In this document: positions 1 to 64,000 of the stretch, in pieces | Numbering within the stretch: position 1 is the first letter of the stretch | How the letters are laid out: each line of letters starts with the position of its first letter | From: Sphaerosporella brunnea | Lineage: Eukaryota; Ascomycota; Pezizomycetes; Pezizales; Pyronemataceae | Assembly (NCBI GenBank): GCA_008704415.1 | Contig: VXIS01000247.1 | Coordinates: forward strand, 1-64,000 | Direction: 5' to 3' | DNA: 64,000 nucleotides | The notes under the pieces: generated by a model | What the model was told of the DNA's origin: nothing | Database searches by the model: none | The model's input: only the letters and a program-made list of their open reading frames with translations | Program-made: the position numbers and the translations under genes

Positions 1-3000
1 CCGTCTTTCTCAACCCGAGTATCTGTGCTCAACAGATACCCTTTACCACTAATGAACGAACAGTACGGGGGGGGGTGATTCGTGTTGCTTCAAGAGCCAA
101 GATGACCTCGCAGGGTAATCGTCTGCGGTGGCGTTTCCTCTGCCGATCCTCGTGAGCGCGTCTCGAAGCCAGCTTGCTTGTCTATTGATCCACTGAGTCC
201 ATGCCGATGAGGTTCCGCGGTAACGCGTCTCTGTCTACCATGAGAGGCGTGGCATTAACCCGTGACTTTGGGAAAATGACTTGCACAATCCTAAACAATG
301 AATTTTAAGGCATTCTGTCGTTGGACACTAATGGTTCTTGTTGCTTCAAGATAAAGGGGTTCTCTCTGCGGAAGCATCCTACTTATAGTAGAACGCCGCT
401 CCAGAGACTACCGTCTCCCTGAGTAATACTCAGCCTACGCCTTGGGCGGCTTTCCGACCAGTCTCTACGACGCGGGCGTCAGGCGCGCACTAAAGACGCC
501 CCACCTTCGCTAAATGACTCACTCTTTGATTCCAAATCATGAGTCATAGACATGGGTCGCACCCGGATACCCCGCTCCTAAGCGTTGTATTCTCGTTTGC
601 AGGAAGATGCTCAGCCCTATGTGGCTCCATCTCCCTTCTTCTGCGTCGCATGCCCTACGCCACAACCACACTTACTATGGAGTTCTAGGCCGAGTGATTC
701 TTCCCTTTTTCGGCTCTACCGCCTTCCGGTTTGATCACTCCTGACCCTCCGATCGTCAGCTAGTCCTGGAACAGGCAGTCAACGAAGATATCTCGAAGAG
801 CTCTAACAATAGCCTATACTATTGTTATCTCCGAACCGGATAGCCCCAGGTATCGTCCCCCATCCCAAACCTGAGCAACCCCGATTCTCTTCCCCCCCCC
901 GCGATTCTTTTCTTTCCAACATAGCGTCACTCTCAAGCCTTAGCTGACTATGCAAAATCCGGAGGGCCCAAAAAACAGCCACCCCTCCATCACGTGCCCC
1001 CCTCGAGGCGTCACTATGCAACATACCGTCCGGTATTATTGGGAGGGAGCGAGCCGGAGGAATGATGTATAAGACAGCAGCTAGCAGCGGTATATATCGA
1101 TAGGCCGTCATCGAATCGAACCATCATCACATCGCGGATTCCGTTGCGGGGGGAGAGGGAAGCAATGAGGCGCCTCGATTTCTTCTCGTCGAACGAAAGC
1201 GCCAGCCAGTCAGCCAGTTGTAATATTTTCGCCCCGTTTGTGACGACGACCAAGAGTTTTTTTTTTTTGAGTTTTTTTTGAGTTTTGTTTTTTTTTTTTT
1301 TTTTTTTCGCCCCACGCCTGGCGACCACAGAAGTCAACGACGATCGGAGCAAGCCCAAAGGGATCTTCGATGTGGGCGAGTTGCGTCGAAAACCCCGCAT
1401 TGAGCGGCAGTGGCGGCATCGCACTGGTCGACGCTCGTCGCAACGCGCGGATCGCAACGGGGCGGAGAGCCGTCGACGGCAGGCGTTTCGTTTCACGGCC
1501 GGGCCGACGCTGATTCGCTGGTTCGGCGGGGAAACGCCGGTACCGAGAAAAGCAAAACGATGCGATGCGAGACGGATCGGAAGCGGGTGTAACGCGCGAA
1601 GAAAAAAAGCCGAGCGTGCACGTGCATCCGCGCCAGGGCAGGTAGTCGTGTAGATAGACAAAAACCGAGCAAGGCGTCGAATAGGAAGCGACGCGCAATC
1701 ACCGTGGCGCTCCAGACCGGGAGGCCCCAGAAGGCGAGCAAGCGTGAGATGGCTGTTCGCACGCTGCCCCCCCTCCAGCCATGCGTCGGATGCGGGGAAA
1801 GCAGCGACGATGCGGCCAGGCGATGATGTCATGGCGAACGCGTGACGCCTGCAAGTCGCTGCACGCTGCACCAGCCGCAAAACCGTTGAAACGGCCAAAT
1901 GCAACGGATAACGAGCGATCCGGTTGACCGCAGCCCGAAACTGACTGTCCGGCCCATCTGGCGGACACGAGAACCGCAGAGCAAGTCGAGCCTTTTTTCC
2001 AAAAGAAGAACAGTCTCGAAGCGTTAGCAGAGCACATACATGTGGACTGTCTGGGATCTGAAGATATGCATCGATGGGAAGAGGGGGGAGGGGGCATGCA
2101 GAGGGAAGAAGCTGCATTTCGACGCGCATGCAGGGTCCGGCACCGAGTTGTCACAGCTCATCACTCGGAAAGCGACGAAACCCCCCATTTTCGCAGAGCC
2201 ACCAAGGCATCTGCAAATCGCGTGTCTTTATCCAACCCAGTCACGGCCCTACCGCACGCTCGTGCAAACGGGCGTGAAACAACCACCTCGAAAGTTGCTT
2301 TTCTGTCCACCGGAAACAGCCGCTAAGCGCTCAGCCCCGGTCATCGTGTGCGCAGCTCTTAATCTCTGGGTGTGCTTGTGCTTGTGCTTGTGTGACTGGA
2401 AAGCTGACGCGAGCAAAAAACCAAAAATAATGCCCCCACCCTATCTCACACATACATACACACGTACGGATTGAGGTTACTTTGCAGGTAGGGCAATTGA
2501 CCAGTCGTTTTTTGTCGAAAGCGAGAGCAACGTTGCTCCGATGCAGGCACACGAGTATTCCGAATGGATCGTTTCGGTGCTTGCTTGCTGGCATGCAAGC
2601 AGCCGCAGGCAGCTTGCGGCCCTGGCGTTTTTTTTTCACCTCGTTGTGCACCGACGCAGACACAGTCGACGTCTCACGGTGGCCACCACTTCGCCAATGA
2701 GCGCGGGTTACCGCTGGAAAGACTTGATGAATCACGATTCCAGGGCGTCGGTACGTGCCCTTCTAGAAGCTTACCTTGTCATCGCGCGAGATGAGCTGAG
2801 TGAGCTGGAGCGTCGTGACTCTGCCATCCACATCCTGCAAGCTTGTTAAGGCTGACAAGGACCGGGGGGGAGGGGGGTCGTACAGAGGCTGAGATTATTA
2901 CATTTGTCCTGATTACTTTTTTTTGGTCGAGGGTTGGAACGCAGAGATAGTCAGTCCTAGCCAAAGGGTGATGGTTATTATAAGGGCCAATGCCAGCTGC

Positions 3001-3132
3001 GCTGCGCTTGGAATTGGATTGTCCAGTGTCCCCTATCCATACGGCTGTTCTGCACATTGCCAGAGCGATTCTACTGCCACTGTTATCCCGAGTAATACCA
3101 TACTGCCAACCCCCCAACCCACTACAGCAGCC
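1..3132. other. Gene-poor upstream region
   Basis: I see no convincing gene here. Open frames on both strands lack domain-like composition, and the longest (minus strand, about 1014-2129) runs through a homopolymer tract and looks like chance. The stretch just before 3133 should hold the promoter and 5' leader of the GMC fusion gene. Confidence 0.6.
1256..1309. repeat. Interrupted poly-T tract
   Basis: Runs of T interrupted by GAG and G, over about 50 bases. This is simple sequence, likely polymorphic in length and prone to sequencing error. Confidence 0.85.
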
Positions 3133-6100
3133 ATGGCCTCATCCGCAACCACCCACGGCCTCCCACCAAGCGTCCTCAACGCCGACCCGGGAACCTTCAC
3201 GAAAGGCGGCACCCCGCTGAGCGCGGCCGACTACTCCGCCTCAGCATCCGTACCCAGCGGCGCCCAAAAGTTCCCGCGGCTCTCCCTGCCCGTGCCGATG
3301 ATGCGCCTGGAATACGACGCAGTGGTGATCGGCAGCGGCTACGGCGGCGGGGTGGCAGCGTCGCGTGCCGCGCGGGCCGGAAAAAGCGTGTGCGTCCTGG
3401 AACTCGGGCGGGAGCGGTGGCCCGGCGAGTACCCGGTCTCGGCGGTCGATGCGTTCGGCGAGCTCCACGTCTCCGGCAACGCGGCCGCCAACAACGCACC
3501 CATCAAGGACCTCAACGCCGGCGACCCCACCGCCCTGTACCACCTCGTCCTGGGCGAGGGGCAAAACGCGTTCGTCGCCAACGGCCTGGGCGGAACTAGC
3601 CTGCTGAATGCGAATATCTTCCTGGAGACGGATGAGCGTACCATGGCCCTTGAGGAGTGTTGGCCGCAGGAGCTGCGGCGCAAGGCCGCGCTCGAGAAGT
3701 ATTATGATAGGGCCAGGAGCATGCTGCAGCCCACACCCTACCCCGAGGATCAGCCCGAGCTCATGAAGCTGGAGTTGCTGAAAAAGCAGGCGGTGAAAAT
3801 GGGGCTTGCCGATAAGTTTTACCGGCCGCCGCAAACTACGTTTTTTAGAGATGGCCTGAACAGCACTGGAGTCGAGGTGAGTCGACTGCACTGTATATGT
3901 CCGAGTGATATTGCGTGTATTAACACTGCGCCGCGCAGATGAAAGCCTCCACCCTTTCCGGCCAGGACTGCACCGGTGTCAACGACGGCAGCAAGAGCAG
4001 CGTGCTGATGAACTACCTCCCCGACGCCTGGAACTGGGGGGCCGAGATATTCTGCGAGTGCGAGGTGCGCCACATCAAGAAGGATCCGAGCGGCAAAGGC
4101 TACATCGTGTTCTTCGCGTGGTACGGCAACAAGCGCAACCGAGCCGAGTTCGAAGATCTCTTCCACAACGAGCTGATGTGGGTGCGCGCCAAAGAGCTCT
4201 GTTTCCTAGCCGCGGGCACCCTGGGGACGACGGAGATCCTCCTCCGCAGCAAAAGGCTGGGGCTGCACATGAGTGCTCGCGTGGGCCAGGGGATGAGCGG
4301 CAACGGCGACATTTTGGCGTTCGGCTACAACACCGACGATGTGGCCAACGCTGTTGGCCGCCAGACCCCGCCGAAGGATGATATGGCCCGTCCCGTCGGC
4401 CCTACCATCACCGGCGTCATCGACATGCGGGATACGAAGGACGTGCTCGACGGATTCGTGCTGGAGGAGGGCGCCGTGCCCCAGGTCCTTGGGCGCTTCT
4501 TGCAGACCATGCTAGAGATCACGCCGGGCAAGGTCTACCCGACCGAAAAAGGCGGCAAATACGACCGCCTGCGGAAATTCTTTGCCCGCACGGAGACCAG
4601 GATCATGGGGCCCTACTATCCGGGCTGTTCCGTCAACCGCACGCAGATATACTTGATCATGAGCCACGACGATAACCAATCCACGTTGACGCTCGAGGGC
4701 GACAAGGCGTATTTGAAGTTCAACGGCGTCGGAAGGAGTTCGCACGTCAAGCAGCTCAACGAGTTCTTGGCCAAGGCGACCCATGCTGTTGGAGGCGTCC
4801 TGGTCAATTCACCGTTCTTCGCCTTCCTGGGACAGGAAGAGATCACGGTGCATCCGATTGGAGGCGCGAACATCAGCAGCACCGGCCTGGGCGAGGATGG
4901 CGTCACAAATCATATGGGCGAGGTTTTCACCGGTGCTGGCCCGGAGGTGCACGATGGGCTTGTATGCGTCGACGGCTCGATAATCCCCTGTGCTTTGGGA
5001 GTTAACCCGTTCGCCACCATCACCGCTCTGGCGGAGCGATCTCTCGACTGTCTAGCCGCAAAGTATGGGATGGCGATCGACCTCGAGACCAAGAACGGCA
5101 AGCTCGATCTGGTGAACGGGAAGCCAAGGGTGAGGTGGCCCTTGACCGAGGAGATGAAAGAGGCGCAAGAATCGATATTGGCAGCTGCAGGAGAAAGCGG
5201 AGTACGATTCGCCGAGGTCATGGATGGCCACCTTTACGTCGGTGACGAGATAGACGACTTCGAGGTAGCGGAGAACGCTGCCAAGGGGAATGGTAGTACC
5301 GCGAGGTTTTATCTGAGTGTTGACACGTACAGTACGAAGAATCGTGAGTACATCTGTTCTTTCTACATCGTTGCAGGTAGCTAATGCCCTCCTCCTCCAT
5401 CCACAGTTGTGACTCGCACCGACCATGCATCAATGGCAACAGGAACGTTCACTTGCAGCGCGCTCAGCAAGGAGCCTTTCATGATCCTCCGTGGAGAAGT
5501 CCAGTTCTTTTCTCCAGACACAAAGACTCCCGACACGAAGAACTTGACATACAAGTTCGACATGACTGGGACAGATGGCAGGGTCTTGCACTTCGATGGA
5601 TACAAAGTCGTCAATTCCGGAATAGCCTTTTCTCCAAGCAGGACGTGGCGGGCGACAACCACTCTTTATGTGACCATCACCAATCCCGATGGCTCGCAGG
5701 TCGCTCGTGGCATCTTGCACATCAGCAAGCGCAACTTCTTGGCGGAGATGAAGGGATTCGGACCCCTTGGAGACGTGGGCTTGTGGAAGAATCTGGCTGG
5801 CGTGAAGGCTTTCCTGTCGTTCTTTAGCTTGCAGACGGCGGCCTTCTACTTCTCCCCCTTCAGGCGTCTTCAGTACCCCGCCGCAGCGGGAACCGCCACT
5901 ATCAGCAGCATTCCCAAGGTCCAACCGACGAAGGTAGTGACTGTAACAGCCGTGGATGGTGTACAATCGACGGTTCATTGTTGGCGTCCGTTGCAGTCCA
6001 ATCCAAAGCTGCCGCCAATTCTTTTCGTACCCGGAGCTGCAGTAGACCATCAGATTTTTGCACTCCCCACCATCGAGACAAACGCCGTGGAGTATTTCCT

Positions 6101-7568
6101 TGGGAAGGGATACACCTTGTATGCGGTCACACACCGTGTGGGGAAGACCGAAGTAGCAAAGCGGGGCTACACCATCTATGATGCACGGCTCGACATCAAG
6201 GCGGCCATGGAGTATGTGCGGGCCGATTCTCAACAGTCCAAGCTATACTGTATAGCGCATTGCGCTGGTTCCGTGGCGCTCTCTATGGGGTTGCTAGACG
6301 GGGCTATTCCGGCAGGTTGGTTGCGGGGGGTGACGGCTTCTCAAGGTAAGAGCATATTCGCCCACATCCTCTGTCCCTATTTTTTTTTTCGCATGCTGCT
6401 GCGGGGGGCCGGCCAAACGCTTTTCCAACGAGATCGGTTGGCGTTTTGTAAAAGAACCGTGTCGATGGCCACCGCGTATCTTTCCGCGCCGCCACGGCAC
6501 CGTCAAATTCGAGTGTAGGCTGTGTGGTCTCGATCCGAGGGGCGGGCCATGACGTTGCTGTGGACCGAAATGGAGTGGCCATGGTTGATCAACTGGTTGC
6601 TCGACACAGGCCACGCAGCGTATGACGCGAAAAAAATGGTGAAAGACAAGTTTTGGGAATTACCGATCAACTAACCATGACATAGTGTTCTTCAACCCCA
6701 AATTCGCAACCATCAACTCTCTAAAAGCCAGTTCGCCGGTCCCGATGCCGGTAGTGTATAAAAAGCTCTCCGGTGGGGACTGGTTCGATTGCACGTCGCC
6801 CGCGGATAGCGCTTTGGTCCAGAGGGTTACCGACCAGCTCCTGCGGTTCTATCCTGTGGGAGGGACGGCGGAGCACCCGGAGGGCTGCGATTCGACGACA
6901 TGTCACCGAAGTGAGCTTGTTTTCGGAAGGTTCGTTGGTTCCTATTCGATGTAGCCTGTCTGCATCCTCTCCCGTCAAGAGTTTGTGAAAATATATATAT
7001 ATGTATATCTGACGCCGGCAAATAGACTCTGGACCCACGATAAGCTGAACAAAGAGACACACGATTCTTTGGCCAACTTTTTGGGCGGCATCTCGATGAA
7101 TTGCCTCGAGAAGCTCATGCATGCGGGTAACACCGGAAACGTGTATGACAACGAGGGCGTATCTCTGATGAACGAATCGAACCTTGCTCGATTGAAAGGC
7201 GTGCCAATAATGTTCATCCACGGCATGAACAATGCCGTCTTCGATCCTGAGAGCACGGAACGGTCCTACGATGTTTTGCGAGATGCATTCGACGATGATT
7301 TGGAAAACTACCAGCGTCTCACGATGTAAGCGATCCATCACCCCCCCTTCCCCCACCCCCCCCCCCCCTTTCGAGAACCACGGCAAGGGAGAGACTAACC
7401 ATCGATTCTTTGTCGTTTAGCCCGGAATACGGCCACCTGGATTGTTGGATGGGCAAGAACGCCTACAAAGACGTTTACCCTTTTGTTCTGAACCACATTG
7501 GGGATGTGACGAAGACAGCCGACAGGGAGAACCCCCTTTCTGCGTCAACCGCGCATGGGCGGAACTAA
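3133..7568 (+). CDS. GMC (cholesterol-oxidase-like) / alpha-beta-hydrolase fusion
   Basis: Six exons give an unbroken 1259-residue frame: 3133-3876, 3939-5343, 5407-6345, 6686-6929, 7026-7325 and 7421-7568. The N-terminal half is a GMC oxidoreductase. It has an FAD dinucleotide motif GSGYGGG (residues 67-73) and the HPIGG and VDGSIIP...NPF...TALAER blocks seen in cholesterol-oxidase-like enzymes. The C-terminal half, from about residue 720, is an alpha/beta hydrolase with AHCAGS at the nucleophile elbow (Cys near residue 1002 instead of Ser), then a probable acid region around FIHGMNNAVF and a His in PEYGH. Such fusions are known in bacteria and fungi, and a role in sterol or lipid oxidation plus hydrolysis is an inference. 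The third intron (340 nt) is unusually long and the fourth uses a GTTCGT donor. The start is the first ATG after an untranslatable leader, with MASSATT following. There is no clear signal peptide. Confidence 0.9.
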
Positions 7569-10500
7569 GGCCCGATCATCCACCTCAATACGTGGCTTCA
7601 GTGGTCGCGGGATACGAAAAGAGAAGCCAGAGCTGCTGCTGCTATCTGGGTGTGTGTGTGGCCTGCTGGGTGGGGAGGGATGCTAATAATCTTCTGGTGG
7701 AAACTACCGATGGAAAGAGTGTGGTCAGCTTGTGGGCCTGCTGGTTTTCTTTTTTTTTTTCTTTTTTTTTTTTTTCTTCTCTCTCGCTGGCGTGTTCTGT
7801 GAGGGTGGACGGGTTGGATGGTGAAGAGAGTTCTCGCTTGCAGTACAACAACACCACGAGGGGGATTTCCTGTCCTTCACGGACGGAGTTGCTGTGGGGG
7901 TGTGTGCTTCCCAAGCTTGATCGGAATGGAAAAAGAACTACACGGGTGCCACTAAACTTCGTTTCTGTGAGGCGGGGATGCTTCTGATGAGCAGCACGCA
8001 CAGAGATAGATCTCTTCCATTCTTAGGCAAAGAAAAGTGAACGAACGCCTGGCCTGGCCAGCTGGCCGCCCGGCGGTAAGGCATGTGTCATGGGAAAAAT
8101 CGAGGGCAAGCATGGTAGTCAGAAGCGAGGGCTTCCGCTGGAAGAGGGTGAAGCCCGCTGTGTCGACGGGTATGGTATTAGGACCCCCCGCCCCCCCCCA
8201 CCTTGCCTCACTTTCGCCCCGAATGGGTAGGGGCCCGGGGGGGGGGGGGGATATCCCAACAGATTCTATTCGCTCCAGCGGAGCAAAAGCTGTGGATATG
8301 AGTGATTTGACACCACAACAACAACCGGACCTTTTTTTTTCCCCCGCCGTCGAGAGGACAACAGAGAAAAAAAAAACTGCCGATCAAGGTCAGGACCTGC
8401 CTACCTAGCAGCTAGGATGAAGTGGGGGGAGGGGGGGTTTTTTTTGCTGCACGAGATGCGTATCGCGGTCCTCCGTGCGTTTGCGCAGCACGAACAGTGC
8501 CCGAGATGATGATGGGATGGATCGATGGTGACAAGGAGGCCTTGCAAAAACGCCCTGAACCACTGGATCAGCGCGAGAGGATGGGTGTCTCATGACGAGT
8601 CACGACGGCTGGTGGTTACGCCTCTGATTTGCGGTGTGGGCTCGAGTAAGCAGTGATAGTCCTCGCCATCGTTCGTCCGAAGGGCGCAGGCGTCGCCACA
8701 TAGGTTGGGGAGCGGTGGTGGTGTTGGGAAGAGCAGAGCTGCAAGGCCGAGCAAAGCATCCAAACAGCTTTTGCCCGGCGGCGGAGCGGCTCCCAACGTC
8801 GCTTCAGGGGGAAGGAAATCAGAAAAGACAAAAGTGTGTGGTTGACAAGTCACGATATATCACTCGACGTTCATCCAGCGCAACGCAAAGCCGTTGTGGC
8901 AAACTGCGCCACTGTACTAGTGCGGAGCCGAGCACGGCGATCCGGGTGGTGGATATCTCGTTGGCCCGGATGTTGAAACCGGCGTGCTCTCTCGACTCTC
9001 GAGGCCAGGGAATAAAATTGGTTGAGACACACACGTCCCGGACCACACACCGCCACCCCGTGGTGGCTATGGCGGGCCGGGTGTCGTAACGCAAGCCCGG
9101 GGAAACCTGGAACGAAAAGATGTTAACAGGGCGAAATAAACTTCTCGGCTTTTCCGGGATCGAAGTTTCAAGAATCCCACCACGCCGCCGCCGCGGGCCA
9201 AGAATTTGCCAGGCAAGTCCTTGCATCATCATGGGTGCGATGCTAACCCCGCATGCGGCTAGCGCCCCCGTGCTGTAGCAGCACATGGCAATGATGGGCA
9301 CGGGCACGGATCCAGCAAAATCAAAAATCAAAAAAAAAAAAAAAAATCCAACGGGAAATTTCCCTCTCGCGGCAAGGCCCAGATCCGCCTTGGCAGGGTT
9401 AAACTGTGCTGCCTGCCGTTTTGAGACGTGGCCCACGGCAACACCCGAGATCGAGCTAGAGACTGGGGAGGTCGTTGAAGGCCCGCCATTTCAAGAGCGA
9501 AGGCGGCGCTCGTTCGCAGGGCGGCCGGAGGATGCAGCCCCCCCCCGGTGATAGTCCTGCGCTATCGGAGAACGGCTATCTGGGTGGCGTCCTGTGACTT
9601 GCCGGGGAGGGTGGCGGCGAGAATTGGTGACGGTGAAAACGAGGTCCCCCGCGTCGCGTTTCTGCCCACTCTTGAAGGCCGCCCACCCGGCTGGCTCACC
9701 GCGCCGTGGGCGTGAAGATAGTTTGGCCTGCGCGTCACCTGAGAACAAGTCTCCATCGCCGGCCTTGCTTTCTGCACTCGAAGTCTATTTGCCCGGTGAG
9801 TCTATCCACAGGTAGGTATACGCAGAGTACTCTAGAGTAAACGTGCAAAGAGCAAAGCTCGAATGGGGAAATGACTCACTATGTCTTGAGAATCGCGGCC
9901 TTTGAGGCATTAGTTTTCTTGACAGTCGATCTGCGCGCCAGTGACCCGGAAACATTCCCATCTCATTCCTCTGGCCGATTTTGGGGCGCCTTGACTGCCG
10001 CCAGTTTGAGGCGACGCATAACCACATGCCACAAACTGCTGGTGCGGTTCCAGATCTCTGCAGCGCCCAATGATCGAAGCACCAACTGCTGTTGTGCCAC
10101 CAACTTCTCTGACGGGTCTCTCCCAGAGAGCGAATAATCGAGAGCGTTCCAGAGTCCCGCGGAGGGACTTCGCTTTCCTAGCCTTGACCGGCTAAAGTGG
10201 CGAATAAAGAAATAGGAATTGGGCTCGGACGTTTCTTCCAACCAATGAGAAAAGGCGAAGGAGTTGACATTAGTGTGGCTGAGGAAGTGCTGGGTTCTAA
10301 CTGCAGGCGTCCACGCAAAGCGCTGTCCTTTGGACAGCTTCGTCGCCGCTTTTATCAAGCCCCCTTAGGACCCTTATTCATCCAAAAAACCGTCAACGTC
10401 ATATGCCTGTATGGCTCCCACATAAACGTCTGACCTGCACTTCCCCCGTCGTCTTCAAAGCATCACCGCGGGACTGCTTCGACATCCCGCTTTTCTTCTC

Positions 10501-10704
10501 CATCATAAATCGATTCCATTCACCGGTATGTCCGGCTGCACAGCCGAAGTCCATTCTTTGCTTCCGTTTAATCTGAAAAAGTCTCCGATTAGGCATACGT
10601 CCGTGCGTAACGTAAACGCAATCTACGCAGCTTCCCGTCCGCCTTCGCAAATCGCCACCCTCTCAATTCCGGCAGGAAGTCGCGGCCAGTTTACCAGCGG
10701 TATC
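7569..10704. other. Intergenic, no gene recognised
   Basis: Three kilobases with many short chance frames but no recognisable domain. It contains simple-sequence tracts: poly-C near 7361, T-runs near 7750-7776, a G-run near 8238 and an A-run near 9330. Confidence 0.55.
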
Positions 10705-11196
10705 ATGAACGATGATTTCCAACCGGCCGGATACCAGCCCGAATCGTCCCAGACCCCGAAAGAGCGAGTGCACTCTCAACCGCCACAGTACCACCCGCAA
10801 CTACAAGCAGGAGGATCCGGCAGCTTCAGATATCCCGCTAGACCGGTGCGACGCAAGGTCAACAAAGAGGAACGCTCGGAACGAAAAGACCGTTACGACC
10901 GAATCGAAGCGTTGACCCGCGAGCTAAGCATGGCAGTTCGAGACGAGATGCAGCGGCGAAAGGCACTCTGGGATGTCGAAGGAGACCGAGAGGAGGAGGA
11001 GTTTTGGGAGGGCCGCAAACGGGAGGTTTATCACGGCTTGGAGATCCTCGCGGACGAGATTCAAAGGGCTTTTCGTGATCGGCGCAAGGAAGCGGTTTTG
11101 GAGCTTTGGAGCAAGGAACAGGAGGAACGGAGGGTGGCGGCAAGTGGCGCGCGGTCAGACCGAAGCCGCCGGAACTCGAGGCGGGATGAGGGCTAA
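10705..11196 (+). CDS. Hypothetical basic, charged helical protein
   Basis: A single-exon frame of 163 residues starting MNDDFQPAG. The first 60 residues are rich in Gln, Pro and Ser. Residues from about 65 onward are very rich in Arg, Lys and Glu and would form long amphipathic helices or a coiled coil, ending in an Arg/Ser-rich tail. The frame stays open upstream to an ATG at 10528, but that extension is less protein-like, so I prefer 10705. I recognise no family, and the function is unknown. A small DNA- or RNA-associated protein is possible but not shown. Confidence 0.5.
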   Translation: MNDDFQPAGYQPESSQTPKERVHSQPPQYHPQLQAGGSGSFRYPARPVRRKVNKEERSERKDRYDRIEALTRELSMAVRDEMQRRKALWDVEGDREEEEFWEGRKREVYHGLEILADEIQRAFRDRRKEAVLELWSKEQEERRVAASGARSDRSRRNSRRDEG

Positions 11197-13130
11197 GCGG
11201 GACGTTGTAGCAAGCATTTCCGCGCATGGGAAGCTTGTGCTTCGCATTGGAGATGGGACCGGCGTTGTTGAGAAGAAAGTGTGTTCGCTATGGTGTTACG
11301 GAATTTATTAGCATTTTGTGACAGGCGCATACCTTAGAGGTTCTCTGTGGGGGTATGTTTATGTTTTTTTTTTTTTTTATCTTTCTTCGGGATCTCGTAT
11401 AGGCTGGTATGCATTTTTAGTTCCTATTCAGGAGAGTAATTGTACTGTTTTTTTCTTCGTGGACTCCATCAGCAATTGTGCCTGCATAAAACAAACAGCG
11501 AGGTTGACTTGGTGTTATTACAGATTGTGTGCGGTTTAATCCACGGTCGCTCGAGGCCCGCCTCTCATCTTGCTTTGTTCGTTGTCGCAGCTCTCGTACC
11601 CTATGCCCTGTGGCCAAATTAACGTCGCGATACTTCCCCTCTACAACCACAGGGTATTAGGGGCAATCCCATGAAGCTCAAGCCAAAAGAAATCTAGAGT
11701 AGTTTCTCGCGGCCAAAGGCCAGCAAATGATGACTTACCGAGACAAACGGCTATTCAACCGGGATTACAGTTGCATTGAAAACGGCTACGCACTCAAGCC
11801 TCCGGCAGCGAGCTTACCTTTAGGACCCTGAGGCACATGAGCGTCACTTCCTTTATGGAGGATTAGCCTAGACTCTGTGCATCAGGGAGACGTGGTACCT
11901 TTTTTAAAAAATTCCTGTTAAAGCGGTGTTGGCTGTGACGTCAGTCAAAAGTCTGCCTGATTGGTCCAGTAGCAAGGTGCGCGCGCGAGCGAGCGACTTC
12001 CCGTCTCCCCTCCTGCTTTTTGACTTCGCTCGCCCAAAGCTGACTTGTGGTGCTTCTAGTGATCTCGATGCCTCTTTATACACCATTTCCTGCAACTTGA
12101 TGCTGATTGAAACTGCCGTTTTTTTTCCGGATTTACCAGCTCAATCATGCAGGGGCTTTACCGCTAGGATGTTCGCAGTCGATCGCCATGCGGTGGCAAT
12201 GGAAAATTAAGCCTATCGTGTCATTCATTGTGGTGTGATTGAGCTGTTCTTGCTCTTCTCTTGCTTTGTTTACCGTCAGCACAGGTGTAGCGGGATGCAA
12301 ACGCGCTCTGGCACGCCCATCATCGCCGGAGGGACAAGACGCCCCATCTTCCATATGAGATGTGTGTACCATTTTTTCGATTCATGGGAGACTGCTAGAG
12401 TGTGTAGCCATCGACCGGGGTGGAGTTGACGGCGTTGACGAGGCGTTAAGGGGATCCAGACGCTCTCACCTTGTGACATTCCGACACTGACTTCGGTAAA
12501 GACGTCCGCCGACTTCGGAGGTAGGCACCGGACGCGTCGACAACGTCCCGCTCGACGAAATGGAAGTTTTTTGCGTGGAGGATGGAGATGTGGTATGTTG
12601 GTGGTGCGTAGCGGTGTCGCGTTAATTCGACTTCAAGGATGAAAACTGGGGGTTTCAAGAACTGAACCGAATGAATCGGACGTCTTGAAAGCTTCCCTCG
12701 ACATCCATGGATGTGTGCCCGCCACGATCGATGTGTCCCCGATGCACGCTAACAGCGATGATCGCATGATGTTTCTTGACTCACACACTGTCACTCGTGT
12801 CTTGTGTGACCTGGGTGCAAAATTTCCCCGGGGCTGTCGCTGTTTGCTCGTAGTCAGAGGGCGGACTCCCGGACGTTGGCCGTGGTGTCGATCCTTTCCA
12901 AGTGTGGCAAGTTGGTTGCCGGTTGTTCGAAGAAGAAAAATCAACGACGGCCCAGAGTCTATCATGCAAGTCTGGGCAATACTGGCAGGAGAGTGGGGGA
13001 TGACGTGCGACATGGGCGACAATCCTTTCTTGTCTCTCTCATTCGACATCCGCAGGGGGTAGCACACGTCCGAGACGTTGGTTGCTGCGTCGTTCTTCTT
13101 CATAGGACGTCAATTGGTCGGTTGGTTTAG
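11197..13130. other. Intergenic, no gene recognised
   Basis: No frame here shows domain-like composition on either strand. A poly-T run lies near 11365. Confidence 0.5.
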
Positions 13131-13376
13131 TACCGTATAAATTCGCCAGCAAGAGACTGGACGGCGCGAAAAACAAAAAGCGAAATGGTGTGGAAAAACA
13201 CAAAGGGGGGTTATTAGCGACCAACATGTGATGCGAGTTACTGTATATGCTTAGTTCAACTGCGTTTTTTGGTAGACTACAGTTCGGCTCCCGGTGTTCA
13301 AGCTCATTTTCCCCTACGCCCTTTCGCTTTTCGTTTTTCGCGCCGTCCAGTCTCTTGCTGGCGAATCTATACGGTA
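13131..13376. mobile_element. TA-flanked MITE with long terminal inverted repeats
   Basis: About 246 bases including flanking TA dinucleotides. The left end runs TA-CCGTATAAATTCGCCAGC and continues for about 60 bases. The right end is its near-perfect reverse complement, ending in TATACGG-TA. The core is too short to code for a transposase. TA target duplications with such ends are typical of non-autonomous Tc1/mariner-like elements, so that assignment is an inference. Confidence 0.75.
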
Positions 13377-13845
13377 TGTCGAACGTCAAAAGAAAGCTCT
13401 CGGAATTTCGGAAGATTCCCAGATGTCGTCATTTTTCGCCCCGATTCGTTTGTGAACAGGTCTCGCTATTTAGATACGGCAGGCGAGTTCGGGTCAGAAA
13501 TATCGCCTTGTACCATAGATGTACCGCCAATATTGTCTGTTACCAAGGCGGTACGACCCTCTCCGGCATGCACTTGCGGTGGGGATAAGTAGCTTCCGCC
13601 CGACAGCGAAAAATCTTCTCGAGTGCTGGCGCATGCATAGCCACCACAAAGCAATTACCGGTGCACAAATCCACGCAGAAGTCACCAAGTGTGGCTGCGA
13701 AGAAGCAATTGACATGTGTATATCTCAGTACAGCAAGGAAGAACAAGAAGCAATGCGTGGCCAAAGGTAGTTAGACCATAACATTGATGACAACCCTTAT
13801 ATATATATAGCTTCGATACTCTCTTAGATTTTCTCAGGGATACAC

Positions 13846-14381
13846 CTATTGGCCGCTGAGAATCTTCTCCACCGAGGCAACCTTGCTTCTTGCTGTCTCG
13901 TGTTTATCAGTCCTGTGAAAGAGGTCGTTAGTTCGGACCTCCGAGGCGTTGCGACTTCACTTTCATCCATGCTTTAGGCGACAAACCTTGATCCAACTCT
14001 GATATCAGTGTGAACCCTCACGGTGCCTTGATCGTGCAACATCCCATGGGCCTGGCCTATGACCTTCATGACTTCGTCCCAAGGGCCCTCTGTATTCGTG
14101 AGTTCTACATATTCCAACTACGTGTCTGACATCATGGCAGAAGCATACCGACTGTGGTGCCATTCGCATGCATTGAATACTGCAATCCACTTGCTTTCAG
14201 AAGGGTCTGGACCTGTGCGATAAATGGGCTGACCGAGGCAGAATCAATGCCCATCTGTCGAGCGTATCGCAGTTAGACGAAGTATCGGTCGGGTAAGAAG
14301 TGGAGCACTTACCGGGATGAGACAGAAATCTGCGCAGCATTGCGGCGGCGTCTTGATGGTGGAGATGTCAATCTGAGACAT
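13846..14381 (-). CDS. Thiamine-binding protein, MTH1187/YqgV (UPF0045) family
   Basis: Four exons on the minus strand (14381-14313, 14254-14149, 14089-13987, 13912-13846) give exactly 114 residues, the usual length of this small family. Family blocks are visible in order: [11 protein letters not shown] near the N-terminus, [20 protein letters not shown], then [22 protein letters not shown] and a C-terminal helix containing VEKIL. Bacterial and yeast relatives form small ferredoxin-fold tetramers that bind thiamine or related ligands. A cytosolic role in thiamine handling is inferred. Introns are 58, 56 and 74 nt; the third has a GTTTGT donor. The gene is easy to miss because every exon is shorter than 110 nt. 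Confidence 0.9.
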
Positions 14382-15899
14382 GGTTTCACAGTTGCTGACG
14401 ATTGACGACGCTCATGCGAGAAAGAAGAAAGGTGCTTGTGTAGTAGGAACGTAATATTAGGTTTGCCGCGCGTAGCGTGAGGCGGGGTACTGGCGATGAA
14501 GCGGCAGTCGCCAAGCCCTCGGATTACAAAGCATGGTATTCTACATAGACGGTCACTCTACGTGGCTCAACTGGCATTAAACAGGATCTGCAGTGTGCGC
14601 GCGGCTGGGGAGATTCTTCTGGGAATCTTCACTTGATATCTTGAGGAGACACGTACATGTTAGTTACTGCAATGCGCGCGCGATCTATGATGACGGTGGT
14701 TATTTTTTACCGATTGAATGCACATAGATTTCCCATCGCATGTGGGACATGATTACATCGTCAATTGACAAAGGAAACCAGCACTTTCGTTCCTCGCCTC
14801 TATAGACTCCCACCGACCACGTGGGCTGATGTCATGTTGAAGATGAATTGCTCAGCAATATACTAGTAGGACCCAGATCGAAGAGCTGTGAAATTATGTG
14901 GATACTTCCTATCAAACATTTCTATCTCTGCGCCTCCACCTTGTCCTGTACGCACCTTTACCTCATATTTCCTTACCTCCACCTCCTCTACCCCCGTCTC
15001 CGAGTCCACCCCCCCACAGCCTGACGCTGTCCTCTCCTTGACCTCCTTTCTCCTTTCTACTGCCCAGGCCGCCTGCATGCCAACGAGCTCCACACGCAGC
15101 GCGGCTCCAGTGTAATCTCCACCAGAGGAACGGACGCGGACCCTACATCACTACCGCTGTTGGCGACACTATGGCGGAGGCTACTATGCAACACTCTCGC
15201 AACCGGAACTGTTACCAAGTCACTCGATTGAAAACTGGCACGCAAGCGTGGATCAGCTACACAGAACTGGACACCGCCGATGAAGGGGACTCAAACCTGG
15301 ACTGCTCAAACTCCGACACAGAAGAAGTTACAAGAGGCAACGGGGTTCTTGCACACTCAAGCATGAAGCGGGCGCCAAGAACAGCGGGGCTGACCGGTGG
15401 ATCTATTTGAAGGAGCAGCGGTAGGCGGTGTTGTGTGCCAGTGTAGGCTGGTACCGTCAACGGTCCTGAGGATCACTCCTCACACTGCACTGTGTATCTT
15501 CACAGCGCTCTCTGTCGCTCCAGATCGTGTTCTCTCAGCAACCTCTGTTACCGAACCGGTGTTCCATCGCATTTTGGTGTCACGTCGGCCCCGTACTTTG
15601 CAACATATGCGTCACCACAAAGCAGTGTACTATCCTCAACGTTCGCTACGGTATCAGCTTCTCTCCCTGTATCGTACGTACAGGGGCATCTTGAACCTCC
15701 CGGAGCGCCGGGGGGCGGGTGCGGGGGTCATTTCGCACAAAAGTGGGAGGCAGCTTAATCATTAACCGTTGAAAAATTCCTTTCTCAAAATCGTAGAATT
15801 ATCAGTTGAAATGCAATTCCCCCCTTTGCTATAAGGCTGTCCTATACCAATTCAACTCAGGATCACCCAAGCACTCTCCCAATCTCACATCTAGTTTAG
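14382..15899. other. Intergenic, possible decayed sequence
   Basis: Between the thiamine-binding gene and the chitin deacetylase I find only short frames. A proline/serine/threonine-rich stretch on the plus strand near 14888-15110 begins with a hydrophobic run, but it stops early and I cannot connect it to a family. Confidence 0.45.
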
Positions 15900-17166
15900 T
15901 TAGCACCACTCCATCGCATATATAACGTCGAACTTGAACTCACGAGTATATCCCGCAGCCTTCCCCGCATCAATCTGGAACGCCGTCAAGTTGTACACCG
16001 TCTGATAGTGAATGTCATGCGCAATACTCAAGTAACTATCCCATCCCTCCTGCAAAGCAGCTGTGACACGATCCTTACTATTTTGGATTAGTTGTGGAGT
16101 TATGTTGTTGTAGTCGTCGGTATCGAGGTCCCAGATTATCACATGGTATCCAATTGCGGCCATTGTGTTTTTGCAGGCGGTGTTACAGGAGATGTAAGGT
16201 GGACGCATATATGTTGGGTACCGACCAAGGATACTAAGCAAAGCTTGCTCGTTCCGGATCATTTCGTAACGCCGATTTGTTTCCGAGATGGCCGAAAGGT
16301 CTTGGTGAGTCCACGAGTGAGAACCAACCTGGTGGCCTTCATTGTAAATACGCCGGATGAGGTTGCTCCAGGAAGAAGTGGTGTCAATTGCGCCTTTGTC
16401 GAGGTTGTTGCCCGTGATGAAGAATGTTGCTTTGACCCCCTTTTGCTTCAGTATGTCGAGAAGGCCAGCAGTGTACAAGTAGGGGCCATCGTCAAAGGTA
16501 CTACTCTTGATGTCAACCTCAAAAACAGAAGTTATAGTGTGTAATGTGGTCGTACAGAGCGATAGTTTTGTCCACAGTGCAAGAATAGATATCAGAGCCT
16601 ATCGAAGTTCAGCGGAACTGGCGCCGTGGGTGATCACATCTGCAACCTACCGTAGGGTACAGAGCCCAGCTTCGGCCGTGGTCCGATGTTGGGAAGTGTC
16701 GGTGGTGGGTTGCAATACTGTACATGTGCCCACTGTCAACAGGGTAATGGTCCCACAGAAATCGGCTCCAGAGCACGCACCCCGAACTTCACCTGACATC
16801 CATTTCCTGGCTACATCAGTCTCATACCCCCGGTGCGACGTCTGGATTGCCAACCACAATGTCCTTCGGTATCTCCACACCTGTAAGAGCGGTTAGTTAC
16901 AGGCTCAGCTATATGCAGGCAGCCCCCCCCTTGGCACCCGGGGGTGTTGCATGGGCGTGGAGAACAAACCAGCCATACTGTGAGCAGCATTTTTTGGTGG
17001 AGCCGGAATTGCAACTATAGTTGTTGTTTGCCGCACCACATCTTCCATTTGGCGAATCTCGTCCCTCCAAGGTCGCTCTAGCCTCCTCGACCGCCATGGA
17101 GAGTGAGCTTCCAACGCTGAGGAGTGCGGATAGCAACAGTGCAAGTGTGAACTCAAGGACACGCAT
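15900..17166 (-). CDS. Secreted chitin deacetylase with CBM18 chitin-binding domain
   Basis: Six exons (17166-16970, 16880-16855, 16806-16781, 16717-16651, 16598-16556, 16500-15900) give an unbroken 319-residue protein. Residues 1-24 look like a signal peptide. A hevein-like CBM18 domain follows, with the expected cysteines in RCGAANNN, KKCCSQYGW, CGDTEGHC, GNGCQ and FGYC. A short Pro-rich linker leads into a carbohydrate esterase family 4 (NodB) domain with TFDDGPY, the metal-binding SHSWTH, RPPY, DLDTDD and IAHDIH. The enzyme should remove acetyl groups from chitin in the wall or extracellular space. Two 26-nt micro-exons encode the cysteine-rich module. Intron 1 uses a GTTTGT donor. The length is short but within the family range. 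Confidence 0.92.
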
Positions 17167-19399
17167 GTCTGTGGAGTAGTGGATGGGATGGTTGAGACGG
17201 AAGTATACAAATGGTAATGACGGCTCAGGGGGTTTATGTACTCGAGCTCAGCTGGTTTTCTGTGTGATCCAGCAAACTTGTTACGATCGAGCACCTATCG
17301 CAGATTCGAGTGCAGGATGTGGTTTTACAGGCAAGGCAACTGACTCCCGCTGAGAACCCGAGGATGGGCTTGTCAAATGCAGGACTGAGTTGTTCGTGGG
17401 ACACATAATTTGCCAACGTTCCGATAGATACGGCGGTGAATCACACCGCAAAAGAAGCTGTCTATCCCCGTCCCGCCTAGGCAATCCGGAAGCTAGTGTT
17501 TTGGTTTTCGTATAAAGGCACCACGCGCGGCGCGGCCGGGGTGTCTAGGGGACAAGCGCGCGAGATGACAGGGCGCCGCGGCGACGCCGGCACTACGGGA
17601 CGGGTGACTACATACATGTGTACCTTAGCAGAGTTGCGAGAGGCGAGGCAGCAGTCGGGTGCACGACTCGACGGTGATGATTTGGTGAGACGATGATGCG
17701 ATCATGTTGAAGTAGTGCCTAGCGGGCACCATCGCCGCGGCGGGGTTAGATGCCCGCTATGCGGCGATGCGGATACCTCGCATTTTCTGCGTATAATCGT
17801 TTCTCGCTCATAGAATGGTTAAATCAAGGAAACGCTCATACGTCACTACACATGATTATTTATTGGCAACATCTTTGCCAGGAGAGTATCATATAAAGGT
17901 GTTTCTGATCAAATCTTTAACCTTTATATAAAGCTTATATAATCATTATCAAAAAGCCCCATTGTTTACTAAGGTATATATTTAGCAGCAGTGGCTCGGT
18001 GACTCTGGCTGAGTTACATATATGTGTTCTATCCTGCCGAGCAGATTGTATTGCCGACCGCCGCCAGGCCGACCGACCGACTAACTGGCCTCCTTTCTCA
18101 GCTTGCTAGCCAACTCGGCGGACAGAAGAGTGGGGAGAGATTGAAGGATATATATCCATTATTAAGCATGGACAAGTTAGTGCATACTGCCGAGCAGACA
18201 CCGCAGCTGCTCGGCAGGCTGGACGACGGGGAAGAGATCCTTTTTTTCTAATCCCACTTTTGGTTGTCGCTTTTTTTCCAATGCCGGTCCAGCTAACCCG
18301 GAAGCAACATCGACAGCCATTGTGGGCGCTTGCTGTTGAAGTTTTGGTGCAACGGGTGCATCGTTCATGGCGATAATCCGGCCGTATATTGGTGAATGGC
18401 GATATCGCTGGTGCGATGGATGGTATGGGATGCCCGGATGTTCAACGCAAAAACAAAATCTGGAACCGAGTGACTGCCGACCAGGCTACCAGATAGGTCG
18501 GCCAGCAGCTGGACCTTCGGCCCGAGTTGTTTTTTTCCCCCACTTTCCACCGCTCATCTTCATTTACTGTTCTGCAGCCTTCAGGACTGCTTTGATAGAT
18601 CGTCATCAGGAGCTAGAGAAATCTGCCGTCGACGGGGGGTTTAGAACTTTCAAGTATAGTATTGATAAATATATAGGTGCAACACAACCAAAAAAGAGTC
18701 GGTGTTTTCAGCATCCTATCAACAACCACCACGGCCACACCCAATTTACAAGTTGGTTTGGGCTCGAATTTGGATTGGGATTGGAGTGGCCGGCGGTTGC
18801 GCAACAATGGGTCGCTCTATTGGGACCGAATAGAACAATTATCTACCCGCTGGATAGGAAGTTTTAACCTGATTTTTGGCGTCCTATCGCCGTTAAATAG
18901 ACCGTTGCTATAGACAGGGGGTCCCCACCCCCTGTTCTATTCATTGGATCTATACAGCACGTATGATACATGGTATCTAGTTTGTTGCATAGAGAGATGT
19001 TCTGCCGCTATAGATCGACGGGAAATCACACAATCTGAAATTCAAATTTTGCCGGCAGATGCTAAAACCAAGATAAAAGGATGTTAAGGACTGCAACGAC
19101 CGTCGCAACGTCGCCGCCCCCCGCAAGGAAAGTGTTAAAAGGATGGCGATCCTGTGGCCTATGATTGTGGTAGCGCGCTAATGATGTACTCTACTGGCGG
19201 TATTATCTCGATGATTCTTGTTTTGTGAGAAGTTACCAGCAGGTATCTAGATTGCAGGACCATTAAAGAAACAATTATGTATTCACACTACTTGCCCCAC
19301 TCCTCCTCCATTGCCTTGCTAAAAAAAAACATCACTATACCGATGGTAAAAGGATTCCAGGAAGCTTCATGAATCATCACTCCGCAATTCCGTTTTGCA
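17167..19399. other. Intergenic, partly AT-rich
   Basis: No gene seen. 17810-18000 is AT-rich. Short inverted repeats occur near 17720-17762. The region ends at the 3' end of the minus-strand NACHT-like gene. Confidence 0.5.
18916..18935. repeat. Perfect short hairpin
   Basis: CAGGGGGT and ACCCCCTG flank four C residues, so the stretch can fold into a GC-rich stem-loop. No adjacent gene end explains it on the plus strand. Confidence 0.6.
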
Positions 19400-21517
19400 T
19401 CACCCTCTTTTACGTTTCCCCTGCCCAGACCCCGCAATTCCACTGGCTTCATCTAACGTCATGGCAAAGGTGCCCTGTCTCTCTCCATCGACATGGGTGG
19501 GCACTTCCAGCATGCGCAGCCCCTCGCTTCTCCACAACTGGGCCACCTCACAGCTGCGATAAGGACTAGTCACCAGCAACTTCAGGACCAGGCCGGTATT
19601 GACCCTCATAATCCTCAGCAACTCCTCGAACACACGCTGTGTATCAGCGACGCGCTTCGAGCTCTCAAAATACGACACGCCGTCAATGATCCAAAACAGC
19701 ACCGTGTTCTCGGGCAGCCGTTCCAGCAGCTCCTGCAGCAGCCAGAACAAGCCCTTCAGCCGGCCCAGCTTCTTCCGCTTCCCCTTCACAAACGACAGGT
19801 CGAAATCGAACCGCGACATCAGCTGGCCGATCAAGCTCTTGACCAGATCGCGAGCGCTGACTTCGGCGTCCGCGCTGCAGCGCAGCCCGCAGAAATATGT
19901 CGCCCCCGGAATCGATTGCTTCTTTAGCGCCTCCGCTAGGAATGCGCACAGATGCGACATCGGCGAGATAAATTCTAGCTCCGAGTGACCGTTGATGAGC
20001 AGCGCTGCCGATGTCGATTTTGCCAGCCACTCTATGAGCTCGGGTGATTTTAGCACTAGGTTGACGCGGTCCTTTTGCGTGGGCCCTGACGCTCGGCCGG
20101 CGGCAAAGGAAGCGGCCAAATCGTCCGCCACTGTCTCAGGTGTGTAATCTAAGAAAGCAAAAACGTCGCGAGCAAATGCTATTTGAAGGAGATCAGTCAC
20201 AAAGCAGCCCTGAGTTTCTGGTGGGGGATAATACTCTTTCTTGACGCGAGCGGCTTGATGGCATATGGCGCTCCCCCTTCCTGCTCCGCGCGCGCCCTTG
20301 GAGAAGCGGAAAGAAGGAGAAGCATGTCGTTCAGGATCCCCACGGCCTGTTGTTGTCTCGTGGCCACATTGCCGAGCATCAAGAGGGCCTGCTCTTGATG
20401 CATGGCCATCGAGCCGAAGCCGTACTCCTGTTGTATGGCCATAGAGCCAAAGCCGTGCTCCAGTTGTACTCCCAGCGTTGCTACCGCCTCTTTTTGATCC
20501 TCCATGCGGCTTTGTACTTGGAGGATGTTCTTTTGAGCACAGATGTCTGCCTCTTCCTTGAGATTCTGCGCAAGTTTGTCGATTTCGCCCAGTTTGTCTT
20601 GGATGTCTTTGCCGTAATTGGGGCCCTTGCCGAGCGCGGCGAGAAACTTTGCTGGGACATGTTAGGACGCAAGAATCGTTCACTGTATATGTCAAGAAGA
20701 ATCCTCACTCTTGCGCCCCAGCCAATCTAGCATCAGCCCGACGGCCTCTAAGATCGCGGCGTAGATTTTCGAGCTCTCGGTGTGCACCCTGGCATGCTGA
20801 GTCGGGTCGTTGTACATGTCGACATACTCTTTCGTTTTGCATATCCGATACGGGATCTCGCTGAGCATGCCCAGAACACTCTCCCTGACTTTGTTGACGC
20901 TCGACGAGGCCTGCGAGACGCCACATCAGCAAGCGGCATACTGCAAACCGAGTTCGCCGCCGCGGGTGATACAAACATCGAGAACCAATTTCAGACCCGC
21001 AACCAAGACTTGGGAATAGGAGGTACTTGGAAACAGCGTGATCCACGATTGAATGGCGGGCGCAAGATCTCCCAGCTTCCGCATGCCTTTCTTGACCTTG
21101 CCGGCAGAGTTGTACTCTTTCACCGCGTCGTCGATCAGGCCCAGCACCTCTTTCCACGAATTTATCGTCACCGTGCCTGCCTCTGCCGCCAGCGGCTTCT
21201 TGCCTGCTCCCGGTAGCCGAGCCTGGAATGCGTGAAGCGCGGCTGTGGCGGCCGCATAGTAGTCTTTTTTGGCTTGCGGCGTGATGGCACCTGGAGAACT
21301 GGTGCTGGTTAGCACCTGGGGGGACGGGCTTCGGCTGGCTACTTGGGTACACCTACAGCGCCGACTGGCTCTGCTCTACAAATCTCCCCTTTGCACGGTC
21401 GTATTGAATCCCGGGACAGATAAACGCGGGATGAAGGCTTTCGTCGAGCCGGTTCTCGATGAACTCGACGGGCGGGTTGGTCAGGAGCGGCGCCTGGAGG
21501 GTCTGCCTTGTCATCAT
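19400..21517 (-). CDS. NACHT-like fungal signalling protein without an evident P-loop
   Basis: Five exons (21517-21357, 21304-20977, 20910-20709, 20651-20235, 20178-19400) join to an unbroken 628-residue frame. Residues 55-230 are helical and resemble the N-terminal domain found on fungal STAND/NACHT-type proteins. Residues 230-370 contain long Gln/Glu/Met-rich helices. The C-terminal part has LLINGHSELE where a P-loop would be expected, then CAFLAEAL, YFCGL, and a Walker-B-like LFWIIDGVSYFE. I see no GxxxxGK[ST]. Related proteins occur in many copies in ascomycetes and are thought to act in self/non-self or stress signalling, though their functions are largely untested. The intron at 20976-20911 has a GTTTGT donor. 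The start codon (ATGATG) lies beside a duplicated promoter-like block shared with the AAA gene region. Confidence 0.8.
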
Positions 21518-21570
21518 GGCTCTGTGGGCGTTGTTCTGCGGTGTGGTTTGAGGTGGATGGAGGAGCTGGG

Positions 21571-22009
21571 AGTTTGGCGCAGTTCCGTTACGTTAGTTAC
21601 ATAAGAGAGCTCTATCCGCCTCGGAAAAGCACAGCTGAACCAGGCAGCAGTGTTCACAAATAGTTATCGATCGCGCGAACATGCATTTGCAAAAGCGGGG
21701 GGCCTGGAGAGACGTTGCATTGCAGCGGCCACATCCCAGTTTGGGACCCCCAGCTCTGCTGCATTTGGTTGGATGGTACCTAGGTACAGGAAGCGCGTAG
21801 GCGCCCTTCAGAGACACAAGGTTTCATCCACATCAAGCGGGGGCTTTGCAGGTGTAGCCAGCTGCATCGGGAGCTCGTATAGCCGGCAGATTATAGGCGG
21901 CGGAAGTTGTTTATCGTGAAGACTGAGAGGGAGATGTATATGTATATCGCCCCCCCCCGGCAACATCTCCCACTTCAAGAGATCGCTGCATCCAGAATCT
22001 CTCCATTCT
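21571..22009. repeat. Duplicated promoter-like block, copy A
   Basis: About 440 bases that recur, with small indels, at 30203-30629 in the same orientation. Shared runs include GGGGGGCCTGGAGAGACG, AGCTGCATCGGGAGCTCG and GGAGATGTATATGTATATCG. Both copies lie directly upstream of a minus-strand start reading M(M)TRQ. Copy B also lies upstream of the plus-strand AAA ATPase; in copy A that side is instead occupied by a gypsy fragment. The block probably holds a bidirectional promoter. Confidence 0.85.
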
Positions 22010-23860
22010 CCTTCATTTGTCTGGGGAGAGAACCAACAATCAGCCTTTGAGCTCCTCAAGAACGCCTTCACCTCAGCTCCAATCCTACGGCATTTCGACT
22101 GCGATAAGGATATTATGGTCGAAACGGACGCATCCGACTACGAGTGCTATCTCAACGCGATGGTAAGGGTGTACTCCACCCGGTGGCTTTTTTCTCGAAA
22201 AAAAAAACACTCCGCCACCGAATGCAATCACGAGATCTACGAAAAGAAACCGATGGCCATCGAAGAATGGAGACCTCACCTTCTTAGCGACCACAAGAAC
22301 CTTGAGTATTTTATGTCTAACAAGCTGCTCAACCGCCGCCAGGCCTGCTGGTCGGAAGAATTATTACAATTTAGGGCAAATGTCTAGTATACCACCCAAA
22401 AAGCCTCGAAAAGAGCAGGATACCACCAAATTTTGTTATTGTCCAGGATACCACAACCCCGCGTGGGAGTACGTGACCAACATTGGTTTTATTCCCTTCA
22501 TTCAAATATCCGTGCTAGCTACACATGAGGGCGAGTACAAGTACGCGCCTTATGCCCGTCCGCTCCACCACAAATTCCACATCGCCGCGGGGCGCGGTCC
22601 GGCACGTCACGCTTATTCCGTTGTCTATGCGCTTCGTCCTTGCGCATACACTTTTTCTTGGGACGTCCACGAGGGACTTTAGTCAGTGGTGGTTCACAGC
22701 GGTCCAGGGAGGATCGCTGAGATCCGAAGAAGAGCTGGAGTCAGTATCTGTACCAGAATCGGAGTCAGATACTGCGTTTGCCGCCGCGTCGTTTTCTTGC
22801 GCTAGTAAGCGCACATCCTCGAGGTTTATTGCCGGAAATTGTGATTGATACGCCGAGACAACTGTCGTCAGACGAAGATATGAAGGCATAAAGTCCACGG
22901 GAGCTAAATTCAAGCGATGCATAACAGAAACTTCATGTCCACAGGGCACTTAATGTTCTTGAAATCGGTAGCACGTACAGCTGAGTTTCTCCAGGTCTAC
23001 GAAGAAACTGGCTTTGTCATGGATCTGGGTAACCTGCGCTTGGGTGCTGCTACTCATCCGGTCCGACCGTTCAAAGCGCACAGCGAAGCCCGCAACTGCC
23101 GCTCAGGAGTGTATTCTCTCCTTAAAGTCCTGAAACGTGCTGAACAGCTCGCCCTCCTGCAGCGCTTTGCTCTGCACAACAACACTAAGAACACCACTGG
23201 TGTCCGCAGTGTCCGGCTGTTCCATTGACGTTGCACGCGGAGTTGACATCGTCGCAGATCGAGCGGTTGACGGGGTAGGTAGTCGCCTGAAGCGTCGCCG
23301 AGACGGCAACGGAGGTAGTAGTGACTGGGCGGGGGGTCGCGCGCGGGGTGGTGGAGAGCAGTGTAGAAGGTTCACGTTCAGACGCCGGCGGAGGTTGTTG
23401 TTTGTCACGTACTCTCACGCGGGGTTGTGGTATCCTGGACAATCACGAAATTTGGTGGTATCCTGCTCTTTTCGAGGGTTTTTGGGTGGTATACTAGACA
23501 TTTGCCCTACAATTTAACTTCAAGATTGTCTATCGCCCAGGGAAAGCAGCAGCAAAGCCGGACGCTCTGACTAGAAAGTCAGGAGAGGGGGATGAAAGCC
23601 TTCCCGCCAACCAACAGACTGTCCTAAAGCCGCAAAACATCTCGGAAAGCCTTCGCATCGCAGCCAATTCACAAAAGTCAAGTCATCTCACGTTGGGTAA
23701 CATTATCTTGTTTGAGTCCGCCGCCCACAAGAAAGAAGCAAGGCGCTACAAATGCTTCGCGATGTTACCCAGCGCTCAAAGGAGATGTTGCTGGCCGACT
23801 GTTTCGGGTTTGGTAGCGATTGGACTTCTGGTTGTCGAGATATCGTAGGCTGCGTCCGAA
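22010..23860 (+). mobile_element. Ty3/gypsy retrotransposon fragment, pol RT-RNase H region
   Basis: Translation on the plus strand shows a reverse-transcriptase end and RNase H of the gypsy type: a [21 protein letters not shown] block, [16 protein letters not shown] and NRRQA. After an inserted element (22374-23507) it resumes with [12 protein letters not shown] and KPDALTR. Frameshifts are present before and after the insertion, and gag, protease, most of RT, integrase and LTRs are not visible. This is a dead fragment. Confidence 0.85.
22374..23507. mobile_element. Non-autonomous TIR element (Mutator-like) nested in gypsy
   Basis: A 1134-bp element begins GGGCAAATGTCTAGTATACC and ends in its reverse complement. 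The terminal inverted repeats are 104 bp (22374-22477 and 23404-23507) with about five mismatches. A 9-bp direct repeat TACAATTTA flanks it exactly (22365-22373 and 23508-23516), and removing the element restores the gypsy order. Long TIRs and a 9-bp duplication fit Mutator-like elements; a hAT (8 bp) is the alternative. The interior has only weak frames, one minus-strand frame with a Ser/Asp-rich tail. Confidence 0.85.
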
Positions 23861-25150
23861 GGTTATGTCGCATACTCTAGACCCCCCCACCACGAAAAAG
23901 CAATGTCCGAAACGACGTCGCGTCCGGATTGGCTGCCACATACTCTATCGGAGAAGTCTACGATTGCAGAGAGGGCACAGAGGATTGCGGCAATCCACCA
24001 AAACCGGTAATAGAATGTTCAGGTGTATCATCAGTAGCTGAAGTCCCCAGACACTATAGTGTGGATCGACTGTCGACGCCCTGCAGAACTCTGTCCGAAC
24101 ACGAAACCTGGCTATCTGGTAATATAGCGAGGGGGTGTTCGAACTGCACAGTGCGCCCGAAGCTTTGAGCCCAGCATAGATGCCTACAATCGGTTGTAGA
24201 GTACGAGATTGGTTGCAAAAGTGATGGAGGGTGGTTATGCGGCAACGGCAACGGCCACTACACCTCACCATGCGAGCCAGTCATTGGGTCATAGCGCTCG
24301 CCATGTTCTCCGGATGGGCGAGGAGGGAGAGGGAGAAAGAAAGCTGTCCGGCTGCGACAAGCGGAGCTGTTGATTCGCCGTAACCCTCCACCACTTTTGC
24401 TAGAATACGTGCTTAGGTGCCCGCTTCAACCCAACCAAAATACGCGCTTCAAATTCTTAAAAAAGAGCTCTCACTGTGTATAACTCATTGCAGCATTGGA
24501 AAGTGACTTTGACTTGCTTTCATAGCTCCCCAGCTCAGTATTGAGCCGCCGCCGCACTCGCGACGCTTAGCTCAATCGATTTTCGGTGCGAAAATCAACA
24601 CCGATCTTCACGATATCGATGGTTAGCGCGGCTGGCATAGCCGATAGTGAGAACTTGAGCCAGAAAAAAAACATCGGTTTTTCAACTGGCGCGTTGGCAT
24701 CCCCGCATATCAGCACGTATGTACCCCGCGCGACCGCTCTTGCGGCCGATTCGAGGTGTCTCGCCGGTCGAGGCGGGCAGTGATCACTTCTGCGCATCAA
24801 CGCGGAGCTCTTTTGAAGCGGCGGACTGAACTGAGTACTGGCTGTGAACGAGGCCGGCGTCATTCGTTGTGGGCGCTCGGTATCCCTGATATGCAAACCC
24901 GTCCAGATTGGGGAGCGACACATCGTTTCAATCGGCGATGGCGCTCAGGCTCAACGTCGGTTTGCATGCGTTCAGGTTCAAGTCGATGGTGACTGTAGCT
25001 ATGTGCACACTGAAAGAAGCCCCCCCTCCCGCCCCCCCCCCAAAAAAAAGATATAAATCCTAGTCTATTTCCTCAGCCCTGAGTTCACGCAATACCTTCT
25101 AGTTCACAGGGCCGCTCCACAACCGAAAGCCTTCCTCGTCTCCCATCGAC
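23861..25150. other. Intergenic, no gene recognised
   Basis: Nothing convincing is visible between the gypsy fragment and the next gene. The last 100 bases contain a C-rich/A-rich tract and the leader of the 25151 gene. Confidence 0.5.
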
Positions 25151-26811
25151 ATGGCAACCTCAGCTCAACAACAGTCCGGCGCCATCCAAGGCTTAGACCG
25201 ACACGCCGGCCCGTTTGTCGGTACACTTCGGTTTAGCAGCAAGGGCGAAGACGGGACGACCACTCAGAAGGAAGTCGATGTCTTCGTCCTCAACTCTCAA
25301 GAGTTTATCGACCTCCAAACATATCTGACTGCTGCGATCAATCTGCCCGAATCAGCGCAGAGGTTCGAGTTTGAATGCTCCCGGGAGGCGTTTGAGAGGT
25401 TCGTTCCCAAAGACAAGGAGCTTTACGACGTAGGTCTTGTTAAATCCGATCCTGGATTCACCGCTTTTGGCTGACAGGGATTGCGCATCAGTACCTGAAG
25501 GAATACCTCCCGCCAATTCAACAACATTGCTTCGGTTTCAAGTCCATGACTGTCGGCCCAATGGTGAATCTTGGTACGTAAAACCGAGATTGGAACTTAC
25601 TGCTGCAACGTTGAGCTGACCCAGACCGCGCCGGAATGTAGGAGGAGCCATTGCAAACTTTTCCGAACAAGCAGCAGAAAAGTACGGCGAGCTTCATGAC
25701 AACCTAAAAATCGTCGGGGACAGGAAGAAGAGAATCGAAGATGATGATGTTCAGGAGGCCATTCAAGAATGCAGAGCAATTCTTCGCAATATTCAGAGAG
25801 ATGCCACCAAAAAAAGCGACGAGTGCACACCTATTGTCAATCAGCTGGCAGCGGTAACTATTATTCCCTGGTTTCTTTTCTCGCAGAACAAGAGCTGAGA
25901 GATGCACAGTTCAAAGCTCAGACTGAGAAGGATCAAACAGGCCTGTCGTCAGCGTACACGCGTTTCAAGGCCGCTGTTCCAGACAAAAACTCTCTCGGAG
26001 AAACGTTGAAGAAGTACATTGATGAGACCAGGGCGGCTCTGGATGGAGTGGCGGAAGAGACGCAAGAGGCGAGAGCAGAGGCAGAAGAGGCAGGCAGGAG
26101 GAAGTGGTATTGTATGGCAACCACTGGCGCGTGATTCGCCAATTGTTATTACATGGCTAACAGCGCGAAAAGGGTATATGCCAGTAACCGGGGTAGTGTT
26201 CTTCATAATCGACACTGTCAAATTCAAGGCAACAGCCGGTACCATGAAAAGCCTGAAGGCAAGATATGAGAATTCTCGCCCTGAGGGAGAGAAAACGCAA
26301 GCTGAGATGCTGCAAGTGTTCCGTATGTCCCGGGGAGAAATACCTCACATAAATGCCTTATGACGGAAGTAACTTGATTGATAAAACCCCTAGACAAAGT
26401 TGAGAGGCTCAAAGATTTGGTTGATTGGGCTGCTGAGGCCATTGACAAGGCCATCGAGGCGCTCGAAAATCTGCAGGGTACGTGTGGGATAACCTTGGAA
26501 CACGATCATGTCTGACGGGATGCAGCTGCCTTTAGTTCTCTCAAAACCGACCTGGAGAAGCTCAGCGACAGGATCGGAAACATCGAAGGTAACTTCAGTG
26601 AGGAGTACATCAATGAACGAGTGGTTGGCCTCAAGGATCTCGAGAAGGCCAAAAAGACGTGGGAAAACGTATGTATCCGGCTAGCCGTATGGTAGCACTC
26701 CGACAGATTACTAATTCGAACCAGGTCCAGGAGTTAGCGGAGATTTTCCAGCGCAACGGCATGATCTTGGACATCGACAAGCATCCAGAATCTGAGGAGA
26801 TTTTTATTTAA
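25151..26811 (+). CDS. Multi-exon, mostly helical protein of unknown function
   Basis: Starts at ATG 25151 (MATSAQQQ) and ends at TAA 26809. Clear exons are 25151-25429, 25492-25573, 25642-25853, one starting near 25887, one covering about 26190-26322, then short exons after 26394, 26525 and 26725. After a roughly 120-residue N-terminal part the protein becomes almost entirely helical, rich in Glu, Lys, Ala and Gln. One hydrophobic segment (VTGVVFFIIDTV) sits between two long helical halves. That layout resembles alpha-helical pore-forming proteins, but I see no diagnostic motif and offer it only as a hypothesis. The frame does not close cleanly at the junction near 25853/25887, after a run of seven A, so there may be a sequence error or an unrecognised splice site. 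Confidence 0.6.
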
Positions 26812-26814
26812 ACT

Positions 26815-27240
26815 CGTCTGGTGCAACTGCTGCCTACCCAGAGCAGTGCTGGCTGTGTGCAGCTTGCTAGCGAGCTTATCCCACATCTCCTTTGGATCCT
26901 CTGTGTCATCGATCATGGCCTTTGCGTGTTTAGAGCATCCGTTGCAAATGCAAGCCGCAGCATCCTCTTTTCTCTCGTTGTAGTCCTTAAAACCTTGCCG
27001 CATGCGATCCGAGGCGCTGTTGCGGAGCCTGCTCCTCACCGGTCACAATCGTCCAGCCCCGGAGGCTCGAAGGATGCGTCTCATATTCTTTGCCCACGAC
27101 GCGTAGTTTTTCGAAGTGAGAGGGTCAAAGGTGCCTTTGGGATGCTTGAACATATGGGGTTTTGAAGACATCTTGGTGAAGGTGGTGAGGAGGGTTTGTG
27201 AAGGATGTGGTGACAGTTGAAGCGTGGTCGAAGATCTCAT
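26815..27240 (-). mobile_element. Ty1/copia gag remnant
   Basis: Minus-strand translation shows a copia-type gag N-terminus: NYASWAKNMRRIL, then after a frame break ERKEDAAACICNGC, DPKEMWDKLASKL and ALGRQQLHQ. The frame is broken at least once, and no protease, integrase or RT follows. It ends within a few bases of the stop codon of the 25151 gene. Confidence 0.8.
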
Positions 27241-29938
27241 GACAGGTAGCGCGTTTGTTGTGAATGTCTTTATTCGACGAGCGGCTTCACCAGGAGAGCG
27301 CGAGAGGGCTCACAATCTGCTGAAATTGTAATCGCGGCAGCGGTTGAGGGTTGGAATGAAGCAGTGAAGTTTGGAGATCTTTTTGTGTGGAGTTGACTCG
27401 AATTCAGCAATTTCAACAGACTCATCTCCGAACAGCAGGCCACAAAAAAAAACGCTGCTGCTCATCACCGAGCAGAAGCACAAGCAAATACAGCTCAGCG
27501 AACAGAAGCAAAAAGGGAAAAAACACTTGCACAAAGCATCACATTCACCGTGCCGCCACCTTGCCCTGTGCACCTCCGAGGTTCCACTCGTTCACGTTCA
27601 GGCCCAACATGCCAGCGATTGTCACGACACCCCGTCGGATGTCGACCAGGTTTTTGTCGAGCCGTGAAACGTTGTTCGAACTGCAGCTGCGAAAACAGCG
27701 CTGCAGGCCGGAAACGGCCGGCGGTAGCGGCGGCGGCGCTCCGAAGCGTAGAGTTGCAGCGGGCTGCGGCGTTTCCTTTTGGCCGTTAGCCAGGGCTGCC
27801 GCGGCGGGCAGGGGACTTACGACGAGGTTGAACTTTCCCAGAATCTTCTTGGACTCCAGCACCAGCTTGACAACCCAGCCAACCGTAGCCGACAGGTCTT
27901 CGTAACGGATGCTGGATGACTGCGTTCTCGAGGAGCCGGAATTCGGTCTGGTACTGGCCGTGATCCTTATCGAAGTTCGACATTTCCCGTGAGGCTCGAT
28001 GGACGCAGATGAGGAAGCGGAGGATTGCGGAAGTGTGCACGACAGTGACAGGAGGAGGAGGAGGAGGAGGAGGAGCAGAATGAGTAGCCGGCCGGCGAGG
28101 ACCATGTATGCGTGGGACTGGCTGACAGCAGTCGCAGCAGTCCTGCTTGCCGTCGCTCACGCCGTCTGAGAACAAGCTGAACATGGCGGTAGTCATGGAC
28201 CGTCGGCTTTTGCTTTTGTGTTGCGCGGCCTGGGCCTGGGCGAATTCTCATTTGCATTCACGCCGAGTGAGAGGTTGTTCACCGCAGTTTTGGCTTTGGG
28301 TTCTCAACAGCCAGCCAGCCGGGCTGGCTGCGTTGGGCTGCGTTGGGCTGATCAAAAAGCCGGCTGTGGGCTGCATGAGCTGTTGCTCGGGCATGAAGAA
28401 TGGACATCATTGTTGCTTCACTGGCTATCACTCTGTACCAATTCGCGACTTTTACGTGCAAAGACGCAGCCCACAGCCAGCCAGCCCGGGCTCTTTGGGC
28501 CGGCTATCGAGAGCACTGGCTCCCTGACATCCTGCAATAACGTTCCAACCTCAAGCTTTTACATAGGGTCGATAAGTACGGTTCGTTTACGTAGGTGTCC
28601 GTAGGAGACTTAAAGTAAGGTAAGGGTGCGGCAAGAGTGGGGAGCAATGTAAATACGCTTTTCACCGTATAATCTGAAATAATGGTTGCGGTAGTAAAAG
28701 AAGGGGGAATATTCTTACACGAATAACCCGGCTGGTGCAAGAACCAGGTAGTAAAACGGAAAGTAAAGGAAAACCGCGGTCACGTGATTTTTTACAATAG
28801 TATAAGGATCTGCATATGCATTCTAGATGTTACACGGCACATGGCTTGGTGTGGAGCCAGGATTTCTTGGTGGCGGAGATTTTTGTTTGGCTGCGTCTGG
28901 ATGTGGAACCCTGCGACTGTGTAGATGATTGTCGTGTGATGATCTCTTGAAGGTGCAACTGTTGGGCAACGGTTTCTTGGAGCGGGGATTTCCATTGGGT
29001 AGGGGGCGGGAATTCCTGGGGGGATTCCTTGAGGCGGGGATTTCTTGGGGCGGGGATTTCCTAAGCTAGGCACTCTTACTGGTTTCAGACTGGGAGGAAC
29101 GAATTACCTCGTGATGGATGTGATCTTTGAACATGATCAAGAAAATTGGGAAACATATAATGGCGTTATACTAAGAAGTGCTAATCATATCACGGCCGGA
29201 GGCCGCAAGAATCTTGTCATTAGTAAGAACATCGGGTTTCTCAGAACCTTGGGAATGCCACATTACGAATAGATCTCCAATACCGATAGTGTAGAACCAA
29301 GTGTGCATACGGCTCTCCATACACAAAGGGCATACGAATGCGTGTTGTTGTGATTGTGTATAGGATCAGAGGTGGCATGGTTCATGGCCTCTGGTGTAGA
29401 GTAACACAAAGCACCAGTTAACAACGGCATAGATACAATCCTGAAGTTTCAAGAACTGCAGTTGCGATTGCACAGTAGTTTCGAGTTACGTTATCCCCTG
29501 TGCGTGTGTGTTGTCGTTTTTATTGTCCGCATGCAGCCTAAATGGACTATGGCAGACCCTGTCCGCAGCCTTATATCCATATCATCTCAAGCGTCAACTG
29601 CATACCAAACACAAAAGAAAGATATCAAAAAAAGATGTCACTCTTACGAATAGCAAAAGCCTGGTTACCAGGGTACAGTGCAAGCCCAGCGTTGATCCCA
29701 GAACGTTTCATTGTGGCGCAAGCGGTATGACAAAGGCAAAACCCAGGGACAGGTCAGCTGACCATTGCGCAGTGTTCGCCCCTTCGTTTGAACTTATCAG
29801 CCACGCACGAAGCCACGTGTGCCGCTGTGCCCTTAAGCCGCAGCGGTTTACGTTATCCCTTATGACTTGGCGACTACGTTGGTGAGAGAGTAAACACAGC
29901 ACGGATGGCAGATGTAAGCGAGAAACAGTGTATTCCAG
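27241..29938. other. Intergenic with unresolved gene-like remnants
   Basis: On the minus strand around 27600-27983 there are protein-like stretches in more than one frame (MSNFDKDHGQYQTEF and DLSATVGWVVKLVLESKKIL). I cannot join them into one frame with standard splice sites, so this may be a decayed or frameshifted gene. 28300-28500 has GC-rich inverted repeats around CAGCCAGCCGGGCTGGCTG. 28850-29070 has imperfect repeats of a GGGGATTTCTTGG-like unit. Confidence 0.4.
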
Positions 29939-30178
29939 TCAACGAATGTCAGCTATTATGTAGGCCTCGTTGAGCGCCTCTTTCATCCTGCGCGCGGTCT
30001 CAGGCGCAACACCTAGATTGAGATCCACATCGTCGTCATCGAACAGTGCGATTTCGGCCTCCTCGTCCAGCGCTGACCGGCGCCGCGGCAGGGCGTTTTC
30101 ACTTCTCAATCCCGACACGGACTTCCTCATCGGACTCGTCGTCATGCTCGAGCAGCTTCGGTGGATCTGCCGTGTCAT
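29939..30178 (-). CDS. Short acidic ORF under promoter block copy B
   Basis: A 79-residue frame starting MTRQIHR and ending near EAYIIADIR. It occupies the position that the NACHT-like gene has beside promoter block copy A and shares its MTRQ start. The middle is acidic (ALFDDDDVDLNL). The first half reads as better protein in another frame, so the ORF may be a truncated or frame-disturbed relic of a duplicated gene. No family recognised. Confidence 0.35.
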   Translation of the reverse strand: MTRQIHRSCSSMTTSPMRKSVSGLRSENALPRRRSALDEEAEIALFDDDDVDLNLGVAPETARRMKEALNEAYIIADIR

Positions 30179-30202
30179 GGCTGCGGCCGTTGTTTTGCGG
30201 CG

Positions 30203-30629
30203 AGTTTGGCTCAGTTCCGTCACGTCACATAAGAGAGCTCTAATCGGAAAAGCACATCTGGTTTTTTTCAGCTGAACCAGGCAGCAGCTTTCACAAATTT
30301 GCAAAAGCGGGGGGCCTGGAGAGACGTTGCATTGCAGCGGCCATATCCCAGCTTGGGACCTCTGCTGCATTTGGTTGGGGGATGGCCCCTGGGTACAGGC
30401 GAGGCGCCCTTCAGAGACACCAGGTTTCAAAGCCCCCGCTCGATGTGGATGCAGATGTAGCCAGCTGCATCGGGAGCTCGTATAGCCGGCAGATTGCTGG
30501 CGGCGGGGTTGTTTATCGCGAGCCGCAAACTGCGAGCAGGCGAAGGCCGAGAAGGAGATGTATATGTATATCGGCCCCTCCAGCTGCATCTCCCACTTCA
30601 AGCCATCCACAATCTCTCCATTCTTCTCC
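30203..30629. repeat. Duplicated promoter-like block, copy B
   Basis: Direct repeat of 21571-22009. It separates the divergent starts at 30178 (minus) and 30653 (plus). The last shared bases (AATCTCTCCATTCT) lie about 30 bases upstream of the AAA ATPase start codon. Confidence 0.85.
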
Positions 30630-30652
30630 GCCGGCTGCAACTCGAACATACC

Positions 30653-33600
30653 ATGTCCGCCCCAGCTGAGGTCCAGGCGGCTCCCACGACGGACGTCGGC
30701 GCCCTTTCGCTGGTCCCGACAGAGGTTTGTCACCCCCCCGCCGAATCCCAACGTGGCCGTGGCTCTGACCGGCAGCTCCAGGTCCCAGCGGAAACGACGG
30801 CGGCGGCTCCTGACACGGCTCCGCCCGCGGAGACGACAGCCAGCAGCGTCGACATCGACGATGGCTGCTCCAAGCCCAGCCCGGCGGCGGTGCTGGACGC
30901 GCTCGCCCCGCTGAACTACGAAATCGACTCCACCAGCTCCGACGCCGACTCCGACGCCGACTCCGACGCCGACATCTCGTCGGTGCGAGTCAAGCCCAAA
31001 GCCAAGGCAGCGCGCGCAAGCAGCAACAACACCACGTACACGGGGCGCAGCCCGGAGATGAAGCGGCTGATCCGCAAGCCGCTGTGCATGGGGGTGCAGC
31101 GCTTCGCCGAGGCCGGCGTGAGGCTGCTGAAACGCACGCACGTGATTGATCTGCGGTGTCCGCAGGACATGGGCAAGCGGGCGCGCGGCGGCGAGATCAG
31201 CGAGTCGGACTTCGACGCTCTCCGCCTCAACTCGTGGCCCGTGTTGAAGGCGTTTTTGAAGCGCCCCGGCATCGATGCTAGCACGTATTCCGAGGGCAGC
31301 ATCCCGTATATCTTTTGGAAGCCGTTTTGTTTTTTGGTCGATAGTTTGGACACGCTGCAGACCCATTTGGACACGTTGAGGGAGACCCAGAAGACCGCGC
31401 TGGCGGAAAAGGCGAGCGAGCCGGCAAAGGAGAGCGAGCCGGCGAAGGAGAGCGAGCCGGCGAAGGAGAGCGAGCCGGCGAAGGAGAGCGAGTCGGCGAA
31501 GGAGAGCGAGTCGGCGAAGGAGAGCGAGTCGGCGAAGGAGAGCGAGCGGCCAAAGGAGTGCGTGTCGGCAAAGGAGAATGAGACTACCCCGAGTGCGAGC
31601 GTGCAGTCCCCAAGGCTTGTCCAGCTTCGCTAACCGCCAGTTCCAGAAGAAGACGAGCCCCCCGGCGAAAGCGAGCAGGAACGGGAGATCCGCGACCTGG
31701 AATTCTTCATCGGCTTCGTGCGGCAGACGCTGACTGCAGACGCGAAGAAGCAGGAAGGGTTCCAGAGCACGCAGGTGAAAGAAGTGGCCTTCGACGAGCT
31801 GTACAATCTGTTCCGGCCGCTCCCGCAGTCGTACGTGGCCGGCTACTTCCAGGGCACGCTGCGCGCGTTCCAGATCACCGGCGTGGGCGGCGGGCGCACG
31901 GAGATGCTGTCGCCCGAAGACACGAAGCTGCGCAAGAAACACTCGGACGGCCAAGTGTCGCATCCGTTCCAGCTGTTCCTCGCCTACCTCGACTTCGACG
32001 GCACCGTGTTTTCGGCCGTCCACGAGACCGTCTCCATCTCCAGCTATGACGGCAAGCTGCCCATCAAGAGCCTTAAGGTGTTTCCGCTGGCGTATCTGGA
32101 CGATGCCGAGAGAAAGCTGCTGGATGACCACGGCGCCAGGTTCTTGCGCTTCGCTACCGAGCAGGTCAACGGCCAGGGCGTGCACTGCTATGCCACTGGG
32201 CTGACTATGAATCTGATCAATGGCTCCAGAGAAGAGGCATGCTGTGTCCCCCGGTTGTCTTGTCGGACGTTCTAACGGGGAGGGGGAGTTTACAGGTCGA
32301 CAGCCCCGTGATCATCGACCACTGCTTCGCCATCCAGCAAAACCCGGACTGGCAGATCCGGTCGCGGAGCGACGTCGACACCGACGAGCTGCTGCCCAGC
32401 ATCGGGCTCTCGGGCGTCAGTAAAACCGCCAGCGAGCGGGTGCCGAGCAAGAACGGGCTGGTTGCGCAGTGGCTCAAGGCCAGCAACAAGCGCTTCTTCC
32501 AGGAACAGACGCGGGCAGCCGCAGACCTGTGTTCGGGGACGATTCCGGAGGCGGCGGCGAAGCTCGAGGAAATCCGGCACCTCATGCACATCAGGGTTTA
32601 CGCGTTTGTGCTGCGCAGCCGGAAATGGGGTAAGCACCCACGCAAGCAAAGCAAGCAAAACCGAACGGGCTGATCGGAAAAATAGTAGCGATGAATTTCG
32701 GCGAGGTCAGCGATATCAAGCTGCAGAAGGAGGGCTTCAATTCTTTGGTTTTGCCAAAGGGACATAAGGAGATCGTCAAGGCGTTGGTCCAGATGCACGC
32801 ACAGGGGCGCCAGGCTCCAGAGTCGTCGCAACTCGATTTGGTCCGCGGGAAAGGTCGGTGCTTTTGGCTGCCGTGGAAAGGCTTTGGATGCTAAGCTGCC
32901 GTAGGGAAAGGACTGCTGGTGCTCCTGCACGGCGCCCCCGGAGTGGGAAAGACCAGTACTGCCGGTGAGTGCTTCTCCTTCCTATGCGTGGCTGAGGATG
33001 CTTGTGCTGAAGCAACCAGAGTGCGTGGCCGACTACGCCGGGAAGCCTTTGTTCCCCATAACCTGCGGTAAGCAGCCCTTCACGACTACCTCTCCCTCAC
33101 CGCTGACGCCAGGATATAGGCGACATCGGCTACGAGCCTCACGATGTGGCAAAAAACCTCGAGGACAATTTCCGGCTGGCACATCGATGGGGCTGCGTGC
33201 TGCTCCTGGACGAAGCCGATGTTTTTTTGGCAAAGCGAGACAGACACGACTTGAAGCGCAACAGTCTTGTGTCGAGTATGTTCCCCCCATACCTAGCGAC
33301 GATGGCTGATACAATCTCTTTTTTTCAGTCTTCCTCAGAGTCCTAGAGTACTACTCCGGCATCCTCTTCCTCACCACCAACCGCGTCGGCACCTTCGACG
33401 AAGCCTTCAAATCGCGCATCCACATGAGCCTCTACTACCCGAAGCTGAAAAAGCAAGCGTACCTGCAGATCTGGGACATGAACCTGAAGCGCATGCAGCA
33501 GCTGCGGCCGGGGCTCGTGATCGACGAGGACCGGGTGATGGAGTACGCGCGGTCGTCGTTCAAGAAGCTGGGCTGGAACGGCCGGCAGATCCGCAACGCG

Positions 33601-34110
33601 GTGCAGACGGCCGTGGCGCTGGCCGAGTTCAACTCCAAGGCGGCAAAGTCCAAGCGGAACCCCGCGCACCCGGACGTGCCCCGCCCCACCGTCGTCAGCA
33701 TCAAGGACTTTGAGAAAGTCGCCAAGGCCGCCCGCGAGTTTGAGAGCTACCTCGTCGACGTCTATGGCGGCCTCGACGACGCCGACATCGCGAAACACGA
33801 CCAGGTGCGCCGCGACAACAAGAAGAGTGAGGCGAAACGCTCGGCCCAGGGGAAACGCTCCGTCCTGGACGGCTCCCAGTCCAGCGATTCGTCGGATGAC
33901 GACGACGACGACGGGTCCGGATCCGACAGCTCGGAGTCGGAGAAAGCGCAGGCGAGAAAGGAAAAGAAGAGGAACGGAAAGAGCGGCGGCGGCAAGAAAA
34001 AGAAGGACTCGAAGTCCGTAAGCAAGTCGAAGAAATCGAAGAAGAAGGAGCCGGAATCGGAGACTGAATCGGATAGCGATTCGGAGTCGGACGACAGCGC
34101 GGAAGAGTAG
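30653..34110 (+). CDS. AAA+ ATPase of the fungal DUF7025 type
   Basis: Eight exons: 30653-31600, about 31658-32236, 32296-32629, 32686-32853, 32905-32964, 33020-33067, 33120-33275 and 33329-34110, about 1024 residues. The N-terminal 315 residues are low-complexity, including Ser-Asp-Ala repeats and about ten copies of a SEPAKE-like hexapeptide. The middle is the DUF7025-type region (FDELYNLFRPL, YLDFDG, VIIDH). The AAA core follows: Walker A GAPGVGKT near residue 686, Walker B CVLLLDEAD near 740, sensor LFLTTNR and RIHMSL. The C-terminal 100 residues are Ser/Asp/Glu/Lys-rich. Relatives are common in ascomycetes, with unknown substrate. The second exon boundary is uncertain: the best phase-preserving acceptor (GAG) is weak. 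The 32237-32295 intron appears to have a GC donor. Confidence 0.88.
31410..31575 (+). repeat. 18-bp coding minisatellite
   Basis: About nine tandem 18-base units of the type GAGAGCGAGCCGGCGAAG inside the AAA ATPase gene, encoding a SEPAKE/SESAKE repeat. Units at the 3' side diverge (SERPKE, CVSAKE). Confidence 0.9.
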
Positions 34111-34455
34111 ACTTGTCGTTCGTTGCTTCCCGTGCTCTTGGCTGCTCCACCGGAGCCTTTGCGAAGCAGAATCGTAGGCAATACAACGTTGACACGCATC
34201 TCCGAGAACACCAGAGTGATAGTACGTAGAACGTCGAATGGTGGCCCAAACACCGCATTTGCAAGGGCCGTGTCGGCCGGGCGGTGGTGATGATGATCGT
34301 GATGTTGGTGATGGGAGTAGCGCACCAGAATTTTTGTCCAATCCACAGCAAGCATTCCAACACGCCAATCATCTATCCATTATGGTGTCGTGACTCTACT
34401 CTCGAGTGTCTACCTACCTGCAACCAACCACGACAAGACAAAAAACAAAAAAAAA

Positions 34456-35471
34456 CGGCATATGTCCAGCATGCCATCTGCGAAAAGAGCAGGATACCAC
34501 CGAATTTTTTGAGTTTTCCAGGATACCACAACATGAGCGATCACCCGCGTTGAATGTAGAACCTCTCCAACCATACTACCCTCATTGCCTTGCAACGACA
34601 CCCCTCCCCCTCCCCCCCAAGCACCTTCGCTACTTCTGCTACTTCCGTTACCCGCGGCGCGTCCGTTAAGATGGCAACAGTGGGTATCAGGGCTTGCACT
34701 GTCATGCTCAGATGCAGCGAGCGGGTTTGAACCCTTCTGAGCAACGCAAAATGCTGCTGGAGGAAGAAGAAGCGGAGTTATCCAGCACTTTCCAGGAGAA
34801 TCCACGCTTGGGGGCTGCAGTCAGTCGCAGGATTTGGAGTTGCGCGAACCCCCCGTCATTCTCGATATTCTTGACGGGGGGGCCGAGGAAATGAACTCGC
34901 GGTTGGAATCAGCTCAGCTCAGAAAACGTTGGGCATATCTTCCCACTGGGAACGGGCTACTTACTCTCCGCAAACCTTGTGACTGTGCGGGCGGGTCTCC
35001 AGATCCACGGCAAAGAAGCCAGTTTTCTTGTAGAGGCGGAGAAACTTGCTGCAGGTTTCAAGAACGTCAAGTGCCCTTTTGTGGACGTCCATGCACCGCT
35101 TGAGTTTTGCTCCCCCGCGGATTTTATTTTATATCTACGCTACGTCTTGTAGCTGTTGTCGTGGTGTTTCCCCCCATAAATCTGGAGCAGGGGCCAGGAA
35201 GCCCTCGCGCTGAGACAGACCGTTGCACGCACTCCATTGCCGGCCCAGATACAGAGTCAGATGCAGATACAGATACAGAGTCAGATTCTTTGTCCGGATT
35301 GAGTGATGGCTCCCATAGACCCCACATATGTAGAGTACATAGCTAGCAATAGAAATCACCGTGATCAGAGCGTTACCGTACTTTACGCTCTCGTTGTGTT
35401 GTGGTATTGTGGACAACTCAAACATTCGGTGGTATCCTGCTCTTTTTCAAAGGTATGCTGGACATATGCCG
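34456..35471. mobile_element. TIR element related to the 22374 element
   Basis: About 1.0 kb with terminal inverted repeats of roughly 80 bases: the left end reads CGGCATATGTCCAGCATGCC and the right end is its reverse complement. The subterminal run GAGCAGGATACCACC is shared with the element at 22374-23507, and both interiors encode an Asp/Ser/Thr-rich stretch (ESDADTDTESDS here, SDSDSGTDTDSSS on the minus strand there). No clean target duplication is visible because the flanks are A-rich. It lacks a recognisable transposase. Confidence 0.75.
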
Positions 35472-35575
35472 ATAAAAATGACAAAAAAAAAATAAACGCA
35501 TAAACACGGTATCGGTATCAAGCGCATTCCCAAACACCAAACGCCAATCCCCCTCTTTGTCTACTGATCCGATCC

Positions 35576-36663
35576 TCACGAATCCAAGCACTGGCAATCA
35601 GCCAACGCCTCGCCCTCCCGCCGTTGCCTCCACAGGCTCGGACACGTCTTCGCCAACTTCCCGTCCGCGCACGCAAACACCAATCCCCACGCCCTCTCCA
35701 GGACAAAGCCAAACCTCGGCGCATCGCGCCCCTGCTCTCCATCTTCCGCTACGTTCCGCGAATAAGGACTCTCGGGCCCCTCCAGCACATTCTGCAGAAT
35801 CTGCAGCTTCTCTTTCGACACCCCGCGCGCGCGCTGCGCCGAGACTATGAACTGCCCCTTGTAGCTCAGCGTGAAGCGGCCCGGCGGCGGGAGCCGGCCA
35901 AAAAGCAGCGTGTAGATCGACGGCAGCTGGTGGTAGCGGTCGCGCCACCCCCACTCGTCGACGCACGCCGTGAGCGGACAGCTCTTCCCCGAGAAGCCGA
36001 ACGATAGATACCCCGTGTTGGCCGCGAAGTAGTCGCGCAGACGCTGGAGGAGGTAGAATTCGTTGTGCACGTGCGCTTGCATGAAGAGCGTGTGCGCGGC
36101 GAGATCGTCCCAGTTGGTGAGCAGGTGCGTGAGGTACGTTCCGCCCTCTCGGCCGCGGTTGGGGAGGCGCCGGACGCTGGCTTCCGGCAGGTGCAGCGCG
36201 GAGGCGATCGAGGCGAGCGGAGTGGTGGCGTGCTTGGTGTAGACGATCACGTTCGGCTTCCTGGCGGCGAGGGCTGGGAGCGAGGTTATCGCCGCCAGCG
36301 TCGAGCGCAGCTCGGGCAGCGACTCGGAGTAGTGCGCGACCACGATGTCGAAAGAGCGTTTGGGCGAGTACGAGGTGTCGAGGTTCGCGGGCGGGAGTGC
36401 TGTTTTTTGTTTGTTTACCCATTAACCCCCCGTTCTTCGCCTGCGTCGAAAGGTGACGGACTCATCAATACCGCATCCTCTCCTCCCCCACCCAGAGCAT
36501 CGCTGCTGGATGCGTGATGGCTCCATATCCCCAGCACCGCGAGAAGCAACAACAACGCGGCGAGCGAAAGCCCGAAACATTTCCTCGCCCTCGCCTCCTT
36601 GGGCAGCAGCCCTCGTCCGGTCTCGAGGAGCGAGGAGCCCAATTCTTTTCTGCTGCTGGACAT
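35576..36663 (-). CDS. DUF3431 family membrane protein
   Basis: Two exons, 36663-36462 and 36399-35576, joined through a 62-nt intron (donor GTCCGT, acceptor AACAG), give 341 residues. Residues 1-29 are cytosolic-type, and about residues 30-48 form one hydrophobic segment (LSLAALLLLLAVLGI), so a type II membrane anchor is likely. The body carries family features: DIVVAHYSESL, VIVYTKHA, the RGREGGTYLTHL block, FMQAHVHNE and WGWRDRY. DUF3431 proteins are fungal and their function is not established; a Golgi or secretory role is only suggested by the anchor. The start ATG lies just after a GGT/CCA microsatellite in the 5' leader. Confidence 0.83.
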
Positions 36664-38763
36664 GGCGGCGGCGGTGGTGGTGGTGGTGGTGGTGGTGGTG
36701 CGGTGTGTGGTGGTGTAAAGGAGTGACAGAGTTCCTTGCGGATAAAATACCTCAACGTAACGCGCAACCTCAGCCTTCCCCTGAGACTTAGGACGGAGAG
36801 ATCTGCACTGGCATTGCGCGGTCTCCGCACCACAGAGACGCCAGCTCAGCCCCACTCCGGTGAATCCTGAAACAAACAAACAACCATCTTCATCTTCCGA
36901 TGCATCCCGGGGCTGAAAGCAACAACAACAGCAACAGCAATACGCAACACCGTCGAGGTCGTGGCTGCTGCCTGAAACCTGTATGCACACATCCAGACAT
37001 ACGGGTGGTTGTCCTATGTATGCAGGGTCCTTTTTTCAGGGTCCCTGGCCGCATGGGTTGGTTGGGTTAGGGGACGGATATAGGGGATCTGATCGCATCG
37101 CCCGTTAGTTTTTTGCTCTGTCGTTCGCAGCAACAACAACCTGATGCTTTGAAGGAGGTAAGAAGCATGCAAGTACCTACCTCGGTAAGTGTGCTCATGC
37201 TCGTGCGCTTGTCGGAAAAGCCGCCAAGTAAACCGGTGAGCGCTTCCCTCTGGATGCCTTCCAAACCCTCCAATGACATCGTCGATAGCCGCATCGTCGG
37301 TGAAAAGCACCCAAAAATAAAAAAGCAGAAAGATGAAGTAGTCGCTCGCTGGAAAGAGCTGGGCGCGGGGGGGACGCATGGCTGATTTAATACTCCACCG
37401 CCTCCGCGCGGATGTCGGATCCTGCAGCTTCCGGCTGCTTTGAACGGATCGCGCGGGGGATATGATATACCCGCCCGGCGGAAGAATGTCCCGGCGATGC
37501 GAACCCTGGTCGTGCTCACGACTTTGCAAGGAAACAGAACAGGCGCCGAACTTCAAGAACCCTCGAGGCCGGCCGCAGACTGCACCTCGCACGGCGGGCG
37601 CGGCTTGAAAGCCTCGCCTGCAGCCTCTGCCGAACCGAGTGCGGAGATGGAGACTTCAAGTTCACAGGCTTGGATCTCCACGAAGATCGAACATCTTTCG
37701 TAGGCAGGGCAGAAATCACGGGGGAAAGTCAATTGAATGTGAACATGCAGGCTGCAGGCGGGCCCACTTCATAAACAACGCGCCGTTCCCTCAGCTCAGC
37801 GCCTGCACTCCTCTACTTTGAAGCGTATGCAACAGGGTTTTTCACCTACCCAGCGGCCACGTGGGAGACCATCGCGGCTACCTCCGCCGCGGCTACCGGG
37901 CGTCACTAGCTAACGGTTGCCCAACGGTATCCTGGATTCCGTAAGGCCACGCTTTGTCGGAAGGCCTTGGGCCTCCTGCGTACTTAGATCCAGCTCTTGA
38001 ACCTTCGCTCTTGCTTTCGCACTCGGAGGTGCTGCCGGTGCGAAGATGTGATTAGAGGGATCCGGCGGGATTTGGGGCAACTGGTGGATGCGAAGATGTG
38101 CTTGGTGGGTTTCACTTGACGTCCTCAACCAGAACTCCAGTTGCTTGACTCTGCGGTTCGCAACCCGAGCTCTAAATATCTGAACGACGACTCCTCCGGC
38201 TCGGCGATCATCAGCCACGACTCGGCCGGCTCGGCGCTCCCTGAGTCTGGCAGCAGACGCAGGACAAGGTTTGTAGGAGCAGAGCGCCAGTATATAGTGC
38301 AGGCCCTTTTTCCTGTCTTGAGCGATACCGAAGTTGAAGACGAGGATGATGGGATTGTATTTTTTTTGGACGGACGAAGATTTGAATGAAGCCTCTACCA
38401 ATTTTATATTGGGCTAGTTCTAAAACAGTTAGCGCGTGCTTGAAGCCACGCTAGTTTGAAAACGGAAGTGTCTCTTATATCCGAGTCAATACGGTATCTT
38501 GTTTTGTCATCACGCGGCGTGGTGCGGGTCCATATCTACCTGGCCGGTCTAGCTCGTTTCCCACTGAACTTCTGCTCAAGGAAGAAATTTGGTTCCTTGA
38601 TTGATCAACTCATTGAATTGCTTGCTGAAAGCTATATACTCGTCCACAAACCACCTACCACCCACCACAAAGCACAAGCTTGCTCCTTCGAACACCAAAC
38701 AAAACCTATTTTACATCCAGGGCGAGAATATTCCACGCCGCCCAAGTGATCCAGCACATCAAC
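36664..38763. other. Intergenic with GGT microsatellite
   Basis: A run of GGT repeats at about 36664-36700 forms the leader of the DUF3431 gene. The rest has only short frames on both strands and no recognisable domain. The pectin lyase gene ends at 38764. Confidence 0.5.
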
Positions 38764-40104
38764 TTAAAGCTTTCCAACACCCGCGTTCGCCACCACCGAC
38801 GACGCAACCTTGCTGGCTGCCACAGCAGGGTAGACGGCGTAGCCGGCGAAGCCGGCCATGGCGCCGACAGTGCCGTATCCATCGAAGGCGCCGCTGTTGG
38901 AAACCGAATTCGCCTGGCAACCGCGGCCAATGTACGGCGAGCAAGCACTCCCACCCGCATTGTAGATCAGCCCGCCAGCAGAGGCAGAGGCGGCAGTGAT
39001 GGGCGTGGTGACGGCGTCGAAAACGTTGCCTTCGATCAAAACCTTTGCACCCGTACCGACCTCGAAGGCGTGGCCACCGACGTCCTGGAAGTAGTTGTTC
39101 GCGGCGTGCAGGGTGGTGCTGCCGCTGCCACCGACCTTGGGCGCCCGCCCGGAGACGTCGTGGATGTAGTTGCCCGCAAGCGTGACGTGGTCCGCCGAGC
39201 CGTAGAAAAGCATAGTCCAATAGTGGTCGCCGTTGCAGGTGGCGGACCAGGAAGTCGAGCCGTCAAACTCGGTGTTTGTGACGGCCACAAGGCCAGCTGC
39301 GTCGTAGCCGGTGACGAGCATCTGCCTGCCAATAAGGGAGATCTATTTTTTTTTTTTGATTTTTTTCTGTTAAGAAAAGAAAAGAAAAAACAGCAGAAAA
39401 CGCTCTGTCCCCAGGAGATCTTACCTTGCAATGATCAATCCAGACCTTGTTGCATCCCGCCAGCGTGATCGCATCTCCACCCCAGATGTATTGGGGGTTC
39501 AGTTCGGTGATGTGAACGTTTTGGATAATTACGTTCGACACGCCACCGGAGAGCTTCAGTCCAACGCCACGAATGACGCCCTTGCTACCAACCCCAACGA
39601 TGGATTTGTTGCTCCCGACTGCGAGCGGCGTAAGCGCGGCCGCATCGTAAGTCACGGAAACAGACGGGTAGTTGGAATTGGTGCACCAGTTTGCGCCGTT
39701 GATCGCATCCTGGCCTCCGTTGCTCGGGCAGGTGTTGCTGCTGGGGCGGCAGCCAGTCGCAGCCACTGTTCCCGAGGAGCCGATGAAGTTGTATTCCTGC
39801 TCAGGGTTAGCGTCTTCCCCCTCAAAGATTCAGTGCTTTGGTAGGGGTGGGAGCACCTTATTGAGCATGATGACCCGGGGGGTGGAATCAGCCAGCCAGG
39901 ACTTCAACCTGGATTCGTTGGTTAACGATATACTTCATGAATGCCGGAAGTGGAAACTCACTGAGCGATATCGGAAGGATAAGCTGGAGTGGCTGAACCA
40001 CCACCGGTGGTTCCGGTTGCAAAACCGGGAGCTGTACCGGTCACCCCCACTCCCAGAACAGCAGAAGGTGCGAGGATTGCAGTAAAAAGAACGTAGAACA
40101 ACAT
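38764..40104 (-). CDS. Secreted pectin lyase (polysaccharide lyase family 1)
   Basis: Four exons (40104-39962, 39908-39857, 39796-39425, 39342-38764) give an unbroken 381-residue protein, a usual length for fungal pectin lyases. Residues 1-18 form a signal peptide (MLFYVLFTAILAPSAVLG). The mature start VGVTGTAPGFA and TGGGSATP is typical of the family. Further blocks are SNKSIVGVG, IIQNVHITELNP, GGDAITL, VWIDH, GNYIHDVSGRAPK and GHAFEVG. The enzyme should cleave methyl-esterified pectin by beta-elimination outside the cell, pointing to growth on plant material. Intron 3 (39424-39343) contains a long poly-A/T stretch. No breaks were seen. Confidence 0.93.
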
Positions 40105-41790
40105 CTTGAGATGTCTGTTGTGAAAAAGAATGAAGCAGCCGCAGGCTCGAAGAAAAACGAATGTGAAGGTAGTAAAGAAGGAAGTCGGGAAGAGCAGGCA
40201 ATGTGTGGTGATGATCCGATCAGCATGGCACACCAGTTGTCCTTTTAAGAAAGAAAGCAGTGGGTAGATGGTCAGTGCACTGAAAAAAAAAAAACAGGAG
40301 AGAGCTTCGGGCAATCTACAACTCCACTGTTGTTTGTTGTGTTAATGATGCCACGCGTCGAGTTCATGAAGGCCAAGCAAAGAATATTCTAAAAAACGGT
40401 CGACCTCCACTCGGCCTATTGTGAGCTACTGGCCCGAGGTGGGTCCGAGCCATGTTTGAACAAACCCGCCAGCGTTTCGGTCATGGAAATTTATATATTG
40501 GCGGCAACCGGTCCCGTAAGATGTGATACCATGTACGGGAGACTAACGGTCTTCGGGTTAATTGCAGGCTCGCTTAGTAGGAGTAGGGGCCGAACGGCAC
40601 TATGTTCTTCACCTTCGAGCACTCGTTCAGATAGTGCTGTCCACCCAGTGGGCGGCTTGGGGCGAGTACTGCCATGATCAGTCCATGGTCAATCGGCGCT
40701 TTTAGCTCCGGAGCTGGGCGGTTTGTATTGTACTTACCTTCCTTTGCAGCCGCACAAGCATCTCCACAGGGAAAGAAAAAACGGTGGCCAGGTTTTCCCG
40801 GGAGCGTTCTTTGCATGATTTGTGATGGTTAGGGTGGTTGTTGGTGTGCATCTCATTCCCTCTGTCTGTCCTAGCTTTCATCAATGGCGCGGGTGGACAG
40901 TCGGGCGAGCGAGATGGCCAAGGTCCACCCAACATCCACCAGTTCAAACGAATCCGTGTACTGTTCGGGTCACCAGAAGAACAATGCCAAAGCTCGCTCC
41001 AGCGGTACTACTATCCCTCCGGAAACGACCAGCACCAGCACGGCCAAACATCACGATCAACCCTTTCACTCTTACGGTACGGCGGTGCGGACGTCACCTG
41101 TCACCAGAGGGGTCGCCGTGAGGAGGAAACCAGTTCCGGGTAGATATCTGACTTTTAAAGAACGCAGAATGTTACGGCTTCCGGTAAACTTAAACGTTGC
41201 ATCCACAGGCCCACCAGAGATTTCTCAGTAACGTGCCAACACCACAGCCGCTGTCACTAGCTACCTCATCCGATGTTAAAAAACGTCACCTCCGACCCTT
41301 CATCCAAACCCTCAAGCTTTGGCATCTACGGCAGTTCATCTTTGAGAAGGCCTGTTCCCGACAAGTGCTCAGGGGCTGCAATTGAAACGGTGGTCTACGG
41401 CAACACATACAAACGCCAGCCCTGTAGCTCTCATCTAGTGATGGACACGAGCCGGCTCGAATCAATCCTCCAAGGCCAGCTCGAGCTGGCTCGGCTCGTG
41501 GAGGTGGAGGCTCGGGCTCGCGTCCGAGCTTTGGGTGTCAGCTCGAGCTGCAGCTCGAGCTGTTCTGCTTTACCACACAATTGTAATAATATTCAACATC
41601 TCTAGGAATATAAACTGACTACAATTCCTCGGCATCCGCATCATTCTCACTATCTAGTAGTGATTCCTGAGTGGTATCGGGAACCGCAACCTCATCGCCA
41701 CTGTCCATCTCTCCTGCATCCTTCTTACTTAACCTTTCACGTTCCCACTGCTGCACATCATCCTGCCCCAACCAGCTTTTGAGCAACAAG
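40105..41790. other. Intergenic, no gene recognised
   Basis: Short frames only. 41450-41570 has repeated AGCTCGAGCT-type palindromic units and could be a terminal region of the adjacent hAT remnant, but I could not match it to an opposite end. Confidence 0.45.
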
Positions 41791-41796
41791 CAAGCG

Positions 41797-42640
41797 CTAC
41801 TTGAGGTTTATATATATGAGCCATACAACGGACCTGCGTATGTGTACGCTGTTGCTTGGATTGAGGCATTCCAGCGCATCAAACATAGCATCGTTGACTG
41901 TTGCATTGTCTGTAGTGATGCAGCGGACGTGGTCCTCGATTTCCCATTCCACAAGGGTATTGTAAAGGACGCAGGCTATGTTTTTTGCTGTATGAGAGCC
42001 TCGAAGTTGTTTGAATCCAATCGCAAGACTGTGAATGGTGTACTCGTCGTCCATCCAGTGACCGGTAATACCTGAATAAGCCTTCTTATTTGAGGAGGTC
42101 CAGGCATCCAGCGTTATGTTTACCCTCCGGCCAGACGCAGTTTGTTTTCCCAATTGTTTCAGCAGACCAGGCTTCAGCTTATCACGCAGAGCCAGAATAT
42201 CACGCTGTACAGTGCGACGCCCTATTATAGGTACTGCCGAGTTAAGGTACAGGATGAGATTCCGGAATGCAGTAGATTCGACCAGGTAAAAGGCTGAGTT
42301 TGTCTCCACAATAAATGCTGCAAGCAGCCCAGTATCCTCCCTGCCGCATTGTGTGCGGCCTTCGTCCAAGGAGAGATGGTAGAAAGTTGAGTTGCGGCAC
42401 CATTGTCGGAATTCTTTGGTTTCCGTGGTAAAAAGTAACCAGTCGCTGAAGAACTTCTTTCTCTGTAGCATCATCTGTTGGAAGATTTTTGTGATGCGTC
42501 TCCGTATGTCTATTGAACATCGAGGTTGTGGTCATGCTTGAGGAAAAGGACCCCACACCTTTGAACACTGGCAACAACGGACAATATGATACTCCTGAAA
42601 GGCTTCGGTACTGGACTTTCCGTGCTTTCACTTTTTGCTA
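41797..42640 (-). mobile_element. Broken hAT transposase
   Basis: Minus-strand translation in three frames reassembles the order of a fungal hAT transposase. A BED-type zinc finger comes first (CCQCSKVW and RHTETHHKN), then HLSLDEGR and VNITLDAWTSSNKKAY, GITGHWMDDEY and ITTDNATVNDAMFDAL. Two frame changes lie in the zinc-finger part, and the C-terminal dimerisation domain is absent. It is not functional as read. Confidence 0.85.
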
Positions 42641-42836
42641 CTACGAGAGGTAGCAATCACCTCTACCTTACTGTGTTCCCCATCATCACTGTCCAGGGTT
42701 TCCGCTTGATGGTTTGTAGTTGCAGCTGTTCTTGGATATTCGAAGCTCCACCCTTGATATCGGCAAGGTTACCGTTCGGCAAACGCCGCGCAGACCCGGA
42801 AGACATGCTGTCCTCCGGTACCCCAACTTTCAGCGT

Positions 42837-44051
42837 CTAGGCACCGCACTGGCGGCGCTTCGAAGCGCCCCCAGTAGCGGCCTCACGCTTCCGCTTCCGC
42901 CGCTCCGCGTCCTCCGCCCTCTTCCTCTCTGCTGCCTCCAACACACTCTTCCGCTTCTGGACCTCCTCGAGCTCGGCCTTGATCTCCAAAATCTTGGCGT
43001 CCCTCTGCTCCACCATCGCCTCTAGCTTATCCCGGTCCTGCACAAACGCGGCCAGTTTCTCCGTGTAGTCCTCGTCATTTATATAATTCAAGAGCGAGTG
43101 GTCCAGATGGTCTCGGTGTGCGCGCAACACTCTGTTTTGCTCCTCGCAAGCTTTCAGCTCTTGTTGACGCGCCCATTCCGTGTCTGCCTGCGCCCTCCGC
43201 ATCTTATCCTCCGCGTCGTACAATGTCTGTTTGGCGTGTTCCAGGCTCTCGTTCAATGAATTTTTGGCGTCTGCCAGGCTGGTTGCCTCGTTTTTCATGG
43301 TACCAGCGGCGGCCTCCATCTGATTGCTGGCTGGGGCCATAACCTGATTGCTGCTGTTTACAGCCTGCCGGTTCCGATTTACATCCTCCCGAATTTCATC
43401 GACGGCGGTCTTTGTGTCATTTACAGTGGCCAGGACTTCCGCGATCTGCTTCATCATTTCCAGCATCTCCTCGCGGGTCACAAGGACCGGGGCTGGGGGG
43501 GGGGGGCAGCTGCTGCATTGGGGCGACGTCGGCATCGGGAGGGAGCAGCGCATCGAAGAGTCCGTTATCGTCAGGGCCATCGTTAACGTCGGGCAAAGCA
43601 ACGTCCTCGTTGTCTAGGCCGTCCTCGTTGTATTGTTCCGCAGCCGCAGCCCTGCGCATGGCTTTGGGCAAAATAAAGGCCACGTTCTCACCCAGCGGCG
43701 CAGGGGAATCGGCAGTGGGCCAGGTCTTCAGCCACTTGGCCTTTGACTGCAGTGATGCCTTCAACAGCCCGTTCAGGAACCCGTACAGAGTCCTGTACCC
43801 TTCTTCTTGTCCGCATAGTAGGCTCTCCCTTTCTTCACAATCGCCTTCACATGGATGGTGATGGCTCGCTAATTATTTTTGCTGGAAAAGGTAACAGGAC
43901 ACTCTTCCACAGGGCACCGGTCAATGCCCACAGTTTCCTTGTGGCCACCTGGGACGATTGGGCGAACAACAGGCTGGGGGTTGATGGTGGGTGCAGTAGC
44001 TCGCTTGCCGGCACGCTTGCTGGCGCGCTTCCTCGATTTATTGACCGCCAT
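42837..44051 (-). pseudogene. Coiled-coil protein gene with frame break at a C/G run
   Basis: The 3' part (43490 to stop 42837) encodes about 210 residues of near-continuous coiled coil, rich in Glu, Ala, Lys and Arg, ending in a basic nuclear-signal-like tail (RKRKREAA, SKRRQ). The upstream part, around 43764-43510, is a good acidic frame (EDVALPDVNDGPDDN...PMQQLPPPP) that enters a run of about 13 C (minus strand) and leaves in the other frame. A basic N-terminal piece MAVNKSRKRASKR starts at 44051 and also needs an intron or a frame change near 43870. Either the gene is decayed or homopolymer errors disturb it. A nuclear structural or DNA-associated role is possible. No family recognised. 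Confidence 0.5.
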
Positions 44052-45931
44052 GATTTCTGTGGACAGGAACTTGAAATTAGCCCTGCTATTCTAAAGACCG
44101 GGCTGTAAAAGTGTTGCCGTACAAGCAATAGCGGCGGCGTTGGAGAGGTGTGGGTGGGCAGTGTTGCTCGCCATACTGGCGGGCGGCGTGGTGGTGGTGG
44201 TGGTGGTTGTAGTTACTACTATAGTGGTAGTAGCGACGGTGGACATGGTGGAGGATGTGGCGGCAGCGGCGGTGGGGGGTGGGGGTGGATTGACCTGAAC
44301 CCAAGTCAGTATCGAGAAAACGAGGGATCGAAGCTGTCACGACTACCTTAACTCCCCAAACAGACAAACGCCCTTGTTCCACTCGGTACTCGATTCCATC
44401 CCTTGCCCAGAGCGGCCACAGGCTGAATCCAAACAGCGCATCGTATGGGAAATGGAAAGAGGAGTTGATGCCCATTAGATTAAGAAGCGCCAGGAGACGG
44501 TCGGTAGGCTCTGGGAAGCCTTGGTTGTGCCAGCCGTCCGAGAGTGCATGACCTCAGCCTGTCCGAACACCTCGGAAGCCTTGGCAATGAGCTTGTGCGC
44601 AATTGAGTCTTGTTCTTCTGGGGGTTGGACTTTGAAAACGGAGACCAGTAAAGCGACAGTCAGCAGAGGGAGATTGATGTCGATCCAATCCAATAGGTGT
44701 GGCGTCCGATGCGAGAAGGCGCATGGGCGTGAGAGAAACACATCGCTGTACGCTGATTATTGGGGTAGTTCGTCCATCAATCCCAAACATTTCCAGGACA
44801 ATCAGAGTATCCTAGGGGTATACCAGGTTGTGGTCCGGTGCATACACGGTTGTCGTTTCACATCCTGCATCCTTGAGAACGTTCTTGGCCAGAACTGCCC
44901 GGAAATCATTCGGTTCCAGCGTCGGGCAAGTTTTCAAAGAGAACATGGTCCCTGTGCAGGTTTCATTTTTAAGCATCTTCCTGATTTGTGATCTCAACCA
45001 ATGTTGTCAGTGCCAGCCGGCCCGGGCTCGGGGTTCCTGCCACTGGCACCTCCGAAGCTTGAGAGCCTTGAGTGTTTGCGCTTCCATCAGACTCCGATTG
45101 AATGGTTATAGGCGAGTAGGGAGACATGGAAACGTAGGATTTGCAGCCGAACAACAATGGCCCGGGTGCTTTTCATTGAGGCTTCACTGCCGATCACTCA
45201 TGAATGCAGCAGTGTAGTAAATTCATGTACAGAGTCTTTGAGGTCTCTACTAGAATTGTGATGTTGCGATGCCGTCTGGCCAGCTGGTATGGCGACTAAT
45301 ACTTTTGGTAACAACCTCATCTCAGCAAAAGAAAAACTGCTTTGAAGCTTCCGACGCGGATGTCTTCCCTCGCATCCTTCAATTGAACGGCTAAGTGGGC
45401 TGCCCAACCTATGGTAACCCTAAAACTAAGGTGGTTACCGAATAGTCCCTAAGTAACGAGTTGTGGTTTTTAAAAGTCAGAGAGCGTTCGGAAAGACAAC
45501 AATATGACATCTAAGTTCAAGCAACCATGGTTTTTAGCTTTCTGCCTCCCCTGAAATTTCCGTGGTTTTGTCTCCCAGTGAGGCTTTACCAGTGAAAAAA
45601 CTGCCGAACTCTCCTGCAAAGTCTGTATTGGGGCCAAAACCATGGTCTCGTCGCCGAACTGGCCCTTATGTATATATCTGGAATACTGGACCGGAATGAA
45701 GAAACGGGTACATATGCATATGCTCTTTGCAGCCGGACACCAAACCGTTATAATCTCCACGCACCAGAACCAACTCAAGAACACCCATTTAACCACTAAT
45801 CAACACAAACGGGTCCAACCAATGTAATTTCCACAATAGGTATTCTTGATCCTCGTCCACCTGTGGATTCGGACTGGGTCAGCGACGTTATATGGCGGTG
45901 AATGATAGTCGAATGCGCTCACCTCTCTAAA
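44052..45931. other. Intergenic, possible relics
   Basis: A minus-strand stretch at about 44475-44700 looks protein-like (SIAHKLIAKASEVFGQ) but stops quickly and has no recognised family. CCA/GGT-rich simple sequence lies at about 44188-44290. No supported gene. Confidence 0.4.
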
Positions 45932-47996
45932 TCACCAATGCCCGCCAGCTCCATGACGGGGAAGGTGGCTCTCCCAGCGGGGAATTTCAACGTCGCTGTG
46001 CCTTCGCGGTCGCCACTCAGGTGGCTGAAGGTTGGGGCCTGGAGTTGCTGAAACATAAACCACAGAAGGGGCCTCATTGTCGGATACTGCTCTCGATTTC
46101 GGTCGGTTGAATGCCGGTGAAACTGAGGCCCATCGTGTTTTTTGAATCTCGGCTTCTCCCTTCCTAGAACCCCCCCAGTTATCGCCACACCACACCTCCG
46201 CGGCCCCGAATTCCGCGGTCTCTGATTCCCCAGGAGGGCTGGGGTTCCAGCGACGGCCTCTTCCTCCAGTTGCGGTTGCAGCAGCAGTATCAGTGTCGAA
46301 CGGTGGCCATTCAACCGTGGTTTCTTTCTCCTCTACCCATTCTTGCCATGCTTGCACGACTTTTGGCTCCAGTGCGCGAATTTCCTCAAGGCCTAGGGAG
46401 AACCGCAGGTTTTGAAATCTTGCTATCGCTCGCTGCTTAGCACGATATAAGGATGAGCCTAGGTCAGAGGGATTCGTTTCATCGATATCTCTCCACCACG
46501 CTGTCTGGGTGCTAGGACGCGTTCTCTCACGCGTCTTTTGGCTCTGTTGATCTTTTTGTCTTAGTAGCTGCCACTCTTGGTCCTTTGCCTGCAATTTTTC
46601 CTGCCATATCTGTATTTCAGCGTTTTTGGCTTTCTCTGTTAGGTAATCGGCGACCGTGTAGTCACCTCTGACCCTCCTACGGTTGTACCCGGAATCGAAA
46701 CTGGGTTCGTGGTCAGGACTTGTGGATACTTGGCCCTTTACAGAATTGATGGAATCGGGGGTCCCCTTCCGTGGCCGGACGGAGGCTCTCCGCCGTGGCG
46801 GAGCGGGATAGGGATCTGGGGCATCTCCATCATAGCAGCGGATAGAATCTTCAGAATAACGCGAGCTTGTATCATCGAAATCTGCCTCATCGTCGTCCTC
46901 GACCTGAGGCCGGCGGTAATTGGTTCCAGGCAGATGATCTGAGGAAGTATTAGAGACGAAGAAGCTCTGGGCATGGCCATGAGAGTGCGGTGATTGTGGT
47001 GGTGGTGGTGGTGGTGGTGGTGGTGGTGGTGGTGGTGGTGGTGGTGGTGGTTTGATAACAGGATATTGGCCAGCATAGTTGTAAGTGCTCGAGCTCCGTT
47101 CCGCGCTCCTAGGTCGTTCGAATGCTGAATAATTTTCCGACCGTGGTCTATATCCGCTATGGCTATAAGCGGAAGGGTATCGTGAGGGATCCTGTGTCAC
47201 AGCCACAGCGTTCGAGTCTGGTCCATCCCTCCACAAAACCAAAGCACCGATGAACTCCCGACTATCCTGCAGGTCTTCCTTCGAAATTCCATCATAGTCA
47301 TAGTCGTCTCCCAAAACATCGATGATTTCGTCGACCTTTTCATCGATATCCGCCTTCTCCCAAGGAAATGCGTTCGTGTGGTGAGACGCGAGAATAATTG
47401 CCGCTTCTGTGCACCGTGGTGCATCTTTGGACTTTTTGATCTCGTCGAAAAGTGCATCGATCTTGGCTTCTATTCTTGCGAGAGTTTCGAGTTTCCGCTC
47501 AATGCGCGATAATGAGGAGCTATCAATTCATTCCGCCGCCATTAGTAAATCGCGAAAATGGTCACGCAGCAGGGATTCGGACTTACTTCCCTACGCCGGC
47601 AAGATAAACTGTGATGCTATTCAGATGCATCGAAAGTTTATGGCGAATCGCGCCCGCATTCTCTTTCACATACTTTATCCTCGTCCACGAGACCTTCTGC
47701 TTGGCGCCATTCTCGAGCTTGGTGTACTTCGCCTTGAGCTCGTCCAGCTCCACCAGCACTTCATTGCAGCGACCGACCACGTCTATCAAACCCTGTCTTT
47801 GGGCCCGGCCGCATCGAGAAATTATCGACGTCGGATCGTCTGCATCCTGGTGGAGCTGGTCGAGTGTCGTGTGCAATGTGAGTAGTTCCCGACAGAGCTC
47901 TCGGAAATCGCTCGGGCCGTCTTTGTAAGATAGATAGAGTTTCAATGCTAGCGAACCGACGGCCAGGAAGTCGCCCACTGAAAACCCGAAGCTCAT
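45932..47996 (-). CDS. Fungal signalling-type protein with polyproline tract
   Basis: Two exons, 47996-47587 and 47519-45932, join across a 67-nt intron (GTAAGT donor) to 665 residues without a stop. Residues 1-135 (starting MSFGFSVGDFLAVGSLALKLY) match the helical N-terminal domain found on many fungal NACHT/STAND-type and related proteins. Residues 137-170 form a helix (SRIERKLETLARIEAKIDALF). A disordered centre contains about 18 consecutive prolines and many Ser/Arg/Tyr. A helical stretch follows near KAKNAEIQIWQEKLQAKD, then an Arg/Pro-rich tail. No ATPase domain is present, so it may be an adaptor-like protein. The function is unknown. Confidence 0.78.
46997..47050. repeat. GGT trinucleotide microsatellite
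   Basis: About 18 uninterrupted GGT units on the plus strand, encoding a polyproline run on the minus strand within the 45932-47996 gene. Length is likely variable. Confidence 0.95.
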
Positions 47997-49334
47997 GATA
48001 GGCGATGGCGAGACCCGGAGTCTATGTAGCGGTCTGTATCTCAGAGCTATCTAGATTCGAGAGTGGGGAAGCGTTGATATTAGCCTGAGTATTCTACGCT
48101 GCACAGCCTCATCGACATCATGCATGTTTGCCAGCCCAACAATTTTGCGCAGTGCATGCATGCACAATGGCCATGGCCAATTAGAGGCCTCGTACGCTTG
48201 GGTAAGTACTCTAGTACATCGCGCAACCGTACAAATACGCATCTCTGGCCAAGGCCAACTCCAGTGGCGCAGCGACGCACCACCATCCTATGTAGAGAGT
48301 CCTTCACGTAACGTCATCGCAATGCCTCAATTACACTCGCAAATACATCAAGTCGGTTGCTCACTACTGGGATGCCAGGAAAGAGTCTGCAGCTAAGATA
48401 CTCTATCGGTACATAAGGTCGAGTGCCTATTCCCTCCGTTATGACGTCGACCTGATACAACGGCTGATCAGCCAGCATTTTATTCCGCTTAGTATCGTAT
48501 TCCGTTAGAGGGCGGGCCGGGAGTCTCCTGTATCGTACATACCCTTCCTAGGTAAGCCCGGGCTTGCCTAAGCTGTCCACGGCTGTGTCTCTCATACAAA
48601 CTTCACTGGCCTACCTAGGCTCGTGGGGACCGACCGAAGCTGTGGGTGGGCTATCAGGAGGTTGGGAGGCTGCGCGGGAGCTGTTGGGAGGCGGGAAAGG
48701 GTGAGACGCCGCCGAAAGAACACACCTCGGAGGGGCTGTTAGGAGATGCGACGCTGCTGGAGGGACGATGGAATATGAGGGGGCGCCAGTAGGGGAGCGG
48801 AATGTGCCATAGACATTGCACCCTTTGCTGCAGCCAGTGCCGAAGTTCTTCAAATGAAACTGAAACTAACGATACGAAATGCAACGTTGATGGGAGAGTT
48901 TCGATGTGAGCAGAAATATAAACTCCAACCCACCACACCGACCGAGCGACTTCGTGTCTAGACAGTTGCAGGCGCCGGGAAAAGGCCGCGGAGGACACGG
49001 CGACGGGATGCCGACCGGTCGGGCGGCCGGAGATCCGTGAGATCCCAAGGGAACGCGGTGGTGGCCAGCAGAACCCGAGAAGGCAATTTGCCTACATATC
49101 GTGCGCCACCAGCTAGGACCGCCCGACGAGGCTATGCCGCATGCACCCGAGTTCTACCGTACTCAATGTGGCGACAACTGAGCGACGGCCGGAGACTGTA
49201 CGGCACCATCCGAGCCTCCCACGTGGCGTATGTGATCTGACAGTGTGGAACCTGAGCGGCTGCGCCGGTAGGTAGCGGTGGATGGACCCTGACGCCGACG
49301 GGAGCCATGGGACTTCTGTCCTAAGAGGCCCACG
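47997..49334. other. Intergenic, no gene recognised
   Basis: No supported gene. The stretch leads into the LINE 3' fragment, and part of 49000-49334 may be further decayed LINE sequence. Confidence 0.45.
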
Positions 49335-49553
49335 CAGACGCGTGACCACCTCTTCAAGACCTGCCATAAATGGCGCGAAGAGCACCGAACGCTGTGGAAG
49401 GCAGTGGCGGAGGCCACGCGTGAGAAAGGGAAAAAGAGGAGGAAAACGAACACGTCAGTAAAAGATTTGCTGGCGGATGGCCGCTGTACAGGAGCAGTGA
49501 TGGATTTCCTGAGCAGCACGCACGTGGGGACATGGCCAAAGGCGGCCGACTGA
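49335..49553 (+). mobile_element. 3' end of a Tad-like LINE reverse transcriptase
   Basis: Seventy-two codons before a TGA show the C-terminal signature of fungal Tad-clade LINE polyproteins: TRDHLFKTCHKW (His-Cys motif), LWKAV, DLLADGRC, AVMDFL and STHVG. Upstream RT sequence is not recognisable in frame. The left arm of the giant inverted repeat overlaps this fragment. Confidence 0.7.
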
Positions 49554-50540
49554 GTCTGGACTGTGTGCTCTTTTTCTTTCTGCTTTCTGCTTTCTATATC
49601 ACGAATTTCCTTTGTGTAATGAGTCCGGCTGCGCTTTCCTAGCTTCCCTTTCCTTCGGAGGAGCGTACCCCAGAGTAGGCTTCGGCGCCTAGGGGTGGCG
49701 ATGATTCTGTATCTACATGCCATGGCCGCAAGCGGCCAAATGCAATATGATTAAAACAAAACAAACCTATGGAGTACTTGATTATAAATCCCATGCCTCA
49801 GATCCCTCCTATTTGCTGTCCTGCTCGCGTTCCGGCCGCTTCTTTTTCCTGCTCTTGATTGTTGTGGATGTCTTCCGAGTCATGGAGCTAGAGGAGCTCG
49901 AGGTGACGTTGGGTCCGCCGGGCGGCATTGCACGACTGGGGGAGGTTATTGCTGTTGATTAGATGGTGCATTGGATGTAGAACTTACCAGTATAACCATA
50001 TTGTGGTCAAGAGCTGTTCGGAACTGTTAGTTAGGTTTTGGCCTCCTAGAAAATAACCAACTCCCGGGCCGGTTACCATTAGTTAACTAAGTACGTAGTT
50101 CCGCAGCCGGACATATCAGAGCATCTGAGGCGAGAGGGTCAGAGAGAAAACAAGTGGGAGAAGGCTGGTACTTCGTTATTTCAGCCGACGACGGACTTCC
50201 GCTGCGCATGGCACGCTAACTCGAAACCAAGTTACATGCTATTGTGTACTTGGCATAACAACATCATAGCGTTTGGTAGTTGAGCGAATAGCAGAGATTT
50301 TGAGAGCTCGAGAGTTTGAAGGTAGCGGTAGTCCGACAGAAGAGAATGTCCATCAATTCAGCGCAAGGTTTCAAAAGAACTGATGACGTGTCTTTGCCTT
50401 GATGTGATTTCAAAGCAGCTCTCCTACCGGAAACATATAAAGCCAGGCGGTAACCGTACGTACAGCTCCAGAATTCCAGAAGCGACAGAAGATACTACCC
50501 ACGCAAAGACCGACTACGGATTCGAACAAACAGCGTCAAC

Positions 50541-51769
50541 ATGTCAATTCCTCGCACCTATAAAGCGTTTCGCCGCAGCAGTGGCGATTTACCGAGGACC
50601 CTTGAGCTGGTCACCGAGGAGCTCCCATCGTCGCTCCATCCCCACGAGGTCCTGATCCGCATCCATGCTGTTTCCCTCAACTACAGAGATGTTGCTATGC
50701 TGCATGGGAAGTATGCTGTGGATGTGAAGGAGAGCGGCATTCCTGCATCTGACTGCGCTGCGGAAGTTATCGCGGTTGGATCTGAGGTCAAGGACTTCGC
50801 AGTGGGGGATCGTGTTGCGCCTATCTTCGACTTGAATAATTTGACGGCAACCGAGGATGAAATGGCAGCTTTGGGCGGTGACGTTGACGGCGTGTTGCGG
50901 CAGTTTGCGGTGTTTGACCAAAAGGTGTTGGTTCATTTGCCAACGCACCTTTCGTGGGAAGAGGTATGTATCCACTCTGTCATGATATCTAGTCAGGTAC
51001 TGATTCCTAAAAGGCCGCATGCATCACCTGTGCTGGAGCCACCGCATGGACCGCTCTCGACATGCCAGAGTCAACTGACAAAGGCCGTGTTGCATTGCTT
51101 CAAGGTGAATCTCTTTTTTTTTTCCCACGGTGACTTGGTTCTCGGGGATGCTAATACCTCAGTAATCAGGCACCGGCGGAGTGAGCATGTTTGCGTTGTT
51201 GATCTGCCTGGCGGCTGGCATTCGTCCCATTATCACGTCTTCCTCCGATCAGAAACTTGACATTGCGCGCTCCCTGGGTGAGCCGGGAGCTGTGGATGTC
51301 ATCAATTACAGAACCCACCCGAAATGGGAGGAAGAGGCCTTACGCCTCACGAACGGACGTGGCGTCGATATCGTGCTGGAGAATGTTGGAGCCACTACTA
51401 TAGCCCAGAGTATCGCCTCCCTGGCTCGCAGAGGTACGGCGTCTTTGGTCGGCTTTCTTGGAGGACTTAACCCGGAGAACCCCCCTAACACTGTTCACCT
51501 TTTGTTGGCCAAAACTGCAATGATGAAGTTCGCCCCAAACCCTGTCCCTGAGCCTTGCACTGAATGTAAAATGCTAACGTGACACTCGCCTTAGGGGGAT
51601 TGCGGGGGGCTCAAAAATCGACCAGCAGAACTTGTGCCGTTTCCTTGCCGAGAAGAAGGTTCAACTGCAGCCAATCTTGGATGAAGTCTTCGCCTTTGAA
51701 GACTCGAATGCTGCCTTCGATCATCTATATGCCGCCAAGCATATGGGCAAGGTTATCATCAAAATGTGA
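50541..51769 (+). CDS. Zinc-type alcohol dehydrogenase / quinone oxidoreductase-like (MDR)
   Basis: Four exons (50541-50963, 51014-51104, 51170-51527, 51595-51769) give 348 residues. The N-terminal GroES-like domain has HPHEVLIRIHAVSLNYRD and GDRVAPIF. The Rossmann part has LLQGTGGVSMFA, ITSSSDQKLDIARSLG, ADVINYRT-like sequence, GVDIVLENVG and GKVIIKM at the end. The catalytic-zinc cysteine is absent and the sequence resembles zinc-free NADP-dependent quinone oxidoreductases. The protein should reduce a small carbonyl or quinone with NAD(P)H; the substrate is unknown. The last intron has a GTTCGC donor and a good GCTAAC branch point. An identical copy lies in the right arm. Confidence 0.9.
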
Positions 51770-52538
51770 AGTTTTGCAATATTATCAGATCACTGTTTAT
51801 TGTTTGTGCCTCATGGTTTGAAGTTTATCATAAAGGCCCTTTGTTCCGTGCTAATATAATCGACCGTCTAGGAGCAACGGCACTAAGGGATTCGTTGATG
51901 TTTTGCACGACGGGGGATAACACCGTGTTAAGGCTTTAAATGTTTACCAGTCTACTCTCCTTTGCTCAGGTCTTTGTTTACCAGTTTTCGCTCTTCCTAA
52001 AGGAATTATATACGTGTACTTAGTAGATACATAGTGAAAGTTTACTAATCTGCGCGCACCAAAATTGCTGCCTAAACAGACAGGGCAGAGTAATTGACCT
52101 TGGCCGTGATTCCCGATTGAGTTGGTTTCTCTGAAGATCCTTGCTGACAACGCCCACTGACTAACACTGCTGACTAACATCCCGGTTACGCTTTGGGATT
52201 CTCAAAACCTCTCGCACCCGGCCAGGGTGAGAAAAGGATGGCTATGCTTCGTTCATAATCCCAATATCATTAGAGTAGCACTATTATTTTTCGTTCCACT
52301 GCATCACATACATCGCGATATCGTTCTAGTGGTAGGTAAGTATGTGCAAAGAAAACCCGCCCCGTGGCTTCCTCAAGCGTTTCCTCTCCCCAAATTCAAC
52401 TTTCGGCCCCCTTTCGCACGTTACTGTCTCCCTGGAACACTAAGCTACTATATATCTCCCAGCGCCTTCGCGCGGCCGTGTGTTTTTGGAACCGCTGTAA
52501 TGTCCCGACTCGAGGCAAATTGTGGAGCCAGGGAACGC
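51770..52538. other. Intergenic spacer between convergent genes
   Basis: AT-rich spacer between the MDR gene and the end of the minus-strand PLC-like gene. No gene recognised. Confidence 0.6.
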
Positions 52539-53728
52539 CTAAACGCTTCCGATGTTGAACGTGCCCATCCAGCTTCCAGCGCCGATGATGAACAGCGATT
52601 TCTTGACGGTCTGCCCACTCTTTACCTGCGCCGCAAGCCTCCGTATCTGTGCCATCCCGCCGTTCTTGTAGATGTTTTTGTTGGACGAGAATGCGTCTTT
52701 GGGATTGGGAGGAAATGCTTCGCGATTCTCGGGGTTGGTGACGTTGTTGTGGGCATCGACGATGTCCATAGGGGTGCCCTAGACCCTTATCGTCAGTATA
52801 ATATTACGGTAAACGAAGGTGCAGCCACATCACGTACCACGTTTACAAAATCCAACAGCGCGAACCCGCCCTGTCTCCCCCACTGCTGACTGCACTGAGC
52901 AACGCCATCCTTCAGATTCCCGACCCCGCTGTTTCCGTTCAGGGCCGCCGCATAGGTCGAATTCGGAACATAGAGCTTCAGCGTCGTCGAGATCTGGTCG
53001 TACAAAAACCGGTTCATGAACCCCATCCTCCCGCTCGCCACCGCTGTGCTGAGCTTGTCCTTCCCGGCGACCGCACTCGGCCGTGTGGCGTAGCAGGTGT
53101 AATTCGCCGGATCCGACACCTCAAAGTCGGTCTCAAAGATGTAGTTCCACTCCGGCAGGAGGTAGGGCACCTTGGACGTATCCGCCGCATTCGACAAAAA
53201 TGCGACAACCTGCTTCTTCTTATCGATCATGGCCTGCAGTGTCGGCCAGCCGGTGCCGTCGGGTACGTATGCCAGCGTATCCAACCCCGCAGCTGTAAAG
53301 ATCCCGCCAATGGTCTCTGCCGAGATCTTGTCGTCGTTTACCAGCAGGATCGTCACCACCTCGCTCGGCCGCGTTGACAGCCAGGTATTGATCCCGCTCA
53401 ACCAGTCTTTCAGCAACCCCCCGTCGAGGATGTCGCACGTCGTGTGGCACAGCTTTACCGAGCCGTTGTCGACGTGCAGTTGTGATTGTAGGAGACGCAC
53501 ACCGGCGCTCAGAGCCACTGTGGCGTTGAAATATTGGTTCCCACCCTCGGACCACCCGTTTGCGGCCGTCCGCACGAAGGCAACATTGTGGGCTCCCAGG
53601 TGCAGGATGTCGCTGTAGGTGGCGTTGCAGAGAGAGGGGGAGTTGTTGCAGGCGGTTTTGTTGTAGGCTGCGGAGAGCGGGAGGAGGAGGGCCGAGAGCA
53701 AGGCTGTGGCAGCGGGGAGGAGACGCAT
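52539..53728 (-). CDS. Secreted PLC-like phosphodiesterase, left-arm intact copy
   Basis: Two exons, 53728-52838 and 52778-52539, joined by a 59-nt intron (GTACGT...CTAG), give 376 residues. Residues 1-20 form a signal peptide. The PI-PLC-X-like TIM-barrel fold is suggested by LGAHNVAFV (first catalytic His, residue 47) and KLCHTTCDILDGG (second His, residue 95), with LSTRPSEVVTILLVND and IFETDFEV following. Several N-x-S/T sites fit secretion. Fungal members probably cleave phosphodiesters outside the cell; the substrate is not established. An upstream in-frame ATG at 53842 would add 38 residues and hide the signal peptide, so I prefer 53728. The right-arm copy is frameshifted. Confidence 0.9.
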
Positions 53729-53872
53729 CGTTGAGGTAGAGCTTCTATTCTCAATGCCGAAGCCGCTGTTTGTTTTACCGATGGGGAGAAGTGGATGGAA
53801 GAGGGGGTGTGTGTCTTTCTTTGAAAAGCTCTGATCTTCCATGCAGATGTTGATACCCTGAAATGGGCTCAC

Positions 53873-54663
53873 TCAGCTCAGCCCCACCCCCTCCCAAGAC
53901 TTTTCGAAACTGCTGCTCGTGCTCTGTGTGATTCGTCTATCTCAGCCTGACCTGACGTGTGTGGCATGCGTGCAGCTATTAATAGGGCTGGAAATCTGCA
54001 AGGCTCCAGGCTGAATGCAATGCAGACGAGTGAGGGTGTTTGGTTTGGTGCCAATGAATGTCTGGAGGTGTTTGGTATTTTGAGGCCAAAGAGACGATTT
54101 CTGTCCAGGTCGGGCAAGTGCTGCCGCGTACGCGTAACACCTTCAGCTTCCATGGCACCGGCCGGCGTTTCAACGAGCCAATCTTTGTTAGGTGCATTTT
54201 TACGTCGGCTGATCTCGTGCGGCTCATGGGAAGACTTGGCTCGACCACTGTGGCTGTGATAAGCGCTTCAAGCGCGCTTCTACTAGACGATTTTTTATGT
54301 ATCCGGATGGCCCAGAAACCCTAACCGCTTAGAGGGCTATGAAGAAAAGGATTCAGACGCCCAGAGGTTCCAAGCGGATTTCAACCGTTAAGTATATGAA
54401 GCTGGCTTGACGGGACGAGTTGTGGGATATGATCATGATCGAGGAACTCAATACCGAGATTGCCAATGCTCCCGACGATGATGCAGCGGCGGGCGGTGCT
54501 TCAACGTCAACGGTGGAAATAGGCAATCATGCCTGAGCTCGGGTTCCTCTTTCTTGTTTTTCCTTATACCTACATACTTACTATTTTTTTCAGCTTTTTT
54601 TTTTTTTTTTTTTTTCCTTCGTGACCTGTATGTCATTGCGCAGCTTTTGGTTTTTTTTTTTTT
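53873..54663. other. Intergenic with long T-tracts
   Basis: Promoter side of the PLC-like gene. T-runs at about 54594-54615 and 54651-54663 are much shorter in the right-arm copy. No gene recognised. Confidence 0.55.
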
Positions 54664-55703
54664 ACGGCTATTATGCAGGATACCCTTCGAGAGGGGCGTA
54701 TTTTGTGGATTGACCCTACGAATTTCTTATTATGCAGCATACCCCCCACTAAAATTATGTGGGTTTTTTTTAAGCGAGCAATGGCTTGACCGAGTGATAC
54801 ACCATGATTCGGAGCGCGCGCGCCAGCAAACACAACACCGCACCTTTACCGCCTCCCACCACACAGCTGTTTTCGCGCGTCGCGTCTTTTCGGTTCCTGC
54901 TGGACTGCCTGCTGCCTGCTAGTACTCATGGATCTCATCAATGAACCCATTGGTGTAGGTGCTGCAGAGGCCGCAGCGGAGAAGCCCATTGAACCGCCTG
55001 CTCCGCCGCTCGCTTCCCCGCTCGCACTGGTTGTTGGCCAGCAATTTGATACCTTTCAAGACTTCAAAGCGGCGCTTAGCAAATGAGCTGTTTCTCAACG
55101 CTTTGGGTTCCGGTTTGAAAAATCAGATAAACTGCGAAATGTTGTTCGTTGTATGGTGCAGGCAGCTATAAACCTGGTCGTCACACGGATATTTTCGTCG
55201 GAAAATAAGCAGCACGCAAGTGCAGAAACAGTGAAATGGAAAACATTGGGTTGTAGAGCGCATCTGCCTTAGGTGCTTAACGCTTGTTTTGCTCTGAGTT
55301 GGGACGTGGGGATACCGGCATTGATTGTGGTCGTCCATCTCCGACGACCAGGTTTATAGCTGCCTGCACCATAGCGATTCTAAGGACTGCAAATTCAACG
55401 TCAAAGCAATGTGGAAACAAAATCTGGAAAAGGTTAGCGATATCGGAACCTTCAATAAACTAGATCTGGACTGATGATGGTGATTCAAGAGAGACAATGA
55501 GTTCGTTGCGGTGTTTGCTGGCGCGCGCTTCGAACCATAGTGTATCACTCGGTCAAGCCATAGGGAGCGCGTGAAAAATCTGGATGGTGCTCGCTTAAAA
55601 AAACCCCACATAATTTTAGTAGGGAGTATGCTGCATAATAAGAAATTTGTAGGGTCAATCCACAAAATGCGCCCCTCGCGGGGGGTATCCTGCATAATTA
55701 CCG
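54664..55703. mobile_element. Mutator-like element with long TIRs and transposase remnant (left arm)
   Basis: About 1040 bases. The ends are inverted repeats of 170-195 bases starting ACGGCTATTATGCAGGATACCC, with one 27-base indel. Inside, from ATG 54928, is a short plus-strand frame: a Pro/Ala-rich lead, then GQQFDTFQDFKAALSK, a stop where Trp is expected, and continued similarity in the same frame (FGFRFEKSDKLRNVVRC). That is the pattern of the N-terminal DNA-binding region of MULE/FAR1-type transposases. The catalytic part is deleted, and an internal inverted repeat surrounds 55154-55372. Both ends abut T-runs, so a target duplication cannot be read. Confidence 0.75.
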
Positions 55704-56502
55704 TTTTTTTTAAAAGCCCGCCCCCCGTATTTGTTGGTGAACAACGGAGTGATTTCGCGTGGGTTCTCTAAGCGCCGGGGCCTGGGTTAGGATTTCCAGG
55801 GCATCCAGATACTCAAAAAACCGTCGAGTATTGATACCGCCGCTGCCGGTTCCCTAAAACCAACGGCAATCAACCATCAAGGAAGAAGGAAGTTGTATTT
55901 AATATATTTCCACATGCAGAAAATGCGACACCGCAGGTAGAGTTTCTCAAAAAGTTAAAGCACCTTTATCTATCCTACGGCCTTCCATTTTTTATCTCAG
56001 CAGGTAAAAGTCTACCGAACAAAAAGGCTGCAGTCCACTGTTTGGCTCTCACAATATCACATTCTGGTATCCAGCTTTTGGGATCCACAGTGGCTAAGCA
56101 CTCCAGCAAGTAAAATCTGTGGAGGCTTGGCATCTTCGAAAACATTCGAGTGATGTCGTGTGCACGGACCCCGCAGGAAGACAACACAGGTGCCCGCAGC
56201 AAGGCGGCCCATACTCAGGATTCAGCGGCAAGTTGAAGAAGCCCTCCCCGCGCAAGCCCGGCGCAAACTCAAGAGGGGCCAACGGCAAGAGCAATCGCGC
56301 CGGCGAGACACCGCCTTCAGTTCAGGCTAGATAAAACATGTCGCAGGGTTCAAACATCGGCTTGCAACGCCTTTGTTCGCTCCCCCCAACCTGCCGTGGT
56401 GATGGATGATACCACTAAAGATGCGGAGGAAGAGGAAGAGGATCTCGATGGAGATTCGGAGGAATACTGTGATTCCGATTTTTTGAGAGCAACGGTGCGT
56501 CT
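55704..56502. other. Intergenic, weak frames
   Basis: Short Lys/Ser/Pro-rich frames only, for example plus strand 56119-56334. No family recognised. Confidence 0.4.
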
Positions 56503-56679
56503 GAGGATAGGTTTAAATGGAACTTCCTGGTTTCGAATGGGTTCGTTGCCGGGGCTGAAGATGGGGATGAAGATTCTGAGGAAGACGACAATTCTGAGGA
56601 AGATAATGATCTCGTGAAAGACAATGATCTTGCGCAACTAGAGGAAAACAACGATCCTGAGGGAGATGAGTATAAATAA
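56503..56679 (+). pseudogene. Acidic C-terminal ORF fragment
   Basis: Fifty-eight codons ending at TAA 56677, starting EDRFKWNFLVSNGFV and followed by a very acidic tail (DGDEDSEEDDNSEEDND). No start codon or upstream exon is evident. It looks like the 3' end of a lost gene, cut at the edge of the palindrome spacer. A mirror copy lies at about 56858-57027, without the last codons. Confidence 0.35.
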
Positions 56680-56857
56680 AAAATTTAATAAAAAACATCA
56701 AAAATAAAATAATTATAATGAAACAATAAATAATAAATAGTAATTTTAAAATGAATAAATAAATAAAAAATTATAATTTAAAATTGAAAAATATAAAAAC
56801 TAAAAGATAATTATTACTATAAATGATATATATATACATTAAAATCAACTAAAATTT
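56673..56857. other. AT-rich spacer at palindrome centre
   Basis: 185 bases, almost all A and T, with no inverted symmetry. It separates the two arms. AT-rich unpaired centres occur in natural fold-back duplications, but a junction of this type can also arise in chimeric assemblies. Confidence 0.9.
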
Positions 56858-57826
56858 TACTCATCTCCCTCAGGATCGTTGTTTTCCTCTAGTTGCGCAA
56901 GATCATTGTCTTTCACGAGATCATTATCTTCCTCAGAATTGTCGTCTTCCTCAGAATCTTCATCCCCATCTTCAGCCCCGGCAACGAACCCATTCGAAAC
57001 CAGGAAGTTCCATTTAAACCTATCCTCAGACGCACCGTTGCTCTCAAAAAATCGGAATCACAGTATTCCTCCGAATCTCCATCGAGATCCTCTTCCTCTT
57101 CCTCCGCATCTTTAGTGGTATCATCCATCACCACGGCAGGTTGGGGGGAGCGAACAAAGGCGTTGCAAGCCGATGTTTGAACCCTGCGACATGTTTTATC
57201 TAGCCTGAACTGAAGGCGGTGTCTCGCCGGCGCGATTGCTCTTGCCGTTGGCCCCTCTTGAGTTTGCGCCGGGCTTGCGCGGGGAGGGCTTCTTCAACTT
57301 GCCGCTGAATCCTGAGTATGGGCCGCCTTGCTGCGGGCACCTGTGTTGTCTTCCTGCGGGGTCCGTGCACACGACATCACTCGAATGTTTTCGAAGATGC
57401 CAAGCCTCCACAGATTTTACTTGCTGGAGTGCTTAGCCACTGTGGATCCCAAAAGCTGGATACCAGAATGTGATATTGTGAGAGCCAAACAGTGGACTGC
57501 AGCCTTTTTGTTCGGTAGACTTTTACCTGCTGAGATAAAAAATGGAAGGCCGTAGGATAGATAAAGGTGCTTTAACTTTTTGAGAAACTCTACCTGCGGT
57601 GTCGCATTTTCTGCATGTGGAAATATATTAAATACAACTTCCTTCTTCCTTGATGGTTGATTGCCGTTGGTTTTAGGGAACCGGCAGCGGCGGTATCAAT
57701 ACTCGACGGTTTTTTGAGTATCTGGATGCCCTGGAAATCCTAACCCAGGCCCCGGCGCTTAGAGAACCCACGCGAAATCACTCCGTTGTTCACCAACAAA
57801 TACGGGGGGCGGGCTTTTAAAAAAAA

Positions 57827-58866
57827 CGGTAATTATGCAGGATACCCCCCGCGAGGGGCGCATTTTGTGGATTGACCCTACAAATTTCTTATTATGCAGC
57901 ATACTCCCTACTAAAATTATGTGGGGTTTTTTTAAGCGAGCACCATCCAGATTTTTCACGCGCTCCCTATGGCTTGACCGAGTGATACACTATGGTTCGA
58001 AGCGCGCGCCAGCAAACACCGCAACGAACTCATTGTCTCTCTTGAATCACCATCATCAGTCCAGATCTAGTTTATTGAAGGTTCCGATATCGCTAACCTT
58101 TTCCAGATTTTGTTTCCACATTGCTTTGACGTTGAATTTGCAGTCCTTAGAATCGCTATGGTGCAGGCAGCTATAAACCTGGTCGTCGGAGATGGACGAC
58201 CACAATCAATGCCGGTATCCCCACGTCCCAACTCAGAGCAAAACAAGCGTTAAGCACCTAAGGCAGATGCGCTCTACAACCCAATGTTTTCCATTTCACT
58301 GTTTCTGCACTTGCGTGCTGCTTATTTTCCGACGAAAATATCCGTGTGACGACCAGGTTTATAGCTGCCTGCACCATACAACGAACAACATTTCGCAGTT
58401 TATCTGATTTTTCAAACCGGAACCCAAAGCGTTGAGAAACAGCTCATTTGCTAAGCGCCGCTTTGAAGTCTTGAAAGGTATCAAATTGCTGGCCAACAAC
58501 CAGTGCGAGCGGGGAAGCGAGCGGCGGAGCAGGCGGTTCAATGGGCTTCTCCGCTGCGGCCTCTGCAGCACCTACACCAATGGGTTCATTGATGAGATCC
58601 ATGAGTACTAGCAGGCAGCAGGCAGTCCAGCAGGAACCGAAAAGACGCGACGCGCGAAAACAGCTGTGTGGTGGGAGGCGGTAAAGGTGCGGTGTTGTGT
58701 TTGCTGGCGCGCGCGCTCCGAATCATGGTGTATCACTCGGTCAAGCCATTGCTCGCTTAAAAAAAACCCACATAATTTTAGTGGGGGGTATGCTGCATAA
58801 TAAGAAATTCGTAGGGTCAATCCACAAAATACGCCCCTCTCGAAGGGTATCCTGCATAATAGCCGT
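57827..58866. mobile_element. Mutator-like element, right-arm copy
   Basis: Mirror image of 54664-55703, with the same transposase remnant, internal stop and internal inverted repeat. The adjacent poly-A run is lost in this copy. Confidence 0.75.
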
Positions 58867-59772
58867 ACCAAAAGCTGCGCAATGACATACAGGTCACGAA
58901 GGAAAAGCTGAAAAAAATAGTAAGTATGTAGGTATAAGGAAAAACAAGAAAGAGGAACCCGAGCTCAGGCATGATTGCCTATTTCCACCGTTGACGTTGA
59001 AGCACCGCCCGCCGCTGCATCATCGTCGGGAGCATTGGCAATCTCGGTATTGAGTTCCTCGATCATGATCATATCCCACAACTCGTCCCGTCAAGCCAGC
59101 TTCATATACTTAACGGTTGAAATCCGCTTGGAACCTCTGGGCGTCTGAATCCTTTTCTTCATAGCCCTCTAAGCGGTTAGGGTTTCTGGGCCATCCGGAT
59201 ACATAAAAAATCGTCTAGTAGAAGCGCGCTTGAAGCGCTTATCACAGCCACAGTGGTCGAGCCAAGTCTTCCCATGAGCCGCACGAGATCAGCCGACGTA
59301 AAAATGCACCTAACAAAGATTGGCTCGTTGAAACGCCGGCCGGTGCCATGGAAGCTGAAGGTGTTACGCGTACGCGGCAGCACTTGCCCGACCTGGACAG
59401 AAATCGTCTCTTTGGCCTCAAAATACCAAACACCTCCAGACATTCATTGGCACCAAACCAAACACCCTCACTCGTCTGCATTGCATTCAGCCTGGAGCCT
59501 TGCAGATTTCCAGCCCTATTAATAGCTGCACGCATGCCACACACGTCAGGTCAGGCTGAGATAGACGAATCACACAGAGCACGAGCAGCAGTTTCGAAAA
59601 GTCTTGGGAGGGGGTGGGGCTGAGCTGAGTGAGCCCATTTCAGGGTATCAACATCTGCATGGAAGATCAGAGCTTTTCAAAGAAAGACACACACCCCCTC
59701 TTCCATCCACTTCTCCCCATCGGTAAAACAAACAGCGGCTTCGGCATTGAGAATAGAAGCTCTACCTCAACG
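58867..59772. other. Intergenic, mirror of 53729-54663
   Basis: Same spacer as in the left arm, 29 bases shorter through the loss of homopolymer T/A. Holds the promoter side of the right-arm PLC-like copy. Confidence 0.6.
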
Positions 59773-60965
59773 ATGCGTCTCCTCCCCGCTGCCACAGCCT
59801 TGCTCTCGGCCCTCCTCCTCCCGCTCTCCGCAGCCTACAACAAAACCGCCTGCAACAACTCCCCCTCTCTCTGCAACGCCACCTACAGCGACATCCTGCA
59901 CCTGGGAGCCCACAATGTTGCCTTCGTGCGGACGGCCGCAAACGGGTGGTCCGAGGGTGGGAACCAATATTTCAACGCCACAGTGGCTCTGAGCGCCGGT
60001 GTGCGTCTCCTACAATCACAACTGCACGTCCGACAACGGCTCGGTAAAGCTGTGCCACACGACGTGCGACATCCTCGACGGGGGGTTGCTGAAAGACTGG
60101 TTGAGCGGGATCAATACCTGGCTGTCAACGCGGCCGAGCGAGGTGGTGACGATCCTGCTGGTAAACGACGACAAGATCTCGGCAGGAGACCATTGGCGGG
60201 ATCTTTACAGCTGCGGGGTTGGATACGCTGGCATACGTACCCCGACGGCACCGGCTGGCCGACACTGCAGGCCATGATCGATAAGAAGAAGCAGGTTGTC
60301 GCATTTTTGTCGAATGCGGCGGATACGTCCAAGGTGCCCTACCTCCTGCCGGAGTGGAACTACATCTTTGAGACCGACTTTGAGGTGTCGGATCCGGCGA
60401 ATTACACCTGCTACGCCACACGGCCGAGTGCGGTCGCCGGGAAGGACAAGCTCAGCACAGCGGTGGCGAGCGGGAGGATGGGGTTCATGAACCGGTTTTT
60501 GTACGACCAGATCTCGACGACGCTGAAGCTCTATGTTCCGAATTCGACCTATGCGGCGGCCTGAACGGAAACAGCGGGGTCGGGAATCTGAAGGATGGCG
60601 TTGCTCAGTGCAGTCAGCAGTGGGGGAGACAGGGCGGGTTTCGCGCTGTTGGATTTTGTAAACGTGGTACGTGATGTGGCTGCACCTTCGTTTACCGTAA
60701 TATTATACTGACGATAAGGGTCTAGGGCACCCCTATGGACATCGTCGATGCCCACAACAACGTCACCAACCCCGAGAATCGCGAAGCATTTCCTCCCAAT
60801 CCCAAAGACGCATTCTCGTCCAACAAAAACATCTACAAGAACGGCGGGATGGCACAGATACGGAGGCTTGCGGCGCAGGTAAAGAGTGGGCAGACCGTCA
60901 AGAAATCGCTGTTCATCATCGGCGCTGGAAGCTGGATGGGCACGTTCAACATCGGAAGCGTTTAG
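59773..60965 (+). pseudogene. PLC-like phosphodiesterase, frameshifted right-arm copy
   Basis: Mirror copy of the 52539-53728 gene with the same start, signal peptide, intron and stop. It carries five single-base indels, all at short runs of the same base: an extra C near 60029, an extra G near 60186, an extra C near 60241, a missing C near 60560 and an extra T near 60641. As read, the first breaks the frame before the second catalytic His, so no full protein results. Such a pattern is typical of uncorrected long-read consensus and need not be biological. Confidence 0.85.
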
Positions 60966-61734
60966 GCGTTCCCTGGCTCCACAATTTGCCTCGAGTCGGG
61001 ACATTACAGCGGTTCCAAAAACACACGGCCGCGCGAAGGCGCTGGGAGATATATAGTAGCTTAGTGTTCCAGGGAGACAGTAACGTGCGAAAGGGGGCCG
61101 AAAGTTGAATTTGGGGAGAGGAAACGCTTGAGGAAGCCACGGGGCGGGTTTTCTTTGCACATACTTACCTACCACTAGAACGATATCGCGATGTATGTGA
61201 TGCAGTGGAACGAAAAATAATAGTGCTACTCTAATGATATTGGGATTATGAACGAAGCATAGCCATCCTTTTCTCACCCTGGCCGGGTGCGAGAGGTTTT
61301 GAGAATCCCAAAGCGTAACCGGGATGTTAGTCAGCAGTGTTAGTCAGTGGGCGTTGTCAGCAAGGATCTTCAGAGAAACCAACTCAATCGGGAATCACGG
61401 CCAAGGTCAATTACTCTGCCCTGTCTGTTTAGGCAGCAATTTTGGTGCGCGCAGATTAGTAAACTTTCACTATGTATCTACTAAGTACACGTATATAATT
61501 CCTTTAGGAAGAGCGAAAACTGGTAAACAAAGACCTGAGCAAAGGAGAGTAGACTGGTAAACATTTAAAGCCTTAACACGGTGTTATCCCCCGTCGTGCA
61601 AAACATCAACGAATCCCTTAGTGCCGTTGCTCCTAGACGGTCGATTATATTAGCACGGAACAAAGGGCCTTTATGATAAACTTCAAACCATGAGGCACAA
61701 ACAATAAACAGTGATCTGATAATATTGCAAAACT
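60966..61734. other. Intergenic, mirror of 51770-52538
   Basis: Spacer between the right-arm PLC-like and MDR copies. Nothing else seen. Confidence 0.6.
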
Positions 61735-62963
61735 TCACATTTTGATGATAACCTTGCCCATATGCTTGGCGGCATATAGATGATCGAAGGCAGCATTCGA
61801 GTCTTCAAAGGCGAAGACTTCATCCAAGATTGGCTGCAGTTGAACCTTCTTCTCGGCAAGGAAACGGCACAAGTTCTGCTGGTCGATTTTTGAGCCCCCC
61901 GCAATCCCCCTAAGGCGAGTGTCACGTTAGCATTTTACATTCAGTGCAAGGCTCAGGGACAGGGTTTGGGGCGAACTTCATCATTGCAGTTTTGGCCAAC
62001 AAAAGGTGAACAGTGTTAGGGGGGTTCTCCGGGTTAAGTCCTCCAAGAAAGCCGACCAAAGACGCCGTACCTCTGCGAGCCAGGGAGGCGATACTCTGGG
62101 CTATAGTAGTGGCTCCAACATTCTCCAGCACGATATCGACGCCACGTCCGTTCGTGAGGCGTAAGGCCTCTTCCTCCCATTTCGGGTGGGTTCTGTAATT
62201 GATGACATCCACAGCTCCCGGCTCACCCAGGGAGCGCGCAATGTCAAGTTTCTGATCGGAGGAAGACGTGATAATGGGACGAATGCCAGCCGCCAGGCAG
62301 ATCAACAACGCAAACATGCTCACTCCGCCGGTGCCTGATTACTGAGGTATTAGCATCCCCGAGAACCAAGTCACCGTGGGAAAAAAAAAAGAGATTCACC
62401 TTGAAGCAATGCAACACGGCCTTTGTCAGTTGACTCTGGCATGTCGAGAGCGGTCCATGCGGTGGCTCCAGCACAGGTGATGCATGCGGCCTTTTAGGAA
62501 TCAGTACCTGACTAGATATCATGACAGAGTGGATACATACCTCTTCCCACGAAAGGTGCGTTGGCAAATGAACCAACACCTTTTGGTCAAACACCGCAAA
62601 CTGCCGCAACACGCCGTCAACGTCACCGCCCAAAGCTGCCATTTCATCCTCGGTTGCCGTCAAATTATTCAAGTCGAAGATAGGCGCAACACGATCCCCC
62701 ACTGCGAAGTCCTTGACCTCAGATCCAACCGCGATAACTTCCGCAGCGCAGTCAGATGCAGGAATGCCGCTCTCCTTCACATCCACAGCATACTTCCCAT
62801 GCAGCATAGCAACATCTCTGTAGTTGAGGGAAACAGCATGGATGCGGATCAGGACCTCGTGGGGATGGAGCGACGATGGGAGCTCCTCGGTGACCAGCTC
62901 AAGGGTCCTCGGTAAATCGCCACTGCTGCGGCGAAACGCTTTATAGGTGCGAGGAATTGACAT
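61735..62963 (-). CDS. Zinc-type alcohol dehydrogenase-like (MDR), right-arm copy
   Basis: Exons 62963-62541, 62490-62400, 62334-61977 and 61909-61735. All exons and splice sites match the left-arm gene at 50541-51769 and no coding difference was seen, so a 348-residue protein is predicted. The same reaction is inferred (NAD(P)H-dependent reduction of a quinone or carbonyl). If the palindrome is real, the locus carries two intact copies; if it is a fold-back artefact, there is one. Confidence 0.88.
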
Positions 62964-63950
62964 GTTGACGCTGTTTGTTCGAATCCGTAGTCGGTCTTTG
63001 CGTGGGTAGTATCTTCTGTCGCTTCTGGAATTCTGGAGCTGTACGTACGGTTACCGCCTGGCTTTATATGTTTCCGGTAGGAGAGCTGCTTTGAAATCAC
63101 ATCAAGGCAAAGACACGTCATCAGTTCTTTTGAAACCTTGCGCTGAATTGATGGACATTCTCTTCTGTCGGACTACCGCTACCTTCAAACTCTCGAGCTC
63201 TCAAAATCTCTGCTATTCGCTCAACTACCAAACGCTATGATGTTGTTATGCCAAGTACACAATAGCATGTAACTTGGTTTCGAGTTAGCGTGCCATGCGC
63301 AGCGGAAGTCCGTCGTCGGCTGAAATAACGAAGTACCAGCCTTCTCCCACTTGTTTTCTCTCTGACCCTCTCGCCTCAGATGCTCTGATATGTCCGGCTG
63401 CGGAACTACGTACTTAGTTAACTAATGGTAACCGGCCCGGGAGTTGGTTATTTTCTAGGAGGCCAAAACCTAACTAACAGTTCCGAACAGCTCTTGACCA
63501 CAATATGGTTATACTGGTAAGTTCTACATCCAATGCACCATCTAATCAACAGCAATAACCTCCCCCAGTCGTGCAATGCCGCCCGGCGGACCCAACGTCA
63601 CCTCGAGCTCCTCTAGCTCCATGACTCGGAAGACATCCACAACAATCAAGAGCAGGAAAAAGAAGCGGCCGGAACGCGAGCAGGACAGCAAATAGGAGGG
63701 ATCTGAGGCATGGGATTTATAATCAAGTACTCCATAGGTTTGTTTTGTTTTAATCATATTGCATTTGGCCGCTTGCGGCCATGGCATGTAGATACAGAAT
63801 CATCGCCACCCCTAGGCGCCGAAGCCTACTCTGGGGTACGCTCCTCCGAAGGAAAGGGAAGCTAGGAAAGCGCAGCCGGACTCATTACACAAAGGAAATT
63901 CGTGATATAGAAAGCAGAAAGCAGAAAGAAAAAGAGCACACAGTCCAGAC

Positions 63951-64000
63951 TCAGTCGGCCGCCTTTGGCCATGTCCCCACGTGCGTGCTGCTCAGGAAAT
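63951..64000 (-). mobile_element. LINE 3' end, right-arm copy (cut by window edge)
   Basis: The last 50 bases are the reverse complement of the end of the LINE fragment at 49335-49553. The palindrome therefore includes this transposon end and extends past the window. Confidence 0.7.

What the first reader, a model, noticed from the sequence alone, without database searches (positions are those of the whole stretch)
49504..64000. Seven-kilobase near-perfect palindrome with AT-rich centre at the window edge
Two arms of about 7.15 kb mirror each other around a 185-bp AT-rich spacer and carry the same two genes and two transposon remnants. The pairing is unbroken up to the last base. Such a structure could be a recent inverted duplication (breakage-fusion or fold-back replication) or an assembly fold-back. 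Unmutated duplicates this long would also imply that repeat-induced point mutation is inactive here.
Basis: partly seen in the sequence, partly recalled or inferred. Interest (0 to 1): 0.85.

Follow-up and report, generated by a model that had tools for sequence, protein, structure and literature searches.

The report
Long-read fold-back assembly artefact
The huge mirror-image stretch at the end of this fungal contig is most likely a sequencing and assembly error, in which one stretch of DNA was read forwards and then backwards, and not a real genome structure.

Summary
The palindrome is in the sequence, but it is larger than described and most likely not in the organism. The window is bases 1-64000 of a 74,840-bp contig (C165) of a 50.6-Mb, 640-contig fungal assembly. 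The mirror image runs to the last base of that contig: inner arm 38656-56672, spacer 56673-56857 (92% AT), outer arm 56858-74840. There is no right flank. The ~18-kb arms differ at 10 places, all indels, no substitution. Five are single-base runs, each shorter in the outer arm; five are one-base indels that break a phospholipase-C-like gene in the outer arm, while the inner copy keeps its main frame. The fault recurs: of 24 other contig ends probed, 4 (C225, C30, C1, C180) have an inverted copy on the same contig. Three fit a simple fold-back; C180 is more complex. C135 folds back internally. Beside the folds of C1 and C135, and in the inner mirror of C180, the copies differ by 3-8%, mostly indels, like uncorrected long reads. 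Best reading: a fold-back long read kept at a contig end. It says nothing about repeat-induced point mutation.

The parts
38656..56672 (+). Inner arm of the palindrome (18,017 bp); taken as the authentic locus
   Evidence: Self-alignment of the whole contig and arm-to-arm alignment; the PLC-like gene keeps its main frame here
56673..56857 (.). Spacer, 185 bp, 171 of 185 bases A or T; no other match in the assembly
   Evidence: next most AT-rich 185-bp stretch of the contig outside the centre is 69% AT
56858..64000 (-). Outer arm as far as the window reaches; continues to the end of the contig at C165:74840 (17,983 bp in all); probably the return pass of a fold-back read
60031..60641 (.). Patch of five one-base indels in the outer arm relative to the inner arm (mirror of 52862-53470), one loss and four gains
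52793..53872 (-). Open frame of a PLC-like phosphodiesterase gene, inner-arm copy (359 codons stop to stop)
59629..60702 (+). Same gene, outer-arm copy, frame broken by the five indels
50454..51582 (+). Alcohol dehydrogenase / quinone reductase-type gene, inner-arm copy, two overlapping frames
   Evidence: Pfam ADH_N and ADH_zinc_N
54664..55704 (.). Transposon remnant with 170-194-bp inverted ends (79% alike), holding a nested 222-bp element at 55152-55373; mirrored in the outer arm at 57826-58866

Best explanation
C165 ends in a fold-back artefact. One long read, or a few, ran along the true locus (38656 to about 56672), turned at or near the spacer and came back along the complementary strand. 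Library preparation (self-ligation or hairpin priming), a missed hairpin adapter or amplification chimerism can all do this. The assembler kept the return pass as new sequence, so the contig gained about 18 kb of mirror image and stopped where that read stopped. Correction with reads from the single true locus made both arms almost identical and left indel errors, seen as broken frames only in the outer arm. Shown: the geometry, the indel-only differences, the intact versus broken gene, and recurrence of the fault in the same assembly. Inferred: that no second copy exists in the cell, the read-level mechanism, and the platform.
For: (1) The mirror image ends exactly at the contig end and no right flank exists. 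(2) 10 of 10 differences between the arms are indels, 0 substitutions over about 18 kb; all 5 homopolymer differences are shorter in the outer arm (by 3, 3, 2, 17, 12), net 34 bp. (3) The 5 one-base indels lie in one gene and break it only in the outer arm: three homologues match the inner copy at 64, 60 and 49% in one main frame, the outer copy at 44, 45 and 38% with extra pieces in other frames. (4) Recurrence: 4 of 24 other contig ends probed (a non-random, capped probe) have an inverted copy on the same contig; C225, C30 and C1 fit a simple fold-back from the end, C180 a more complex one. C135 folds back internally around a 226-bp spacer, with arms only 91.6% alike. (5) Beside the fold of C1 the arms carry 3 mismatches against 24 gap letters in 654 columns, in C135 26 against 44 in 830, in the inner mirror of C180 3 against 11 in 505: mostly indels, as in uncorrected long reads (that comparison is recalled). 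(6) C1 also has an A-rich spacer (38 A in 69 bases). (7) Fold-back reads are documented: about 0.55-0.6% of ONT genomic reads (PMC12870357, Results read); PacBio palindromes through amplification or missed adapters (PMC6218980).
Against: No reads or coverage were available, so the second copy is not shown to be absent. The outer arm is 99.8% identical, so it was corrected by many reads. C30's arms do differ by a mismatch (2 counted in a self-alignment that sees each difference twice), and C135 has 26 mismatches, so 'indels only' is not general. In C225 one of the two arm differences read is a base more in the terminal arm, so terminal copies are not always shorter. C180 does not behave as one simple palindrome: pieces where the large mirror should continue (12000-12400 against 36400-37300) did not match. 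Real inverted duplications also give poor second arms in nanopore reads (PMC7229812, Results read), so one-sided indel errors alone do not prove an artefact. PMC12870357 saw no systematic fold-backs in three PacBio samples. The extreme AT spacer is not explained: the C135 spacer is only 43% AT.
Confidence: 0.93

Rival explanations
1. A real, very recent inverted duplication (breakage-fusion, fold-back replication or ODIRA type), with the assembly stopping inside the second arm.
For: Arms are nearly identical and longer than many reads, so an assembler could stop inside the second arm; a short non-mirrored spacer is what fold-back replication leaves (recalled). One-sided poor quality can occur in nanopore reads of real inverted duplications (PMC7229812).
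Against: 0 substitutions against 10 indels; frameshifts only in the outer arm; mirror ends with the contig; no other contig carries the single-copy parts searched (35000-42000, 49000-56600) or the spacer, among the scored candidates; fold-backs at several other contig ends.
Confidence: 0.04
2. A closed hairpin chromosome end: one strand runs into the other, so a read through the end gives a palindrome.
For: The fold points found at contig starts lie near contig ends, and reads through a sealed end would be symmetric (inference).
Against: 4 of 24 probed ends (3 simple) extrapolates to some 160-210 of 1,280 contig ends, far more than a fungus has chromosome ends (rough; small, non-random sample). 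Spacers range from 0 (C30) to 226 bp (C135) and share no evident sequence. C30's fold lies beside an LTR of a dispersed element.
Confidence: 0.01
3. Within the artefact reading: the fold-backs come from whole-genome amplification chimeras, not from ligation or a missed adapter. (The confidence is a share within the artefact reading, not in competition with it.)
For: In amplified DNA 11.8-47.8% of PacBio reads held palindromes against 0.5% in an unamplified control (PMC6218980, Table 1). Frequent folds and a contig with two mirror relations (C180) would fit.
Against: The library method is not known to me. Arms of 18 kb are long for amplification products (recalled).
Confidence: 0.3

Closest known systems
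Fold-back artefact reads in long-read data (Heinz, Meyerson and Li 2026, PMC12870357; abstract, Results and Discussion read)
   Same: Second half maps to the same place on the opposite strand; symmetric; sequence between the halves is absent or can be up to about 2 kb and is enriched in simple repeats, with homopolymer A among the most frequent.
   Different: Described in reads, not in a finished contig; their three PacBio samples showed no systematic fold-backs.
Palindromic chimeras of PacBio reads after whole-genome amplification, and missed SMRTbell adapters (Pacasus paper, PMC6218980; abstract, Background and first part of Results read)
   Same: Inverted copies of one locus in one long read that harm assembly; several folds per read possible, as C180 suggests.
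   Different: Whether this genome was amplified is unknown.
Nanopore reading of real inverted duplications (Spealman, Burrell and Gresham 2020, PMC7229812; abstract and Results read)
   Same: The second arm is read with missed bases and comes out shorter, as the outer arm here (net 34 bp).
   Different: There the duplications were real and known from short reads; here no independent support for a duplication exists.
Origin-dependent inverted-repeat amplification and other real fold-back duplications (as described in PMC7229812; otherwise recalled)
   Same: Inverted copies with a short junction between them.
   Different: ODIRA gives a triplication with unique flanks on both sides; here the contig ends inside the second copy.

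Membership tests
Long-read fold-back artefact | Second arm is the reverse complement of the first around a short or no spacer | tested here: met
   18-kb arms, 185-bp spacer
Long-read fold-back artefact | No sequence beyond the second arm (arm ends with the read or contig) | tested here: met
   Outer arm ends at C165:74840, the last base
Long-read fold-back artefact | Arms differ by sequencing-type errors, not by substitutions | tested here: met
   10 indels, 0 substitutions; frame broken in the outer arm only
Long-read fold-back artefact | The fault recurs elsewhere in the same data | tested here: met
   4 of 24 probed contig ends, 3 of them simple, plus C135
Long-read fold-back artefact | Other reads pass the fold point without folding; single-copy depth | not testable with these tools
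   No reads held
Genuine inverted duplication | Unique sequence on both sides of the duplicated arms | tested here: not met
   Left flank present, right flank absent in the assembly
Genuine inverted duplication | Divergence, if any, includes substitutions | tested here: not met
   0 substitutions against 10 indels; a duplication too young for substitutions would also show none, so this alone is not decisive
Genuine inverted duplication | Doubled read depth and independent junction reads | not testable with these tools
   No reads held
Closed hairpin chromosome end | Fold points no more numerous than chromosome ends | tested here: inconclusive
   4 of 24 probed ends extrapolates to some 160-210, too many, but the sample is small and not random

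The most novel reading that the evidence does not exclude
The fungus really carries many recent, large terminal inverted duplications or sealed hairpin ends formed by fold-back of broken chromosome ends, of which C165 is one, and the indel differences are consensus errors laid over true duplicates.
Probability: 0.03. Interest if true: 0.75.

Novelty: not a real feature. Interest (0 to 1): 0.07.

Why it matters
Mainly as a warning. Gene counts, duplication claims and RIP inferences from this assembly are unsafe near contig ends, and the broken outer-arm copy of the PLC-like gene is already listed in a protein collection as a 301-aa prediction from a 74,840-bp contig (P0001). If the structure were real it would be a striking case of chromosome-end fold-back in a fungus.

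Tried and rejected
Real inverted duplication: rejected as less likely (indels only, one-sided frameshifts, no right flank, recurrence). Hairpin chromosome ends: rejected as too frequent, on a small sample. Second copy of the spacer elsewhere, to learn where the true locus continues: none found, so the true continuation beyond 56672 is unknown. Mitochondrial origin of the spacer: no hit in the assembly, not tested otherwise. Whether the AT-rich spacer is native sequence or poor base calling at the turn: not decided; its compressed length equals that of shuffled sequence, and of the other spacers one is A-rich (C1) and one is 43% AT (C135). Two paper searches gave nothing I used. Pfam gave no family for 4 of the 7 frames scanned, the PLC-like one among them; that gene was named from its homologues.

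Limits of the control. The contig-end probe was not random. I fetched both ends of 10 contigs whose lengths were already listed (20 ends) and probed 12, dropping 8 by eye or because two of them matched each other. I fetched 17 further contig starts and probed 12, dropping 5. Each search scored only 40 candidates: of 137, 319 and 46, and repeats filled part of each list, so fold-backs could have been missed. Nine of the 12 starts were; C30, C120 and C150 were searched only. 4 of 24 is therefore a rough lower bound for those ends. For C225, C1 and C180 only pieces of the arms were read. The searches for other carriers of the arms covered 35000-42000 and 49000-56600 (each with 40 candidates scored of 230, 950 and 303); 42001-48999 was not searched.

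Full report
What is there. The window is C165:1-64000 of an unnamed 50.6-Mb, 640-contig assembly, and C165 is 74,840 bp long. Inside the window the inverted match 49504-64000 is as reported. With the rest of the contig added it becomes 38656-74840 against itself: an 18,017-bp inner arm (38656-56672), a 185-bp spacer and a 17,983-bp outer arm that ends with the contig. The 7.15-kb arm length was an effect of the window edge.

Organism. The closest named relatives of the PLC-like protein are from Wilcoxina mikolae (64%) and Pyronema domesticum (60%), below three unnamed ones of 64-73%. So this is probably a member of the Pezizomycetes (inference from one protein).

Differences between the arms. 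There are 10, all indels. Five are single-base runs that are shorter in the outer arm by 3, 3, 2, 17 and 12 bases. Five are one-base indels at outer-arm positions 60031-60641, one a loss and four gains in the outer arm. All five lie in the PLC-like gene. Three homologues match the inner copy at 64, 60 and 49% in one main frame, with a short last piece in a second frame; they match the outer copy at 44, 45 and 38% in that main frame with larger pieces in two other frames. So the inner copy is the authentic one. A duplicated locus that had aged would be expected to show substitutions; the arm-to-arm alignment shows none.

Flanks and spacer. Searches with 35000-42000, 49000-54600 and 54000-56600 listed no other contig carrying the single-copy parts, only dispersed repeats (40 candidates scored each; 42001-48999 not searched). 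The spacer with 33 bp of each arm matched only C165. It is 92% AT in a contig averaging 47% AT, where the next most AT-rich 185-bp stretch away from the centre is 69% AT. Its compressed length is that of shuffled sequence.

Control in the same assembly. I probed 24 other contig ends (selection and caps in Tried and rejected). Four had an inverted copy on the same contig, checked by alignment. C225: the pieces read fit arms of about 11.1 kb around a spacer of about 20 bp. Its terminal 1.5 kb has 0 mismatches and one run of T that is 2 against 18, shorter in the terminal arm; nearer the fold one run is a base longer in the terminal arm. C30: a palindrome of 3,520 bp with no spacer whose arms differ at three places, one a mismatch, and which overlaps an LTR of a dispersed element. 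C1: arms of about 9.5 kb. The terminal 1.5 kb has 0 mismatches and 4 gaps, but beside the fold the arms are 95.9% alike with 3 mismatches and 20 gap openings, around a 69-bp A-rich spacer. C180: the terminal 1.4 kb is mirrored at 47600-49041 with 0 mismatches and 4 gap openings, and a second mirror (20000-20500 against 23607-23110) has 3 mismatches and 10 gap openings. However, pieces where the first mirror should continue (12000-12400 against 36400-37300) did not match, so C180 is not one simple palindrome. In addition, C135 folds back internally: 13659-14471 mirrors 14698-15500 around a 226-bp spacer at 91.6%, with 26 mismatches and 44 gap letters in 830 columns, and the start of C2 matches its cleaner side at 99.4% with no mismatch. 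Other redundancy: the last 548 bases of C109 equal C445 over 548 of 548, and C495:2044-4000 equals C66 over 1,957 of 1,957 bases.

Interpretation. Mirror arms at contig ends, differences that are indels or mostly indels, and patches with 3-8% error near some folds are what fold-back reads produce. Such reads are described for ONT genomic libraries (about 0.55-0.6% of reads; PMC12870357, Results and Discussion read), for amplified DNA, and for missed SMRTbell adapters in PacBio libraries (PMC6218980, Background and part of Results read). The same ONT/PacBio survey saw no systematic fold-backs in three PacBio samples, so the platform matters and is not known here. Pairs of an identical 80-bp LTR probe about 7.3 kb apart lie inside C325, C235, C44 and C40, which argues that long reads were used (inference). 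The ~18-kb outer arm would then be the length of the return pass.

A result that cuts both ways. Real inverted duplications are also read badly by nanopores, with a shortened second arm (PMC7229812, Results read). The one-sided indels alone therefore do not separate artefact from duplication; the recurrence at other contig ends and the absence of a right flank carry the verdict.

Repeat-induced point mutation. The palindrome cannot be used to judge it. Other weak data: an 80-bp LTR probe from C30 matched exactly at 18 listed places outside C30, the two LTR edges sampled on C325 agree over 291 of 291 bases, and six copies of the 450-bp repeat at 49315-49766 differ from it with transitions to transversions of 4:1, 19:7, 17:11, 15:7, 22:9 and 25:8, only a mild transition excess. 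In Pyronema confluens a rid homologue exists but only 0.46% of the genome looked mutated by RIP (PMC3778014, passages read). This suggests little recent RIP, independently of the palindrome, but it is not a proper test.

Limits. No reads were available. The verdict rests on evidence inside the assembly; a real duplication or a sealed end is left about 5%.

Noticed in passing
G000: C1:1-19017, C30:1-3520, C225:1-22299, C180:1-49041, C135:13659-15500: Further inverted self-copies at contig starts, and one inside C135, in the same assembly; C180 holds two different mirror relations.
   Followed up: partly
G000: C495:2044-4000 and C66:45460-47416; C109:88900-89447 and C445:327839-328386: Stretches of separate contigs that are identical over 1,957 of 1,957 and 548 of 548 bases, so the assembly holds redundant or misjoined contig ends.
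   Followed up: partly
window 55152-55373, inside 54664-55704: A 222-bp element with 31-bp inverted ends, with 35 further listed places in the genome at 91-99% identity, nested in a rarer element with 170-194-bp inverted ends.
   Followed up: no
window 49315-49766 and 41436-41813: Two other dispersed repeats with copies on more than 25 contigs each, at 74-99% and 83-95% identity.
   Followed up: partly
G000: C325:24029-31432, also C235, C44, C40: A young LTR-type element: an 80-bp LTR probe is exactly repeated about 7.3 kb apart on four contigs, and the sampled edges on C325 are identical over 291 bases. Observed only.
   Followed up: partly
window 38182-38499: Copies of a stretch with about 30-bp tandem repeats, shared with C66, C495 and C481, lie just outside the point (38656) where the outer arm stops.
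   Followed up: no
P0001: A 301-aa protein listed from a 74,840-bp contig carries the frameshifted residues of the outer-arm copy, so the artefact is in a protein collection.
   Followed up: yes
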